Below, in pieces: positions 1 to 64,000 of a stretch of 64,000 nucleotides of DNA. The translations under genes and the position numbers were made by a program. Numbering within the stretch: the stretch's first letter is position 1; each line of letters opens with the position of its first letter. Source of the stretch: Sphagnum magellanicum (lineage: Eukaryota; Streptophyta; Sphagnopsida; Sphagnales; Sphagnaceae); assembly GCA_021904315.1 (NCBI GenBank), contig CM038916.1, positions 2,108,001-2,172,000 on the forward strand. Direction: 5' to 3'. A model generated the notes under the pieces. That model saw only the letters and a list, made by a program, of their open reading frames with translations. It made no database searches and was not told the origin of the DNA.

Positions 1-302
1 TCCTCTCTGACCTGTAACCAAATTTGGCTAAATTTCCTGTTTTGGATAATCATCAATGTGGCTACTGCACATAATTGGAAAATAAAACCCTGCATTACCT
101 TGGATATGAGATCAAACACTGGTCACCAGTGGGTACGTTGGGCTCAACTTTGTTGGTTTGAAATTCATCCCTTCATTTAATACTGAGAATTTTTTAGATT
201 CTCAACGAAATTTACTCTCGTTGATTGGTATGCGGTCAAGGGCTTGATGCTTGATGACATCCCTTATAAAATTTGAACTCCATGGTGTTGTGCACTACTA
301 GG
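1..302. other. No gene seen
   Basis: AT-rich sequence with no coding pattern, repeat or RNA gene that I can recognise. Confidence 0.5.
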
Positions 303-665
303 GATGATCAACCATTTTTTTCCCCCCTTGTGTTTCATATGGTTTTCAATAATTCATCATTATATATGTCAATGTCAAACTTAATTTAAATTTATATAAA
401 TTTCATGGACATGAAAAGACACCTGGTAATTTATTTTTTAATATCCATGTTAGTGGATAGGGAAAAAAAAGTGAGATAGTTATAAAATGGCGGTAGTTAT
501 TAGAAAACAGGTGAGATAATTATTAAGAAAGTTAATAAAAAAAAGAAATTATGGAATTTGAAATGAAGTAATTAGGCTTGAAAATGAGATAGTTATTTCT
601 AAAAATGTCTTTGGATTGGTACATGAACAACCACACAAAGGATATTGCAAAAATCCCCCCATATA
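303..665 (+). repeat. Dispersed repeat family A, copy 1
   Basis: This stretch matches 13866-14240 by eye over most of its length. Shared landmarks include a run resembling TTCATCATTAT, the block TCATGGACATGAAAA and a later TTAGGCTTG block. The copies are clearly diverged and neither has a long reading frame. It is a non-coding interspersed repeat of unknown class. The Ty3/gypsy element begins about 120 bp downstream of this copy. Confidence 0.6.
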
Positions 666-785
666 CTTGTTCCAATTACTCACCACTGAAATTTGCATTC
701 CTGATTAGGGTTTTGCTTAAGACAACCCCTAGGAAATTTGCATTGACGATCAATGTTGCACAGTTTGAATGCACTTTCAATGTAC

Positions 786-1873
786 TGTAACCAAAAGAAA
801 GAGTCCACAAAACCTTTACTTCTTTCATAAATCCACTCTATTAGAACCTTAGTAACTCCTCTCCTATCAAGTAGGCAGTATTACAATAGTCCTATTATGA
901 GGTCCCACAACTTTTAACCCTCCATCCTTGGCTGGTTCCTAAAAATATGCACACATCAACCTATCCTAAGTCTACTACATTAGTATCCCTTGATTTCTAT
1001 TGGAAACAATGGCATTCTTGTATTATTAGTGCAAAATGTTAATAGGGTCTAGCTTGAAGTCAGAACTCTCAATGTTCATTCAGTTTATGATGAGCTGCTA
1101 ATTCCCTTCTCCCCCTTTTCCCTTTCTACCTGGGTCAATGAACACAAATGTTTCTGTTAGGGTTTAACATGGATCAACTTCTAGGCTCTATAGAACAACT
1201 GAACTAGGTGCACCAAGTTGGTTTGCAACTATTCAAGAAGGGTTCAGAATTCTATGAAAGACAGTGGATCTATGAATGCTTGTTGTAATCTTCCATCCGA
1301 CTTCTCTATCTCAATCACATTCTGTTCAGTCCCAAGGATACCCACAAAGAGGTTTCTGGCTCCTACTTAGGTGTTATGAACTACCCACTGAACAATTGAA
1401 ACAAGGTCTCCCCCCCCCCCCCCCCCCCCCAAAACTTCTATAAATGCAGTTTCTATATGCATTTGATTCTACAGCTCAGACCACCTTTAAGCGTCATCAG
1501 CCTTCAGCATCAACCCTTGATTAGTCTTAATTCTAACCAAAACATAGAGTCCGCCATCTTATAATTACTGGCACAGCGGAAGAAAAAAAAAACCCAGCAA
1601 CTAACTATCTTGCAAGCTCCTCTCTTACCACCAAAAACTGCCCTCCTTCTGCCTGTCAACCTGTTTTCTTGGCCATCCATCTCTAGTCACCACCCTGTTT
1701 CACATAACACACAAGTAACAAACCTTCCAACTCACAGTCACTAACGAACAAAAGAAAAGATAAACCCCACCATTTGCATGAAGAAAGTTGACGGCGGGTT
1801 CATCTCCTAAACCCTAAAACGAATATAGCTTTCACACTACAGAAACCACCCAAAAACTCCCTGTCCGGTCACA
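786..1873 (-). repeat. 3' LTR of the Ty3/gypsy element
   Basis: About 1.09 kb, matching 8464-9633. Its ends are short imperfect inverted repeats of the form TGTRACC. It carries a run of 21 C on the plus strand (1410-1430) and a telo-box-like CCTAAACCCTAAAA near its right end. The outer left edge is certain to within a few bases because the target duplication and the terminal TG overlap. Confidence 0.9.
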
Positions 1874-1880
1874 AATGTAA

Positions 1881-1894
1881 CCCCTCCCTTCCTT
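1881..1894 (-). other. Polypurine tract next to the 3' LTR
   Basis: On the minus strand this is an unbroken purine run (AAGGAAGGGAGGGG) a few bases from the LTR edge, the expected place for the plus-strand primer of an LTR retrotransposon. Confidence 0.7.
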
Positions 1895-1899
1895 AAAAA

Positions 1900-3370
1900 G
1901 TTGAGTCCCTCAGCTCCTTTAATCTTGTGGAGTGTGTTAGATTTGTAAATCCTTGTGGGATCTTTCCCATTGATTCCCATCAGCATCTTGAATGATGCAT
2001 ATTTTGTTGCCTTCTTCAAAATCAAAATTTCCAATCCCATCTACATGCGCTACAAACTGGTATGGACCTTCCCAGCTGGAAGTCAAAGCTTTCTTCTTTC
2101 TTGGCTTCTTCATCTTAACCATTGTTTGTCTAGTAATTAAACCTTCAAAAGTTTGTTTTCCTCTTCTTGTAGCCTAGGTTTTCCTTTGCTTTTGTTATGC
2201 ATGTTTTATATTGAGCAGAACGTTCTCATGGATTTTGGCAATCAACTTTATCTTCTGCATAAATTGTTTTACAGTAGTTTCTACATCAGCAGTGTCATCA
2301 ACCATAGCAGTCAAGGAATATAAGTAGTTATTAGCCCTAAGGTGTGGTGTGCGTCCAGTCAATATCATGAAAGGGGAAAATTTAGTGCTAGATTGAATTC
2401 TGCATAGGTATCCAAACATAACCTTCGCCAATTACTCATCCCAATAGTTGGGATTTTTGGGTGTTGCAGATAGTACCGTTATGCCATGTTTAATAGTCTT
2501 GATCAAACGTTCAACCATACCATTGCACTGTGGCCATTGAGGTGATGTATGTTGATGGTGAATCCCATAGTCTTTGCACATGACATCAAATTCTGCTACC
2601 CACTCTCCTCCTTTATCAGTCAATACAAACTTGGGAACCCCATACCTACAGATTATGTCATCTTCCAAGAACCTAGCCGCAGTCTTAGCACCATGATCAA
2701 CAATAGCCTTTGCCTCGCACCATTTAGAGTAGTGGTCGACATCCACTAGAATGTACTTGTTTCTTGACTTGGTTTCAAACAATGGTCCTAAAGTGTCCAT
2801 AGCAACTCTATAAAACAAATCACAAATAGGTATACTCTTCAACTCTTCATTTTCAGAATGTATACTCCCCATCCTTCTCACCATATGACACTATTGGCAT
2901 ACCTTTACAACAGTCTTCACGTCCTTTGTCCTATTATGCCAAAAGTACCTTCTACATATTTCAGCCAAAGTCCTTTCTTCTCCGAAATGCCCTAGGTTTT
3001 TATGCATTTGGACTACTAGTCCCATGCGGTCTTCTGGCCTTGGCACAAGCAACCGTTTGAAATAAAATGATCGATCCTGCCAGTGGTAGTTCAATATCCT
3101 CTTCCTTGCTCTTTTAAATTCCACAGGATCAACAGTGTCTGGTAGTATTCCTTTTTGCAATAAATTCATGCAAGTTACATCCTTACATATGTCATTGTTT
3201 CTTGTGTCTGTTCCATACTTATCCTCCTCATCAGAACCTATAGAAATCAAGTCATGTTCACCAGATTCAAACAGTTCTTGGGCTACCAACACTAGCTCCA
3301 ATTGTTGTTGTTTGTCATAGTAATGAGGTCTCCTTCTCTTCAGCATCACTCTTACATCATTGTCCTGCAT
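1900..3370 (-). pseudogene. Integrase region of the Ty3/gypsy element (fossil)
   Basis: This region reads as an integrase. It has the HHCC zinc-binding part (around HKNLGHFGEERT and the C-terminal VCQ), then the catalytic core with VDHYSKWCEA and the FVLTDKGGEW block, and a diverged C-terminal tail. It is a broken relic and no working protein is expected. Confidence 0.85.
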
Positions 3371-3609
3371 AATCTCTCCCCCTTTTGTATTTTATGCCTC
3401 ATATGGAACAAGCTCCTTGGGCTGGTCTTCCTCTAATATAACATCAACCACATACAGCTGATGGCTGCTAGCATAACTACAGTGGTTGATACCAAAACAA
3501 CACGCATGATGTTGTACAAACTCCTTGTCTTTCTCTTAACACCGAGCCATTCTGTTTCTTTGCCAATCTGAACAAAGAGAATCTCCCCTTCTTCTTTAGG
3601 TGTGTCAGT

Positions 3610-4756
3610 TTATGTATTTCCAATGTCCTGGATTTCTTCATTGAAGTCATCATCATCCATGGTTGGTCCAATTGGATTCCTACTCAAAGCATTGATATTC
3701 GTATGTCTGAATCTTGGTCGGTGTATTATTTTGAAACAAAAATCCTGTAACATGTCAATCCACCTGCCTCTCTTGCCATGTGCATTTAACACGATTGCTA
3801 ACCATTCAAGTGGTTTGTGATCTGTGCGTAAAATGAAATGATTCCTGTGCAAGTACTGCCTGAAATGCATGATGCCCCATATTAGTGCGTAGCATTCCCC
3901 TTCCATGGGATGGAATTTTCTCTATGCTTCCATTAAACTTTTACTAGCGTAGGCCACCACCTTCTCAAATTTTCCCTCTTTTTGTGACAATATAACTCCA
4001 ACACCTTTGGGTGACCAGTCAACATCTAGACAAAATGTTCTTTTGAAATCAGGTCGTATGAGTACAGGCGCATCAACCAGTGCTACCTTTAACGCCTGGA
4101 ATGCCTGTTGACAACCCATATCCCACACAAAGTCAACATCCCTTTTTGTTAACTCAAATAGTGGAGCTGCTACTTGTGAATAACCTTGGACATAATTCCG
4201 GTAATACCCTGTCAGACCTAATAACGACCTGATGTTTGTGACCGTCTTTGGTTGTGGAAAATGTAGAATTACCTCAATTTTTCTAGGATCTGGTTTGGTG
4301 CCCTCCTTGCTAACCACATGGCCCAAAAATGTAATGCTCTTTGCAGCAAAACAACATTTGTTTGGGTTCAATTTTAGGTTTACTTCCCTGAATTTGTACA
4401 ACATTGCATCCAAATGTTGAAGATGTTCCTCCCAACTTTCGTTGTGCACATTGAGATCATCAACAAATACCTTCAAGAATTTGGTACCCAAGTCCTTAAA
4501 AACCTCTAACATAATTCTGATAAAAGTACTGGTTGCATTCTTAAGACTGAATGGCATGACTGTCCAGTCATACAATCTGATTTTAGTGATCAAAGTTGTC
4601 TTCTTCATGTCTTCTGGAGCCATTCGAATTTGCCAGAAACCAGACTATAAGTCTAAGGTAGTAAACCATGATGATTTTCCCAATTGGTTAATCACATCAT
4701 CCATGAGTGGCATTGGAAATGAATCCCGACGTGTTTGTGCGTTGAGTGGTCGATAG
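3610..4756 (-). pseudogene. Reverse transcriptase and RNase H region of the Ty3/gypsy element (fossil)
   Basis: Typical Ty3/gypsy polymerase features are visible: the catalytic block VFVDDL, the LGHVVS stretch, the GLTGYYR connection motif and the RNase H start FCLDVDWSPKGVG followed by TDHKPLEWL. The order RT, RNase H, integrase separates this element from Ty1/copia. It is a broken relic. Confidence 0.9.
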
Positions 4757-5300
4757 TCTCCACAGAAACGCCTGCTCCCATCCTTCTTCACTAGTAGAGT
4801 TACCTAACATGCATACTCATAGTTACTAGGCTTCATCTTGCCCAAATCCACCAGGACATCAATCTACCTCTTCACTTTTGCCTCCTCCCAGTAGGATAAT
4901 CGACCAGGAGATACTTTGCAAGGTGGAAACCCCTACATATCCACAAAATGTTCCCCAATAGTGCAACAACCTAGTTCACCCTTGTTCCAAGCAAAAACAT
5001 CTTGGTACCGCTCCAGAACTTTCCAGAATTGTTGTTGTTTCTTTTCATCCAAGCTAGTGTCAATCCTAATTCGTTGACAGATCTCCCTCCATCTAGTGTT
5101 CATTTCATCATGGTTGGATGATGCCAACTGTTCAGTGGGGTTGTAATCAAGGTTGCCATCTTTTGTCTGGAGAACCTACAGCAGTGCTGGGATTGTGGGG
5201 GTGTGGCCTTGGCTGGGTTGCTACATCAAAAGTGGGATAGCTACATCATGTGTGGATTCATACATGGCCTGTCTACTTTGCTCTGCATCAGACACCCATC

Positions 5301-7320
5301 TCAACCAGTCTGCGTAATCATCCGCATCTCTAATTTTTTCTTCCATGAACCGTCAACCTGATCCTGTAATATCAGTTGCAGAATCTCTTGCGGTCCTTCT
5401 AACCTTACCAAATCCTCCAATTCAATATCCCTAAACTCATCCTCACAATCAATTTTTTTCAATTGACGAGACTCCCAATCACAGTATTCACTACCATCAG
5501 TACCAGTATTTGAATATGAGGTAGATGCATCATCTTCTTTGGTCATGACAGTACTATCCTGATTTGGTATCCAGTCATAATCATCATTGATGTGTGTGTT
5601 TTTCAAGATAGTCGTAGCCTCTTGCATCAGAGCTTCTGAGTTCATCCTCTGTAACAAATTCACCATAGTCAATGGCAATACTTCCACATTGGCCCTTGGA
5701 CCATGCCTTACTTGGATTAGCCCTTGTTCCACATCCACAATTGCACCAATCTTTATAAGAAAATCTAAACCAAGTAATACATCATAACTGTCTGTATCAA
5801 CTACCATGAAGGTCATAGTGCATTGCATTCCTCTAACCTTCATTAGTACTTCGTCAATCCTACCAAGGGCATGTGTGACAACTCCTACTGCTATTTTATA
5901 AGTTTCAGATCCAGTAACGAGATGCATTATGCCTAGTTCTCTAACTATAGCGACAGCCATAATTGACATGGAGGCTCCAGTATCCACCAGTCCTTCAACA
6001 ACATAGTTATTGATCTCCACAAGCAAATGCAGAGTCTTGCTTCGATGGGTCTTGTTGATGCAGATCTTCCTCAGTGTTGGAACCGTAGACACCATTGACA
6101 CCTGATTTTTAGTTGCCTCTGAATCCTTTTTTTGCCTTGCCAACCTTACCAAACTTTCAAGGTGTTCCAGTTCCCCTGGAATCATCAGAATGGTTTCCAT
6201 AGGTGAAAGGGAGATCTTTCCTTTTATGAAGTGTGCAAGAATCTTGGACCTGACTGAAGTGTCCCGGTTTGCACCTACTCCATCTCCTATAGCTTCATGA
6301 GTCGGTACAGCCCCTCCTGGTGCTACATCAACAGGAACCCTCCTTCTAGGCATTTGGGTGTAAGAGAAAAGATTCTCATTCCCACAGAGCTTGTTAAGTT
6401 GTTGCATGGTCACCGCTTCATCATTTAACAACACCTCCAAGAAGTTTGTTGTTCCAGAATGTGATTTCCCATCATTGGGCTTCTTCCAACATCTATTTTC
6501 AGAATGCCCTAAACTTGTGCAGAAGGTACATTTAATTCCACAATTCTCTGTCCTATGAGGCATACCGCACTTGGTGCATTTTGGCTACAGCTCATTTAAC
6601 CTTGGACAAGTGGTGGCCAAATGGTCCCCTCTTTTACAGATTTGGCATCCTCCAAATACAGTGGAAGAAAAAGTTGCTTCTGGATTGTGTATAGTCCCCT
6701 TGAAGAAATTGATAAATGTGTTGTTTAATGCAGTGACCTGTTTCTCCATTATGGTTTCTGAGGTCCCCTCTTCTTGTTCCTCTTTAAGAGGTTCATAGGG
6801 AGTCTCTCCAAGCTCGCCCAAAACTCTTTCTAGTTTTGTTGTAGCACCAACTAACTCTTCAATATTTGTAAACGTCCTTACCACACACAATTTTTGAATT
6901 TCTAGCTTCAATCTGGACAGAAATCTTCTTTTCTACTCAGCGTCTTGTATCCTGCCCCTTTGAAACAGTTTGTCGAGACGTTCAAAGTATTTCTGAATTC
7001 TCTCTTTGGGTTTTTGTTTAATGGCATCGAGCTTCATCTTGATGTCATCAGCATCTACGTCCCCATACTTCTGTACTATCAGAGTCCTCAACTCAGCCTA
7101 ATCGGCTAGTGCTGGTTGCAACCTGCTGAACCATTCCTTGGCCTTGCCTCTCAAATTTAGCTTCGTAATCTTGAACAATTTGTTTGCATTCAGATCTCGC
7201 ACCTCAGCAGCCATGGTAAGCTTCTCTACCTAGTCATTGACGTCTTCATGATCTCGTCCCCATAACAGTTCGTCCATCCCTTGGGGGCTAGTCATTTTGC
7301 AAATGTTCAACTCCAAGCTA
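5301..7320 (-). pseudogene. gag and protease region of the Ty3/gypsy element (fossil)
   Basis: Two CCHC zinc knuckles are visible (CQICKRGDHLATTC and CTFCTSLGHSENRC), followed by an aspartic protease with the active-site block VDTGASMSIM. The stretch upstream, to about 7320, has gag-like composition but no recognisable motif. Nothing here is expected to be functional. Confidence 0.85.
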
Positions 7321-7706
7321 AAGTTGCAATATTTTCTTTTGCACAAATGTCTTTAGACCACATTCAAGTACCTAGAGTCTTGTCTAGTTTCTCATCCCAT
7401 TCTACTCCTGTTGAATGTGAATAGGACCAATGCTATTGGAACAGAGATGTTAGTCACTGAATGCATGAGGTCCAACTCCCTGTCTGGATAGATCTTGTTC
7501 TATCCTCCAAACATGCCACTGTCCTGGAGAAGAGTCTTAATAACATTGGTGACCACCTTAATTAGATTCCAGAAGCATCAAAATAGTTCATTTCCAGATG
7601 TGTAAACCCCAAGGATTTCCATTGATTCTTGATCCTAATAATGACTCTTTCACATTCGAAATACCAGGTGCAACAAACTTTCCTTCAAGAAAGAGCCAGC
7701 CGTGAT

Positions 7707-8105
7707 TCAATTTGAAAATTCAGATTGATCACCTTTAGCTACTGGTCTTAAAGGTACAACATGAGATGGAAAAGTGGAAAAACTTTGTTCATCTGTGGAT
7801 TCTTGTTGGAACTGCCATCCTTCTTTTGGATTGTGCCATATCCTCCAACTTATGATGCGAGACCTTGATCCACAGTGTTCCACCCTGAGTAGGTGATCTC
7901 CAATTTGAAACAAGTCTTCCACACCAGGAATGTACAATTTGGTAAAATGGTTAGGCGAAACAGCAAGCTTGGGAATCCAAATGTCTCCAATTCTAGGTAC
8001 ACTACGCTGCCTTTCAGGAAATGAAGGTGTTACTTTACGCAAGGTATGAGGTGTAATAATATTGCGTCTATAGCTCTGAGGTTGACCTCCATCCCCTTGC
8101 TCCAT
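7707..8105 (-). other. Unrecognised leader reading frame between 5' LTR and gag
   Basis: A 132-codon open stretch lies between the primer-binding site and the gag region of the Ty3/gypsy element. I do not recognise the predicted product. It may be part of the element's long leader or chance. It has no visible signal peptide or membrane segment. Confidence 0.35.
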
Positions 8106-8447
8106 CCCTTACTTTCAACCAAACTTGAGGACGTGTATAAAAGCCATTATGAACTAATTCTACTGCCACATCCCCGACTCGGGCTTCATTTGGGTCTATT
8201 CCTACAAATGTTATTACGCCAAAGCCCAAGAAACACAGAACTACCGCTCTTATCTATGGTCCATCTTGCCCCCTTGGATAATCGAACTTAATGACTATTT
8301 GTTGCTCACGAATTTCCTGCGTTACCTCATCTATACCAACCTCATCTGCACCTATACCAACCTCATCTGCACTAGATGATGACATGATACTTCAACTACC
8401 GTCATACCCAGACATCTGCAGGTTCTACTGATGTCACCCGATTTGAA

Positions 8448-8463
8448 CCTGGCTCTGATACTA
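8448..8463 (-). other. Primer-binding site (initiator tRNA-Met)
   Basis: Read on the minus strand, the sequence TATCAGAGCCAGG follows directly on the 5' LTR. It is complementary to the 3' end of plant initiator tRNA-Met, with one mismatch next to the CCA end. This sets the element's orientation. Confidence 0.85.
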
Positions 8464-9633
8464 AAAGAAAAAGTCCACAAAACTTCTACTTCTTTCATAA
8501 ATCCACTTTGTTAGAATTTCAATAACTCTTCTCCTATCAAGTAGGCAGTATTACAACGGTCCTATTATGAGGTCCCACAACTTCTAACCCTCCATCCTTG
8601 GTTGGTTCCTAAAAATATGCACACATCAACCTATCCTAAGTCTACTATAGTAGTATCCCTTGATTTCTATTGGAAACAATGGCATTCTTGTATTGTTAGT
8701 GCAAAATGTTAATAGGGTCTAGCTTGAAGTCAGAGCTCTCAATGTTCATTCGGTCTGTGATGAGCTGCTAATTCCCTTCTCCCCTTTTTCCCTTTCTACC
8801 TAGGTCAATGAACACAAATGCTTCTACTAGGGTTTAACACGGATCAACTTTTGGGCTCTACGGAACAATTGAACTAGGTGCACCAAGTTGGTTTGCAACT
8901 ATTCAAGAAGGGTTCAGAATTTTATGAAAGATAGTGGATCTATGAATGCTTGTTGTAATCTTCCATCCGACTTCTCTATCTCAATCACATTCTGCTCAGT
9001 CCCAAGGATACCCACAAAGAGGTTTCTGGCTCCTACTCAGGTGTTATGAACTACCCACTGAACAATTGAAACAAGGTCTCCCCCCCCCCCCCCCCCCCCC
9101 AAACTTCTATAAATGCAGTTTCTATATGCATTTGATTCTACAACTTAGACCACCTTTAAGCATCATCAGCCTTCAGCATCAACCCTTGATTAGTCTTAAT
9201 TCTAACCAAAACATAGAGCCGGCATCTTATAGTTATTGGCGCAACAGAAGGAAAAAAAAAACCCAGCAACTAACTATCTTGCAAGCTCCTCTCTTACCAC
9301 CAAAAACTGCCCTCCTTCTGCTTGTCGACCTACCTCTTTCTCTTTCGAATCCCATCTCTTATCCTCGTCCACGCTCCTATTCTTCCCGCCTTTCTTGCAT
9401 CCATAGATCGTGCTTGGCCATCCATCTCTAGTTGCCACCCTGTTTCACATAACACATAAGCATCAAACCTTCCAACTCACAATCACTAACGAACAAAAGA
9501 AAAGATAAACCCCGCCGCTTGCATGAAGAAAGTTGACGATGGGTTCATCTCCTAAACCCTAAAACGAATATAGCTTTCACACTACAGAAACCACCAAAAA
9601 ACTCCATGTCCGGTCACTCCTTGTCTGGTCACA
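8464..9633 (-). repeat. 5' LTR of the Ty3/gypsy element
   Basis: About 1.17 kb, the partner of 786-1873. It carries the same 21-base C run (9080-9100) and the same telo-box-like motif. The two LTRs differ slightly in length and by about 5-8% in sampled stretches. Open frames within it have no protein-like character. Confidence 0.9.
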
Positions 9634-9638
9634 GTACT

Positions 9639-9966
9639 GTCAAGGGCCTTATATACACTACACTGAAAAGGCCACAGGGAACCAATATGCACCAGCATAT
9701 GAATTGACCATTCTGTCCAATGGATGGGGCCATGTTTTTCATCACGTACCTAACCCCTAGCTAACCACCCCTTGGTTAGCTGAGTTAGTCTGTTTAAAGG
9801 TCCTATGTAATTGTACTTACATTATTTTCAACTTGAAAAAAAAGGGAAAAAGCTTTCTTCCTCCCTCTTCGTCCTATTCTACCTAACTCCCTCCCTACAT
9901 ACAACTAACAACCAACATATTACCGAACTGACTACCTACTTGCTTGCAACAACTTACCTACCTAAA
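9639..9966. other. Flank of the LTR element; no gene
   Basis: Original insertion-site sequence. It holds a TATA-like TTATATACAC soon after the LTR and a T/C-rich tract around 9850-9900. This could be the remains of an older LTR or promoter, but there is no second copy in the window to support either. Confidence 0.4.
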
Positions 9967-10187
9967 GGTGCATTAACACTTGGTGTTAGGGATTCTAGTG
10001 TTGAGTCCCCTAACACCATGCTAGTCATTTAGGACTTACACGTAGTATCTAGTACTTACAGTGAACATATTATGTTAACCTAACATTCACTTAATATTAA
10101 GGTGTCGGCCACTTAACATGGGGTGCCTCCTAGGATGCCATCTAGATTTTCATTTAACACTAACTTAACATCAAGTGTGAATGCACC
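9967..10187. mobile_element. MITE family 1, copy 1
   Basis: A 221-bp non-coding element with terminal inverted repeats of about 22 bp. The left end GGTGCATTAACACTTGGTGT mirrors the right end with about two mismatches. TAA-like trinucleotides flank both ends, as in Tourist/PIF-Harbinger MITEs, but one base at the junction is ambiguous, so the superfamily is an inference. A second copy lies at 24172-24495. Confidence 0.75.
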
Positions 10188-12199
10188 ATAAGCATTCTAC
10201 TCACCAATTGGGTTGTACCTATATGAGCCATCTACTTAACTACACATTACCTACTGACACAAAAAGATTGGATGTTGTTGTTGCCACATGCAGGTAATTG
10301 TTAAGTCAATTTTTTGGAATTTCTTATTATATTTTGTAAGGCCTTTTTTTCTTCTCCTTTCCATTCTTTTTGTCTTTTTTTGTCGTGGTCCATGCAAATA
10401 TTTTAAGATTGGCCTTACTAAACATTGCATATTTCATAAATGTGGGTATTGCAGGTTTGACAAAAAAAAATAAAAATGCAAAATTTGGGATTCACTTGAA
10501 GGTATTGTAGGTTTGACCACATTGCATAGTGTAGATTTTTGACCCAAAAATACAAACAAAAACTAAGCAAGCTTCAATTCCAAGCTTTAAAAAATAAAAT
10601 AGCAGCATAACAATATTGCAGTAGAAGTTTTTTTCCTTATGGTACTCAAGAGGTACCCATTGAGTATCATGGAAATTAAAATTTAGAAAATCCTTAGTTT
10701 TTACTGTGTGTAACACCCTTGGTCACAGGTGTTATTGGGATTTAGGGTTCCCTCGCCCAAAATGGAAGCATGTTTTGTCATGTTTCCTTTTGGTGCCTCC
10801 TTTACAAGGTATATATGTGGAAGTTGAACCATGGCCAAAACAATATGGGATAAATAACCAGGGTGATATTTGGAATGTTGTAGGGAACATATTGAGAACT
10901 TCATGGGAAAAACTGTGAAAACATTGAGAATTGACAAACATAATGCTTCCAAAATTGGTTTGTCACCATTTTCAACTTGAACTAATACACCCATTATAAA
11001 CTGGAGGTCAATTCAAAACATGTTCCCTTATATCGATATGTAGAATGCTGAACAATATACATTTAGACCTGTCAAACTTTAGAAACAAATTATCATTGCT
11101 GTCAACAGTGGAAAAGTATACAAGGAATGGTAAGTTCATGGCATGGGAGGAGGGCATGGAGTGGGGATTGGGGACGGCGTCATTATTTGAAAGGACCTCT
11201 CTTCTACTGAAGTGGTAAGGCAATTGAGAAGGAAAGACCTTGCCCATTAAAAAGGGTTCCCAGGGTTCCTGACCAAGGGTTCCCAGCCTTGCCCAAGGGT
11301 TACTTCAAATACTTTTTAGTTTTGCAAGAGTCTTTACCATCAGGTAGTAGTTTGCATGATATGTAACAACCTTGGAGAAATGCCATGGTGCATTTGGAGG
11401 GTGCCTTACTAGGGGAAATTTCCAGCTCCAAAATCACCTAGAGTAGGAGATTTCATGTAAGAGAGCACACAGCTTCGTGTAAGGCAATGTTAGCAGTTGA
11501 TGCCTTAGGATATTCCAAAGGGGAAGGCACTTCTGCCCTGAGCCTCAGGGTGGTGCCTGTCAGTGCCTTCCCCTGTACTTTCTGACCTAAGTCTTTGTAT
11601 CAATACGGTTAGAATGCACTGAAATAATAAAAACATGGTTTCCTTCTGATTGGAAGTTTTGATGTTATTTGTTGTAAGCTCTGCATTGCAAGAGAAATAT
11701 TTGATGATCACCATTAGACAATTTCTGTAGTACATTTCATTATGTTCTGCATTCATGGGTTGATGATGTTTCATTGAGCAAACAACATCATCTAAGTTGA
11801 GGTGTAGAGGCCTCACATTTACTTTTGAATAGGAGGAATGACATTTTTTTCATCTTTCTATTGAGCTATTTTGTTGTAGGGCTTCCCACCTGCCTTATTT
11901 TGACTTGTCATGAAGTGAAGTTTCTTAAGAAAGTTTGTTTCTAGATTAATGAAGAAGATGAAAATACAATATGTACAAGGGAAGGTGTTGTTGTTAGAGC
12001 ACCTCCATTAGTGCTCATTATGTCACTTTGGATAATAAAATTATATGACTTGTTTTGGAGGAATATGTTTTTAAGGTTGAAAGGGGTTCACGTTTGTTTC
12101 AGTCATGTTGGCATGCAGCACGAAATGATTTTCCTCTTGTAGTTAGGGAGATGCACCTTTCTTTTGAGAGTTTGGTAGTTATCACCACCTCATGTTTAC
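10188..12199. other. Non-coding stretch
   Basis: No gene recognised. It contains T-rich runs, a short duplicated phrase around GGTATTGCAGGTTTGAC (10445-10520), and the nested hairpin at 11519-11574. Reading frames on both strands look random. Confidence 0.45.
11519..11574. repeat. Nested perfect hairpin
   Basis: Outer arms AGGGGAAGGCACT (11519-11531) and AGTGCCTTCCCCT (11562-11574) are exact reverse complements of 13 bp. Inside them CCCTGAG-C-CTCAGGG (11536-11550) forms a second perfect 7-bp hairpin. It is GC-rich in an AT-rich setting. No coding context. Confidence 0.85.
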
Positions 12200-13225
12200 A
12201 TGCACCTTGGATGGATATTCACCACAACACATCTTAGGTCTATCTTAAAAGATGACTCCATTTCTTCAACATCCAGAACTTGCATTTGTTCTTGTTTGAG
12301 CAAGGGGGCAAGGCTATGGTTGGTTGTTAGGTCATCTATTCGTTTATTTCATATCGCACACTTTATTTTCATCTCAACATTGCATTTTCATCTTGGTGTG
12401 ATTCAACTCTCAACATTTGGTTTTTTCACATGTGAATGTGGACACGGGTCGGACGCATTTGGCACACACTTAATTCATTGCCCATTTGGTGGTCAGCGGA
12501 TAGCCACACATGACACCATCCAAGATGTCATGTATGTTCTCGCTCGAAAGAGTAGGCATGCTTTATGGAGAGAACGGTGGTAAGCCCTTGCGTTAGGAAT
12601 TTCATTACAAGCTAATTTTTACATGACCCAAAAGGACCAGGTTTTCGTCGTTGATGGGGTGGTTATTGACTTGATGCGGAAGACGATGGCTTTGAATGTC
12701 ATTAGTTGACTAATAGGTGTAACTGTAAAATTTAACGCCATTGCTAAAATCCACAAATATAGAAGGTTTCATGGAGGGCACCATTTTATTTCCATGGCCA
12801 TGGAGGTGCAGACACACCTAGGCGCGACATGGATCATTTCATTAAGGATCGTGCCCTTTTTCATGATAAACAATCAAGAAGTCATTTACTTTTGTCTTTT
12901 TGCATTCAATTTTTCAGGTAACATGTTAATATTGCTCTTCAGTGTGTTTTAACTTTTGCTATAGAAAGGAAGATTGCGTTGGCAAGTGATGTTTATTCTA
13001 GACCTCCCATTACTATTAGATCTCACAAATTGCATACAGGTGACATAAAAGGGTCGTGGGTGAAATAGTTTCCTACCATGAGAAGGAGTAGTTATCTCCC
13101 TTTTTTTGGTCTTTGCAAGTTATTCATTTTTTGGCCTTTCTTTGGCCTTCCCTTTTTGTTTCCTTTGTGTTGGTTCTAACCATCAATCATTTCTTTTAGA
13201 TTTTTGTGAATGTTTAAATTCAGTT
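12200..13225 (+). mobile_element. Decayed non-LTR retrotransposon, reverse-transcriptase C-terminal part, copy 1
   Basis: The plus strand reads as the extreme C-terminal region of a LINE-type polyprotein: an ARLWL block, then a zinc-finger-like CECGHGSDAFGTHLIHC, then THDTIQDV. Further downstream, in shifted frames, come a GHHFI-MAMEV block and a block around IERKIALASD. These are recognised from plant retroelement-derived proteins and not from a search. The frame is interrupted several times by stops and shifts, and no RT catalytic core is present upstream, so this is a 5'-truncated, inactive copy. The last 340 bp are repeated at 14410-14770. Confidence 0.6.
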
Positions 13226-13865
13226 ATTTTGTTTTTAGTAACCCCACTAATAAAATTGTAACTATAATTGCATATATGTGGGAACCGCTAATAGCAAACC
13301 ACATGGACTAATCATTATGATTGACCAATTAGAAATACTAAACAACAATTAGGTCCAATTTATTACACTCTTTTTGGGAAGTACACAATTGTTTGTGCCT
13401 TTTACCAACAATGACAAGTTGCATGAATTTGGTGTAGAAAAACCAATTTCTTAAACTAAACCAACACATTTTGATTTTTTCACAATAAATTTTATTGTCT
13501 AAAATCACAAATTGATCATTAGTGGAAATGTTTTACATAACAAACTAGTAAACAACTATGGTGGAAAAACAAAGGTAAATGCCTCTCACTAATAATTTCC
13601 TGGTCATAAGAAATTGTATTGTGTAAGGTGCCCAAAATTTGCACTGTGTAAAATTGTTAAAGTTTATTAGGGTTAGAAAAAGTCAACCAAAAGTGGATTA
13701 ATTTGGATTAGAATGAGATGATTCAATAAACCAATGATGAGATTGCATGGAAATTCGTTAAGAAATATTTTCCATAGATGAAGCCTGAAAGGCACTTTTG
13801 GAACATCAATGGGGTTTTATTGAATATTTTTATTAGCTTGGGCTTTACATGGTTATGAATTATCA
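13226..13865. other. No gene seen
   Basis: AT-rich non-coding sequence between two retroelement-derived repeats. Nothing recognised. Confidence 0.45.
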
Positions 13866-14240
13866 ATGATGATCAATTTGTTTATTTGTATTATGTCCCC
13901 ACATGGTTTTCAATAGTTCATCATTATTTAGGTCAATATCAAATTTAACTTAAATTAATATAAATATCATGGACATGAAAAAATATTTTTAATTTATCTT
14001 TTCATCCATGTTGGTGGGTAGGAAAAAAAATGAAATAATTATTAGGAAAAAAATGAAATAGTTATAAAGATAAAAGGTATTTATTAAGAAAAGACCAAAA
14101 TAGTTACAAACATAAGGAAAGTTGGTAAGAAAGGAAGCAGTTAGGCTTGGAAATCATGTAGTTATGAATTAATTTTGGAAATGCTTTTGGAAGTGTAGAG
14201 AAAGGACCATGTAAAGGATTATGCAAAAAATTCATACATA
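13866..14240 (+). repeat. Dispersed repeat family A, copy 2
   Basis: Partner of 303-665, in the same orientation. It precedes the second LINE scrap (14410-14770). Confidence 0.6.
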
Positions 14241-14409
14241 GTACTTTTACCATTTCGGCCATATTTAAATTAATTTTAATAAATATTTCAAAATTTCAAA
14301 ATCAATTACTTGGCATGTTGAAAATTCTAGAAACCTTAGTTTGTAAATGCTAGAAATCAAGATTAGATTTTAGGTTTCAAGTTGCCAATTTTGAAGTCTA
14401 CCTATTATT

Positions 14410-14770
14410 AGTTATCCTTGTGTTTTTGGATTCAATTTTTCAAGTAGCATGTTAGTATTGTTCTTTAGTGTGCTTTACCCTTTGCCATAGAAATGAAAAT
14501 TGCATTAGTAGGTGATGCTTGTTCTAAACCTCCAATTATTATTAGATTTCATGATTTGCATGTAGGCAACATTAGAGGGGCAATGGGTGAAATAATTTCT
14601 ACTAAGAGAAGGATTAGTACTCTTTCTTTTTTTTGGTTCTTTCAAGCTATCTGTCTTTTGGCCTTTCTTTGCCCTTCCCTTTTTGTTTCCCTTGTGATGG
14701 TTCTAGCCATTGATTTTTTATTGGATTTTTGTGCTTGTGTTTACCTATCATCAATTTGGTTTTAATTGTA
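14410..14770 (+). mobile_element. Decayed non-LTR retrotransposon C-terminus, copy 2
   Basis: This matches 12884-13225 over about 340 bp. A 90-codon open stretch includes IEMKIALVGDACSKPPIII and a VGNIRGAMGEI block, a better preserved version of the corresponding region in copy 1. It is a short relic without catalytic domains. Confidence 0.6.
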
Positions 14771-15389
14771 TGAAAAATTCATCAGTTAAAATGAACTTTG
14801 AATGCATGTTTGGGTAGCTTTTGCAAGATTATATCTACCAATTTTAGTTCATTTGTGTAATTAATAAGAACAAAAATCAACAAGATGTTTTCATGTTTTT
14901 TGATTCAATTTTTAAATCTTTTTACTATGTGAAGATTCCAACAATCTCTGATACATATCATGTTCTATTCTTTTTAAAATTTTAAAATTTGGATATTTGA
15001 TTACAAGTAAGGAAACATGATGTTTGTGCCAAATTTCTTAGTTGTTTCCAATAATGATTAATGGTTTTCATTGAAGGTGAAACCCTTACCATCTTTGATG
15101 TAATTTGTTTTTTTTTGGATGTTTAGTGGAAGTGTTCTAGATGTAATCCCAATAAACACAATTTGTGATGGAAATAGGTCCCTACTACACTAAAGGATAC
15201 CACCATTATTATTTTCCTTTTATCCTCCAAACTTAACATTTGCACATGTTTGGTTCCCTTTGGTTCCTTCTTTCACCACCATTAAAGACAAGATGGACTC
15301 TAGTTTAATCACAATTCACAAGAAGTGTTCTTAGAATGGAGTATGCTTTCATCAAATAAGCAACCTGTAAGCTATGGTGCAACCTTGAG
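14771..15389. other. No gene seen
   Basis: AT-rich non-coding sequence; nothing recognised. Confidence 0.45.
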
Positions 15390-15830
15390 CAAATCAATTT
15401 AGTGGAAGTTTATTTGCAACAATGGTTGTCACATAGTAAATTGAACACATGTATTGTTTCATGAATTGTTGAAACCACTTTCTTGTGGTAGTAAACCTTC
15501 CACATGTAAGTCTTATGAATTTAAAAACAATGGATTGTATCATATTTTTAAAGATGAGTTGCACAATACATGTTGATAGGGGTTGGCCAACTTGTCCCAT
15601 TTTTTGCAAGACTTACCAAACCATCTCATCTTGGCCAACTTGGGATTCTCCTTAAGTTCATAGATGTTATGTCTAAGATTCTTCACTATTGTCTCACAAT
15701 CTACAATTTGAATGTAATTTTCCTTTAGCTCCCCATCCTTTGTAAACCACTTTCCCATCGTCCCCTTGGTTAGTCTTGCATAAGAATTAGGAATGCTTGG
15801 TGATTTGTAAATAATTTGCAAAAATGTAAG
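15390..15830 (-). mobile_element. Fragment of a pogo/CENP-B-like (DDE_1 type) transposase, N-terminal part
   Basis: Two overlapping minus-strand frames (15821-15540 and 15609-15394) give a block around SYARLTKGTMGKWFTKDGEL, then GQPLSTCIVQ, then KWFQQFMKQYM and ANKLPLN. The order and spacing resemble the helix-turn-helix region ahead of DDE_1 endonucleases in plant and algal pogo-like transposons (a W--FMK block, then a KLP block). The frame shifts inside and the catalytic DDE part is not visible. It is a short decayed scrap; the family is an inference from motif memory. Confidence 0.4.
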
Positions 15831-17379
15831 AGTGTTCTTGTTGTTTCATATCTTTTAACTATTACTACAATTTGTGGGCATAGATGTGGTTGGAACCAAT
15901 TTTGATATTCTCTTATTTTTTAATTACATTTTAATCTTTTGTCCATTCTAAAATCTCACATTTTGTTGTTTTCTAAGTCTACCAACTAAGCATTTTTCAT
16001 TATGCATAATGGATGTCTTTGCATGGTTATTATTCTTTCTCATTTTTACAAGCTCTCTTTTCAAAATTTTGAAATTCTTTGAAATGAAATAGTAATGAAT
16101 TTTTGTCCCTCATTGTTAGTCATTTTGTGCAAAGATTTGAAACAAAAATTTCAAACTAAAATATGTAAGCTAAAATAGGAAGGAAAGGCTAACAAATGTA
16201 TTATGAAAGTGTGAGGGTAAGAGGTGACAAGGGCTGAAATATTGCAAATGAAGGCTTAAGTTCACGAACAAAAATTAACACAGTGGGAATAAAGATGATC
16301 ATGACTTGGTGACACATGTATGCATGTTGTTACAAGCATAGTCAACATTGTCATTTTAAAAACCATATCTAGTATCTAATTTTTCAAATTTTTACTCTTT
16401 TCACATTTATTATAGCTGAAAAGTTTGGAATTTTTTCTTGAACCACTAAAGTGAAAAAATTAAAAATTTGGCAATAAATAGTTGCAATGGTAAAGCTATT
16501 ACGATACCAATTTTTTTTATAAAATTGTCATTGGAATTAGATCTATTGCTATAAAATCTCATGGTTAGAAGCAACATTTTATTTTAGGAATTTTATTTTT
16601 GGGAAAATGTGTTTTGCTAATGTAATTTCAACTATTTGGGAGAAATTTCAGAAAATTTCACCAATTTTTTTATGCCATACAACTAAAAAACCAAAACATT
16701 GGTTGGAACTAACCTTTTAGAAACCAAAGCAGTGAAATAAAACATTTAAGAAAGTTTCGTTGGATCTAGAAAGTCCAATGGTTAAGCCTCCTATTAGAAT
16801 GAAGAAAGAACCTTGGCAGTATTCAAAATTAGTTTGTAGCAGCTTAGAATTTGAAGCTAAGAAATATGGAGACAGACCTAGGAATATTTCATATTATCTG
16901 GTGTGAAATATTTAAGTAGGACTCCATAACTGCATGTGATTGAGTTTCTTGCATCACATCATGAAGTCTTTATGTCATAAAACCTCAGGGATATAGAGTA
17001 ATGGATGGGGTTAACTCTTAATAATCCCTTGGGAAATGGATGAATATTAACTCATTTGAAATTGGGTCAAGGATGGTTATCTGCAGTTAGTCATTCCCAG
17101 CAAGAGTGTTTTTTTTTAAATTTGGAAATTTTTTCCAAGAATTAGAAAAATTAGTCAAAATTACACTTGAGAAACAAATGCTGCCAGAATATTGGGTTGA
17201 GTAAAGAAAAAAATCACTATTAAAAAAAGGTCAGCAAGACCTAACCAATGCTGGGCAGTTACATGGTTTGGAGGGTTGGAATTGCAGGTTTTGATTTTGG
17301 ATGGTAAAAACCGGATTGGAACAGGGCCTGATTTTCAGAATGGGTTCAAGAATCCAACCCAGAACTGGATTTCTGGTTC
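15831..17379. other. No gene seen
   Basis: AT-rich sequence without coding signal. The last 100 bp (from about 17280) begin to resemble the repeat that follows. Confidence 0.45.
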
Positions 17380-17640
17380 CATTTATTTGTAGAATTGAAA
17401 TTGAAACTGAACCTGATATTTAAAAAAAGAAAGAGACTAGAACTGGAGGTTAACCGGAGGCTAACCAACAATGAACCACTGATTCCAATCCAGGTACCCC
17501 AAACCAGACTTGAATTGGGTCTGATCTTCAGAATTGGAACCACAACCAAAATCCGAATTTTCCTTTTTGAAGAACCAGACCCATAACTGGATTCCTGATA
17601 TCATTTTTGTATGGAAGAGGAACCAGCACAGAAACTGTTC
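17380..17640 (+). repeat. Dispersed repeat family B, copy 1
   Basis: This matches 23750-23960. Shared phrases include TTTGTAGAAT, GAGACTAGAACT, GGTTAACCG, CCACAACCAAAATC and GGAACCAGCAC. It has many GGAACC/AACCAG phrases. It is non-coding and of unknown class. It lies upstream of the LINE, while the other copies lie directly downstream of it. Confidence 0.65.
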
Positions 17641-18549
17641 TAGTATATCAGAGTTATCTGTAAAGTCGCCCTTGGTTTCACCCCCTATTTCCTCTTCTTT
17701 CGCTGCGGATCCCCTCTTTCACTGTTATCCACAAAGTAAGGAAGTTTTATTAAGTCTGAGTATGAAATGCTGAAACTCAATATTTAATGCACAAAGTTTG
17801 GGAGTAATTATAGCAGTTGTAGGAGCAGTGAAAATATATGTAACAGCAGTGCAGGCGCTTAGGAAAAATGAAACACAGGATGAAACTCAGTTTACCACCA
17901 AAATTGGTGGAAAAACTAGTTTGGGTCCCAGTTATTTCCTTTTGTAAAATTTTCATTCCCAGTTACGCGTTTGATGCCCTATTATGCCGAAACTGGCTGT
18001 TCTCGGCCCCTAATCTCCTGACTTTATGGATTATGGATTGTTGGTCCGACCAACAATATGCTAATGGCTGTGTGGGCGAGGATTTGAAGACCATGAGCAA
18101 CAATGTTGGGAGTGTACGGCGATTTCTTTGAAGGCTCTGGCAGAAGAAGCAGCAGCAGCAGGCGCAAACTGGGTTGTTTCGCACTTCCGCGTGGGTGTCA
18201 GAGGCGGAGGTACTGGCAGGGTAAAGGCACCAAGACAACGAGCTCCAGAAACGTGTAAGTTTTCAGAGACTTCGGCTGCAGTCTGCGTGATTTTCTGCTG
18301 CTGCTGTAGCCTGTTTAAGAGACTTTGTGTCTGCCAATACCTACACGGCTTTGACGACAAGATGCACGAGTAGCGATGTTGGAGTAGCGCGAGATGCTTT
18401 CTGGAAGCTGGATCTCGGAAGCGACAAGAGATACTTGGAGATTCTGCAAGGTGCTGTTGTGGAGCACACGGTGCAGCAGCTCAGAGCAGCCCCTTGGGTG
18501 CTCAGCTTAGCCCCTTTTTACACTAGAGCCTGAATTCCATGACTTGAGT
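17641..18549. other. GC-richer stretch without recognised gene
   Basis: Base composition rises here (about 18100-18540), with CpG, CAG/CTG repeats and several short open frames on both strands, none resembling a known protein. It could be the far 5' part of the LINE, an old host promoter or an exon, but nothing in the sequence decides this. Confidence 0.35.
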
Positions 18550-19010
18550 GCAGAGCTTCAAACACTAATTGTGAAGCTGACGATGCCAGGGAGCTTGGGC
18601 TCTGGTCTTTTGCTTTCCAGCTTTGTTTGTTGCCAAGCATGGTCACACTAGGGCTAGTGCAGAGCGTCAAACCCTAATTTGTGAAGCTGCTTTTGGTAGG
18701 GAACTTGGGCTCTCTTGTTTTTGCTTTCCAGCTTTGTTTCTTTGTTAAAGCCCAGGGTACACTAAGGCTAGTTCAGAACTTCAAATCCTACTTGCGAAGC
18801 TGGATTTTTGCTTTCCCACTTTGTTTTGTTTTCTGCAAAGCCTAGGGGACACTAGGGCTATCAAACCCTAATTTGTGAAACTGATGATGGTCAGGAGCTT
18901 TGGCTCTTGGCAAGTGTAAAGCTTCAAACCCTAATTTCTGAAGCTGATGATGGTAGGGAGCTTTGGCTCTATATTTGCTTTCCAGTTTTGTTTGTGCAAG
19001 TAGGAAAGCA
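18550..19010 (+). repeat. Degenerate tandem repeat of about 110 bp ahead of the LINE
   Basis: Four to five monomers share the order GCTTCAAACCCTAAT, TGTGAAGCTGATGATGG, AGGGAGCTTGGGCTCT, GCTTTCCAGCTTTGTTT and ACACTAGGGCTAGT. Monomers start near 18550, 18659, 18772 and 18860; the last ones are shortened. The array ends about 200 bp before the LINE's first ATG. Confidence 0.8.
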
Positions 19011-19215
19011 TCATCATCAATCAGGATCAAAGGTTTGAATGCCATCCTTTGCAAGATCATCATTCTTTTTCCTTGTGTGTCTCACCAACCTGATCTAGGC
19101 ACCATTTTGCAAGAAAACAAAATAAAATAAAATAAAATATCCTCTGGCAAAGATCCCAGCTGCAGCAGCAACAATAGAGAGGTACATACTTAGGCTTCTT
19201 ACAGGGTTCTGGTTA

Positions 19216-20082
19216 ATGACGAATGCCATGGTCTTCGATGCTAAAGCATGGGAATGGAACAAGGACTCGCTGACAATCATGGAGATGCAGGCGGCTGAAC
19301 TCCAGGTGCTCTGTACACGCTACAACCTCAAGCCTACCAAGACCGGCAAGGCAGCCGCTGCAGCAGCCATCGTCAACCATCTCATGGTCCCGAGGGCCAA
19401 TGTGGTAACGAAACAAGATGTGCACAATGCTATTGAGGTCACTATGGAGCAAGTTGCGAAAAACATTCTCGTTCCAGCAATGGAAGCTAAGCTTGTGACC
19501 GTTACTGGCCAAGTTGAAATGCTGCAAAATAAAGTAGATGAGATGGCTAAAAGCTTTGATACCATGCAGGACAGTGGGGAGAAGTGGAAGGAGGTCGTGG
19601 GTAGGAAGGCTGACAAGGTTGCCAACAAGGTGGACTAAGCAATGGATGTTGACCTGGTCAAGGCCAGGGAGGCAAACATCCGGGTCACTGGGTTGACCAT
19701 GAGCAAGGGGGAAACCTCAAAACAACTTATGGAGTTGGTGCAGATGGAGCTGCTTGACAGGTTGAAGGTTGCTGATCGTGTGCAAGTGCAGAAGGTGCAC
19801 CGACAGATGCCGTTAGGGCGACTGGATAAGGCCACTGACAAGGCACCAGCAGTCATCATCACGTTGGCATCGGTACAAGACAAGTTCACAGTGCTGCGCG
19901 CTCGCAAAGGCCTGCAAGGCACTCAGCTTGGGCTCGACGAAGACCTGACTCCCGCTCAGTAGGCCCAAAAACGAGCTGCTTGGACCACCTTCAAGGAGGC
20001 CAAAGAGGCTGGCAAACGGGTCTACTGGCGTGGGGCCGATCTCTACATCAACCACAAAGTCGTAAACTCTCCTACTGCATAG
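19216..20082 (+). pseudogene. LINE ORF1, RNA-binding protein with SAP-like N-terminus
   Basis: About 288 codons to a TAG at 20080, with internal stops TAA (19636) and TAG (19960). Residues about 23-56 have the spacing of a SAP helix-extension-helix motif (around ELQVLCTRYNLKPTKTGKAA). A coiled-coil-like segment follows (about 75-125). The second half has the ANIRVTGL block, an IITLAS block, then LGLDEDLTPAQ and GKRVYWRGADLYI, which resemble the C-terminal nucleic-acid-binding region of L1-type ORF1 proteins. Its role in intact relatives is to bind the element RNA and form the particle used for target-primed reverse transcription. The SAP assignment is an inference. Confidence 0.8.
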
Positions 20083-20103
20083 GGGGGCGGGGGCCAGAGA
20101 CAA

Positions 20104-23100
20104 TTGCGTGTGTGCCTGTGGAACATCCATGGGGCCGCTATCACAAAGCTAGAAACACATGAACATCTGCTTGACCTATTTCAACATGTTGACGTTATTG
20201 CTTTGACAGAAACACATCACTTCTCGGGCGATACATTCCCGGTCTTACCGGGGTTCTACTGTTTTGATGTTGCCAGGCCTGTGACTCCACAGGGTGTCAT
20301 TCGAAAGCACAGTGGAGGCATTGCAGTACTAGTTAGGGAAACATGGGCAAATAGTACTATTGTTTGGAAAACTGCAAGGGATGGGAGTAGGATTTGGCTA
20401 CACTTGGGCAATGCTTTCCAAAGGCCTTTATTCCTGTGCATAGTATATGCTACTCCACAAGGTTCACCATATGCGGACAACAGCCTGTTTGAACACATAT
20501 GCCAAGAGGTTGGAGAAGCCATGAGCTTAGGCGGTGTGCTTCTTGCTGGGGATTTCAATGCAAGGACAAGCACAAACACTGATTTCATTGATTGCAGTCA
20601 ATTAGCAGATGTGCTGCTAGTGCCACAAGCCATTGAGGACACCCTGCCCAGTGATATGCTGGAGCGCCAGAACCGCGACACCATCACGGCTGGTTGGCAT
20701 CATGAGTTCCTGGATCTCTGCAGAACTGCTAGGCTATTCATCCTCAATGGCCGCACACCATGAGACATATCAGGGGAGTACACATGCCTATCCAATAAAG
20801 GCTTTAGCACTGTGGACTATTTTCTTATGACAGCTGACCAATTACAGGGTGTCAAACGCTTAGAGGTTAACTGCGATGAAAAGTACTCAGGTCACAAAGA
20901 TGCACATTTTGATCATAGACCATTGGTACTTACAATCACACAACAGTGGCAACCCCCTCTTGTTCAGCAAAAGGCAATCAAACACCTACCACGTTTCAAA
21001 TATGACAATGCCAAAGCAGCTGAGTTTAGCAAGAGTGTACAACATAACATCGATGTGTGGGCAAGCCCAGATGTACTTGATGCATCTGACGTGCAAACAA
21101 CAGTTAATTTGTTACAACAGTGCATCACACAATCTGCAGAAGAAGTGTTTGGAAATAGACAAGTGGCCTTTGGAAAAGCAATAAAGCATAGCCACAAACC
21201 CTGGTTTGACACAGAATGTCGCCAAACCAAAAGCCAGTTTGCTAAATTGTCACATGTGCACCCAGATAGGCAAGTCAGACTTAAGCAAATGAAACAGTTG
21301 TACAAAAGGAAGAAACGTGCTTATGATGTGCTCAAGGCTAAACAATTATGTGGTTTAGCAAAGGCAGATCCTGTAGCATTCTGGAAGCGATACCGCAAGC
21401 GCGCTGAGGGTGTCAATGGCATCACCAGCGAAGTGCTCAGGGATGGTTTCCAGCAACTGCTCCAGCCTCTAGCAGCACCAGTCACAGCAGGAGCTGTGAC
21501 AGGTGCCGCCATTCAAGCCCAGGTGGTTTCCTTTCCACCCAATGGTATTGATTGTGAACAGTTGAATGTTGACATCACACTAGTTGAAGTACAGCAGGCG
21601 TTCAAAAAGCTAAAACGACACAAAGCTGCAGGCATTGATGGCATCAAACTAGAGTTCCTTTTGGATGCGGCTGTTGCCTTGCAACAACCACTATTGATTG
21701 CTTTTAACAAAATCCTGTGCGAGGGCTATTGTGAATCACTTTCTGTTGGGATCATACATGCACTATACAAAGGGGGTGATTATAGTCAGTTTGACAATTA
21801 CAGGGGGATCACAGTAGGACCAGTCTTAGCCAAGGTGTTTGCAATGATTCTTGAGTCCCGCATGAGTCAATGGGTGGAGACCAATGATTTACGCGCAAAG
21901 GGACAAGCTGGTTTCAGAAAGGACTTTAGGACAACAGATAATCTGTTTATTCTTCGCACTTTGATCGAACAAGCCAGATTTTAGAAAAAGAAGCTATACA
22001 CTTGTTTTGTGGACTTCAAAAAAGCCTTTGATACAGTACCAAGGGACCTGTTGTGGCAGGTGCTGGAGGGACTTGGCATCAGTAGGCGGATACTGGAGTG
22101 CTTACGCTCCATGTATCGTCAAGACCAGGCCTGCCTACACCATCCAGAGGAGGGGTTCACGCCCATTTTCTTCTGCCGCATCGGAGTGAAACAAGGATGC
22201 CCCCTCAGCCCGCTCCTGTTTGGCCTCTTCATAGATGGCCTAGAGAAATAGTTGAATGCTTTGGAGGGTGACACACCACCAATGTTGGGACAGCTAGCTA
22301 TTCGCTTGCTTTTGTATGCAGACGACTTAGCTCTCATGTCACACACTCCTGCTGGATTGTAGAAGCAACTGGATGTCTTGCAAGCTTTTTGCTATGAGCG
22401 TCAGTTGACTGTGAATGTCAAGAAAACCAAGGTTGTTGTGTTTGAAGCACGCAAGTCTGTGTGTCAGGCTTTTCAGTATGAGGGCGAAGCTCTAGAGCAA
22501 CTAAACTCTTTCAAGTATCTAGGTGTTGAGCTGCACGGCACAAAAGGTATGCAAGCGGCAATACAGCGGTTAGCATTGTCAGGGAAAAAGGCAGTTTTTG
22601 CATTGCGGCGCAGATGCGCAGAATTGCGCATCTTTGACCCAGCATTACAATGCCAGCTGTTTAATGCACTAGTCAAACTAGTGCTTAGCTATGGGTGTGA
22701 AGTATGGTTAGACCACATAGCACGCGAACAATTAGAGGTGGTTCATCGGGCTTTTCTGAAGTCGTTGTTGGGGGTCAACACCATGACATCCAGTTACGTC
22801 GTGCTGGCAGAGTTTGGCAGGTTTCCCCTAGCAATATTTTGGTGGCAACAGACCATGCACTTTCTCTCATGTGTCAGTTCTGAGGTACACTCAGATCGCA
22901 TGCTCAGGCTAGCTTATGATGTACAGCTACAGTTGCTTGCAGCCAGGCAACAAGTCTTACTCGGGAACCAGAGTGCTATGGGTAGAAAGAGTCGATTGCC
23001 TACTTGTTGGCTAGCACAAGTAAATGAACAACTGTCGACGTACAATTTGTGCATCAATAACGATCAGCTGCCACCAAGTGTTCGCTTCAAGCAGTTGGCT

Positions 23101-23547
23101 GAAAGGCAATACATTATACACCATCAAGTGGCTACAGCTGACTCCAGTCGAGTGAGAGCCTATCTGGGGTTGAATAGCTCAGCACAGTATGGGTACAAAG
23201 AATACCTCTCCAGGGTAGACAATGCACAGCTTAGGAGAAGCTTGGCACGTTTTCGTTGTGCGAATCATAAGCTGCAGATTGAGCTAGGAAGGCAAGTCAA
23301 GCCAGTGAAGGTGCCGGTGCAGCAACGTTACTGCAAATTGTGTGACTTGGGTGCAGTTGAAGATGAGGACCACTTCTTGTTGGTTTGCCCTACTTATCAA
23401 AGTGTTCGAGAGAGGTTTAGAGGTTCATTGCCACTAACTGCCATCACACCTTTGGCTGAATTACTGAGCTGTCAGCAACAAGGCATCCTTGCTAGATTTT
23501 TAGTACAATGTCAAACTGTTAGATCTGAATTGCTTCATCAGACATAA
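20104..23547 (+). pseudogene. LINE ORF2, AP-endonuclease plus reverse transcriptase
   Basis: About 1,147 codons in the same register as ORF1. No ATG lies at the start; the frame reads on from the ORF1 stop, and a TTG stands at 20104. Endonuclease motifs are CLWNIHG, LTETHH, LAGDFNAR, a STVDYF block and HFDHRP, covering the catalytic Asn, Glu, Asp and His. Reverse-transcriptase motifs are AAGIDGIKLEFL, NYRGITVG, GQAGFRKDFRTTDN, CFVDFKKAFDTV, GVKQGCPLSPLLFGLF and catalytic YADD at 22315-22326. A C-terminal zinc-knuckle-like CKLC-DEDHFLLVCP closes the protein; no RNase H was seen. Stops at 20761 (TGA), 21982, 22249 and 22360 (all TAG) make this copy non-autonomous. Confidence 0.92.
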
Positions 23548-23626
23548 CGTCAATTGGGCTCTGGCCCGGGCGCTGTTTGGCCCACTTAATGACGCTAAAT
23601 TGTAAGTAAGTAAGTAAGTAAGTAAG
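23548..23626 (+). other. LINE 3' UTR hairpin and (TAAG)6 tail
   Basis: Only 55 bases separate the ORF2 stop from the tail. They contain CGTCAATTGGGC and GCCCACTTAATGACG, which can pair imperfectly around a GC-rich loop, followed by six TAAG units (23603-23626). In several LINE clades such a 3' structure plus microsatellite is the recognition site for the element's own reverse transcriptase. Confidence 0.7.
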
Positions 23627-23634
23627 ATAACTCA

Positions 23635-24070
23635 TTGTTTGGAATTGAAACCAGACCTTTCTTCATTAAAGTAGCCAACCACTCAACATGGGACCTAACC
23701 CAACCTCATAAGTTGGGACTTTCTTTGTCTTGTGCAATTTATTTGTAGAATCAGAGTTGAAACTGAACCCTGAGCTTTTGGAAAAAAAGGAGACTAGAAC
23801 TAGGGGCTAACCTGAGGTTAACCGACAAGTAGCCACTGCTTCCAGTTTGGGTTACCCAAAACCAGACCACAACCAAAATCAGAATTAAAAATTTTAAGAA
23901 CTGGAACCAGATTCCATTTTCGTGTGGAAGCAGAACCAGCACTGGAAAGTGTTCTAATTTATTGTTTGAAACTGAAACCGAAGCTTCTTAGTAAAAACAA
24001 ACAATAAACCACCCAACACTGGACCTAAACACAGAGCCATAAGTTGAGACTTTCTTGGTCTTGTGCATGG
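23635..24070 (+). repeat. Dispersed repeat family B, partial tandem copies
   Basis: The segment around 23750-23960 matches 17380-17640. In addition 23640-23735 matches 23965-24065 (both start TTGTTTG and end TCTTGTGCA), so the family is arranged here as about 1.3 tandem units of roughly 325 bp. Non-coding, class unknown. Confidence 0.65.
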
Positions 24071-24171
24071 AAAGAGCAGACCCAAGTTACTGGGGTTCAG
24101 ACATTATTCTTTCATGTGCACATTGGTCGGTGTTCTTTCGTAGTAGCTTCTTTGCTACATTCCTCAGTTAA

Positions 24172-24495
24172 GGTGTGCTCAGGACTGTAGTGTTGAGTCC
24201 ATTAACACCATACTACTAATTCAAGACTTAAACTTACTTATTGTGAAGATTTTATGTTAAACTAACATTCATATAAGATTAAGCTATTGCCCATTTAACA
24301 TAACTAACATTCATATAAGATTAAGCTATTGCCCATTTAACATAACTAACATTCATATAAGATTAAGCTATTGCCCATTTAACATAACTAACATTCATAT
24401 AAGATTAAGCTATTGCCCATTTAACAGTGGGTGCCACCTAGGATGCCACCTAGATTTTCATTTAACATTGATTTAACATTAAGTGTGAATGCACC
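24172..24495. mobile_element. MITE family 1, copy 2, with internal array
   Basis: The right end AAGTGTGAATGCACC is the same as in copy 1 (9967-10187), and the body shares GTGTTGAGTCC, ATGTTAA, CTAACATTCA and CCTAGGATGCCA. The left terminal repeat is eroded. It is about 100 bp longer than copy 1 because of a 42-bp tandem array at its centre. Confidence 0.7.
24261..24426 (+). repeat. 42-bp tandem array, four copies
   Basis: Four perfect head-to-tail copies of a 42-bp unit (starting ACTAACATTCATATAAGATT), the last one 40 bp long. A single equivalent unit, diverged, exists in the other MITE copy near 10080-10120, so the array expanded after that insertion. Confidence 0.95.
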
Positions 24496-24612
24496 ATAAG
24501 AAAAAGTCTTGCTTGTCTGATTCACATATTTCTACATGTCTTTGTCTTGACACTTGGCTTCTTCTCACCAGCAAAAGTAGTTTCATTAGAAAATATTTTA
24601 TCACATGCTTAA

Positions 24613-24985
24613 GAGCATCTCCAAGGGTGCTTAGTATGTGATCTGGAGAGTGAAATTAGATGAAGAAACGTCAAAATATACCATTTTAGGTCAGGAAAAT
24701 GGTTTTGGCTCAGCATAATTGCACACTTTGCGGCGGCTGGTAAAGGGTACAGCAGTGCTGTGCACCTCCAGAAACTAGTGTACTAAATATGATCTGACGT
24801 CTGCTCAGTATTTTTCGTTGGCCCATCATAAGAATTGGTGCAGGTGGTTGGCTATTAGTAGCCCTCCAGCTATTTGCCGTCTCGGTTTCAGTTTTATGGG
24901 CAGCGTTGCCAAAGATGAAAAAACTAAACCTAGATGTGGAAAATGCTTTTGGAGGGTCACAAACTGAGCACAGTGGCAGATGCTC
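24613..24985. mobile_element. MITE family 2 upstream of the UGT gene
   Basis: A 373-bp non-coding element with short inverted ends GAGCATCT (24613-24620) and AGATGCTC (24978-24985), directly flanked by TAA on both sides (24610-24612 and 24986-24988). The TAA duplication fits Tourist/PIF-Harbinger MITEs. The terminal repeats are short, so the call is moderate. Confidence 0.6.
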
Positions 24986-25968
24986 TAAGAGCACACCCAA
25001 CAGCACATCTGTCAGTATTTAGCACATCGACTGCGCACATTTCAGTTTCTTCCCCATCCCTTACCCATGAGCATGAAAACATGGACGGTAGAGAGTGAGA
25101 GACTACTCAACTCTCACCACCTGGGCGAATCATTCTCTAGTTGGCCAACGAGAAACAGTAATTCCTCCTACTAGGGCTCGATGAGGGCCCATTTGACGCG
25201 TGCACTTTTCCTGCTACTGGCGCATTAGGGACCTATTATCATGTGCACTTTTCTAAGCCCCAAGCAGTTTCACAGTGTTTTTCCACGGTTTATAATTCCA
25301 AAAGCACTGTACAGGGCCGTATTATGGCCGCCGGAGCACATGCCGGTAGACCTTCGTAATTCTTGCGGTTCCATTAAATACCTCAAATCGCTTTCACTCT
25401 TTCCCCAAAACTGAGATAGCACTTGTGATCTTAAACACAAACTTTGCAAACATTGTCAGTTAGTTCTCTGAAGCTTTGACGAAGTTATTCCTAGAAGTAT
25501 TTTTGGGGGGTTTCAAGACGCTGTAAATGCATTGAAGTACTGATGCAAGCAAATGCATTGCAGGACTGATGCGCTTGCATTTTTAGCTCACTCCTGGTGC
25601 CAAGTGCCAGTGTTCGTGTACTGCTGCTGCTGCAACTGACTGGTTTGATTTCTCTTTTGACCAAGCTTTTTGCTCGTACTAGTGACGAGGAAACTGGTGA
25701 AAGACGCTTAAATCACCAAGAAAACAAAAGGGGGTGTTTTTGAACAGAGCAAGAAGAAGGAAATAAATTAGATGTGCACTAGTCGGAGTTCGAGTATTTA
25801 TGTAGTACAGGCAATAATAAGTTTCTGGTTTGTTTTTGGCAGCTACATTGTTTTAGAAGGGAGGTGCTAACTTACAGTGGTTTTACAAGGGAGCTGCTGC
25901 TGAAGCTGCTGCTATTATCGAGAGTCTTGGATTTTGGTCGAGGGAAGAAACAGTTGCTACTGATCAAA
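24986..25968 (+). other. Upstream region and presumed 5' UTR of the UGT gene
   Basis: No separate gene is seen. A short phrase AATGCATTGCAG/AATGCATTGAAG is repeated near 25525-25570. The reading frame of UGT exon 1 stays open upstream to about 25864 without an ATG. No convincing TATA box could be chosen. Confidence 0.4.
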
Positions 25969-28900
25969 ATGGTGGTGGATTGTGAAAAACCTTACAACCC
26001 ATTATTATTGTTCAGAAGATCAGTTCCTCATGTGGTAGTCTTCCCATTTCCTGCACAAGGCCATATCCGTCCGTTTCTCCAATTCTCCAGGACCTTGGTT
26101 GCCGAGTACGACATGAACGTTACCTTCGTCACCACAGCACCGCACCTGGACAGATGCCGACGCGCGTTGTTGCAGCTGGAAGAAGACGTGAGATTCAAAG
26201 CCCACAGCCGCAATAACATTCAACTGGTTTGTGTCGAAATGGCTGCCGAGTCTGGGAAGACGACCAGTTTTGTGGGTTTGGAGAGAACTGTGCGCAACTT
26301 GCGAGATATTTTTGCAGAGGTTATGAAGGGACTCATCATGGCAGCTTCTTCTTCTTATTCTTCTTTCGTTGGTACTGTTAAGAATCCTCCTGGCGGCGCT
26401 CCTCCAACTACTCATCACTTTGGCCCTCCCTCGTGCATCATCTCTGACATGTTCTTAGGCTGGACCCAGGTTGGTATATTCATCTATCCCAATAACCCTA
26501 ATTTCATGATGATCACTTCGATCTTCAAATGCCTTAACAACTCTAATTTAGCCACGTTTTCACATATGATCTTCAAATTGAATTAACAACTCTAATCTAT
26601 TCATGTTTTTCACTTCAATCTTGAAATGTCTCAACAACTCTAATTTTCATGTTTTCACTTATGATCTTCAAATTGCCTTAACAACTCTAATCTATTCATG
26701 TTTTTCACTTTGATCTTCTAATGCCTCAACAACTCTAATTTTCATGTTTTCACTTTGGTCTTCAAATGTCTCAACAACTCTAATTTCATGTTTTCACTTA
26801 TGAAATTCGAATTGCCTTCACAACTCTAATTTCATTTTTTCACTTATGATCTTCACATGGCCTTAACAACTCTAATTTAGTCATCTTTTCACATATGATC
26901 TTCAAATGGTCTTAAAACAACTTTGATTTCATGTTTTCACTTATAATCTTCAAATGGCCTTCACAACTCTGATTTCATGTCTTCACTCATGATCTTCAAA
27001 TTGCCTTAACAACTCTAATTTAGTCATCTTTTCACTTATGATCTTCAAATGGCCTTAAAACAACTTTGATTTCATGTTTTCACTTATAATCTTCAAATGG
27101 CCTTCACAACTCTGATTTCATGTCTTCACTCATGATCTTCAAATTGCCTTAACAACTCTAATTTCATGTTTTCACTTTGATCTCCAAATGCCTTACTTGT
27201 GAATGATGTGAGACTTGAATTTTGGGAAGAAATTTATAGAGATGTTGAGATGCAAAACCAGGACTCTTTTATTTGAAGCTCAGTGCTTAAGAAGACAATA
27301 TTAGCTCCTATTGCAGAGAGAAGAGGGCTCTTATAAGTTGTGGCAGATTCAACTAACCTCAAAGTTTTTTTTCTCCCCTTTCATTGGAGATCTATGAATT
27401 GTTGCTGTCATTTTGCTATGGCATCCAAACAAGACTACTACCCAGAGAGTAATTTGCTGAAGATGGATCACTTGCTGGGGATGGATGTAGGATGTAGCTG
27501 ATGAATTCAAAGTGCCCAGATACTGTCTTGCTCCATGTGCGACACACTTTATTTCCTTCATGCTTCGACTCCCAGAATGGAATGCACAAGGCCGCATCCC
27601 AGTCCCTGTAGAAATTGATGGAGAGCCATACACAATTCCTGGCCTTCCTCCAATTGCACCCCTTGAGATGGACAGGAATGCGCAAGGAGACAAAGAGGGT
27701 TCTGAGGTCCTCCTTTATCATGCAAAGTGCTTATGGAGAGCTGCAGGAGTGCTTGTGAATAGTGTGTTCAAGCTGGAAGCTAGCATCATCAAGGGTTTAC
27801 AAGATGAGCCTCCCCACAGCTACCAAGGGAATCAGGTGAGTGAGTTCTGGCACCATCAATGTAGTAGGCTAAGTATAGCATTTGATGGCATTCTTGGTTT
27901 TAAGGTCCTGTGGATGGATGAGGGTGGGAGCCTGATGCCACCTGGGTCCGAGAAACTAGGAATGTGCAAACATGCTACCCTTTTTGCTGCAAAAAGGCCA
28001 ACCTGTTCTGTTAGTAAATGCCAGCCTACACCATTAAGAGGATGGTTTATGTCATAGAAGGAATAGATTCTGCATCCATGGAAGCCCTCTAGGGATATTA
28101 TGCGATGGCTCTTAAAATATGAAAGTAAAAAAGGGCAAGTCTTTACATGGTGGTCTAGATGATGCACGTGAGATGCAACTAGACATAGTTGACGAGTTCA
28201 GTGAGGCCAGATCTTGTCTTTCTTATGTCCTAGGCACATACTTCACTTCATTTCACTGTTGGTTAGACTCCCAGAGTTCATGAATGTCCAGGCCTTCATC
28301 CCTGTAAGATTTTCATTTTTGATGAGCTTTTGACAATGTTATGTTGATGAATCATATGTCATGTGTTGTTTTTGGGTTATGGGTTGCTTTTGCAGGTGCC
28401 TAGAATATTGACAGTTGGGCCTTTTCTTGAAGGCATTGGCAACCCAGCTTCAGGGGGGAAACCACAAGTTGCAGAGGATGACAATGAGTGTTTGCAGTGG
28501 TTAAGCAAACAATCAAGGGAGTCAGTCTTGTACATATGTTTTGGGACAGTAACTGAACATGGGAGGGAACAAATCAATGAAATTGCTCTTGGACTTGAAA
28601 GTAGTGGGGCACATTTCCTTTGGGTTGTTAGGGTCCCTAAAGATGAGGAGGGGACAATTGTTGATGTTGCAAAACTCCTTCCTAAAGTTTTCTTGGAGAG
28701 GACCAAAGATAGGGGTTTGGTGTATTTCTCTTGGGCTCCACAACTCCAGATCCTTGCACACCCAGCTATCAAAGGATTTCTAACCCATTGTGGATGGAAT
28801 TCTACTATGGAAAGCATTGCCATGGGGGTGCCTATGATTGCATGGCCCAATCATGCTGACCAAATGGTGAATTGTCGACTATGCGTTGAAATTCTGAACA

Positions 28901-29133
28901 TTGCAATTCCAGTTCAGAAGACAGGTGAGGTATCAGAGATTATTGGACAAAATGAAATGACGAGAGTTGTTCAACTTTTCATGGAGGATGTAGAGATTTT
29001 CCATGCCCTCAAAACAAATGTTCAGGAATTGAGTAAGGTGATGGGAGGGGCACATGCTTGTGGAGGATCTTCAAAAGTGAACTTGGATCTTTTTGTTGAT
29101 GAACTCAATTCTATGACTTTGATCAAGTTGTGA
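25969..29133 (+). CDS. UDP-glycosyltransferase (family 1, PSPG type), three exons
   Basis: Exons 25969-26469, 27491-27835 and 28396-29133 join in phase 0 with GT-AG introns and give about 527 residues, slightly long for the family's usual 450-500. The enzyme moves a sugar from a UDP-sugar to a small acceptor such as a phenolic or terpenoid, in the cytosol. The N-terminal block FPFPAQGHIRPFLQFS holds the catalytic His (residue 32), and CIISDMFLGW carries the conserved SD-F motif (Asp about 160). The 44-residue PSPG box (residues about 395-438, bases 28732-28863) runs from WAPQ through HCGWNS to ADQ. Trp at box position 22 and Gln at 44 favour UDP-glucose. The start was chosen as the only ATG before the conserved sheet. 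The acceptor cannot be told. Intron 1 holds a minisatellite and intron 2 a fossil exon. No break was seen in the coding sequence. Confidence 0.93.
26495..27195 (+). repeat. Minisatellite in UGT intron 1, 14 copies
   Basis: Fourteen diverged units of about 46-48 bp, each with GATCTTCAAATG-CCTTAACAACTCTAATTT and CATGTTTTCACTT-like phrases. Units 8-10 and 11-13 repeat as three-unit blocks, so a higher-order duplication of about 135 bp has occurred. The array starts within about 25 bp of the exon 1 splice donor and fills most of the 1-kb intron. Confidence 0.93.
28180..28308 (+). pseudogene. Fossil copy of UGT exon 2 in intron 2
   Basis: Read in frame this gives DIVDEFSEARSCLSYVLGTY, which lines up with the start of exon 2 (DVADEFKVPRYCLAPCATHF at 27491 onward). 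Similarity continues through the shared GACTCCCAGA to a shared CCCTGTA. It then loses the frame (a TGA follows the DSQSS block). It lies about 350 bp downstream of the live exon 2 in the same orientation. It is either the relic of a tandem duplication including exon 2 or the leftover of a second, mostly deleted UGT copy. Confidence 0.7.
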
Positions 29134-32100
29134 ATACTTATGCTTTTGCATTTGTTTTCATGAATTGACTTATGAAGGAGCTGCAATATTATGTAGCAAA
29201 TGGTTTAAATTAGTGTTGGGCAAGTTCATGGTTTGTTGGTTGGTACATAACATGTTCATGAGGAACAAACCAGTTTGGTACTCGCTGGGAAGGTGTTAGG
29301 GTAAATACTTATATTAGGTGAGTATTGAAACTCAATAGGTTGTTCACCACCTCCAACTGATAATGAGATGCACTGGACAAACTATGGCTGGCAACAAATA
29401 TGATTACAAGTTGCTACAAGTACATAGTAGCAATAATTGATTTGGTAGAACAATTTTAGATCGTTTATTATTGATTTTTTTTCTAATTTGAAATTGGATC
29501 AAGTCTTTGTTGTTATACATTTTAAGGTATAATGGGTCTTTCCCATAATACCATTTATTCATGTGCGATATTTATTGATACTAGTACACCATACCATAGG
29601 GATATTAGAATTTGTCTACTACCAACACCATTCTGCCATTAAAATTTCTTGGAGATTACTATATACCATTACCTTGTTGGTAATGATAAATTATGTACTT
29701 GCCCAATAATGGTTTTATGAACAAACTTGTGATCATGTAGGGCATATGTTGTGCTAACAATTGAACATTATTATAAAGTGCTTTGCTTTTTACAATAATC
29801 TAGTTTTCTGGTTTTCTAGTTTTCTTCTTTTTCTGGAATGAAGTTTAGCACCTGTTCATGACAAAAATTATGTCATGTCAGGTGCAATGTGGGTGAGGAA
29901 TCTTGTAATGCCATGCAATTTGATACCTTTTCTCTCCTTCCACAAGCTGCATCAATCCATCATCATACATCTAAGAAATCCTTTCACACTTTATATTCGT
30001 CCAACTAAAGACTGTTCCCCAAACCCTAAAGTTTTTGCAGTTTGGTGCAGAATTCCACTTTAATTTGGTGGTCCTTTTACAGTTTGGGCCAAATCTTGAA
30101 TAAAGAAAAATAATCCTGCTACAAAAATTGGGATTTTGTAGTAAAGAAAGTTCTGCTACTCAGAAACCTCAACAAAAAACAAAAGCCTCCTACAAAATTT
30201 TGAGATGATTCTCTCTGTTGGGGATATATAAAGAGAGAGCAAGAGACAATTGGATTCTTGCTTTATTAGGCCATGCACTTTCTGTGATGATGCATGAGTC
30301 TCCAATTGCAACAATATGTCTCACTTTTGTTGAGAATTTGACAAGCTCTATTACTGAACTAGTGTGAGTCAGTGATATTGGTTTAGTCCTTTATTTGGTG
30401 ATATTTGTTTTACCACAAATCTAGTATAAGTTTCCTTTTGTCAAGGCTACTTGTTCATCATGTGTATGTAAGTTTGGTCTGTGTAAGTTGAAGGACCAAG
30501 TTCTGTGTTCTTGCTTTTGATGCTCCAAGATTGTTTGTGAGCTTCAAGTTGTTATGTGATGCGAACCACAATCATTTATTGAGTTATGTCTCATCACCTT
30601 GATTGTATATTTGCACCTACAGTAGTATATGCTATGCATCTCTCTGTGTTTTTAATATTTCTTTTATGACTTTCATTATACAAACTTGTGAAATTGATTG
30701 ACTAAAACTTCAACTGTCTGAGAGAAACTACTGTGCCTAACCCTCCTATCCAAGCACTAGATAGGTAACACACACAGAAACAACTAGGGGAATAAGATCG
30801 ACCTTTTGGCTTATGACTACAGGAATAGTGAGTTGCTGATTCCTCCTGAAAAATTTATGATTGTGTTCTTGCAATCCCTCATTGATCAACTGCTCAAACA
30901 AATTGTGATAACCTCATGAGCAGGCATTCCATTTTGCAAAATGTCCCTCTACAAGGTGGGCCTTGTATGGAGGGAGGTGTCTCCATAGGAGGCCCGCATC
31001 TAGTATTGTGTGGTCTAATGCCTTGATAGTAAGGCATTACACCTTGTGAACCAAGGGCTTTTCAGCTTTTGTATTCTAAGGGCTTATTAAAGTAAATTTC
31101 AATAATGTACCAATCAAGTAGGGTAAAAATGTGATAAGTCTGAAATAAGTACCAACCCAAACAAGGTAAAATACAAAAGGGTAAGTAGAAAAATCCTTAC
31201 TGACTGGATAGGCTAGTCTATATATATTGACCCTAGAATTTACTTACATATGTATTTGGGTAAATGATTTAACCATCAATTACGTTCCCGCACCCAAACA
31301 GGCAAAAACAGACATTATCAAAGAAGACCCTTCAATGTGTCAGTAAAACTCATATATTGATATCTTGGATAAATTTCATCCATCTCCCAAAATCTAGATA
31401 TAATTATTAGTATTATTGTTATACTGTGTTCTGGAAATGAGGCATACCATGTTAGCTAGTCTGGGGATGAATAAGATAGGTTCTTTTTTTTAAAGCATTT
31501 TTAGAAGCCTAGACTCTCTCTCTCTCTCTCTCTCTCTCAATGGTAACTGACAAGAGGTTTGGGTTCACAGTGCACACCAACAGCATTCATGGCTTTGTAC
31601 CATGGGCTGAAAATGTCCAATGTTGTAGTTGAACAACAACAGAAACAAACAAACCCTGTACTCTTCATGTCAATGCCCAACATGCCAAAGAACTAGACAA
31701 GTTCAAGGAAAGAGAGGCATGCCCAAAGTCCACTTGCTTTGAGACCAGTTGCAATAAACAAGCAACCAAAATGAAGCAGACCCACCAGCACACCATGCAA
31801 GATGGATGGTATGTGAATAGGAAACAATTTTTTATGGTATTCCGGTCTCATACATAGCTTATCACAATAGTTAACCATATACCAACCATCCACATCCATC
31901 CATCTACCTATAACTTTGTCCTAGTACCTAGGTCAATTTGACATTAATTAAATGATTTGTTATTTTTTCCAAAAAATTGATAAATGCCCAATAATTGTGT
32001 TGAAATTTTATAAACCTTTTTTTTGAACTTGTGAGTCATCCTATATACCTACAGTGAATTTTTGGAACTTGTCAATCATGCTTTTAGAGAATGGTGCTTA

Positions 32101-33469
32101 ACACAATGTCGATTATTGTCAACCTACAAATGGAAGAGTTGTTTTGGGTGGGAGTTTTGCAATTAGGGTAATTGAGGATAACTCGTTACTATATATGTAC
32201 CTACTTACATATGATATCTATGATACTTACACAGCTACCTAGGTAGTTAATAGTTACCTTGGTAGTATGAGGTGGAAGTAGTAGGGTGTATCACATATGG
32301 TTAATAGTCTTTTTTTCTAGTGAAAAATCGTCAAAGATGATACACATGGGGGGCCCTTGTGGTCACCGTAAAACTATGCCCCAAATTTGAGCCATATCAC
32401 CTAATTTGCTGTGTGACAAGTGACATAATTGTCATCATGTAAAAACTTTAAACCCTAATCTTGGCACTATTTCTATTTTTGTCACTAATGCTTTTAATGC
32501 ATTGGGATTATGTAGGATCCAGTGTACATAACATAATGTTGCAAGATGCATAATAATGATAGTTAAGTTTTAACTGTGTCAAAGGTAGTTATTGCAAGTC
32601 GCAACTTATCTTTTTATGTTTGGAATTGTATTTTTGTTTTTGGTAATCTTATGGAAAGCTTGTGGTTGGATTGGATTTGAGGGTTGAACAAATTTGGGGG
32701 AGATTTGGCAATGGCATACAAGATATGAACAATTGAAAATAAGGTCAATTGATCATTAAGCATTCCCAATGATCAATTGACCTTAAGAATCAAAAGTCCA
32801 TTTTACTTAATGCCCATTACTTAGTTTCAACTTGGGTTTAATGGCACATGTTTTAGATTCCAAAGTCCATGCTACAAATTTGTTCATTTCGACAAGGGTT
32901 CATGTTATGTGACTCAAAAAGTTTTGCCATATAATTGATTATCTTGTGATTTGTCATTCAATTATTAAATAACCTTTCAAGTTTCAAATTTTTATGTGCT
33001 TAAGCTTTGTGTATTAGAATTTAGGGTTTCAACTTTCAAGTTTCAATTTGTGCATATTCCAAGCTTTCCAAAAATCAAGAATAACATTTAGGGTTTTCAT
33101 TTTGGTCTTTTGCATTCTCACAAGTTGTAGCTTTACTTTTTAAGCCTTAATTTTTAAACTTTTAATTCCTTTTCTTTGATTTGTCTAGGGTTTTGATTTT
33201 AATGTTTAAGGTTTTTGACCCCTATTACAAGGGTTAAGGTTTCATGTTGCATCTTTTCTTGATATGTTGCCAAGTAAAATACCATGACCCTTCTCCAAGC
33301 TCCCCATAACTTCAAGTTCATGCTTTTATACCATTTGTCCTTGGTCCCCCAAGATGAAGGTGAGTCATCATCCTCCTCACCACCATCTAATGACAATGCA
33401 CCCATCTTGCTTGATTTAACAACAATTCTTAATGATTAATTCAAGTAGAGTTTTTTCTTAAAAAAGAAC
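29134..33469. other. Long intergenic stretch, no gene
   Basis: No protein-like frame, RNA gene or terminal repeats were recognised. It contains a (CT)n microsatellite at 31514-31538. The last part (from about 32600) is AT-rich and leads into the transposase relic. Confidence 0.45.
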
Positions 33470-35140
33470 TTTAAGAAGAATGTTGAAATTTTCAAGATGC
33501 ATGGACTATTCACCTAATGTGGGCAAAATCTATTGTTAATGGTAAGGGGGAAGTGCACCATGTGAGATGTATGATTTGCACATCCATGGAGAGGAAAGAA
33601 AAGCTATTGGCTCCTATGTGAAATAACCTTCTCAGACATGCTAGTTGTCAAATATGCAAAATTTTTATGCTTGGCATTTATGTGGGTTTTTATTATATGA
33701 ATGCAAATTTGGTTCATTTTGAGAATGAATGATAATATATTATTAATGATTAGGCTTCTATTTTGGAACTACTTCCAAAGTGATGTCACCTCTAACCCAA
33801 AATGGAAATATGTCCAATTTTTTACTCTCCTTCACATATTTGCGCCTAGTCATCCCATGACTAACATTGAAACTTGAAAACGTTATTTCAAATACTAAAA
33901 AAGAACATTTTTGGAAGGAAACATTGGAATAATTCTTCAAGTTGGGAGTGGCAAAGATCATGCACAACATGTTATTGAATGCTATAAAAGCCACTTTTGC
34001 ATTTGCTACCTTCATTGACATTTGTATAAACAAAGTCATAACAATTGACAATATTTAGTGGATATCAATCCACTTATGCATGGTGCAAGTTTGAAAGAAG
34101 ATTCCTATCTTCTTGTGTGTTGAAACATCTAATGTTTCTACAACATCCAATGATACATTTTCATTAATGGCTAAAGCTTTGTTGGATTTTGGTGGATTAG
34201 GGTGCCAAGCTGGTTAATATGGGGTGTAATGATACCAGCATGTTCCAATGCCATTGAATCGGCATGACATTTTAATTCAAAGATAATTTATTTTTTTTCT
34301 TGCCAAAGTTCACTATTTTGTTCATAAGACAAAGTTGGCAATGATCACTTTATCATAATTGGATTTAGTGAAAAGGTCAAAGGGTATCTTGTAAGCATTG
34401 TATGTTTCCTTTCAATAGTTCAAAGAAATTAGAATTCCAAAAATTTGTGGACTTGATCAACACCAAGAATAGCCAATTGTTCTTGAATGTCAAAACTCAC
34501 TAGATCTCTATGCTTTCTAAGTAAAGCATGTGTATGTAGAAAGTTCCAAAAGTGAAATTGCTTTGAAGCACTTGAATTCTTAGTGTGATGTTGAATTCAT
34601 TTTCAAGTTCCTTTGCATTATTCTTATGCTTGAAATGTGTGTACATGCATTTATCAAAATTGCACAAATCAAGGCTCTGTTTGCATGGTGTATCCATAGT
34701 TTTGGGCTATGAATGGAAAAAAGGCAAAAAAATAATTTCACATTCATTTGAATGTGTTGAAGGCCACATTTAATGTGCCTTGCAAGGTGATTAGTGAAAG
34801 TATTAATTTTTTTCCAATATTATTTTCACATCAAGCAATATTTCAAGTATGAGCAAGCCAAAATGCAAATCTACTGGCAAATCAAGTCTAGAGGCCATAA
34901 TTTTGATCTCTGTACTATTGATATAAAATTAAAATTTTATTGCTTCCAATCTTGGATTTTTTGGCTTATGGTTGGTCAACTTGTAATACCATGGCAAAAC
35001 TATCCATATTGACAACTTGCATGCAATTTTGGAAAACATTAAATCATTTGAAATTACTAGTTCATCACCAAATTTTTGAGTCATGGTGGTTTTTTTCAAG
35101 GTTCATGAAGAATTATGGGATACATGCTTGAAGGTTTAAA
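33470..35140 (+). pseudogene. Decayed BED-finger/hAT-like transposase or transposase-derived gene
   Basis: The three plus-strand frames together show, in order, blocks resembling plant hAT-related proteins: WAKSIVNGKGEVHHVRCMIC with EKLLAP (BED-type zinc finger region), KYVQFFTLLHIFA, ITIDNI-WISIH, a MAKALLDFGGLGC block, KKLEFQKFVDLINTKNSQL, NVKTH-ISML (diverged from the family's VKTRWISML) and CDVEFIFKFLCIILML. The order and spacing match the family, but stops and shifts interrupt every part, so no protein is expected. The C-terminal dimerisation region is not clear. No terminal inverted repeats were found, so it may be an old transposon or a dead domesticated gene. Identification rests on motif recall. 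Confidence 0.5.
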
Positions 35141-38100
35141 TTATTTTTATCTTTAAACCCATGAATATTTGTTTCACCTAAAGAAGATTTGGATCTTTGC
35201 AATTTGTCTTTTATTATGCAAGTTCAAGGTTTTAAGTGTGGGATTTTTTTGTAGGTCCTAGCCTCTAGGAGTTTTAATTTAATGGATTTCCATTCTTGTA
35301 CTTGGTGATTGGTCTTTTGCTTATGACTACTTGAATCAAATGGTGGGAACATGTCAATTTGTTAGTGGTCAATCCACACATATCACATGATTTGATGGTT
35401 GATTTGAAGCACAACCCCTACTTAATACTTATCACCATTCTACTTAAAAAATGAATCTAGTTTGTTATATTTTTTTCAAAATGTCTATTCTTTCCTCAAG
35501 TGAATTTTGTGGCAAGTGCTTTGAGTTTGTTCTCTTCTTGGATTATGGGTGTAGGAAAGGTTTGAGTTGCAATGGGTAGCACCTTTTTAAAGGTTATGGT
35601 TCAAATCCCTTTCAAACTTCGAACTACTTAGGATTTAATTTGAGTGGATTGATTTTTATTTAATTTTTTTTTTCCTAGGCTATTTGATGATCAATTTGTT
35701 GTTGTTCAAATACAATTATTTAGATATAGCATTTACTTTGAAATATGTCTTGTTTATGGTTTAAAGTTCTAAGTCATTTGTCACATATGTTTTCTGAAAG
35801 TTAAAGAGAGGTTGAATCTATTTAAAAACATGAGAAATATGAAGCATGTTAACCTCTTGTTAGAACCTCTTGGTGCCTTTATGTAGCGAATGTACTTCCT
35901 TTGTAAATAACACAATCACCAAATGTAATCCCTTTGCAAACAAACTATAGCCAAATGAACTCCCATTAGCAATGCACATGTCACCAGTCTGTCCAATTGT
36001 CGTTACTATCACCATAGCCACTACTCTATAGACATGTGAATTTTTTAAAAATAGCCAAAATAGCCACTCTTTTTCTTTTTTTTTAATCATCAAGTTGGCT
36101 CCACCTCGCATGAATGCTTAACCATCCATGCTGTGTGAAAGCTTAGCCATGTAACCACAACGGCAACTTGTGTTACTTGAAGAAAAAGAAGACTGATGGT
36201 TAATTGACAAGTGAGTCATAAGTCATAACAGGTTTCCAATGGATGGTGCAGAGGTGAGTGCTGGGTCACATAATCCGTGAACCAACCTGGGACACTAAAA
36301 AAAAGTACTTTTCAAAACCCTGGAAAGAAGGAATACTATGAATTGGAGGAGGAGGATCTGTGATATTTCATGAACCTAATGTACATAGTAAGTAAATTGT
36401 AGATGATACAAATTGTGACTCCTGGCCACCAAACTATTGAAATACATCTGTGAAGGGTTAACAGCTGCTGGGGTTGGGGGATATTTAAGTGTATTTGTTG
36501 TTGAGAGAATGTGACACTTTTATCTTCGAGGTTTGAGTAGGCTTGATTTTTACACTTTTTTGTTTACTTATTTGGGTACTCTCTCTACTTCTCTCTCTCT
36601 CTACCCACTTCCATGATGAGGAATGAGACCCAAACAAGTTGCAGCAACTAAGTTAATGGCGTTTGAGAATTTGATGCTTGGGTTGTACTACTCACACTTT
36701 TGTGTGCAACTAGTTTTCATTCCCCTGGTCCCTCACCGTTCATGTTGGGACAACTATTGGGACAGTTAGCTATTCAACCCATTGCAGTTGATGGTACTTA
36801 TTACAAAAATTTAGTAGACAAATTGAAGAAATCCAAGTATTACTCACATATGACATCCGACCAACTTCATAACATAAATCTCATAAATCTCTTCTAGAAA
36901 CCTGACCAACTTCATAGAATAAATTTTAATAAACTTGATTGCCTGATAATCAGCAGGACTCATAAGTAAGATTTCTAAATTGCTCAACCCGAATATGCTT
37001 AACCCAAATCTAATCAGTACATAATTTCGTTCTTGAGTGTGTGGTTACCAATATCTGCATTTCGAACCTGCTCAATTTTGTGCACAGAACAATGAAACCA
37101 ACAGAAATCAGTTTGTTGAACCATGCCTTTAGGTACCAATGACCCAGGATTCCTTCTAAGGATTTTGTGATTTAGCAAAAGCAGCAATCATTCACAAAAT
37201 AATTTAGCCACAATTTGGCTACATACTAGATATGAAAGTTTTAAAAAAAAGGAAACAAAATCCTTCTGTATTCTTGGCTACCTACTGAAACTTATCAGAA
37301 ATCTTCAAAATCTGGCATATTTGGGTCATTTTTTCCATGAAATATCTTTTGTATAGGTCAAAATCTGATGAAAATTTACCAGCTAAAGAAACACTGCAAC
37401 TACCCATTCACTTAGGTCTATAACACCTTAATATTAAAAGTAGCTTGCTATAGACAAAAATAGGTGATCTCCAAACATGCCTATATAAAATACTTAATAA
37501 TTTAGAATTGGTTTCAGAGACTAAGCACTTTAATTTAAAAAGCTTAAGAAATATGTAGGGAAAACCATTATTCCATAGTTCATTTATTTCAAAGATTTAA
37601 CTTATTTCATTGTTATGATACATGTTATTTTCTTTCATTCATGTGCAATTTTGGTTTTATTTTTGTTTCAAAGCTTCTGTTAAGGAACAAAAATTGTTAA
37701 GTACTATATAATAAATGAGGCAATCTGAAGTGCAATTATAGTTAAAACCGAGTAAAATTAACCTACGCTGGCATGGATCTCAATGCATATATTACACCTT
37801 TATTCATGAGCTGAATTTGTACTTGGTAATTTGTATCTACTAGTAATGCCATTGTTGCACATACTGTTGCAGGCACAGTTTTACAAATTAAAACCTTTTT
37901 TACGATGAAGATTAAATTGAAACAATTAGAAGAGATCTAGCCTCAAAAATTCAGCAACAAAAAGACAGAAAATATTTTAATTCTGGTTGCCCACACCCAT
38001 TTCAAATTCCCTACAAAAAGCCAAATCTGGCATATTGAGTGTTTAGGGTTAATATTAAACCTAATATGGGTTCTAGTGACCAACAATGTTTTTGAAAGGG

Positions 38101-38499
38101 GAAAAAAAAATTGAAACATATTTGAATCTCCATCACCCACAACTATTATTTTCTTAATTCCCACAAAACAAGGAGAATTAGCAGCAGCTGCAAAGTGAGC
38201 TGCTGCAAATATGCCATTAGTTTTTGTAATACGGTTATGATTTAGTAGGAGAGACTGCTACATTACTGTAGCTGTAATCAATTAAACACACAGGTTATGG
38301 AAGTTGCTGGGTGCAGAAAGTGGGCCTTAGGGTTGCACGTGCACAAGGGAAAGCGGGAGGGACAGGTCACATGACATCACAAGAAGAGAGAGAGAGAGAG
38401 AGTTCAGAGTTTCCAAAAAAAAAAACAAACAAAAAAACCTTCAAATGGAATTGATGCAATTTGGGAGCCTTCAAAAAGAATTTGTTGGAATTTTGGAAG
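35141..38499. other. Intergenic stretch, no gene
   Basis: AT-rich, with short CT and GA microsatellites (near 36585-36602 and 38385-38402). No reading frame resembles a protein. Confidence 0.45.
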
Positions 38500-38790
38500 T
38501 CTACAAACTTCCACTGATCTCCCAAAACCCACTAATCTCCAAATAATCCAGAACCCATTAATCTCCAAATTTCCAAAACCCACTAATCTCCAAATTTCCA
38601 AAACCCATTAATCTCCAAATTTCCAAAACCCATTAATCTCCAATTCCAATACCCACTAATCTCCAAATAATCCAGAACCCATTAATCTCCAAGTCCAATA
38701 CCTGCTAATCTCCAAAGAATCCAGAACCCACTAATTAATCTCCAATTCCAATACCCACTAATCTCCAAATTTACCCATTAGATAACCATC
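38500..38790 (+). repeat. Short-period tandem repeat upstream of the ABCG gene
   Basis: About eleven diverged units of 22-27 bp built on CCCACTAATCTCCAAAT, with alternating TTCCAAAA and AATCCAGAA variants. It ends about 470 bp before the ABCG start codon, so it lies in the promoter region or 5' UTR. Confidence 0.9.
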
Positions 38791-39261
38791 TCCAAAATTT
38801 CCAAAATACAAAATGTCCAGGGATCTGGAGAAGAGTGGTACAGTTGTAGAAATTTGCAAATTGTATTATAATTGAATTCACATGATTATACATGACTTAT
38901 ACCATATAACAGAGTTGCACTTGTTGTTGTTGTTCTTCTTCTTCTTCATCTACTTCAAGAATTCCTAAATCTTCTTCTGCTTCTTCGAATGTCACACAAT
39001 TGTAAGAATATGGTTTTGTTTGCAGAGCTCTCTCGCTCTCTCTCAATATTGTCCCCCATTTTTCTGCCAGTTCCCCCATTCATAGATCACAAGAGCTCAA
39101 CAATCTGAAGAACTTTTCTTCTTCAAACTTGTGTCAATTGGGCCAGATTCAGCTGAAACTTTTTCTTATGATTCCTGTTGTTGTAGTATTGGCAGGGATT
39201 GACTTTGTCATACATGTATTTTGTTGCTGATCTGAGCTAAATTTGGTGGGTGTTGATCAAT
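38791..39261 (+). other. Presumed promoter and 5' UTR of the ABCG gene
   Basis: Pyrimidine- and TTC-rich stretch (38925-38990) ahead of the gene. No TATA box could be chosen with confidence. Confidence 0.35.
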
Positions 39262-42200
39262 ATGGTGCAGCTGCTGAAGAGTAGTAGTACTAGTCATGAT
39301 CATCAGGAGCTGCAGTCAGATGCTGCAGCAGCTCAAGATCCTGTTGCTGCTACTGTTGCAGTAACTGAAGAATCGACAGCTTCTGTCATGCATATTCATC
39401 AGGCTGCTGTTGCTAGTGTTGCAGCTGCAGAATCTGATCATGTGATGCATCATATTCATGTAGCTCCTGCTGCTGCTGCCCTTGCTGTTGTTGCCAGTCC
39501 TAAGCAGCTTGGTGCCTGCATGAGTCCCTTGAGTGAGATTCTAGTGAGAGCTAGAGGTTTGCAGAGTAAGAACCTAGCTGTTACAGCAGCTGCTACTAGT
39601 AGTAGAGATGGAGAAACTGCAGTGTCGTGTACTGCACTAGTAGCTGCTTTGCTCACATGGAAGGATCTCTCTGTCACTGTCGTCGGAAGACCTCAAGCCC
39701 TCTTGCAAAACATTTCAGGTACGACCAAGCTTTGCATTTGTGATCTTCGGACAGTTTCAAGTTTTGCAGAAACCTTCATTATTGACGTCAAGAAACCTGC
39801 ATGCATGCGCAAGATCTCTGTGCATGAACTTGTGTCTATCGAACTGCAGCAGCTCTGTACTGCAGATTGATCAACAAGAATATTGCAAGAAAAAAAACCT
39901 CACTCGCTCGCTCGCTCTCTCGCTCAAGATTTTTTGAAGATCTCATACACTGTAATACGGAAATCAGATTGGTTTGTTGCGTATAAGACCAAATCCTTTT
40001 AGCAGGATATGCGGAACCAGGATCGATTATGGCGATCATGGGGCCAAGCGGATCCGGCAAATCGACAATGCTCGATGCTCTCGCAGGTAAGAAGAAACCC
40101 CGGCTCACCGCTCGAGAAAAAAACCTTCTTGCAAATGCGCCATGTCAAAGGCGCTGAAGATCAAGAACGAACAAGCTCTTGAAACAGAATTTGCTAACTG
40201 ATCGGATTTTGCATCAGGACAGCACTTCACTGCAAGGGTGATCAATGTTGTGTAACTTGTTATTTGTGGCATGTACAGGTAGACTGTCGAAGACGATCGC
40301 TTTGCAGACTGGAGAAATCCTGCTCAACGGACACAGCCGGAAGAACAAAACTATGTGCTATGGAACTGCAGCTGTAGGTTCTAAACTCGAGTATTGCACG
40401 TCTCAAGTCTTGACGTCCAGCTCTCTCTCTCTCTCTCTCTCAGGTTTTGTTCAGCGATTTCTAGACTGGCTCATGATCGACAGAAAGGAGTTTTTGCTGG
40501 TTGAATGTGGGACTGGCTCCTTGGGAAGGAACGTTGCAAAACTACTCCCTGTGTTTTACAATTCGCTAGCTGTTAGTTGCATCATCAATTTTAGTCTATT
40601 CTTGGAGTTAAAGTTACACAATTTTCGCACAAGGGAAGGAATCAACGAGCTCTAATATTCTTGGAGGTCAAGTTCTAGGCAATTTTCTCACAAGGGAAGG
40701 GAAGGGAAGGGAAGGAATCATCATCATCATCCAAGATCAGCTCCTTGTGCGCTTGCTTTGCTTGCAGGCATATGTGACACAATCGGATGATCTGATAGCA
40801 ACTCTGACAGTGAAGGAGTATCTGCACTATGCGGCGGATCTGCGTCTGCCGTCGTCTCATGCGCTGATCACAAGAGCGGAGAAGAGAGAGATCGTGAACA
40901 ACACCATTCAGCAGATGGGTTTGCAGGAATGCGCCAACACCCATGTCGGCAATTGGCACTTGAGGGGACTCAGTGGGGGTGAGAAACGCCGTCTCAGCAT
41001 TGCTCTCGAGATTCTCCCGCGTCCTCGCTTGCTCTTCCTCGATGAACCCACCACCGGCTTGGACAGGTACTACTACTGCAGGCACACTGATCAATCCATC
41101 TTGCAAGACTGCAGATCAGTACTCCATGGAGATCAACAACACTTTGCTTTGAGTGCAGCCACACTAAAACATGAAAAACAAAGCTTCACTAGTTTGAACA
41201 CATCCTATGACTCTTGTTAGTGTGATTGCACCTGCATTGTTTCTGTTGCGTCGAGAACTTTTTCTAGTTGTTTTTTTGATATGTTGTCAATTGGATGATT
41301 GTCCTGGTGGATTGGCTGTTGTAGTGCTGCAGCTTTTTTTGTAGTGACGACATTGAGGAATCTAGCCAGAGATGGGAGAACTGTCATCTCCTCTTTCCAT
41401 CAACCCAGCAGCGAAGTATTTGAGCTCTTCGACAATTTGACACTTGTATCAGGTGCAGGTTGCACCTGATACAAGTGTCAAATTGTCGAAGAGCTCAAAT
41501 ACTTTGGAGTGGCCACAGATGCTTGTCAGGTAAGACATCATACATACAATACCAACACTGTGAAGAAGTCTTGAACTCACAAATGCATAATGAGGGGTTT
41601 GTTTAGATCTTGGAAGCGCACAATATGCATAATTGGGGTCTGTTTTTACCTTGGGGGCTCAATTCACAGATCATTGCAAAGGTGGGGACGATCATCATCA
41701 TCAATGCACATGCATGTATATTGATGCATCATGATGATCAAGACTAGTCCCAGAGATTCTTGAAAACTCAATATGTGATGAAGTTGATTGATTATTAATG
41801 AATTGTTTTGTTTTGTGCAGCATTTTGCAACAGCCGGGTTTCCATGCCCAGAACTCCAGAACCCATCAGACCACTACTTGCTCGCTGTGAATACGGACTT
41901 TGATCAACTCAGGACTGCTCTCCAACAAGGCTCTAATTCAACATGGGCAGTAAGTCTGAACTCCATTGCTCCAAGTTGCTGTTCATCTGGGCACACAATG
42001 CAATGATGCATCAAGGATCTTCCACTCCAACCCTAAACCTATGTTGGTCGCTCCACCTTGTACCCCGTGTAACCTAACCATCAATCTTGTTATCAATTTC
42101 TTGCTCGCAGGATATGGAGAGTAGTAGCATGGACCCACTGGACAGGATGACTGCCAAGCAAGTGGTGGAGATACTAGCAGAAGTGTACCAGAAGAGTGAC

Positions 42201-44386
42201 TATGCAGCAGCCACAATGTCAAGGATTCAATTACAGACTGCAAAAACAGTACATGTTTCTCTCCTGGTTCTTACCCAATCTGTGCAACTGCAGCAGCTGC
42301 TGTGGTCAAAAACACATCCTGCAGGCATCCATTTCAAAACCACTTTGTAACAATTGGGCTGCCAGGCTTGGTTTTTTTCTTAGACTTCCAGATTTGACAT
42401 CAATTGATCTAGGGGGAATGAAAGACATCTTGCAAATTATGTGATATTCTGCAGGAAGGGTTCCAGGTAGTCAAGACTTCTAGTAGAAACTGGCAGCAGC
42501 ATGCAAACTTTTGGACACAATGTTGGAGCTTGACTAGACGTTCCTTCACAAACATGAAAAGAGACATAGGGTATTACTGGCTACGTTCCATTATATACAT
42601 TCTGCTTTCTATTTGCCTTGGTACCATCTATTGGAGGATTGGCTTCCAATACAGCTCCATCTTGGTAAGCAATTTTTTGTCTTGGACTTGAACCAGCACT
42701 AGTCACATTTTATGATCTGATGACCTACCTAGTCAGCAACAGAGGAGAATCAACTTCCAATCTGTTTATTGCAGATGCAAATAGTAGCAGTAGCATGTGC
42801 TGGGTTTTGTGGATTAGGGAAAGAATCAGTGGCAGTTAGATTCATGAATAACTTGAAAGATTTGGTTCTTGTGCAAATGGGTACATAGTCTTCTGGGGTG
42901 TTTGTTACTGATGAAATTGGTAATGACGGCAACATCTGGCAGGGAAGGGCAGGATGTATGGCCTTTGTTGGAGGATTCCTGACATTCATGTCAATTGGAA
43001 GTTTCCCATCATTTGTTGATGACATGAAGGTGACACATACATCACTCTTGCTGTTATTCATTTTTCTTCCAAAACTCAACTTCAAACATTGTCTTGTTTT
43101 GAGTGTTTGACTTCAAAAACCCAGCCTGCCGCTCGCTCATGGAAGATGATGTTCATCACCATCATATATATAGACGTGAATTTCTGAGATGAGATTTTGT
43201 CTATGCCCAGGTGTTCAGTCAGGAGAGAATGAATGGACACTCTGGAGTGATGGTGTTTGTGATAAGCAACAGTCTTTCATCATTGCCTTTCCTCTTCTTC
43301 ATAGCCTTTGTTTCAGGCTCAATCATCTACTTGATGGTGCAATTGCATCATGGATTTGACCACTACATCGACTTTGTCCTTCTCCTGTTTGTCGAGCTAG
43401 CATGTGCCGACAGCCTGATGATGGCAGTTGCCAGTGTTTGTCCAAGTGTTCTGGTTGGTATTTTAATTGGATCTGGCATTCAGGTATGTCAATATGCCAC
43501 CACATCAAGAGCTTTCTAATCCACCCATGTTGCACTCTTTTTCTTATGTGTTACATGTTCTCCACCCATCTGTAAAATTTTGGGGGTTTAGAGTTTTGGG
43601 TTTTGGCAGATGATGGACACCCATTTGATCATAGCTGGTGAAGAAGTAACGCTGGTGGGATAGCTCAGAACTTGCTGAAAAAAAATTGTCTACTGGTGGG
43701 TTGCATGAGCAGGGGTATTCCTGCTGATGTCTGGATTTTTCCGCTTACCCAGTGATTTACCAAAACCTGTTTGGCGTTATCCAACATCATATTTGGCTTT
43801 CCACATGTATGCAATGCAGGTATCATCAATTAGCAGCTTCCATCTCTCAGTAGGTCCTCCAGTTGCTGCCCCAGCCTGCTTTCTTTCCATCTTGAATATT
43901 CTATGCAGTGCTTGGACAAGCAAGCAACAGAATGAAAGAATTATACTGGAATCTCATTTCATTATCATCACATGATGGGCAGCATTCTGGGTGCAGGGAA
44001 TGTTCAAGAATGACTTTCTTGGGCTCACATTTGGCAGCTTTATCTTGAATGGAGACGCCATAACTTCAAAAATTCCTGGATATTATGTGGTAGAACAGAT
44101 TTATGGAATCCAAACCAAGCGCGGGAAGTGGATGGATCTTGGCATCCTGTTGGGCATGATCTTCATGTACCAACTCCTGTTTTTAATTTGCATCAAACTG
44201 AATGAAGACTTTCAACCACTTGTCCATTCATATATGATGCCATATCGTACCAAGTCTACATCTTCTAAGAAGATCAAGCACAAAAAGTACTCGGACTTAT
44301 GTCAAGCTGGTGGAGTGTTGATACCTGCCACTTCCTCTCCCAGCCTCTCACCATTTTTGCATTCTTCACATGCATCCAAGAATTGA
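39262..44386 (+). CDS. ABCG half-transporter (white-brown complex type), 12 exons, probably disabled
   Basis: Exons by GT-AG and phase: 39262-39718, 40006-40086, 40279-40373, 40768-41066, 41325-41529, 41821-41949, 42111-42248, 42455-42664, 42943-43029, 43211-43483, 43713-43819, 43997-44386, about 820 residues. ABCG half-transporters dimerise in the plasma membrane and use ATP to export lipids, cutin or wax precursors and similar compounds. Visible parts are an Ala/His-rich N-terminal extension of about 130 residues, Walker [10 protein letters not shown] (exon 2), a YVTQ Q-loop and signature [16 protein letters not shown] with Walker [13 protein letters not shown] (exon 4), H-loop [15 protein letters not shown] (exon 5), and membrane segments in exons 8-12 including [12 protein letters not shown]. 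Resemblance is to the ABCG11/12 group. Two faults exist: a 44-bp palindrome in exon 5 puts TGA in frame (41446-41448), and exon 11 is one base short of phase, next to a G run. An ATG 12 bp upstream (39250) is also in frame. Confidence 0.85.
41414..41504. repeat. Perfect 44-bp inverted repeat inside ABCG exon 5
   Basis: Arms 41414-41457 and 41461-41504 are exact reverse complements over 44 bp, separated by only GGT. The left arm encodes the conserved [14 protein letters not shown] stretch, so it is the original. The right arm is an inverted copy occupying the place where relatives have a few residues before YFG. The inverted copy brings a TGA in frame. Confidence 0.97.
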
Positions 44387-47300
44387 ACAGATCTGGAAAG
44401 GGAAGTAGGTGCAGAATTGTACTTTGACAATCTCTGCCAATTATTTTTACCCAATTCACCCATTTATTTTATTTCACTGGGAAATCACATTGGAGCAAAT
44501 TTTCTTTACACCAGGATCAAAATTTTGATTTTCCAACTTTCCAAAGAAATACTAAAAAAAATCCAATTATCTGAAATCGTTTCATAATATTATGAATAAT
44601 TCAGAAGCTGGAAGCATATATCATTATTGACAGAAACCGTATTGAACCCTATTCCTCGGATATTCTTCTTGTTACTGTACATGGGTCAGTACACCTTTGA
44701 GACTAAATTTTTCTTTTGCAATTCTAGTACCTTGAGAGTTCTATACAAAATGCCAGAGACATATGGATTGTCATGAGGAGCAGATCTTGTGTTTTTGCAT
44801 TAGATTGTTTATTTTATGAACTGAAGAAACGCCTTGAAACTTATTAAGGGGAAAATGCAGAGTCATTTGATCATTAGATTATTACGCAAATTCAACAAAC
44901 TTGTCAATATAAGTAAATTTTGTCAATATTATTATTCATCATCCGAAGTATTTTGTGAAAATACTAGCCATAACCTCACTTTTGAAATATAATTCTAAAT
45001 TTTTTGACGTTGTGACATGTATGAATTTGTTTTGAAAACCCTTAAATTCCAAAATCCTTATCATTTGTTAATTCTTCATTTCAGATCATTAACCCAAGTT
45101 TCAAAGTAATAGAATATTCATAAAATCCATTATTCACAAGAATAGTTACTCAAATTTTATCCACCCTAGTCAACAAAAAAGATCAAACCTCAAAAAACTA
45201 ATAAATCATGAAAACTTGTTTTTTTTAAAATCCATAATGTGCTTTCACCCAAACATAATTATCATTATTTTGACAAATGCAACATGAAATGGCGAATAAT
45301 TTGTCGCTTGGTCATGCATGATGATGGTCTCTCAACAAATGAAAGGGGAAGGGATGAAGCCAAATCCAATTAGCATTGGGAAAGGGCTTTGGGAATTTGC
45401 ACTAGTTAGAAATTGAACAATGGATCAAGAAAATTTGTGCTATATTTTTAAAAGGTTTTTTTCCTCCTTAAATCCACTCACAATGAATTTCATCATCCAG
45501 ATTCAGAGAACTCCATCTGTATAGGGACATGGGTTATATATTAATTGTAGCAAACACATACATACAAGTGTAGAGAGCCCTTGTGACTTGTGGTAGCTTT
45601 GCAAGCATAGTAAAGTAGGAAATGAAATTACCTATGAACACACACATTAAGACCATCCGGAAATACGCAGCACATTTGTTTGAAGCTTGGACCTAAATCT
45701 TAAACCCTAAAACCCTAAACCCAGTGCAATGCAGCCAGGGCCATCTGTGGCCTCACCATCTATGGCACCACAACAGCAATGTACCCTCCTATATTGTTCA
45801 GGTTATATAAGTTATAATGGAGCCCAAGGAAGTCCATAGTCCATAGTCCATACCAATGTTGGGTGGCTATCAACTTTGGAACATACCAGCTGGTACTGGT
45901 ATCAAATCTTTTCCAAAAAAATCATACCAGAAGTTACTGCTATGGGACTCGTTCTAAACTTTTGTAACTGCCTGGTTGTGGTGTGAGGTCCTAGTCCTGG
46001 TATTAGGGTCCAAGGCTGATTTTTCGCTGGTATATGATAGGTATATATCAGTGTTAGGAGGGTATCGGGTTTAAAGGGTAAAACTTGGGGGTTCAGGGTC
46101 AGGTTCTTGTGACTTGAACCTGAGTGAGTTGAGATCATTTTGCTGGAATTAGGATAAGAACTGGACCATGGAGAAAATGTTTTACTAGATTCAAAACCAG
46201 AATCGGAACCTTGAAAAAATATCTTTGAAAACAGGATCAGGATATTTATATATAAGTTAATATGTAAACTGAACTTTATAATGAAATTTTAATTTTAATT
46301 AGTTGTTCAACTCTATATTTATATAGATCCCTATTTTAATCTGTTGAAAAACTTTGTACTCACATAATCTTTAGCATTGAGCAATGTGTACATGAAATTG
46401 GCTCCAGTTCGAAAACCAGGTCTAGAGGGTCTTGAATTTGAAAAAAATGTGATAGAATCAAAACTGAAGGGTTCAAAGCTTGGAAGAACCTAGCTCAAAC
46501 CCTTACCTGGAGAACCTTCACATAAATTTTAAAATGTCAAAACCTAATCAAAGGTTCTCTCAAAAAGGAAGTACCACTCAACATTGGTATATACTTGATA
46601 TTGGGATTAATATGGTCCTTGTATTAAATTGGTATTAGGGTAGAAGGGTCAGTGAGCGAACATTTAAAAACTAAATCTTTTGGAGTCCAGTAATTGTGCA
46701 TTTTTTTAATAGGTCTTCAAAGAGTTTAGATGCCCCTTCAACCATAGCACAACTAGGCCTTTATAGCATTTGATTATGAGCTCAAATGATGAGAAAGTTA
46801 TGACCCCCCAAAATGAAAGGGGTCTTGTTGTTTGAAAAAGTTGGATAGAACACATTAAATTCTTATTTTCATGCATTTTATTACCTGTGAACAAACATTT
46901 GAAACCTTATGCCAAGACACTTGTCCTCCTATGAACATAAGTTTAATAATTTAATTAATTGTAGACTTCTTTTTTTATTATTGTTCAATTTTTTTTTTAA
47001 ATTTATTATCGTTCAAATAAGTCCAAATATTTGCAATAGTAGCCAAATAGTCATGAGGCATTTTGGGTTTTGAATTAGGGATCTTCTAAACATTAACTAA
47101 TACCTTAAAATCAATGACCTCGATGACACCACTTCGGGTAATCTACAATTTTCTCCCTATATTTAAAAGAAGAATGTTACAACATTGTTGCCATAATTAT
47201 TTTTAGAATCTAGATCTTTCCTTGCCTCTCTTTCTTGTCTTTCTCCCTTGGGTTTATTTCAAGCTTTCCTTCTCTATCACTCTTTCTCTCTTTGTCTCTA

Positions 47301-47470
47301 CTTCCTTTCTAATGTTTGTTTCTCCTTTAGGAAGTTGATTTTTTTTCTTTGAGTTTGTGTGTGTGCAAGTCCAAGGAGCATCACCATGCTCTTTTTCTGA
47401 ATGTGTGTGTGTCCAGGTCTAGGAAGCCTAGGATGTTCCATTTTTAAGTCTCTCTTTGTGTCTTTTTAAA
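44387..47470. other. Intergenic stretch, no gene
   Basis: AT-rich and non-coding by eye. It contains a telomere-like phrase TTAAACCCTAAAACCCTAAA at about 45700-45720 and a short GTCCATA triplication near 45835-45860. The 45900-46560 part has repeated GGAACC/GGTTC phrases reminiscent of repeat family B, but I could not align it. Confidence 0.4.
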
Positions 47471-47474
47471 ATGT

Positions 47475-47700
47475 TATTGCTTGCACTTTGTGTGTTTTCC
47501 CAAAAAGACGACATCAATGCCATTGCCTACACTTTATGCACCTCTCTAGGAAAACGACATCTACCATCACTTACATTCTATGCACCTCTCCAGGAAAACA
47601 ACATCTACCATCGCCTATGCTTTGTGTGCCTTTCCAAAAAAACGATGTTTGCCATTGCTTATGCTCTGTGCACCTCTACTCTATGTGCTTCTCTAGGAAG
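47475..47700 (+). repeat. Tandem repeat of about 54 bp, four units
   Basis: Units carry CATTGCCTACACTTTATGCA, CCTCTCTAGGAAAACGACAT and close variants, from about 47475 to 47700. Open frames run through it because the period is a multiple of three, but the translation has no known match and looks incidental. Confidence 0.8.
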
Positions 47701-50700
47701 ATGAAGTCAATGTTCCCTCATTGACTCTTTGTGTGTGTCTATGCATCATCTCTTGTCAATGCCTATCTATGAATGCTTAGGATGCCATCACTAGAACCTA
47801 TTGATGCTCCCTCATTCCCTCATTGTCTAGAATTTTTCTATTGTGTAAAGGTGATTCCTAAGCCAAACCCCGTGTAGCCTAAATGATGAACTCGATACAC
47901 AGCTCTGAAGTTATTGTGAAATATTTCACCAACATCCCTAATAGAAGTAACATACCATGCCTCATTGAACTTAGCTTTCACTACACCAAAACATAATTTC
48001 TATGACATACACCAAATATTACTACTAACCCAATATAGTCATGAAGTAATATGATCCATGTTAAAGTCCACATCATCCACTTCTAATCATGTATATGACT
48101 ACATGACTAAAGTGATATGAATCCCATGACTATAAACATTTAAGACTACATGTTTATACTCATTTTAATGGTGGTCAAATTGTTTGACTTAACTTTTTCA
48201 TCCTATTTGATTAATTGGGTCCATCTATATAACAATGGTCATATATCCATATATAGAGATCTATACATATATGATTTTAAAATACTAGGGAAATAAAAAA
48301 ATGAATATTAATAAATAGTTATACATGTTCCATGCAATGTTGTTGATTTTTTTTTAATGATGTCGAGTCCTATCAAAATGACAACTGGTCAGTTCACTAA
48401 TCAGGAGCACATTATCATATAAGGTTTGTATCGCACACTACACATTTGAATATAGATTTTCCATGAAATGATTTTCACTTCTATATATTTAATAACATGA
48501 ATTTCAATCTTCATGTATTGAAATATTTGAAAATTTGTGTATCATTTACATCAAGAAATTCATGAAACCATATCAAATTCAAAAAAAAGATTTTAAAAGG
48601 ATAGCTTTTTATTCAATATGTGTTGATGTTGCTTGGGAAAACAAAAACTTCAATTTTCACATGTGATGATATAAAAGGACAAATATGGAAGGATTGCAAC
48701 AAACAATTGTCAAGGTGGAATTGTCATCCAAAATGATGAATATTAATTAATCTATTTAACCTAAAGTTGCACCCCTTAAACCAATTTGGATAATGGAATT
48801 TAGTGGAAGTTCTTTTGGCATCATGTCAAAAAAAGTGTGTGATCATATACTTGTGTGAAAAAAAATGTGGCTATGCACAAATCTACTTGTTTATTACACT
48901 CCCCAATATGTCAATTTACAATACTAATGAATACATGAAAATAAATATCTACATATTAATTTATCTATTGTATAATTTCCTTTCACTAAATAACAACCTA
49001 TGTAGCATCATATTGTAATTTCTTTTCTTAGCACTAGAAAAATTTCCTTCATGATATGAATTCTTCCCAATATGTTACTTGATTTCAACAATACCACCAC
49101 AACATCCATTTCTCCACATGTTATTTCTTTTTTTGCTAATGTTTGACCATTGCATTAAATAAAAATTTTTGTTATATGTCTTTGTTTATGTCTTGTTTAC
49201 TATGCTATAAATTGCAATCTTTAATTTAATTCCACTATTTCATGTATAATTTGATAAATAGGCCTCACATGTTTTTGTCATATTTGTCCAAAGTTCCAAA
49301 CTCATGCCCTCTTCAAACATACACACAACACATTAAGTAGTTTAAACACATGAATTGTTCACCACAACATATATAGATAATCATAATCATCCAATAATTC
49401 AATATGATAATATTTATTTGAAACAATAAAAGGTTTGATGTTCAGCTTGGTTGCAAGTTACAATGTAAACATGAAGGAGTCACTGTTTGATAGTTTTTAT
49501 TGCAACTCAATTTTAATGTGGCTTTTTATATATGTGGAAAAAAATGTGTGATGGAAATGTGCAATTAAAGGTGAATAACATTTTAAAGTTGAAGTTGTTC
49601 GTTGCAACATTATAGTGTAACAAAAGAAATAAAAAAATTAGTTTCAATGGGATTTTTTTCATAATTTTTCTCAAATGTAAAAAGACAACCATAAAGGATA
49701 ATATTTTTTTCATTAAAACTTTCAATTTGTTTTAAAGTCATGAAATCTAATTAAATGATATATTAATCCTTGATACTACATTATGTTATGACAATGTTGA
49801 CAATTATAACTTTTTTAGGTTGTAAAATGTTCTTCCATTGAAGATGTAGTTGGCTAAATGTTGTTTTTATCATTTTGTAAGACAAAAGTGAAATTTTCAA
49901 ATTAATGAAAAAAATTATATTATCATTTCATTGCTATCAAATAAGGCGTCTTTAACAAACTTTATAAAATGATTTTTGTATGTTTACATAAAGACATGAT
50001 TATGAATTGATTTCATATCCATGGTTTATGTCATTTGTTTTATCATTAAAACATAAATCAACTATATGTATTTCCAACTTTGATCCTATCTACATACACC
50101 ATGCCATGCAAATTCCCTGCAATGTAATTTATCACATTATTAAAAACACGTTTACTTAAATTTTATTTAGTTTGGAATTCCTTATAGATAACCTCCTTGC
50201 TATTTCTTTTGAAACTCAAACTTACTAGTCACACATTACATTTCACTAAATAATTATATAGAATTTAATTTCAAGTTTATGTCACCGTAGCAAAATGTAA
50301 TATCCAAAACAAGTACATGTTCTATGTTTTCCAACATTATTATACCTTGCTCATATTCCAAATTGTTAAGATCTATTTAACATCGTCTTCCATTTTCACT
50401 ATAAACATATGTTGGATTTTTACATACATGATGAAAGTTGGAAAGAATGTGATTCAAGTATTCAATGATAATATTACAATTGAACTTGAATGCATTTTAA
50501 TGTTTTACAAAGATCATAATGTCACAATTGTTCATGTCAAATCATTTGTTCCGATTATAACACTTGATTTTTGAAATGATCTAACTTGTCTATGTGTTTT
50601 CTTAAATGTATTTAACTTATTGATGGTGCATTCCCAACAATGACACTATCTCATGAGTGTGAGCATGTGAATGTGATAGAATCTTTTTAAGAATACTTTG

Positions 50701-51320
50701 ATGACATGGATAGCATATTCTTGGAATATCCCTTGCCATGTAAACTAGAATCTAAATGACATGGTAAAATATTTTGCCACATGGACATGGATGAAAAATA
50801 ATGGATGAAATTCATCATAAAGAAACCATGTTTGACAAAACTTCCCAAATGAACTTTTTTTGGTAAACAATTAACCCTAAAACCATAACTTGTGCATTCT
50901 TTAAATTTTATTGACTAATATATTATTGTTCCTTAAAGGGTTGAATGTCATTAAAAAACTATACTTGGACATGACATTCAAAATGTTCAGGTGATATTTT
51001 GTCACTAAATTACAAAATATTCATATTTTCATTCTTTAGCAAGACACAAGTGCCACGACACATGACAAAGACAAACATGATCTTGTTTTGGTAAAAAAAA
51101 ATGTAATCAAACTATATAGGTTAATTTGCAAAAACAAAAACCAATGCCTAATGGACAATCCATTTACAGAAATGAAAACAATTTTAAATTCATTCTCTGT
51201 GTTTCAAAAATGCCAAAGAATCTTACACTACATACAAGTATTTCATATCTATCAATTGCCTCCAAATGTACTTTGTGAAAATCCCTTTATCCCATGTCGT
51301 ACAACTTGACAATAACACTC
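47701..51320. other. AT-rich stretch, no gene
   Basis: Very AT-rich; short frames on both strands look random. No terminal repeats or known motifs were found. Confidence 0.45.
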
Positions 51321-51323
51321 CAA

Positions 51324-54300
51324 TTATTCTAGAATTATCACCCTAGCACAACTCATTAGGCCTTGCACTTCATTCCAATTCCATGTTGAGAAATGAATGA
51401 AAGGTTCTATTTGGCCACAATAAATCACATTTTGCAAGATGAAATAGAGATGTTTGCAATGCACCCACCTCCCCTGACTACCCAAAGAACCTGCCATCAT
51501 TTGTATGAAATTGACACAAGCGCAACTAGGGAAATTTCCAATTGAGACCTCATATTGCTTTGTGTTAGGAGGTGGACCAAAACTAATGATGTAAATATGT
51601 CCATACCTTGGTGGAGGAAATTCAGTAGGTGGCAAAACAATAGCCTCCAAAATTCATCCAGCCTCCCACCTATTTATCTGTTGTGTTGAAAGCTTGAACG
51701 TTGTTGCTTGCCGAGTAGGCTTGTTATGGTGAGTTTTTGGTCAAGCTTTAGGATCTATAGGTTGGTTACGAGGAGTTGTACTTTCATTCACAAATAGGGT
51801 CTAAAAATCACATTTGTGCACTTCACACAGGGTAAATCCTGCCTCCTCCAAAGTTGTCACCTCAAATTGAATCAAGTCAGTGCCAACTTACACTAACCAC
51901 ATTGATGGGACAAGTGGCCTATTGACATAATACTTCCTTCCAGTTCCTCCAACACAAATCAAATCATCTACACAAAACCAAAACTTGTGATGGATTGGTG
52001 CAAACCCTTTCAAATCAAACCACAAACCATCGTAAAAAGGACTAGGTATGCCATGAACTATTTTTCTAGCTATGATTCTGGCATCGCAATGTTTCATAAA
52101 ATCTCTTTGAATTGTAGAACAATGAGTATTCGATGATGGTGGGCATCTCTCAATTCTCCAAATCCCATCCTTGCACACATGTTCTTAAACCTTCAATCCT
52201 TGAAAAGTAAAAAAAATGGTTCATCCATTCAATCCCATTACACTCACCAGCCAACATCAACATTTGAGCCAATGAAGCCACTTGACATTGCGTTAACTCT
52301 CATTGAGAGAAATTCACATGATCAAACATGTGTGAATCGCCCTCTGACCCTAGGGCTATGTTAGCCCTTTGTTTTGTGGATCAAAAAACTTCTTGACCTT
52401 CCAAATGAGGTATCCTACAAGTGAAGGAGGACCCATTGCTGTATTTAGAGATGGCGTTGGCCATTTGTGACGAATCACTAGATTGGCTTGCTTGTCACAG
52501 TCTTAATTCATCCCTTCCAGGACCTTCTCCACATCTTCCAGCATTCAAGTATATCCTATAAGGTGCATTTTTTCTAAACACCCCAACATAATCATTAGAA
52601 GTTGCAATGAAAAGGCATCAGGCACTTTTCCTAGAATGTTGCAACCAAATATTATGGATTGTTTTAGAGAAGTTACAAATCAGCATGTCAACAAGCTCTT
52701 TTGGGCTAAACTTCTACAAGTGTTTTCAAAGGAAGACAATTCATATATTATAATCATGAAAACAAATAAAGAGTTTCACAAAGAATTCACAAAGAAAATC
52801 AAGGTGTCTAACATGTAACATGAAGCCCCCCCCAATTGTCTAACATGGAAGTGCCAAAAAGCCAACCAATTATTAAGTTCGTGAATTGCACTTTTGGTTG
52901 TAGCCCTTGAAGAATACCACCAAGACCGAATTGCTACACATTGAACATCTATTTCTTCCAAAGATGTTGCATTCTTATATTTGAAATTTAAAGCCTTCTG
53001 TCATTATTGTAATTCTGATGTAATCAATTATTTTGTGTGTCTATCAAGCAACTAAGTTCAATCGAACAAGCAAGTTTGTTCCTTGTCAACCATCTTCATA
53101 GAGGCATCTCCAAAACCATACATGATATGAACATCATTCCAATTAGCATGTGCATTATCCGCCATGAACCCTTTGAAATTGGGGTTTGCAAGACTAAATC
53201 GGAGCACCACCTAGTTTAGTTTTGTCCACATGACACACTAAACTTCTATGGATTCAGATTGCATGTCACAAATTGTAGTGGTGAACACTTTGCAATACAT
53301 GGGGTCATAAACATGAAAGCCATGGTTGTCCATTCTTGGACATGCTTGACATGATTAAACATCAACCAACAATTCTGCAAACCACCACCAAGTTGCATGC
53401 ACCTCACCAAATCAACTTCGCTTGTTGGCCCCATAGAACGACATTTTAAAAAGAAACACCTTCTGCCCAACCATTTGTCCAAGGAAACAACTATCTTAGA
53501 TGTAATCATAAGGACTTTTCAACTTAAAAATAAATATGTTATCCATGGGGCTTCAAGTACCAGCATTGTGCTTAAAGGCTATAATGAAGTTTCAAATGTT
53601 GGGAGAATAGAGGGGCTAGAACTTGTCCATCACCTTGTCAAATTTTTCACCTTGAAGAATTTTCACAGGTCTTTCGCCATTTTCATTGAACAAATGATGT
53701 GCCAAGAATTCTTTATTTGCATTCAAGGCAGTTACAAAGATTTTGGTGTCAAGGGTATGAAAAATCTGACCTTCTACCAAAACTTTGATTTCTTCCAAAG
53801 CTTCCCTACACATACCTTCTACAATAGGGTGTACATGCATGCCATGGTGAATCGTAGCTCCTAAAATGGATTGAAGTTTGTGGATAACATAGTACATCTG
53901 ACAAGGGCAAGTATTCACACAGAAAGGATTTGCAACACAAAACCTACAAACAACTATATAGATAGGAGGTCCTAGTGCAAATTAGTTAGGCAGAGGAATT
54001 TGGGTAGAATCACTAGTCCAACATATTTCATTTTGGACAGTAAAGCAAAGGAAATGCTTGTAGGAGTCATTATCATAACACAAGTGCCCGAAACACCTTG
54101 TGTTTCTAAATCCCAAACCAAAACTATTGTTGATGTTATAGGTTTTCACCTTGCACCAAGCATGACCATCGTACTTGTGGTCCATGCCTTGTATTTGTCC
54201 AAAATGGCCAATTGGAAGACGAATGGGCGGCAATTCAAAGATGATGTCATCATTGAAAATGATGGGCAAAGAGGAAACATATTCAACTTTGATCTTGTTG

Positions 54301-54911
54301 TATTCCAATGACCTCAACTTGTTTGACGAATGTGGTGCAGTAGACATTACTTTCAAACAATCTATTACAATTTCGAAGCTTCAACCCTAAACCTAATTCA
54401 GATTTGAAAGCACGTTCTCCATAGTATACATATATGAGATCAAAGCCGAAAATGAACCAAAACATTCACATCAAAACTCACAAGTAGGCAAGCAAACATC
54501 CTCATCCGAAGAGTCATAAAGATCAATAAAGGTTGATGAAAGGAAATGTGAAAATGAAATTGGCACTTCTTGCTTCACAACAAAAGCTTTGGGAACCACA
54601 TTCACCACATATGCAATTGTCCTTGGGGTGAGGATTGTGCTTTGAAAACATTGTATCAAATTGTTGCCAATAATCTTATACCTCCCTGCCTTGACATCCT
54701 AATGGACCCCATTAGGATTTGAAACAGACTCCTAGTATATTAAATTTTTGACAACACTATTTTGATTGTAAGCATCATCTCTAGAGACATGAATAGAACC
54801 ATGCTAAAAATCGAACATTTACGACAAACATTTTTCCGTGACTTTTGCGTTCTTGGAATCATCAACTAAGATCATAAGATCAACCTTGCCTTCAACATAA
54901 ATTGTTGCCAT
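51324..54911 (-). pseudogene. Decayed MULE-like transposase with SWIM zinc finger
   Basis: On the minus strand an ATG at 54911 opens a relic about 3.6 kb long. In order it shows a charged N-terminal part, a cysteine region ending CFGHLCYDNDSYKHFL (about 54060), a block CREALEEIKVLVEGQIFH (about 53800), a catalytic-core-like stretch LVRCMQLGGGLQNCWLMF with CDMQSES (53250-53450), IRSWWYSS and ELNNWLAFWHFHVRQ (about 52850-52940), ARIIARKIVHGIPSPFYDG with FWFCVDDLICVGG (about 51940-52080), and a C-terminal SWIM finger CACVNFIQMM-WVHCKHLYFI (about 51450-51540). This matches plant Mutator-like transposases, which move DNA by cut and paste. Several frameshifts and stops separate the blocks. No terminal inverted repeats were identified, so a dead domesticated relative is also possible. 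Confidence 0.6.
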
Positions 54912-57640
54912 TTCTAATTACAAACTATAGACTATCATAAAGAAAAGTAAAAGAATACATAACTAAGAAGACAACAATGGAATTTCTTAAACTACACAAC
55001 AACAATTCAATTCACAATAACAAACACTAAACATGTTGAAGAATGTCGCGAAAAGAAGTAAGGAAAAGGGAAGAAGGTGAAAAAGTAAATTCCAATGATA
55101 ACTAATCAAAATACTATGTGTGGGATTTTTTGGAATCCTTCGTAAGGTCATCCATAGACCATTCCAAAAACAATTCCAAAAATAATTACCTCGTTTTCAA
55201 GCCTATCTACTACATTTGTTTCTTAATAAATACTTCCTTCTCTTCATAACTTTTTAAAGGACTATTTCTTATGTCTCTTGAAAACTACCTCCATTTTATT
55301 GTTATTTCATTTTGTTTCCCTATCCATTGACATGTGTCTTTTCATCTACATGATATAAAGTCACTACTAGGCATATCATTGCGTGGATAAAAAAAACATA
55401 TGGATATTGTCACAACATAGGGTTTATTAGTGAAGTTACCCCTACATTATGAACAATGTCAACAAAATAAAAATAAATAAAAAACAATTATTGAAGAACA
55501 ACAAATAAAACCAATAGATAGGTTGGAACGAAGGACTTCATAAATGCACATTTAACTGATTTTGTTAAATGATTGAAGTATGATAATGTTCAAGAACCAA
55601 TAAGATGTTAGAGTGAACACTGCGAATTAGAATCTTCTAAATTACTATGTTATGTAAGTGGTAAGTTTGTGCCTCACTATGTGAGCAACAAAGGCAAAAC
55701 TTGACATGTACACAATTATTCCCTAACAGCAGGGACGTACAATGTGTAACGACCTAAGAATTAAATGTTTAATGAAATAATTTTTTACCTTACGATATAA
55801 TTCTTGCACTTTCTGAGATTTAATTGGGTTACAATAGCCATCATTGGGATCTTAAAACCTGACGGTATCTACCCTAAGGAACATTTGGAAAGCCTAATTA
55901 AGGAAATTGATTCACCATCCAAATACACTATGATTTTTTGTTAAACTATTATGTAATTTTTTAATAGTTAGATGAACCAAAACAAAACTTCCAAAAGAAA
56001 CGTTAAAGTAATTCTACGACAATTGCATAAGGATAAACAATTATTATTATTATTATGATTACGTTGCAAGAATGTTATCATAGTGTTTTTTTACACATTT
56101 AACCCACTCCATTGCATCAATTAAGATCAAAAATGTTTGGTGGCAAAAAGAACCCCTAAGAATTGGACTAATAGCTAATGTACTTTTTAGACCCATTGTT
56201 TTGAAATTATTCTATGAAACAAAGAGGGGTACATTGAAGTTACTCTAATAATAGATGAAAATGAAGGGTAAATTCAGAACAATAAGGGCAAGGAAAATAT
56301 GTGGATATAGTCTCAATCAATATTCATGTAATTATTTTAAAAGTCCAATAAGAAATATGAATAGACGAAGACTGAATAATTATCTACATCAAGGACTTTA
56401 CAACATGACACTTGAATCATGATTAACATTTTAAAAGAATGAACTGGGTTAAACGGTTGAAAAATGGTTTATGATGTAAAATATCACAACACAGTTGAAG
56501 AGAGAAGGGGAACAAACCTTGGGGAGATGTATAATTATGTGGCTAATATAGATGTGTGGGCATAGGAAGGGTTAAAAACAATTTTTTAATGCTAGATGTG
56601 AAAATATGAAAATTTTACAAAATGAATCCATTGTACAATTCCACTCCAATAACATTAATTGTAATATTAATAGCTAGAGAAAAAATGAAATAATAGCATA
56701 TGGACAGAAGATGATGCCAGAAGTAAAGTTTATTACAATGACAAATGTGAAAAAAAAAAAAACAATCACATCCCCATTGAATCTATTGCAAGTTTGATGG
56801 AATTAAATGGAGAGTTGAAATATCCGTCCAGACGAAAGGTCAAAATTGTGAAGCTTGATATACAGATAGGTAATAGTAATTTCAAATTAACAATGGGTGA
56901 ATTGGTATTGAAGTATAAAATAAACAACATTACATCAAACTATCTAACTATGATATTTACTTTGAATCTACAAATGCCAGAAGAATAAGACATATTAATA
57001 AAATTTGTTCCTCAAAGAAAGTGAAAATGATATTTTTTATGGACAAGATCAAAGCAGCGCAAGAGGAGGAAAAAGATGGCAGAACTAAAAAGAGGAACTT
57101 TAATCTCCCCCATCAAGAAGAAATAGACGAGGAGGTAAGGTTAATTCTTGCATTCTTCAAGTTTCTTCCAAAGCATTGAAGCTTTTAGGGCATTGTTTTA
57201 GGGCAAACTTACAAGACGTGAGATTTATTCATTTGCAGGATGAAAGTTTTTTCATCATAGACAACCATAATCCAAGAGGTAAAACACTCTCCTATATTTG
57301 AATTCATTTGCTCTTCACCTTTTTTTTTGAATTTAAAACTAGAGTCCTTTCAAGAGTACTCCAAATTTCTTTTTTTTTTAGGTTTTTTTTTTGTTTTCTC
57401 ACAATGCAGCCACATAAGAAGGTTTGCCGTGAGGTCCTGAGAACCCAAGGACATTTTTGAGTAAGTTTTTGTTTTCCTTTATGTAGTTTGATGGGTTCTT
57501 GAAGTGGGGTTACATGTCAAGCACTTTCGGGAGCACTCAAGGGTCCAAGAATGTTCAAAATAGGTAAAGTTTTTCTACAAAGGCTTTATTTCCCATCACA
57601 AGCTATTAAGGAGGTTTAAAGTAGCAGTTTGATTTTTTTT
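54912..57640. other. AT-rich stretch; possible small exon-like segments near 57030
   Basis: Mostly non-coding. At about 57036-57140 an acidic, lysine-rich frame starting MDKIKAAQEEEKDG ends at a good donor GAG|GTAAGG, and an acceptor GCAG at 57239 is followed by a short open stretch (DESFFIIDNHNPR) and another GTAAAA. No family is recognised and no third exon could be added, so I do not call a gene. Confidence 0.35.
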
Positions 57641-57649
57641 TGAGTTCTT

Positions 57650-58960
57650 ATCATGGAGTGCAAGCTTGGAGTAGGTTTGCAACAAGATAGAAGCACATCA
57701 AATGTTATCTTGAACACTTGAGAGCATTGTTGAGCTCGCTAATGCTCCAAAGAGCATTCTTTAGTAAGGGTTTTATCTTTCCTATGTTTTTTGATAGGCT
57801 ATTCACACTTGGAGTTTTCGAGAGGTCTGTAGAAAACTTGGTCACTTGTGAAGAATTTTCAAAGGCACTTGAGAGCTAAATAAACTTAATAATAGAAAGA
57901 ATAGTCTTGGAACCATTTTAGCTCCAACCATGGCACCTAGGAAGGTATGAAGAATGTTCAATGGAATGTTGAATGTTCCATTGAACATTACAAAGCTTGG
58001 GGGAGGTATATAGGAAGCTCTCACACTTGTCAAGTGCTTTCGAGATCATTTGAGAGTTCAAGAGAGCTTGAGATATCTAAAGTGCATTTTTGATTTTTTA
58101 TCAATGTCCTTTCCTATAATGCCACTTTCAGTAGGTCTACAACAAGATCAATGGCACATTGATTTCTCTCCTGAGCATCTAAGAGCATTCTTGAGCTTGT
58201 TGGTGTTCAAGAGGGCATTCTTGAGTAAGGGTTTTGTCTTTCATTAGTTTCTTGATAGGCTATTCACACTAGGAGTTTTCAGGAGGTCTATATAAAGCTT
58301 CATCACTCGTCAAAAGCACTCAATAGCTCAACCGACCTTGTAGTAAATTTTTTTTCTTGGAATGGTTTTTGCTCACAACATGGCGCATGGAGAAAGCATT
58401 CTTGAGCTCACTAGTGCTCAAGAAGGCATTCTTGACTACCCTAGAACATTCTTGAGCTTGAAGGTGCCTAAGAGAGCATTCTTTAACAAGGGTTTTGTCT
58501 TTCTTATGTTTCTTGATAGGTTATTACACCAGGAATTTTGGAGAGGTATGTAGAAAGCTTGTTCAACTATTGAGAGCTCTAGAGGGCACTTGAAAGCTCA
58601 ATAGACATAGAAGTAGAGAGAATTTTTTTGGAAGGGTTCTTGTTCAAAACGTGGCACTTGGAAAAGGTTTGCAAAAATCTCAATGGAATGTTGAATGTTC
58701 CATTAACCATTACAAACCTTGGGGAAGGTATATAAAAAGCTCCAACATTTGTTGAATGCTCTCAGAGCATTCGAAGGCTTAAGAGATCTTGAAATATTCA
58801 GAATGGATTTTAGGTATATTTTTCAATGTTTTTTCTTAGAGCATCATTTGTTATAGGTCTGCAGCAAGATTAATGGCACATCAATTACTCTCCTTAGCAC
58901 CTGAGAGCATTTTTGAACTCGCTAGTGCTCAAGAAAACTCCCTAGCACTCAGGAGAACTC
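57650..58960 (+). repeat. Long-period degenerate tandem repeat
   Basis: Three irregular units share the same ordered phrases: GGTCTACAACAAGATCAATG (57672, 58133 and 58857 regions), GGGTTTTGTCTTTC with TTTCTTGATAGGCTATT (57770, 58230 and 58490), GTTGAATGTTCCATT (57968 and 58690), and many copies of AGAGCATTCTTGAGCTC. Period varies from about 460 to 720 bp, so whole units and sub-blocks were duplicated separately. No protein is encoded. Confidence 0.8.
57953..57989. repeat. Hairpin inside the long-period repeat
   Basis: Arms AATGTTCAATGGAA (57953-57966) and TTCCATTGAACATT (57976-57989) are perfect reverse complements of 14 bp with a 9-base loop. A second, partly decayed copy is at about 58678-58710 in the next unit. 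Confidence 0.85.
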
Positions 58961-61598
58961 CCACCAATTACCCCAGACTTGTTTGAAATATCTCATTTTG
59001 TTTTTGTTGTGCAAGGTGTGGAAGCCATTACAGATGAGAGCTTCTAGACAAAGGTGAGATGCAATATTGTTATTATAATGTATTCTTTGAGAGGCTAAAT
59101 CATTTTCTACACATTATTGATATAAAAAAACTCGCTACCAGTTGAAGGAGAAATGTGAGATAAATCGAAAATAGGTTTAGGGATCTAGAACATGGTCCTT
59201 TGTGAATCCTATTTAATTTAGAAATTGTGGAATTGAATTTTTATCACAAATAGCTCCCCGGAGTAAGGACACTAAACTGGGCTATAATTCCACTCAAGCT
59301 CAGAACAAAGTATGTATCATCAAATTTTTTTGTGAACTTGAAGTATGTAATTTAAAATCTTAGAGGTGGAGTTTATGTGTTCCAGGAGTTTTTTAGAGGA
59401 GAAGATTTCGATTCCATTGTAAGGGTCCTGCAATTTCAAGACATAAATCTCTATCATTTGGTGACTTATCTTCGAATTGTCAATGTTAAATTCTCTATAT
59501 ATAATATGTACTGCATTACATGGTCAACTTGAACTCTAATTCGATGCACAAATGGACCCAAGCATGGCTTCAAGAGGAATATCTTCAATAGTTCAAATGC
59601 AGGTAACCTTTCATAAACCTTTTTATGAGTCCTAGTATTTGACACAAAGGGCGGAAAGTTTCATATATGCATTAATAATTAAACCCCAAAATGTGTGTAT
59701 GTTTATATTTCTTTTTTATCCTTCTTGATTAATGGATATATACACAATGTATTCCATCATCGGCCTCTATTTGATCTATCAATTTCACTAATTTACATTT
59801 TATAACATTCTCAGGTTGATCTACCTTTTGCTTCACACATGGAACCATATTCAAATTTGAGAGGGTTGTCTTTAGTAGACCAAAGAAAAGTGGGTCTTTC
59901 CCTTTGAAAGTCCATTGTGACCAATAGACAGCACCGACTACAAGCTTAAGTAGGCACTATTAGGAATAAATGATTTAGGTTAAGGGTAAAGTGCTCAACG
60001 TAGGCACGATTAGGGTTAAGTGTTTTAGGTTAAGGGTAAAGTGTTTAAGGTCTAACAAACTTTTTAGGTGAATGAAGCAACCAATCCCTAACCCTACCAT
60101 GTTCATCAATGGATTTTTATTTAATCATCTTAGTACCAGTGCCTTATGGTCGTTGCTTGAATGATGGTCAATGGAGGTTTTTGGAACAATACATGAAAAC
60201 ATAGTTGTTTGCAAATATTGAAAGACAAAAAAGCTTATACAAGACCTCATTTTGGACCTCAATCACAAGACAATGAGGCCACTTATGGAGCCAGAAAATT
60301 TGTCCATGTTTATAGGCTGCCTCCAGAACAAGAAACAAAGAAGAGAGAGTATTGAGTATTTTGAATTGATGTGCACAAATAGGAATGGAGCATAACAACA
60401 AACGGAGTCTCTTCTCTATCTATGAAAAGCATAAATAACGTGAAATTTGAATGCACATTTCTTTCAAAAACTTTCTAATTTATGTTTATTTAGACATCCA
60501 AAAGTAGGACTTGATTTATTTCGAAAGATATTCTACATCTCAAATGAAAATTTCATAACCTTTCTCTTTATACCAATGCCAAATATTCAAATATGATACT
60601 ATTTTGTAAATGTTAAAAATGTATGAACAATAGCAAATTATTCCCCCTGAACTGTAAATATTTGATGGTGAACAATAAATATCAGCAATTTTTGTATAAT
60701 TAGCAAATAATATTTTTGTATTGTTGCTACTAAAACTGAAAAGATGGAGAGAAGAGTTTTCCCAAGCATTGACATTGATGCTCGTAACACAATTGCAAAA
60801 AAAGGAAGTTGCACCTGTACACATGAATGACATGAAGAAGCTGAAGAATTACATTTTTATATATTTATTTGCTTTGAAGTCATTTTGAAAAAAACACATT
60901 TAACATTAAATAGAATTTGTAATATCAATTGATGATTCTCTTCTCATCAAGCTCTTGGCATTAGTGACATCTCAGGATACAACTAGCAGAGTTTCTCCAT
61001 TGCACATCTAGCTGTACTTCCTCAACAAGTAAAATTCCTAAATCTAGTAGCAATGGCACTATCGAAGTCCGCATTATGAAGTTATGGGTGCATGTTTACA
61101 GCTCAACACATTTCAAGCTTCCAAGATGGTGTCTTCACAATATACTACACTTACACTCCACCTGCAGTAGCCATCAAACGACTCAATTGCAAATGTATGA
61201 ACATTTCAAAACAGTGGTAACACTCTTTCTCACAGAAAGTTAAAGCTCTCCACAAGATTGTCACCTAGTCCCATAACAGACTAACATAGTTCAAGTGTGT
61301 TCCTTTCAGCAGCAAATTGTTCAATGCAAAGTGCAGTTGACACCAAAAGAAAAATTGGTGATCCTTGAGAGACTGCTCAATTCACCTTATCAGGACTTGT
61401 ATGTTGAGCAGAATAGTTACAAACAAATATGTCCAAAAAAATGTGTCAGCTGTATTTTGGCCTCTTTCCTATGTACACAGTTGTCACAGCAGGCAAACCC
61501 TGAACTGTCTTCTCAACTACGGTGGTGTAATAAAAGCAATAGACATGCTACAAACAAAATGAACTTAATCTAGTGATTGGCAAGACAGACTACTGGCA
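58961..61598. other. Intergenic stretch, no gene
   Basis: AT-rich and non-coding. A roughly 60-bp phrase (GTAGGCAC-ATTAGG, then TTTAGGTTAAGGGTAAAGTG) is present twice in tandem at 59948-60052. The last few hundred bases before 61599 are the presumed 3' region of the PPR gene. Confidence 0.45.
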
Positions 61599-63746
61599 TC
61601 ACCAGCAGTCTCTGCAAGAACACTCACCATCCTGAAAGTGATGAAAGCGATTTGCATCCCTCACCATGATAGCTCTACCAACTACTTTTGAAATGAATTT
61701 TGTGGATGTGTGGCAATCACGACAAACCCGCAGATTCTTTCTTATGCGGAGTGGAGTACCAGGTGCTGAGTTGATAAGCCCAAATGCAATAGCCAGTTTC
61801 TCACTATGATGACACAAATGAAACACCTTTTCTTCTTCCTCCACATCATGTAGCACAAAATTAGTATCTGGCACATATCCAGCATCATGCATCAGCCCTG
61901 ACAACCTCTTCAATTCTGCATGGATTTCTATCATCTGAGGGTGGTGTTGATCATCTACTACAAATGTATGCACCTCATTATCCACTTCAATCCAAGTGCG
62001 ACCTGGTTGTTTCTTCACACTTCTTTCCTTTCTCTGCCGTTCAATATTTTCGCTGAGATCCCTGTTACCAGTGGCAGTATATAAATTTGATAGCAGCACA
62101 TAGCCTGCAGCATTTTCAGGTTCCAGTTCAAGAACTTGTTTGGCAACTCGTTCTCCCATCTCCACATTGCCATGAATTCTGCAAGCACCAAGCAAAGCCA
62201 TCCAAGCAGCCACCTGTGGTTTGTAGGGCATTGCCAATACCATATTCTCTGCCTCATGTAGACGGCCAGCACGGCCAAGAAGGTCAACCATGCAGGTGTA
62301 ATGTTGCAAGCTCGCAGAAATCATGTAAACTGTACTCATTGAAGAATAAAAGCGCAGGCCTTCATCCACCAAACCTGAATGGCTACAAGCTGACAGCAGA
62401 CAACCAAAAGTGGTATCATCTGGCTGTACACCTTCTTCACGCATCTGTTCAAACTGTTTAAGTGCTTCCTTACCATGCCCATGGATGGCATATCCTCCAA
62501 TCATGGCATTCCAAGTGACCACATCTCGAGATGGCATGTTGTTGAACACTTTCAGAGCATCTTCCAAGCTCCCACATTTTGCGTACATGTCAATCAAGCT
62601 ATTCCCTACAAAGACAATTGAATCCCACCCACTTTTAATAACCCAGTCATGAGCGCGCCTGCCCTCTTCAAGTGCAACTACACTTGCACATGCATTCAGC
62701 ACTCCCACTAACGTGACAGGGTCTGACTGCACACCTTCCTGTTGCATTTGTTGAAATAGTTCCAGTGCCTTCTGCCCTTGGCCACATTTCACATGCCAAA
62801 GTATCATCACATTCCAAGAGACCACATCACGTGATGGTAGCTTGTTGAACACTCTTTTAGCATCCTCTATGCTCCCACATTTTGCATACATGTCAACCAG
62901 GCTACTCCCCACAAAGACATCTGACTCCCACCCACTTTCAATAATCTGTTCATGGGTGCACCTGCCCTCCTGAAGTGCAAACATACTGGCACATGCATTC
63001 AGAACTCCGATGAGAGTCACAGGGGTTGGCTGCACACCTTTCTGTTGCATTTGGTGAAATAGTTCCAGTGCCCTCTGCCCTTGTCCACACTTCACATGTC
63101 CCGATATCATTGCATTCCAAGTGACCACATCTCGAGATGGCATGTTGTTAAACACCTTGCAAGCATCTTCGATGCTCCCACATTTGGAATACATGTCAAC
63201 CAAGCTATTCCCCACAAAGACATCAGCCTCACAACCGCTTTGAATTATTTCTTCATGAACTTTCCTGCCCGCTTCAAGTGCTCGTAAACTAGCGCATGCA
63301 TTGAGCACCGGAACAAAAGTGAAATGGTCAGGACTCATGCCTTTTTGTTGCATTTCTTGGTAAAGCTCAAATGTCTTCTCATGTTGCCCAGCCTTCACAT
63401 ATCTTGCAAGCCTTCTGTTCCAGGAAAACATGTCCAATTGTACAGTCCCCGGTGCCATTGCAGCAAGCTCTGCTCTCACCCACGTGGGGTTTTTCCGGTG
63501 CACAAGCCAGAGTGCGTCCTGTGTATGTTTATGCTTGAAATCCGGGTAGTTCGAATTCACCTTCTCCGGTCTACAATCCCACCACTGCGAAGGATCTGAA
63601 AAGAACTGCCACCAGAGTTTCTCTATACGACCTGCTGCTACGGCGCGAACATTTCCACCCGAAGAAGTTGCGAGCGCTCTGTGGCTCCAAGTTAATATAT
63701 GTCGTAAGCGGCATGATTCAAAGGTGAGCCGATGGCATTCTGCCAT
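61599..63746 (-). CDS. PLS-type PPR protein with N-terminal PDF motif and C-terminal E and DYW domains
   Basis: An intronless 715-residue frame. DYW-type PPR proteins bind chosen transcripts in mitochondria or chloroplasts and deaminate C to U. Twelve repeats run P-L-S four times from residue 106 (MFSWNRR), with near-identical 101-residue blocks (VFVGNSLVDMYSKCGS, VFVGSSLVDMYAKCGS, VFVGNSLIDMYAKCGS). E1 and E2 follow, then the PG box (QPGRTWIEV, about 580) and the DYW deaminase with HSE (His647, Glu649), CRDC (Cys675, Cys678) and the second zinc site ending CSC (Cys709, Cys711). The last three residues are DCW, not DYW. Residues about 44-94 (FFSDPSQWWDCRPEKVN, then YPDFKHKHTQDALWL) match the PDF motif of OSB organellar single-strand DNA-binding proteins. 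The first ATG is used; residues 1-40 are Arg/Ser/Ala-rich and could be an organelle transit peptide. No break seen. Confidence 0.95.
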   Translation of the reverse strand: MAECHRLTFESCRLRHILTWSHRALATSSGGNVRAVAAGRIEKLWWQFFSDPSQWWDCRPEKVNSNYPDFKHKHTQDALWLVHRKNPTWVRAELAAMAPGTVQLDMFSWNRRLARYVKAGQHEKTFELYQEMQQKGMSPDHFTFVPVLNACASLRALEAGRKVHEEIIQSGCEADVFVGNSLVDMYSKCGSIEDACKVFNNMPSRDVVTWNAMISGHVKCGQGQRALELFHQMQQKGVQPTPVTLIGVLNACASMFALQEGRCTHEQIIESGWESDVFVGSSLVDMYAKCGSIEDAKRVFNKLPSRDVVSWNVMILWHVKCGQGQKALELFQQMQQEGVQSDPVTLVGVLNACASVVALEEGRRAHDWVIKSGWDSIVFVGNSLIDMYAKCGSLEDALKVFNNMPSRDVVTWNAMIGGYAIHGHGKEALKQFEQMREEGVQPDDTTFGCLLSACSHSGLVDEGLRFYSSMSTVYMISASLQHYTCMVDLLGRAGRLHEAENMVLAMPYKPQVAAWMALLGACRIHGNVEMGERVAKQVLELEPENAAGYVLLSNLYTATGNRDLSENIERQRKERSVKKQPGRTWIEVDNEVHTFVVDDQHHPQMIEIHAELKRLSGLMHDAGYVPDTNFVLHDVEEEEKVFHLCHHSEKLAIAFGLINSAPGTPLRIRKNLRVCRDCHTSTKFISKVVGRAIMVRDANRFHHFQDGECSCRDCW

Positions 63747-64000
63747 CTATGTAAGAATCGATGATGCAACCGAACGAGTTGAGAACTTCGTCGGTGCCGT
63801 GACAACGGCACCAATATCGCAACCGAAAACAGCTTGAGCAGACTGGTTCAAAGTTCAAAGAGCTCGCCACAGCTCCTAGTGAGACGGATCAATAGGAGAG
63901 CGTCACAATACAGTAAGCACGCCGAAAAAATAACATGCGGTGAATCTAAAGAAGCAAGGAAGATTGCGGGGACACAACAGTCACGAAAAGAACGGAATAA
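63747..64000 (-). other. Upstream region of the PPR gene
   Basis: GC-richer sequence with several CpG, ahead of the PPR start codon on the minus strand. No TATA box or second gene is seen before the window ends. Confidence 0.4.

Follow-up and report, generated by a model that had tools for sequence, protein, structure and literature searches.

The sequence of a predicted ABCG half-transporter gene in Sphagnum magellanicum suggests that exon 5 was disrupted, in the living plant, by a single fold-back templated insertion. We give this reading a probability of about 0.77, irrespective of whether the insertion was made at a stalled replication fork or during the repair of a double-strand break. 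It draws on a palindrome found in the 64 kb of DNA analysed here, which is referred to below as the window and to which all coordinates refer, and on comparison of the encoded protein with its family.

That the palindrome is present in the sequence, and lies far above chance expectation, is confirmed. The original prediction was of two exact 44-bp inverted arms with a 3-bp spacer inside exon 5, and all 44 of the 44 positions of the arms (100%) are indeed complementary around the spacer GGT (Table 1). The first position outside the arms (41413 and 41505) is a G/T mismatch, the second, C/G, pairs again, and the predicted fold includes both of these outer positions. When perfect arms with a spacer of no more than 20 nt were sought throughout the window, the runners-up had arms of 18 nt (32740–32785, the window's second longest perfect close inverted repeat, with a loop of 10 nt) and 14 nt (57953–57989), while the longest arms in five shuffles within 500-base blocks were 9, 10, 11, 11 and 11 nt. 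By rough arithmetic that assumes equal base frequencies, the number of 44-nt arms with such a spacer expected by chance in 64 kb is below 1e-20. The 111-nt palindrome region is predicted to fold with an energy of -54.4 kcal/mol as DNA and -84.2 kcal/mol as RNA, and for DNA and RNA alike none of 200 shuffles folded as stably.

Table 1. Coordinates, in the window, of the predicted ABCG gene and of the elements of the palindrome in its exon 5.
Feature	Position	Strand	Remarks
Predicted ABCG half-transporter gene, 12 exons	39262–44386	+	Pfam ABC_tran and ABC2_membrane; TIGR00955
Predicted exon 5, containing the palindrome	41325–41529	+	Splice sites by GT/AG and by-eye homology; exon limits are those of the model only
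Left arm	41414–41457	+	44 nt; ABCG coding sequence (14 residues); exact inverted repeat; proposed template of the copy
Loop GGT between the arms	41458–41460	none	3 nt
Right arm	41461–41504	-	44 nt; proposed copy of the left arm in inverted orientation
In-frame TGA, codon 359, inside the copy	41467–41469	+	Predicted reading frame
33 bases equal to the net excess	41467–41499	+	Assumes that the two preceding codons are native; the palindrome blurs the exact left border
TACTT, shared between the close of the copy and the first five bases of YFG	41500–41504	+	Probable return point

The exon borders of the host gene model were picked as GT/AG and by eye for homology, without transcript support; the presence of GT-AG at 11 of the 11 introns is therefore no test of the model, as the borders were selected to have it. 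The predicted protein displays the domain order of an ABCG half-transporter, in which the ATP-binding domain (PF00005) precedes the membrane domain (PF01061), and contains motifs at codons 165, 279, 300 and 336, HQP among them, which we take to be the Walker A, signature, Walker B and H-loop sequences, respectively. The first part of the protein matched NCBIfam TIGR00955 with E = 1.2e-75 and 255 bits, which is below the whole-protein cut-off of 736, and the piece encoded by exons 11 and 12 scored 17.1 against PF01061, again below the cut-off (26.9). Pfam returned no family for the 52-residue piece that begins at YFG, and the exon 10 and exon 11 pieces of the membrane part each gave 0 matches, at E up to 10, in a search of solved structures. 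A single open reading frame does not extend across both domains, as it is broken by the TGA at codon 359 and, when the strongest donor is used, is off by one at the exon 10/11 junction; every other predicted exon is open in its own frame. Neither a second ABCG copy nor a second copy of the arm was found in the window with seven peptide pieces and the arm as queries, the best matches outside the gene having E = 1.4 (peptides) and 1.7 (arm). Upstream of the gene, at 38530–38780, there is a run of short degenerate repeat units that read, by eye, like 'cccactaatctccaaat'.

Of the two arms it is the left that carries the family sequence, as had been foreseen, since it lies in the ABCG frame and aligns with both ABCG2 and TIGR00955. 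Read on the plus strand, the right arm contains TGC ACC TGA; on the minus strand it encodes the ABCG peptide, which tblastn recovers at 41508–41461 (16 residues, 93.75%). Thus, it is the right arm that is the copy. The amount of sequence that was added can be estimated from the family. Alignment to the solved structure of ABCG2 leaves an 11-residue gap precisely at the insert, a residue-level comparison with one protein, as the best five of the 359 matched sequences are all ABCG2 chains. Against TIGR00955 the left piece stops at profile position 242 (the G of SG) and the right piece begins at 247 (the Y of YFG), these positions being the ends of local alignments, and the four profile positions between them (243–246) correspond to 15 codons between SG and YFG in the window. 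The two comparisons agree on a net excess over the family of 11 codons, or 33 bases, matching the 33–36 bases, added in frame and with a TGA, that had been proposed. The copy would thus mostly add sequence, given some four profile positions against 15 codons, and the further suggestion that the right arm replaces a short stretch does not hold in that form. The net deficit in span relative to the query was 8 residues for CDR1, 13 for ABCG25, 14 for ABCG8, 15 for ABCG5 and 21 for ABCG1, figures in which other gaps are counted. The 11 residues are absent from distant family members (ABCG2 and TIGR00955) in a comparison made at the protein level, and the pre-insertion sequence is inferred from such distant protein relatives only. 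A prokaryote contig collection yielded at least 595 pattern matches, 582 of them encoding relatives of the ATP-binding part; the 80 that were kept, at 36–54% identity, were judged too remote to be informative on the stretch before YFG. Viral contigs, queried with the left portion of exon 5, gave 32 pattern matches, none of which encodes a relative.

The end of the copy is equally informative. Its last five bases, TACTT, complement the AAGTA with which the left arm begins and also open the codons TAC TTT GGA of YFG, with the next position mismatched, so that the predicted arm ends, and the coincidence of TACTT with the YFG codons, are both found in the window. Beyond TACTT the 10 family residues from YFG onwards resume in the original frame. 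Agreement of five given bases would occur by chance with a probability of 4^-5, about 1 in 1000, a figure that is uncorrected for the choice of length. Of the signs that the second turn was guided, we regard the TACTT overlap as the strongest, and a two-turn event can be followed in the sequence at both of its turns.

The proposed sequence of events is as follows. Having just copied the left arm, a growing 3′ end would have folded back through the short self-complementary stretch around GCA-GGT-TGC, and would then have copied its own strand for about 33–44 bases, up to AAGTA. The new end, now terminating in TACTT, would have re-paired with the TACTT of the YFG codons, allowing synthesis to continue. 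These steps could have occurred at a stalled replication fork, through an intrastrand template switch of the four-point model, or through fold-back synthesis at a double-strand break that was sealed by end joining, two routes that are indistinguishable by sequence alone. The fork is slightly more likely, a lean that reflects the fact that the family length is otherwise about kept. The original prediction invoked replication template switching; the class of event fits, as judged by the direction of the copy, the in-frame gain of 33 bases and the five-base TACTT overlap, but the route is inseparable from synthesis at a break.

Single inverted repeats can arise from intra- or inter-strand template switches (PMC7954356, PMC8794818), and fold-back insertions, mostly about 5–34 bp with some exceeding 150 bp, are recorded at a yeast break (PMC11724301). 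The palindrome combines an exact reverse complement of adjacent sequence with a defined return point, two of the features of a four-point switch. It resembles short-range events of this kind (four-point, quasipalindrome-type) in having one inverted copy of neighbouring sequence, a short loop, a switch back to the original strand and perfect arms. It differs in that the ancestral sequence is approached through distant protein relatives, and in that the copy is longer than the coding examples described in yeast, which have arms of 8–16 bp and come from a study that excluded insertions (PMC8604942). Indeed the length of the copy (33–44 bases) is large in comparison with reported cases, which argues against fold-back by both routes. 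In the available portions of these sources, the great-ape template-switch model takes a mean copied length of 10 (PMC7954356), and template-switch-like patterns of up to 59 bp were seen but failed the quality control of that paper (PMC8794818).

Repair of a double-strand break, in which a resected 3′ end would snap back and pair over a few bases, a polymerase such as Pol theta or Pol delta would copy the upstream strand and TACTT would anneal across the break, can be put forward as a tentative alternative to the fork, its probability being a share of that assigned above to fold-back insertion. From what is available of PMC11292364, Pol theta can begin stem-loop synthesis with no more than two end bases paired, mammalian cells are reported to carry inverted templated insertions of 3–30 bp, and plants are among the organisms with templated insertions. 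Similarly, yeast fold-back insertions have 0–5 bp in common with the other break end (PMC11724301, likewise in part), a range that covers the five-base return seen here. The palindrome is similar to insertions made at breaks by Pol theta or Pol delta with respect to snap-back priming, the inverted copy of a flank and the match of 0–5 bp at the far end. The copied length of 33–44 bases, however, exceeds the mammalian range of 3–30 bp, and the loop of 3 nt is shorter than the 6 nt that is most favourable in Drosophila (PMC11292364) or the 41 nt reported in yeast (PMC11724301), according to the same portions of text. The break itself is hypothetical, and loss of the ends has left no clear sign, the length of the family being otherwise about kept, although one or two codons may be lost. 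The far turn has its five-base match; how strong the seed was at the near turn would be set by the native codons before YFG. By either route, fold-back insertion would be a known kind of event, of which this is a new example.

The TGA at codon 359 lies between the ATP-binding motifs and the membrane domain. The expected outcome, in the predicted reading frame, would be a transporter truncated after its ATP-binding domain, so that the allele would be null or a pseudogene unless the stop is bypassed by splicing. Past codon 359 the next stop is at codon 663, at the exon 10/11 junction. At this junction (43483–43713) the strongest donor (43483, GTATGT) joins exon 10 to exon 11 one frame off; a second, tandem donor lying 4 nt further on (exon end 43487) preserves the frame and is among the donors of the 10 frame-keeping pairs listed. 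TIGR00955 runs across the junction without a gap, residue 285 of the 289-residue exon 10 piece being at profile position 507 and residue 2 of exon 11 at 513. This irregularity may reflect another lesion, an error in the consensus or splicing at the tandem donor. In the first case, the gene may have been a pseudogene before the palindrome arose; in the second, the likelihood that the palindrome is also an artefact is slightly raised.

It could be argued that the palindrome was generated during assembly, library construction or amplification, as a fold-back chimera that entered the consensus, an alternative that the original prediction also named. Chimeras with inverted repeats or palindromes are a recorded problem of short-read libraries (PMC10908179) and are recorded also for long reads and amplified DNA (PMC12870357, PMC6218980), in each case in the part of the source available. 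An artefact would produce perfect identity, and the same gene has the second frame problem at exon 10/11. A simple fold-back, however, would be expected to turn once and not to come back, whereas the present sequence re-enters the same exon at YFG and in frame, which makes an artefact less likely. Such a structure also occurs only once in the window, and the 715-codon frame of a PPR protein at 61599–63746, the one long uninterrupted gene examined, is unbroken, so that the consensus is not obviously poor. We therefore view an artefact as unlikely; were it the correct explanation, the palindrome would serve as a useful warning for gene annotation.

Perfect identity of the arms had also been taken to mean that the event is very recent. 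Recent origin is possible, but identity provides a bound only, of a few million generations. If the arms change independently, the 88 unchanged sites give a 95% bound on age of about 4.9 million generations at an assumed rate of 7e-9 changes per site per generation, of 11.4 million at 3e-9 and of 1.7 million at 2e-8; correction of one arm by the other would loosen this bound.

The fold-back step would, in addition, have made a perfect 44-bp RNA hairpin in a coding exon, with arms that match the ABCG segment. If this hairpin were transcribed, Dicer-like cuts might generate small RNAs that silence related ABCG genes, although we consider such an activity improbable. In its predicted fold the region offers the hairpin precursor of a MIRNA locus. 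The likeness to the inverted-duplication origin of plant MIRNA genes lies in a coding segment that is inverted beside itself, so that the RNA hairpin it gives matches the family of the gene it came from; the difference is that the arms, of 44 nt, are within a coding exon and not at a separate locus, and that the hairpin is a predicted fold. Literature searches on de novo miRNAs from template switching returned coronavirus work only, and those on plant exon inverted duplications with premature stops returned, in the portions of text available, nothing on point.

It is highly improbable that the palindrome is instead an old hairpin, for example a regulatory RNA element, held perfect by selection or by repeated correction between the arms. 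The RNA fold is very stable, as noted above, but Rfam gave 0 matches at gathering scores across 39000–44500, the palindrome breaks the frame of a gene whose other exons are open, and a mutational origin requires no selection. Scarcely credible, too, is a new mini-intron that removes the copy and about keeps the length of the protein, its donor lying within or next to the loop and its acceptor in the right arm. The donor CAG/GTTGCA (exon end 41458) and the acceptor TTGTCGAAG/AGCT (exon start 41492) would excise 33 bases exactly, leaving the in-frame peptide ..LVSGAELKYFG..; yet exon 5 has 16 listed in-frame donor-acceptor pairs, so that one which fits is unremarkable, and 33–39 nt falls short of the minimum length usual for plant introns.

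Elsewhere in the window, 2432–6584 on the minus strand contains open frames of a Ty3/gypsy-like retroelement, for which RVT_1 and RNase H were identified by Pfam at 3922–4644 and the remainder by eye. Long open frames at 20083–23547 on the plus strand resemble, by eye, a LINE-type endonuclease and reverse transcriptase and are interrupted by stops; Pfam gave 0 matches to the piece at 20764–21984. A UDP-glycosyltransferase gene is present in pieces at 25783–29133, with UDPGT assigned by Pfam at 28351–29133 and the remainder by eye. The PPR protein at 61599–63746 has E and DYW deaminase domains and a C-terminal CRDCW.

Fold-back insertion in exon 5, if real, would offer a plant gene in which a single-step event can be read cleanly at both turns, and would make it testable which pathway produces such events in plants. 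A perfect 44-bp hairpin in a coding exon would also be a first step toward an inverted-duplication MIRNA gene, and would allow one to test whether small RNAs are made from a hairpin newly formed in a coding exon, which the inverted-duplication model for the origin of plant MIRNA genes requires. If small RNAs that silence related ABCG genes were indeed made, the locus would represent a plant microRNA or hairpin-siRNA gene at birth, arising via template switching and not by gene duplication.
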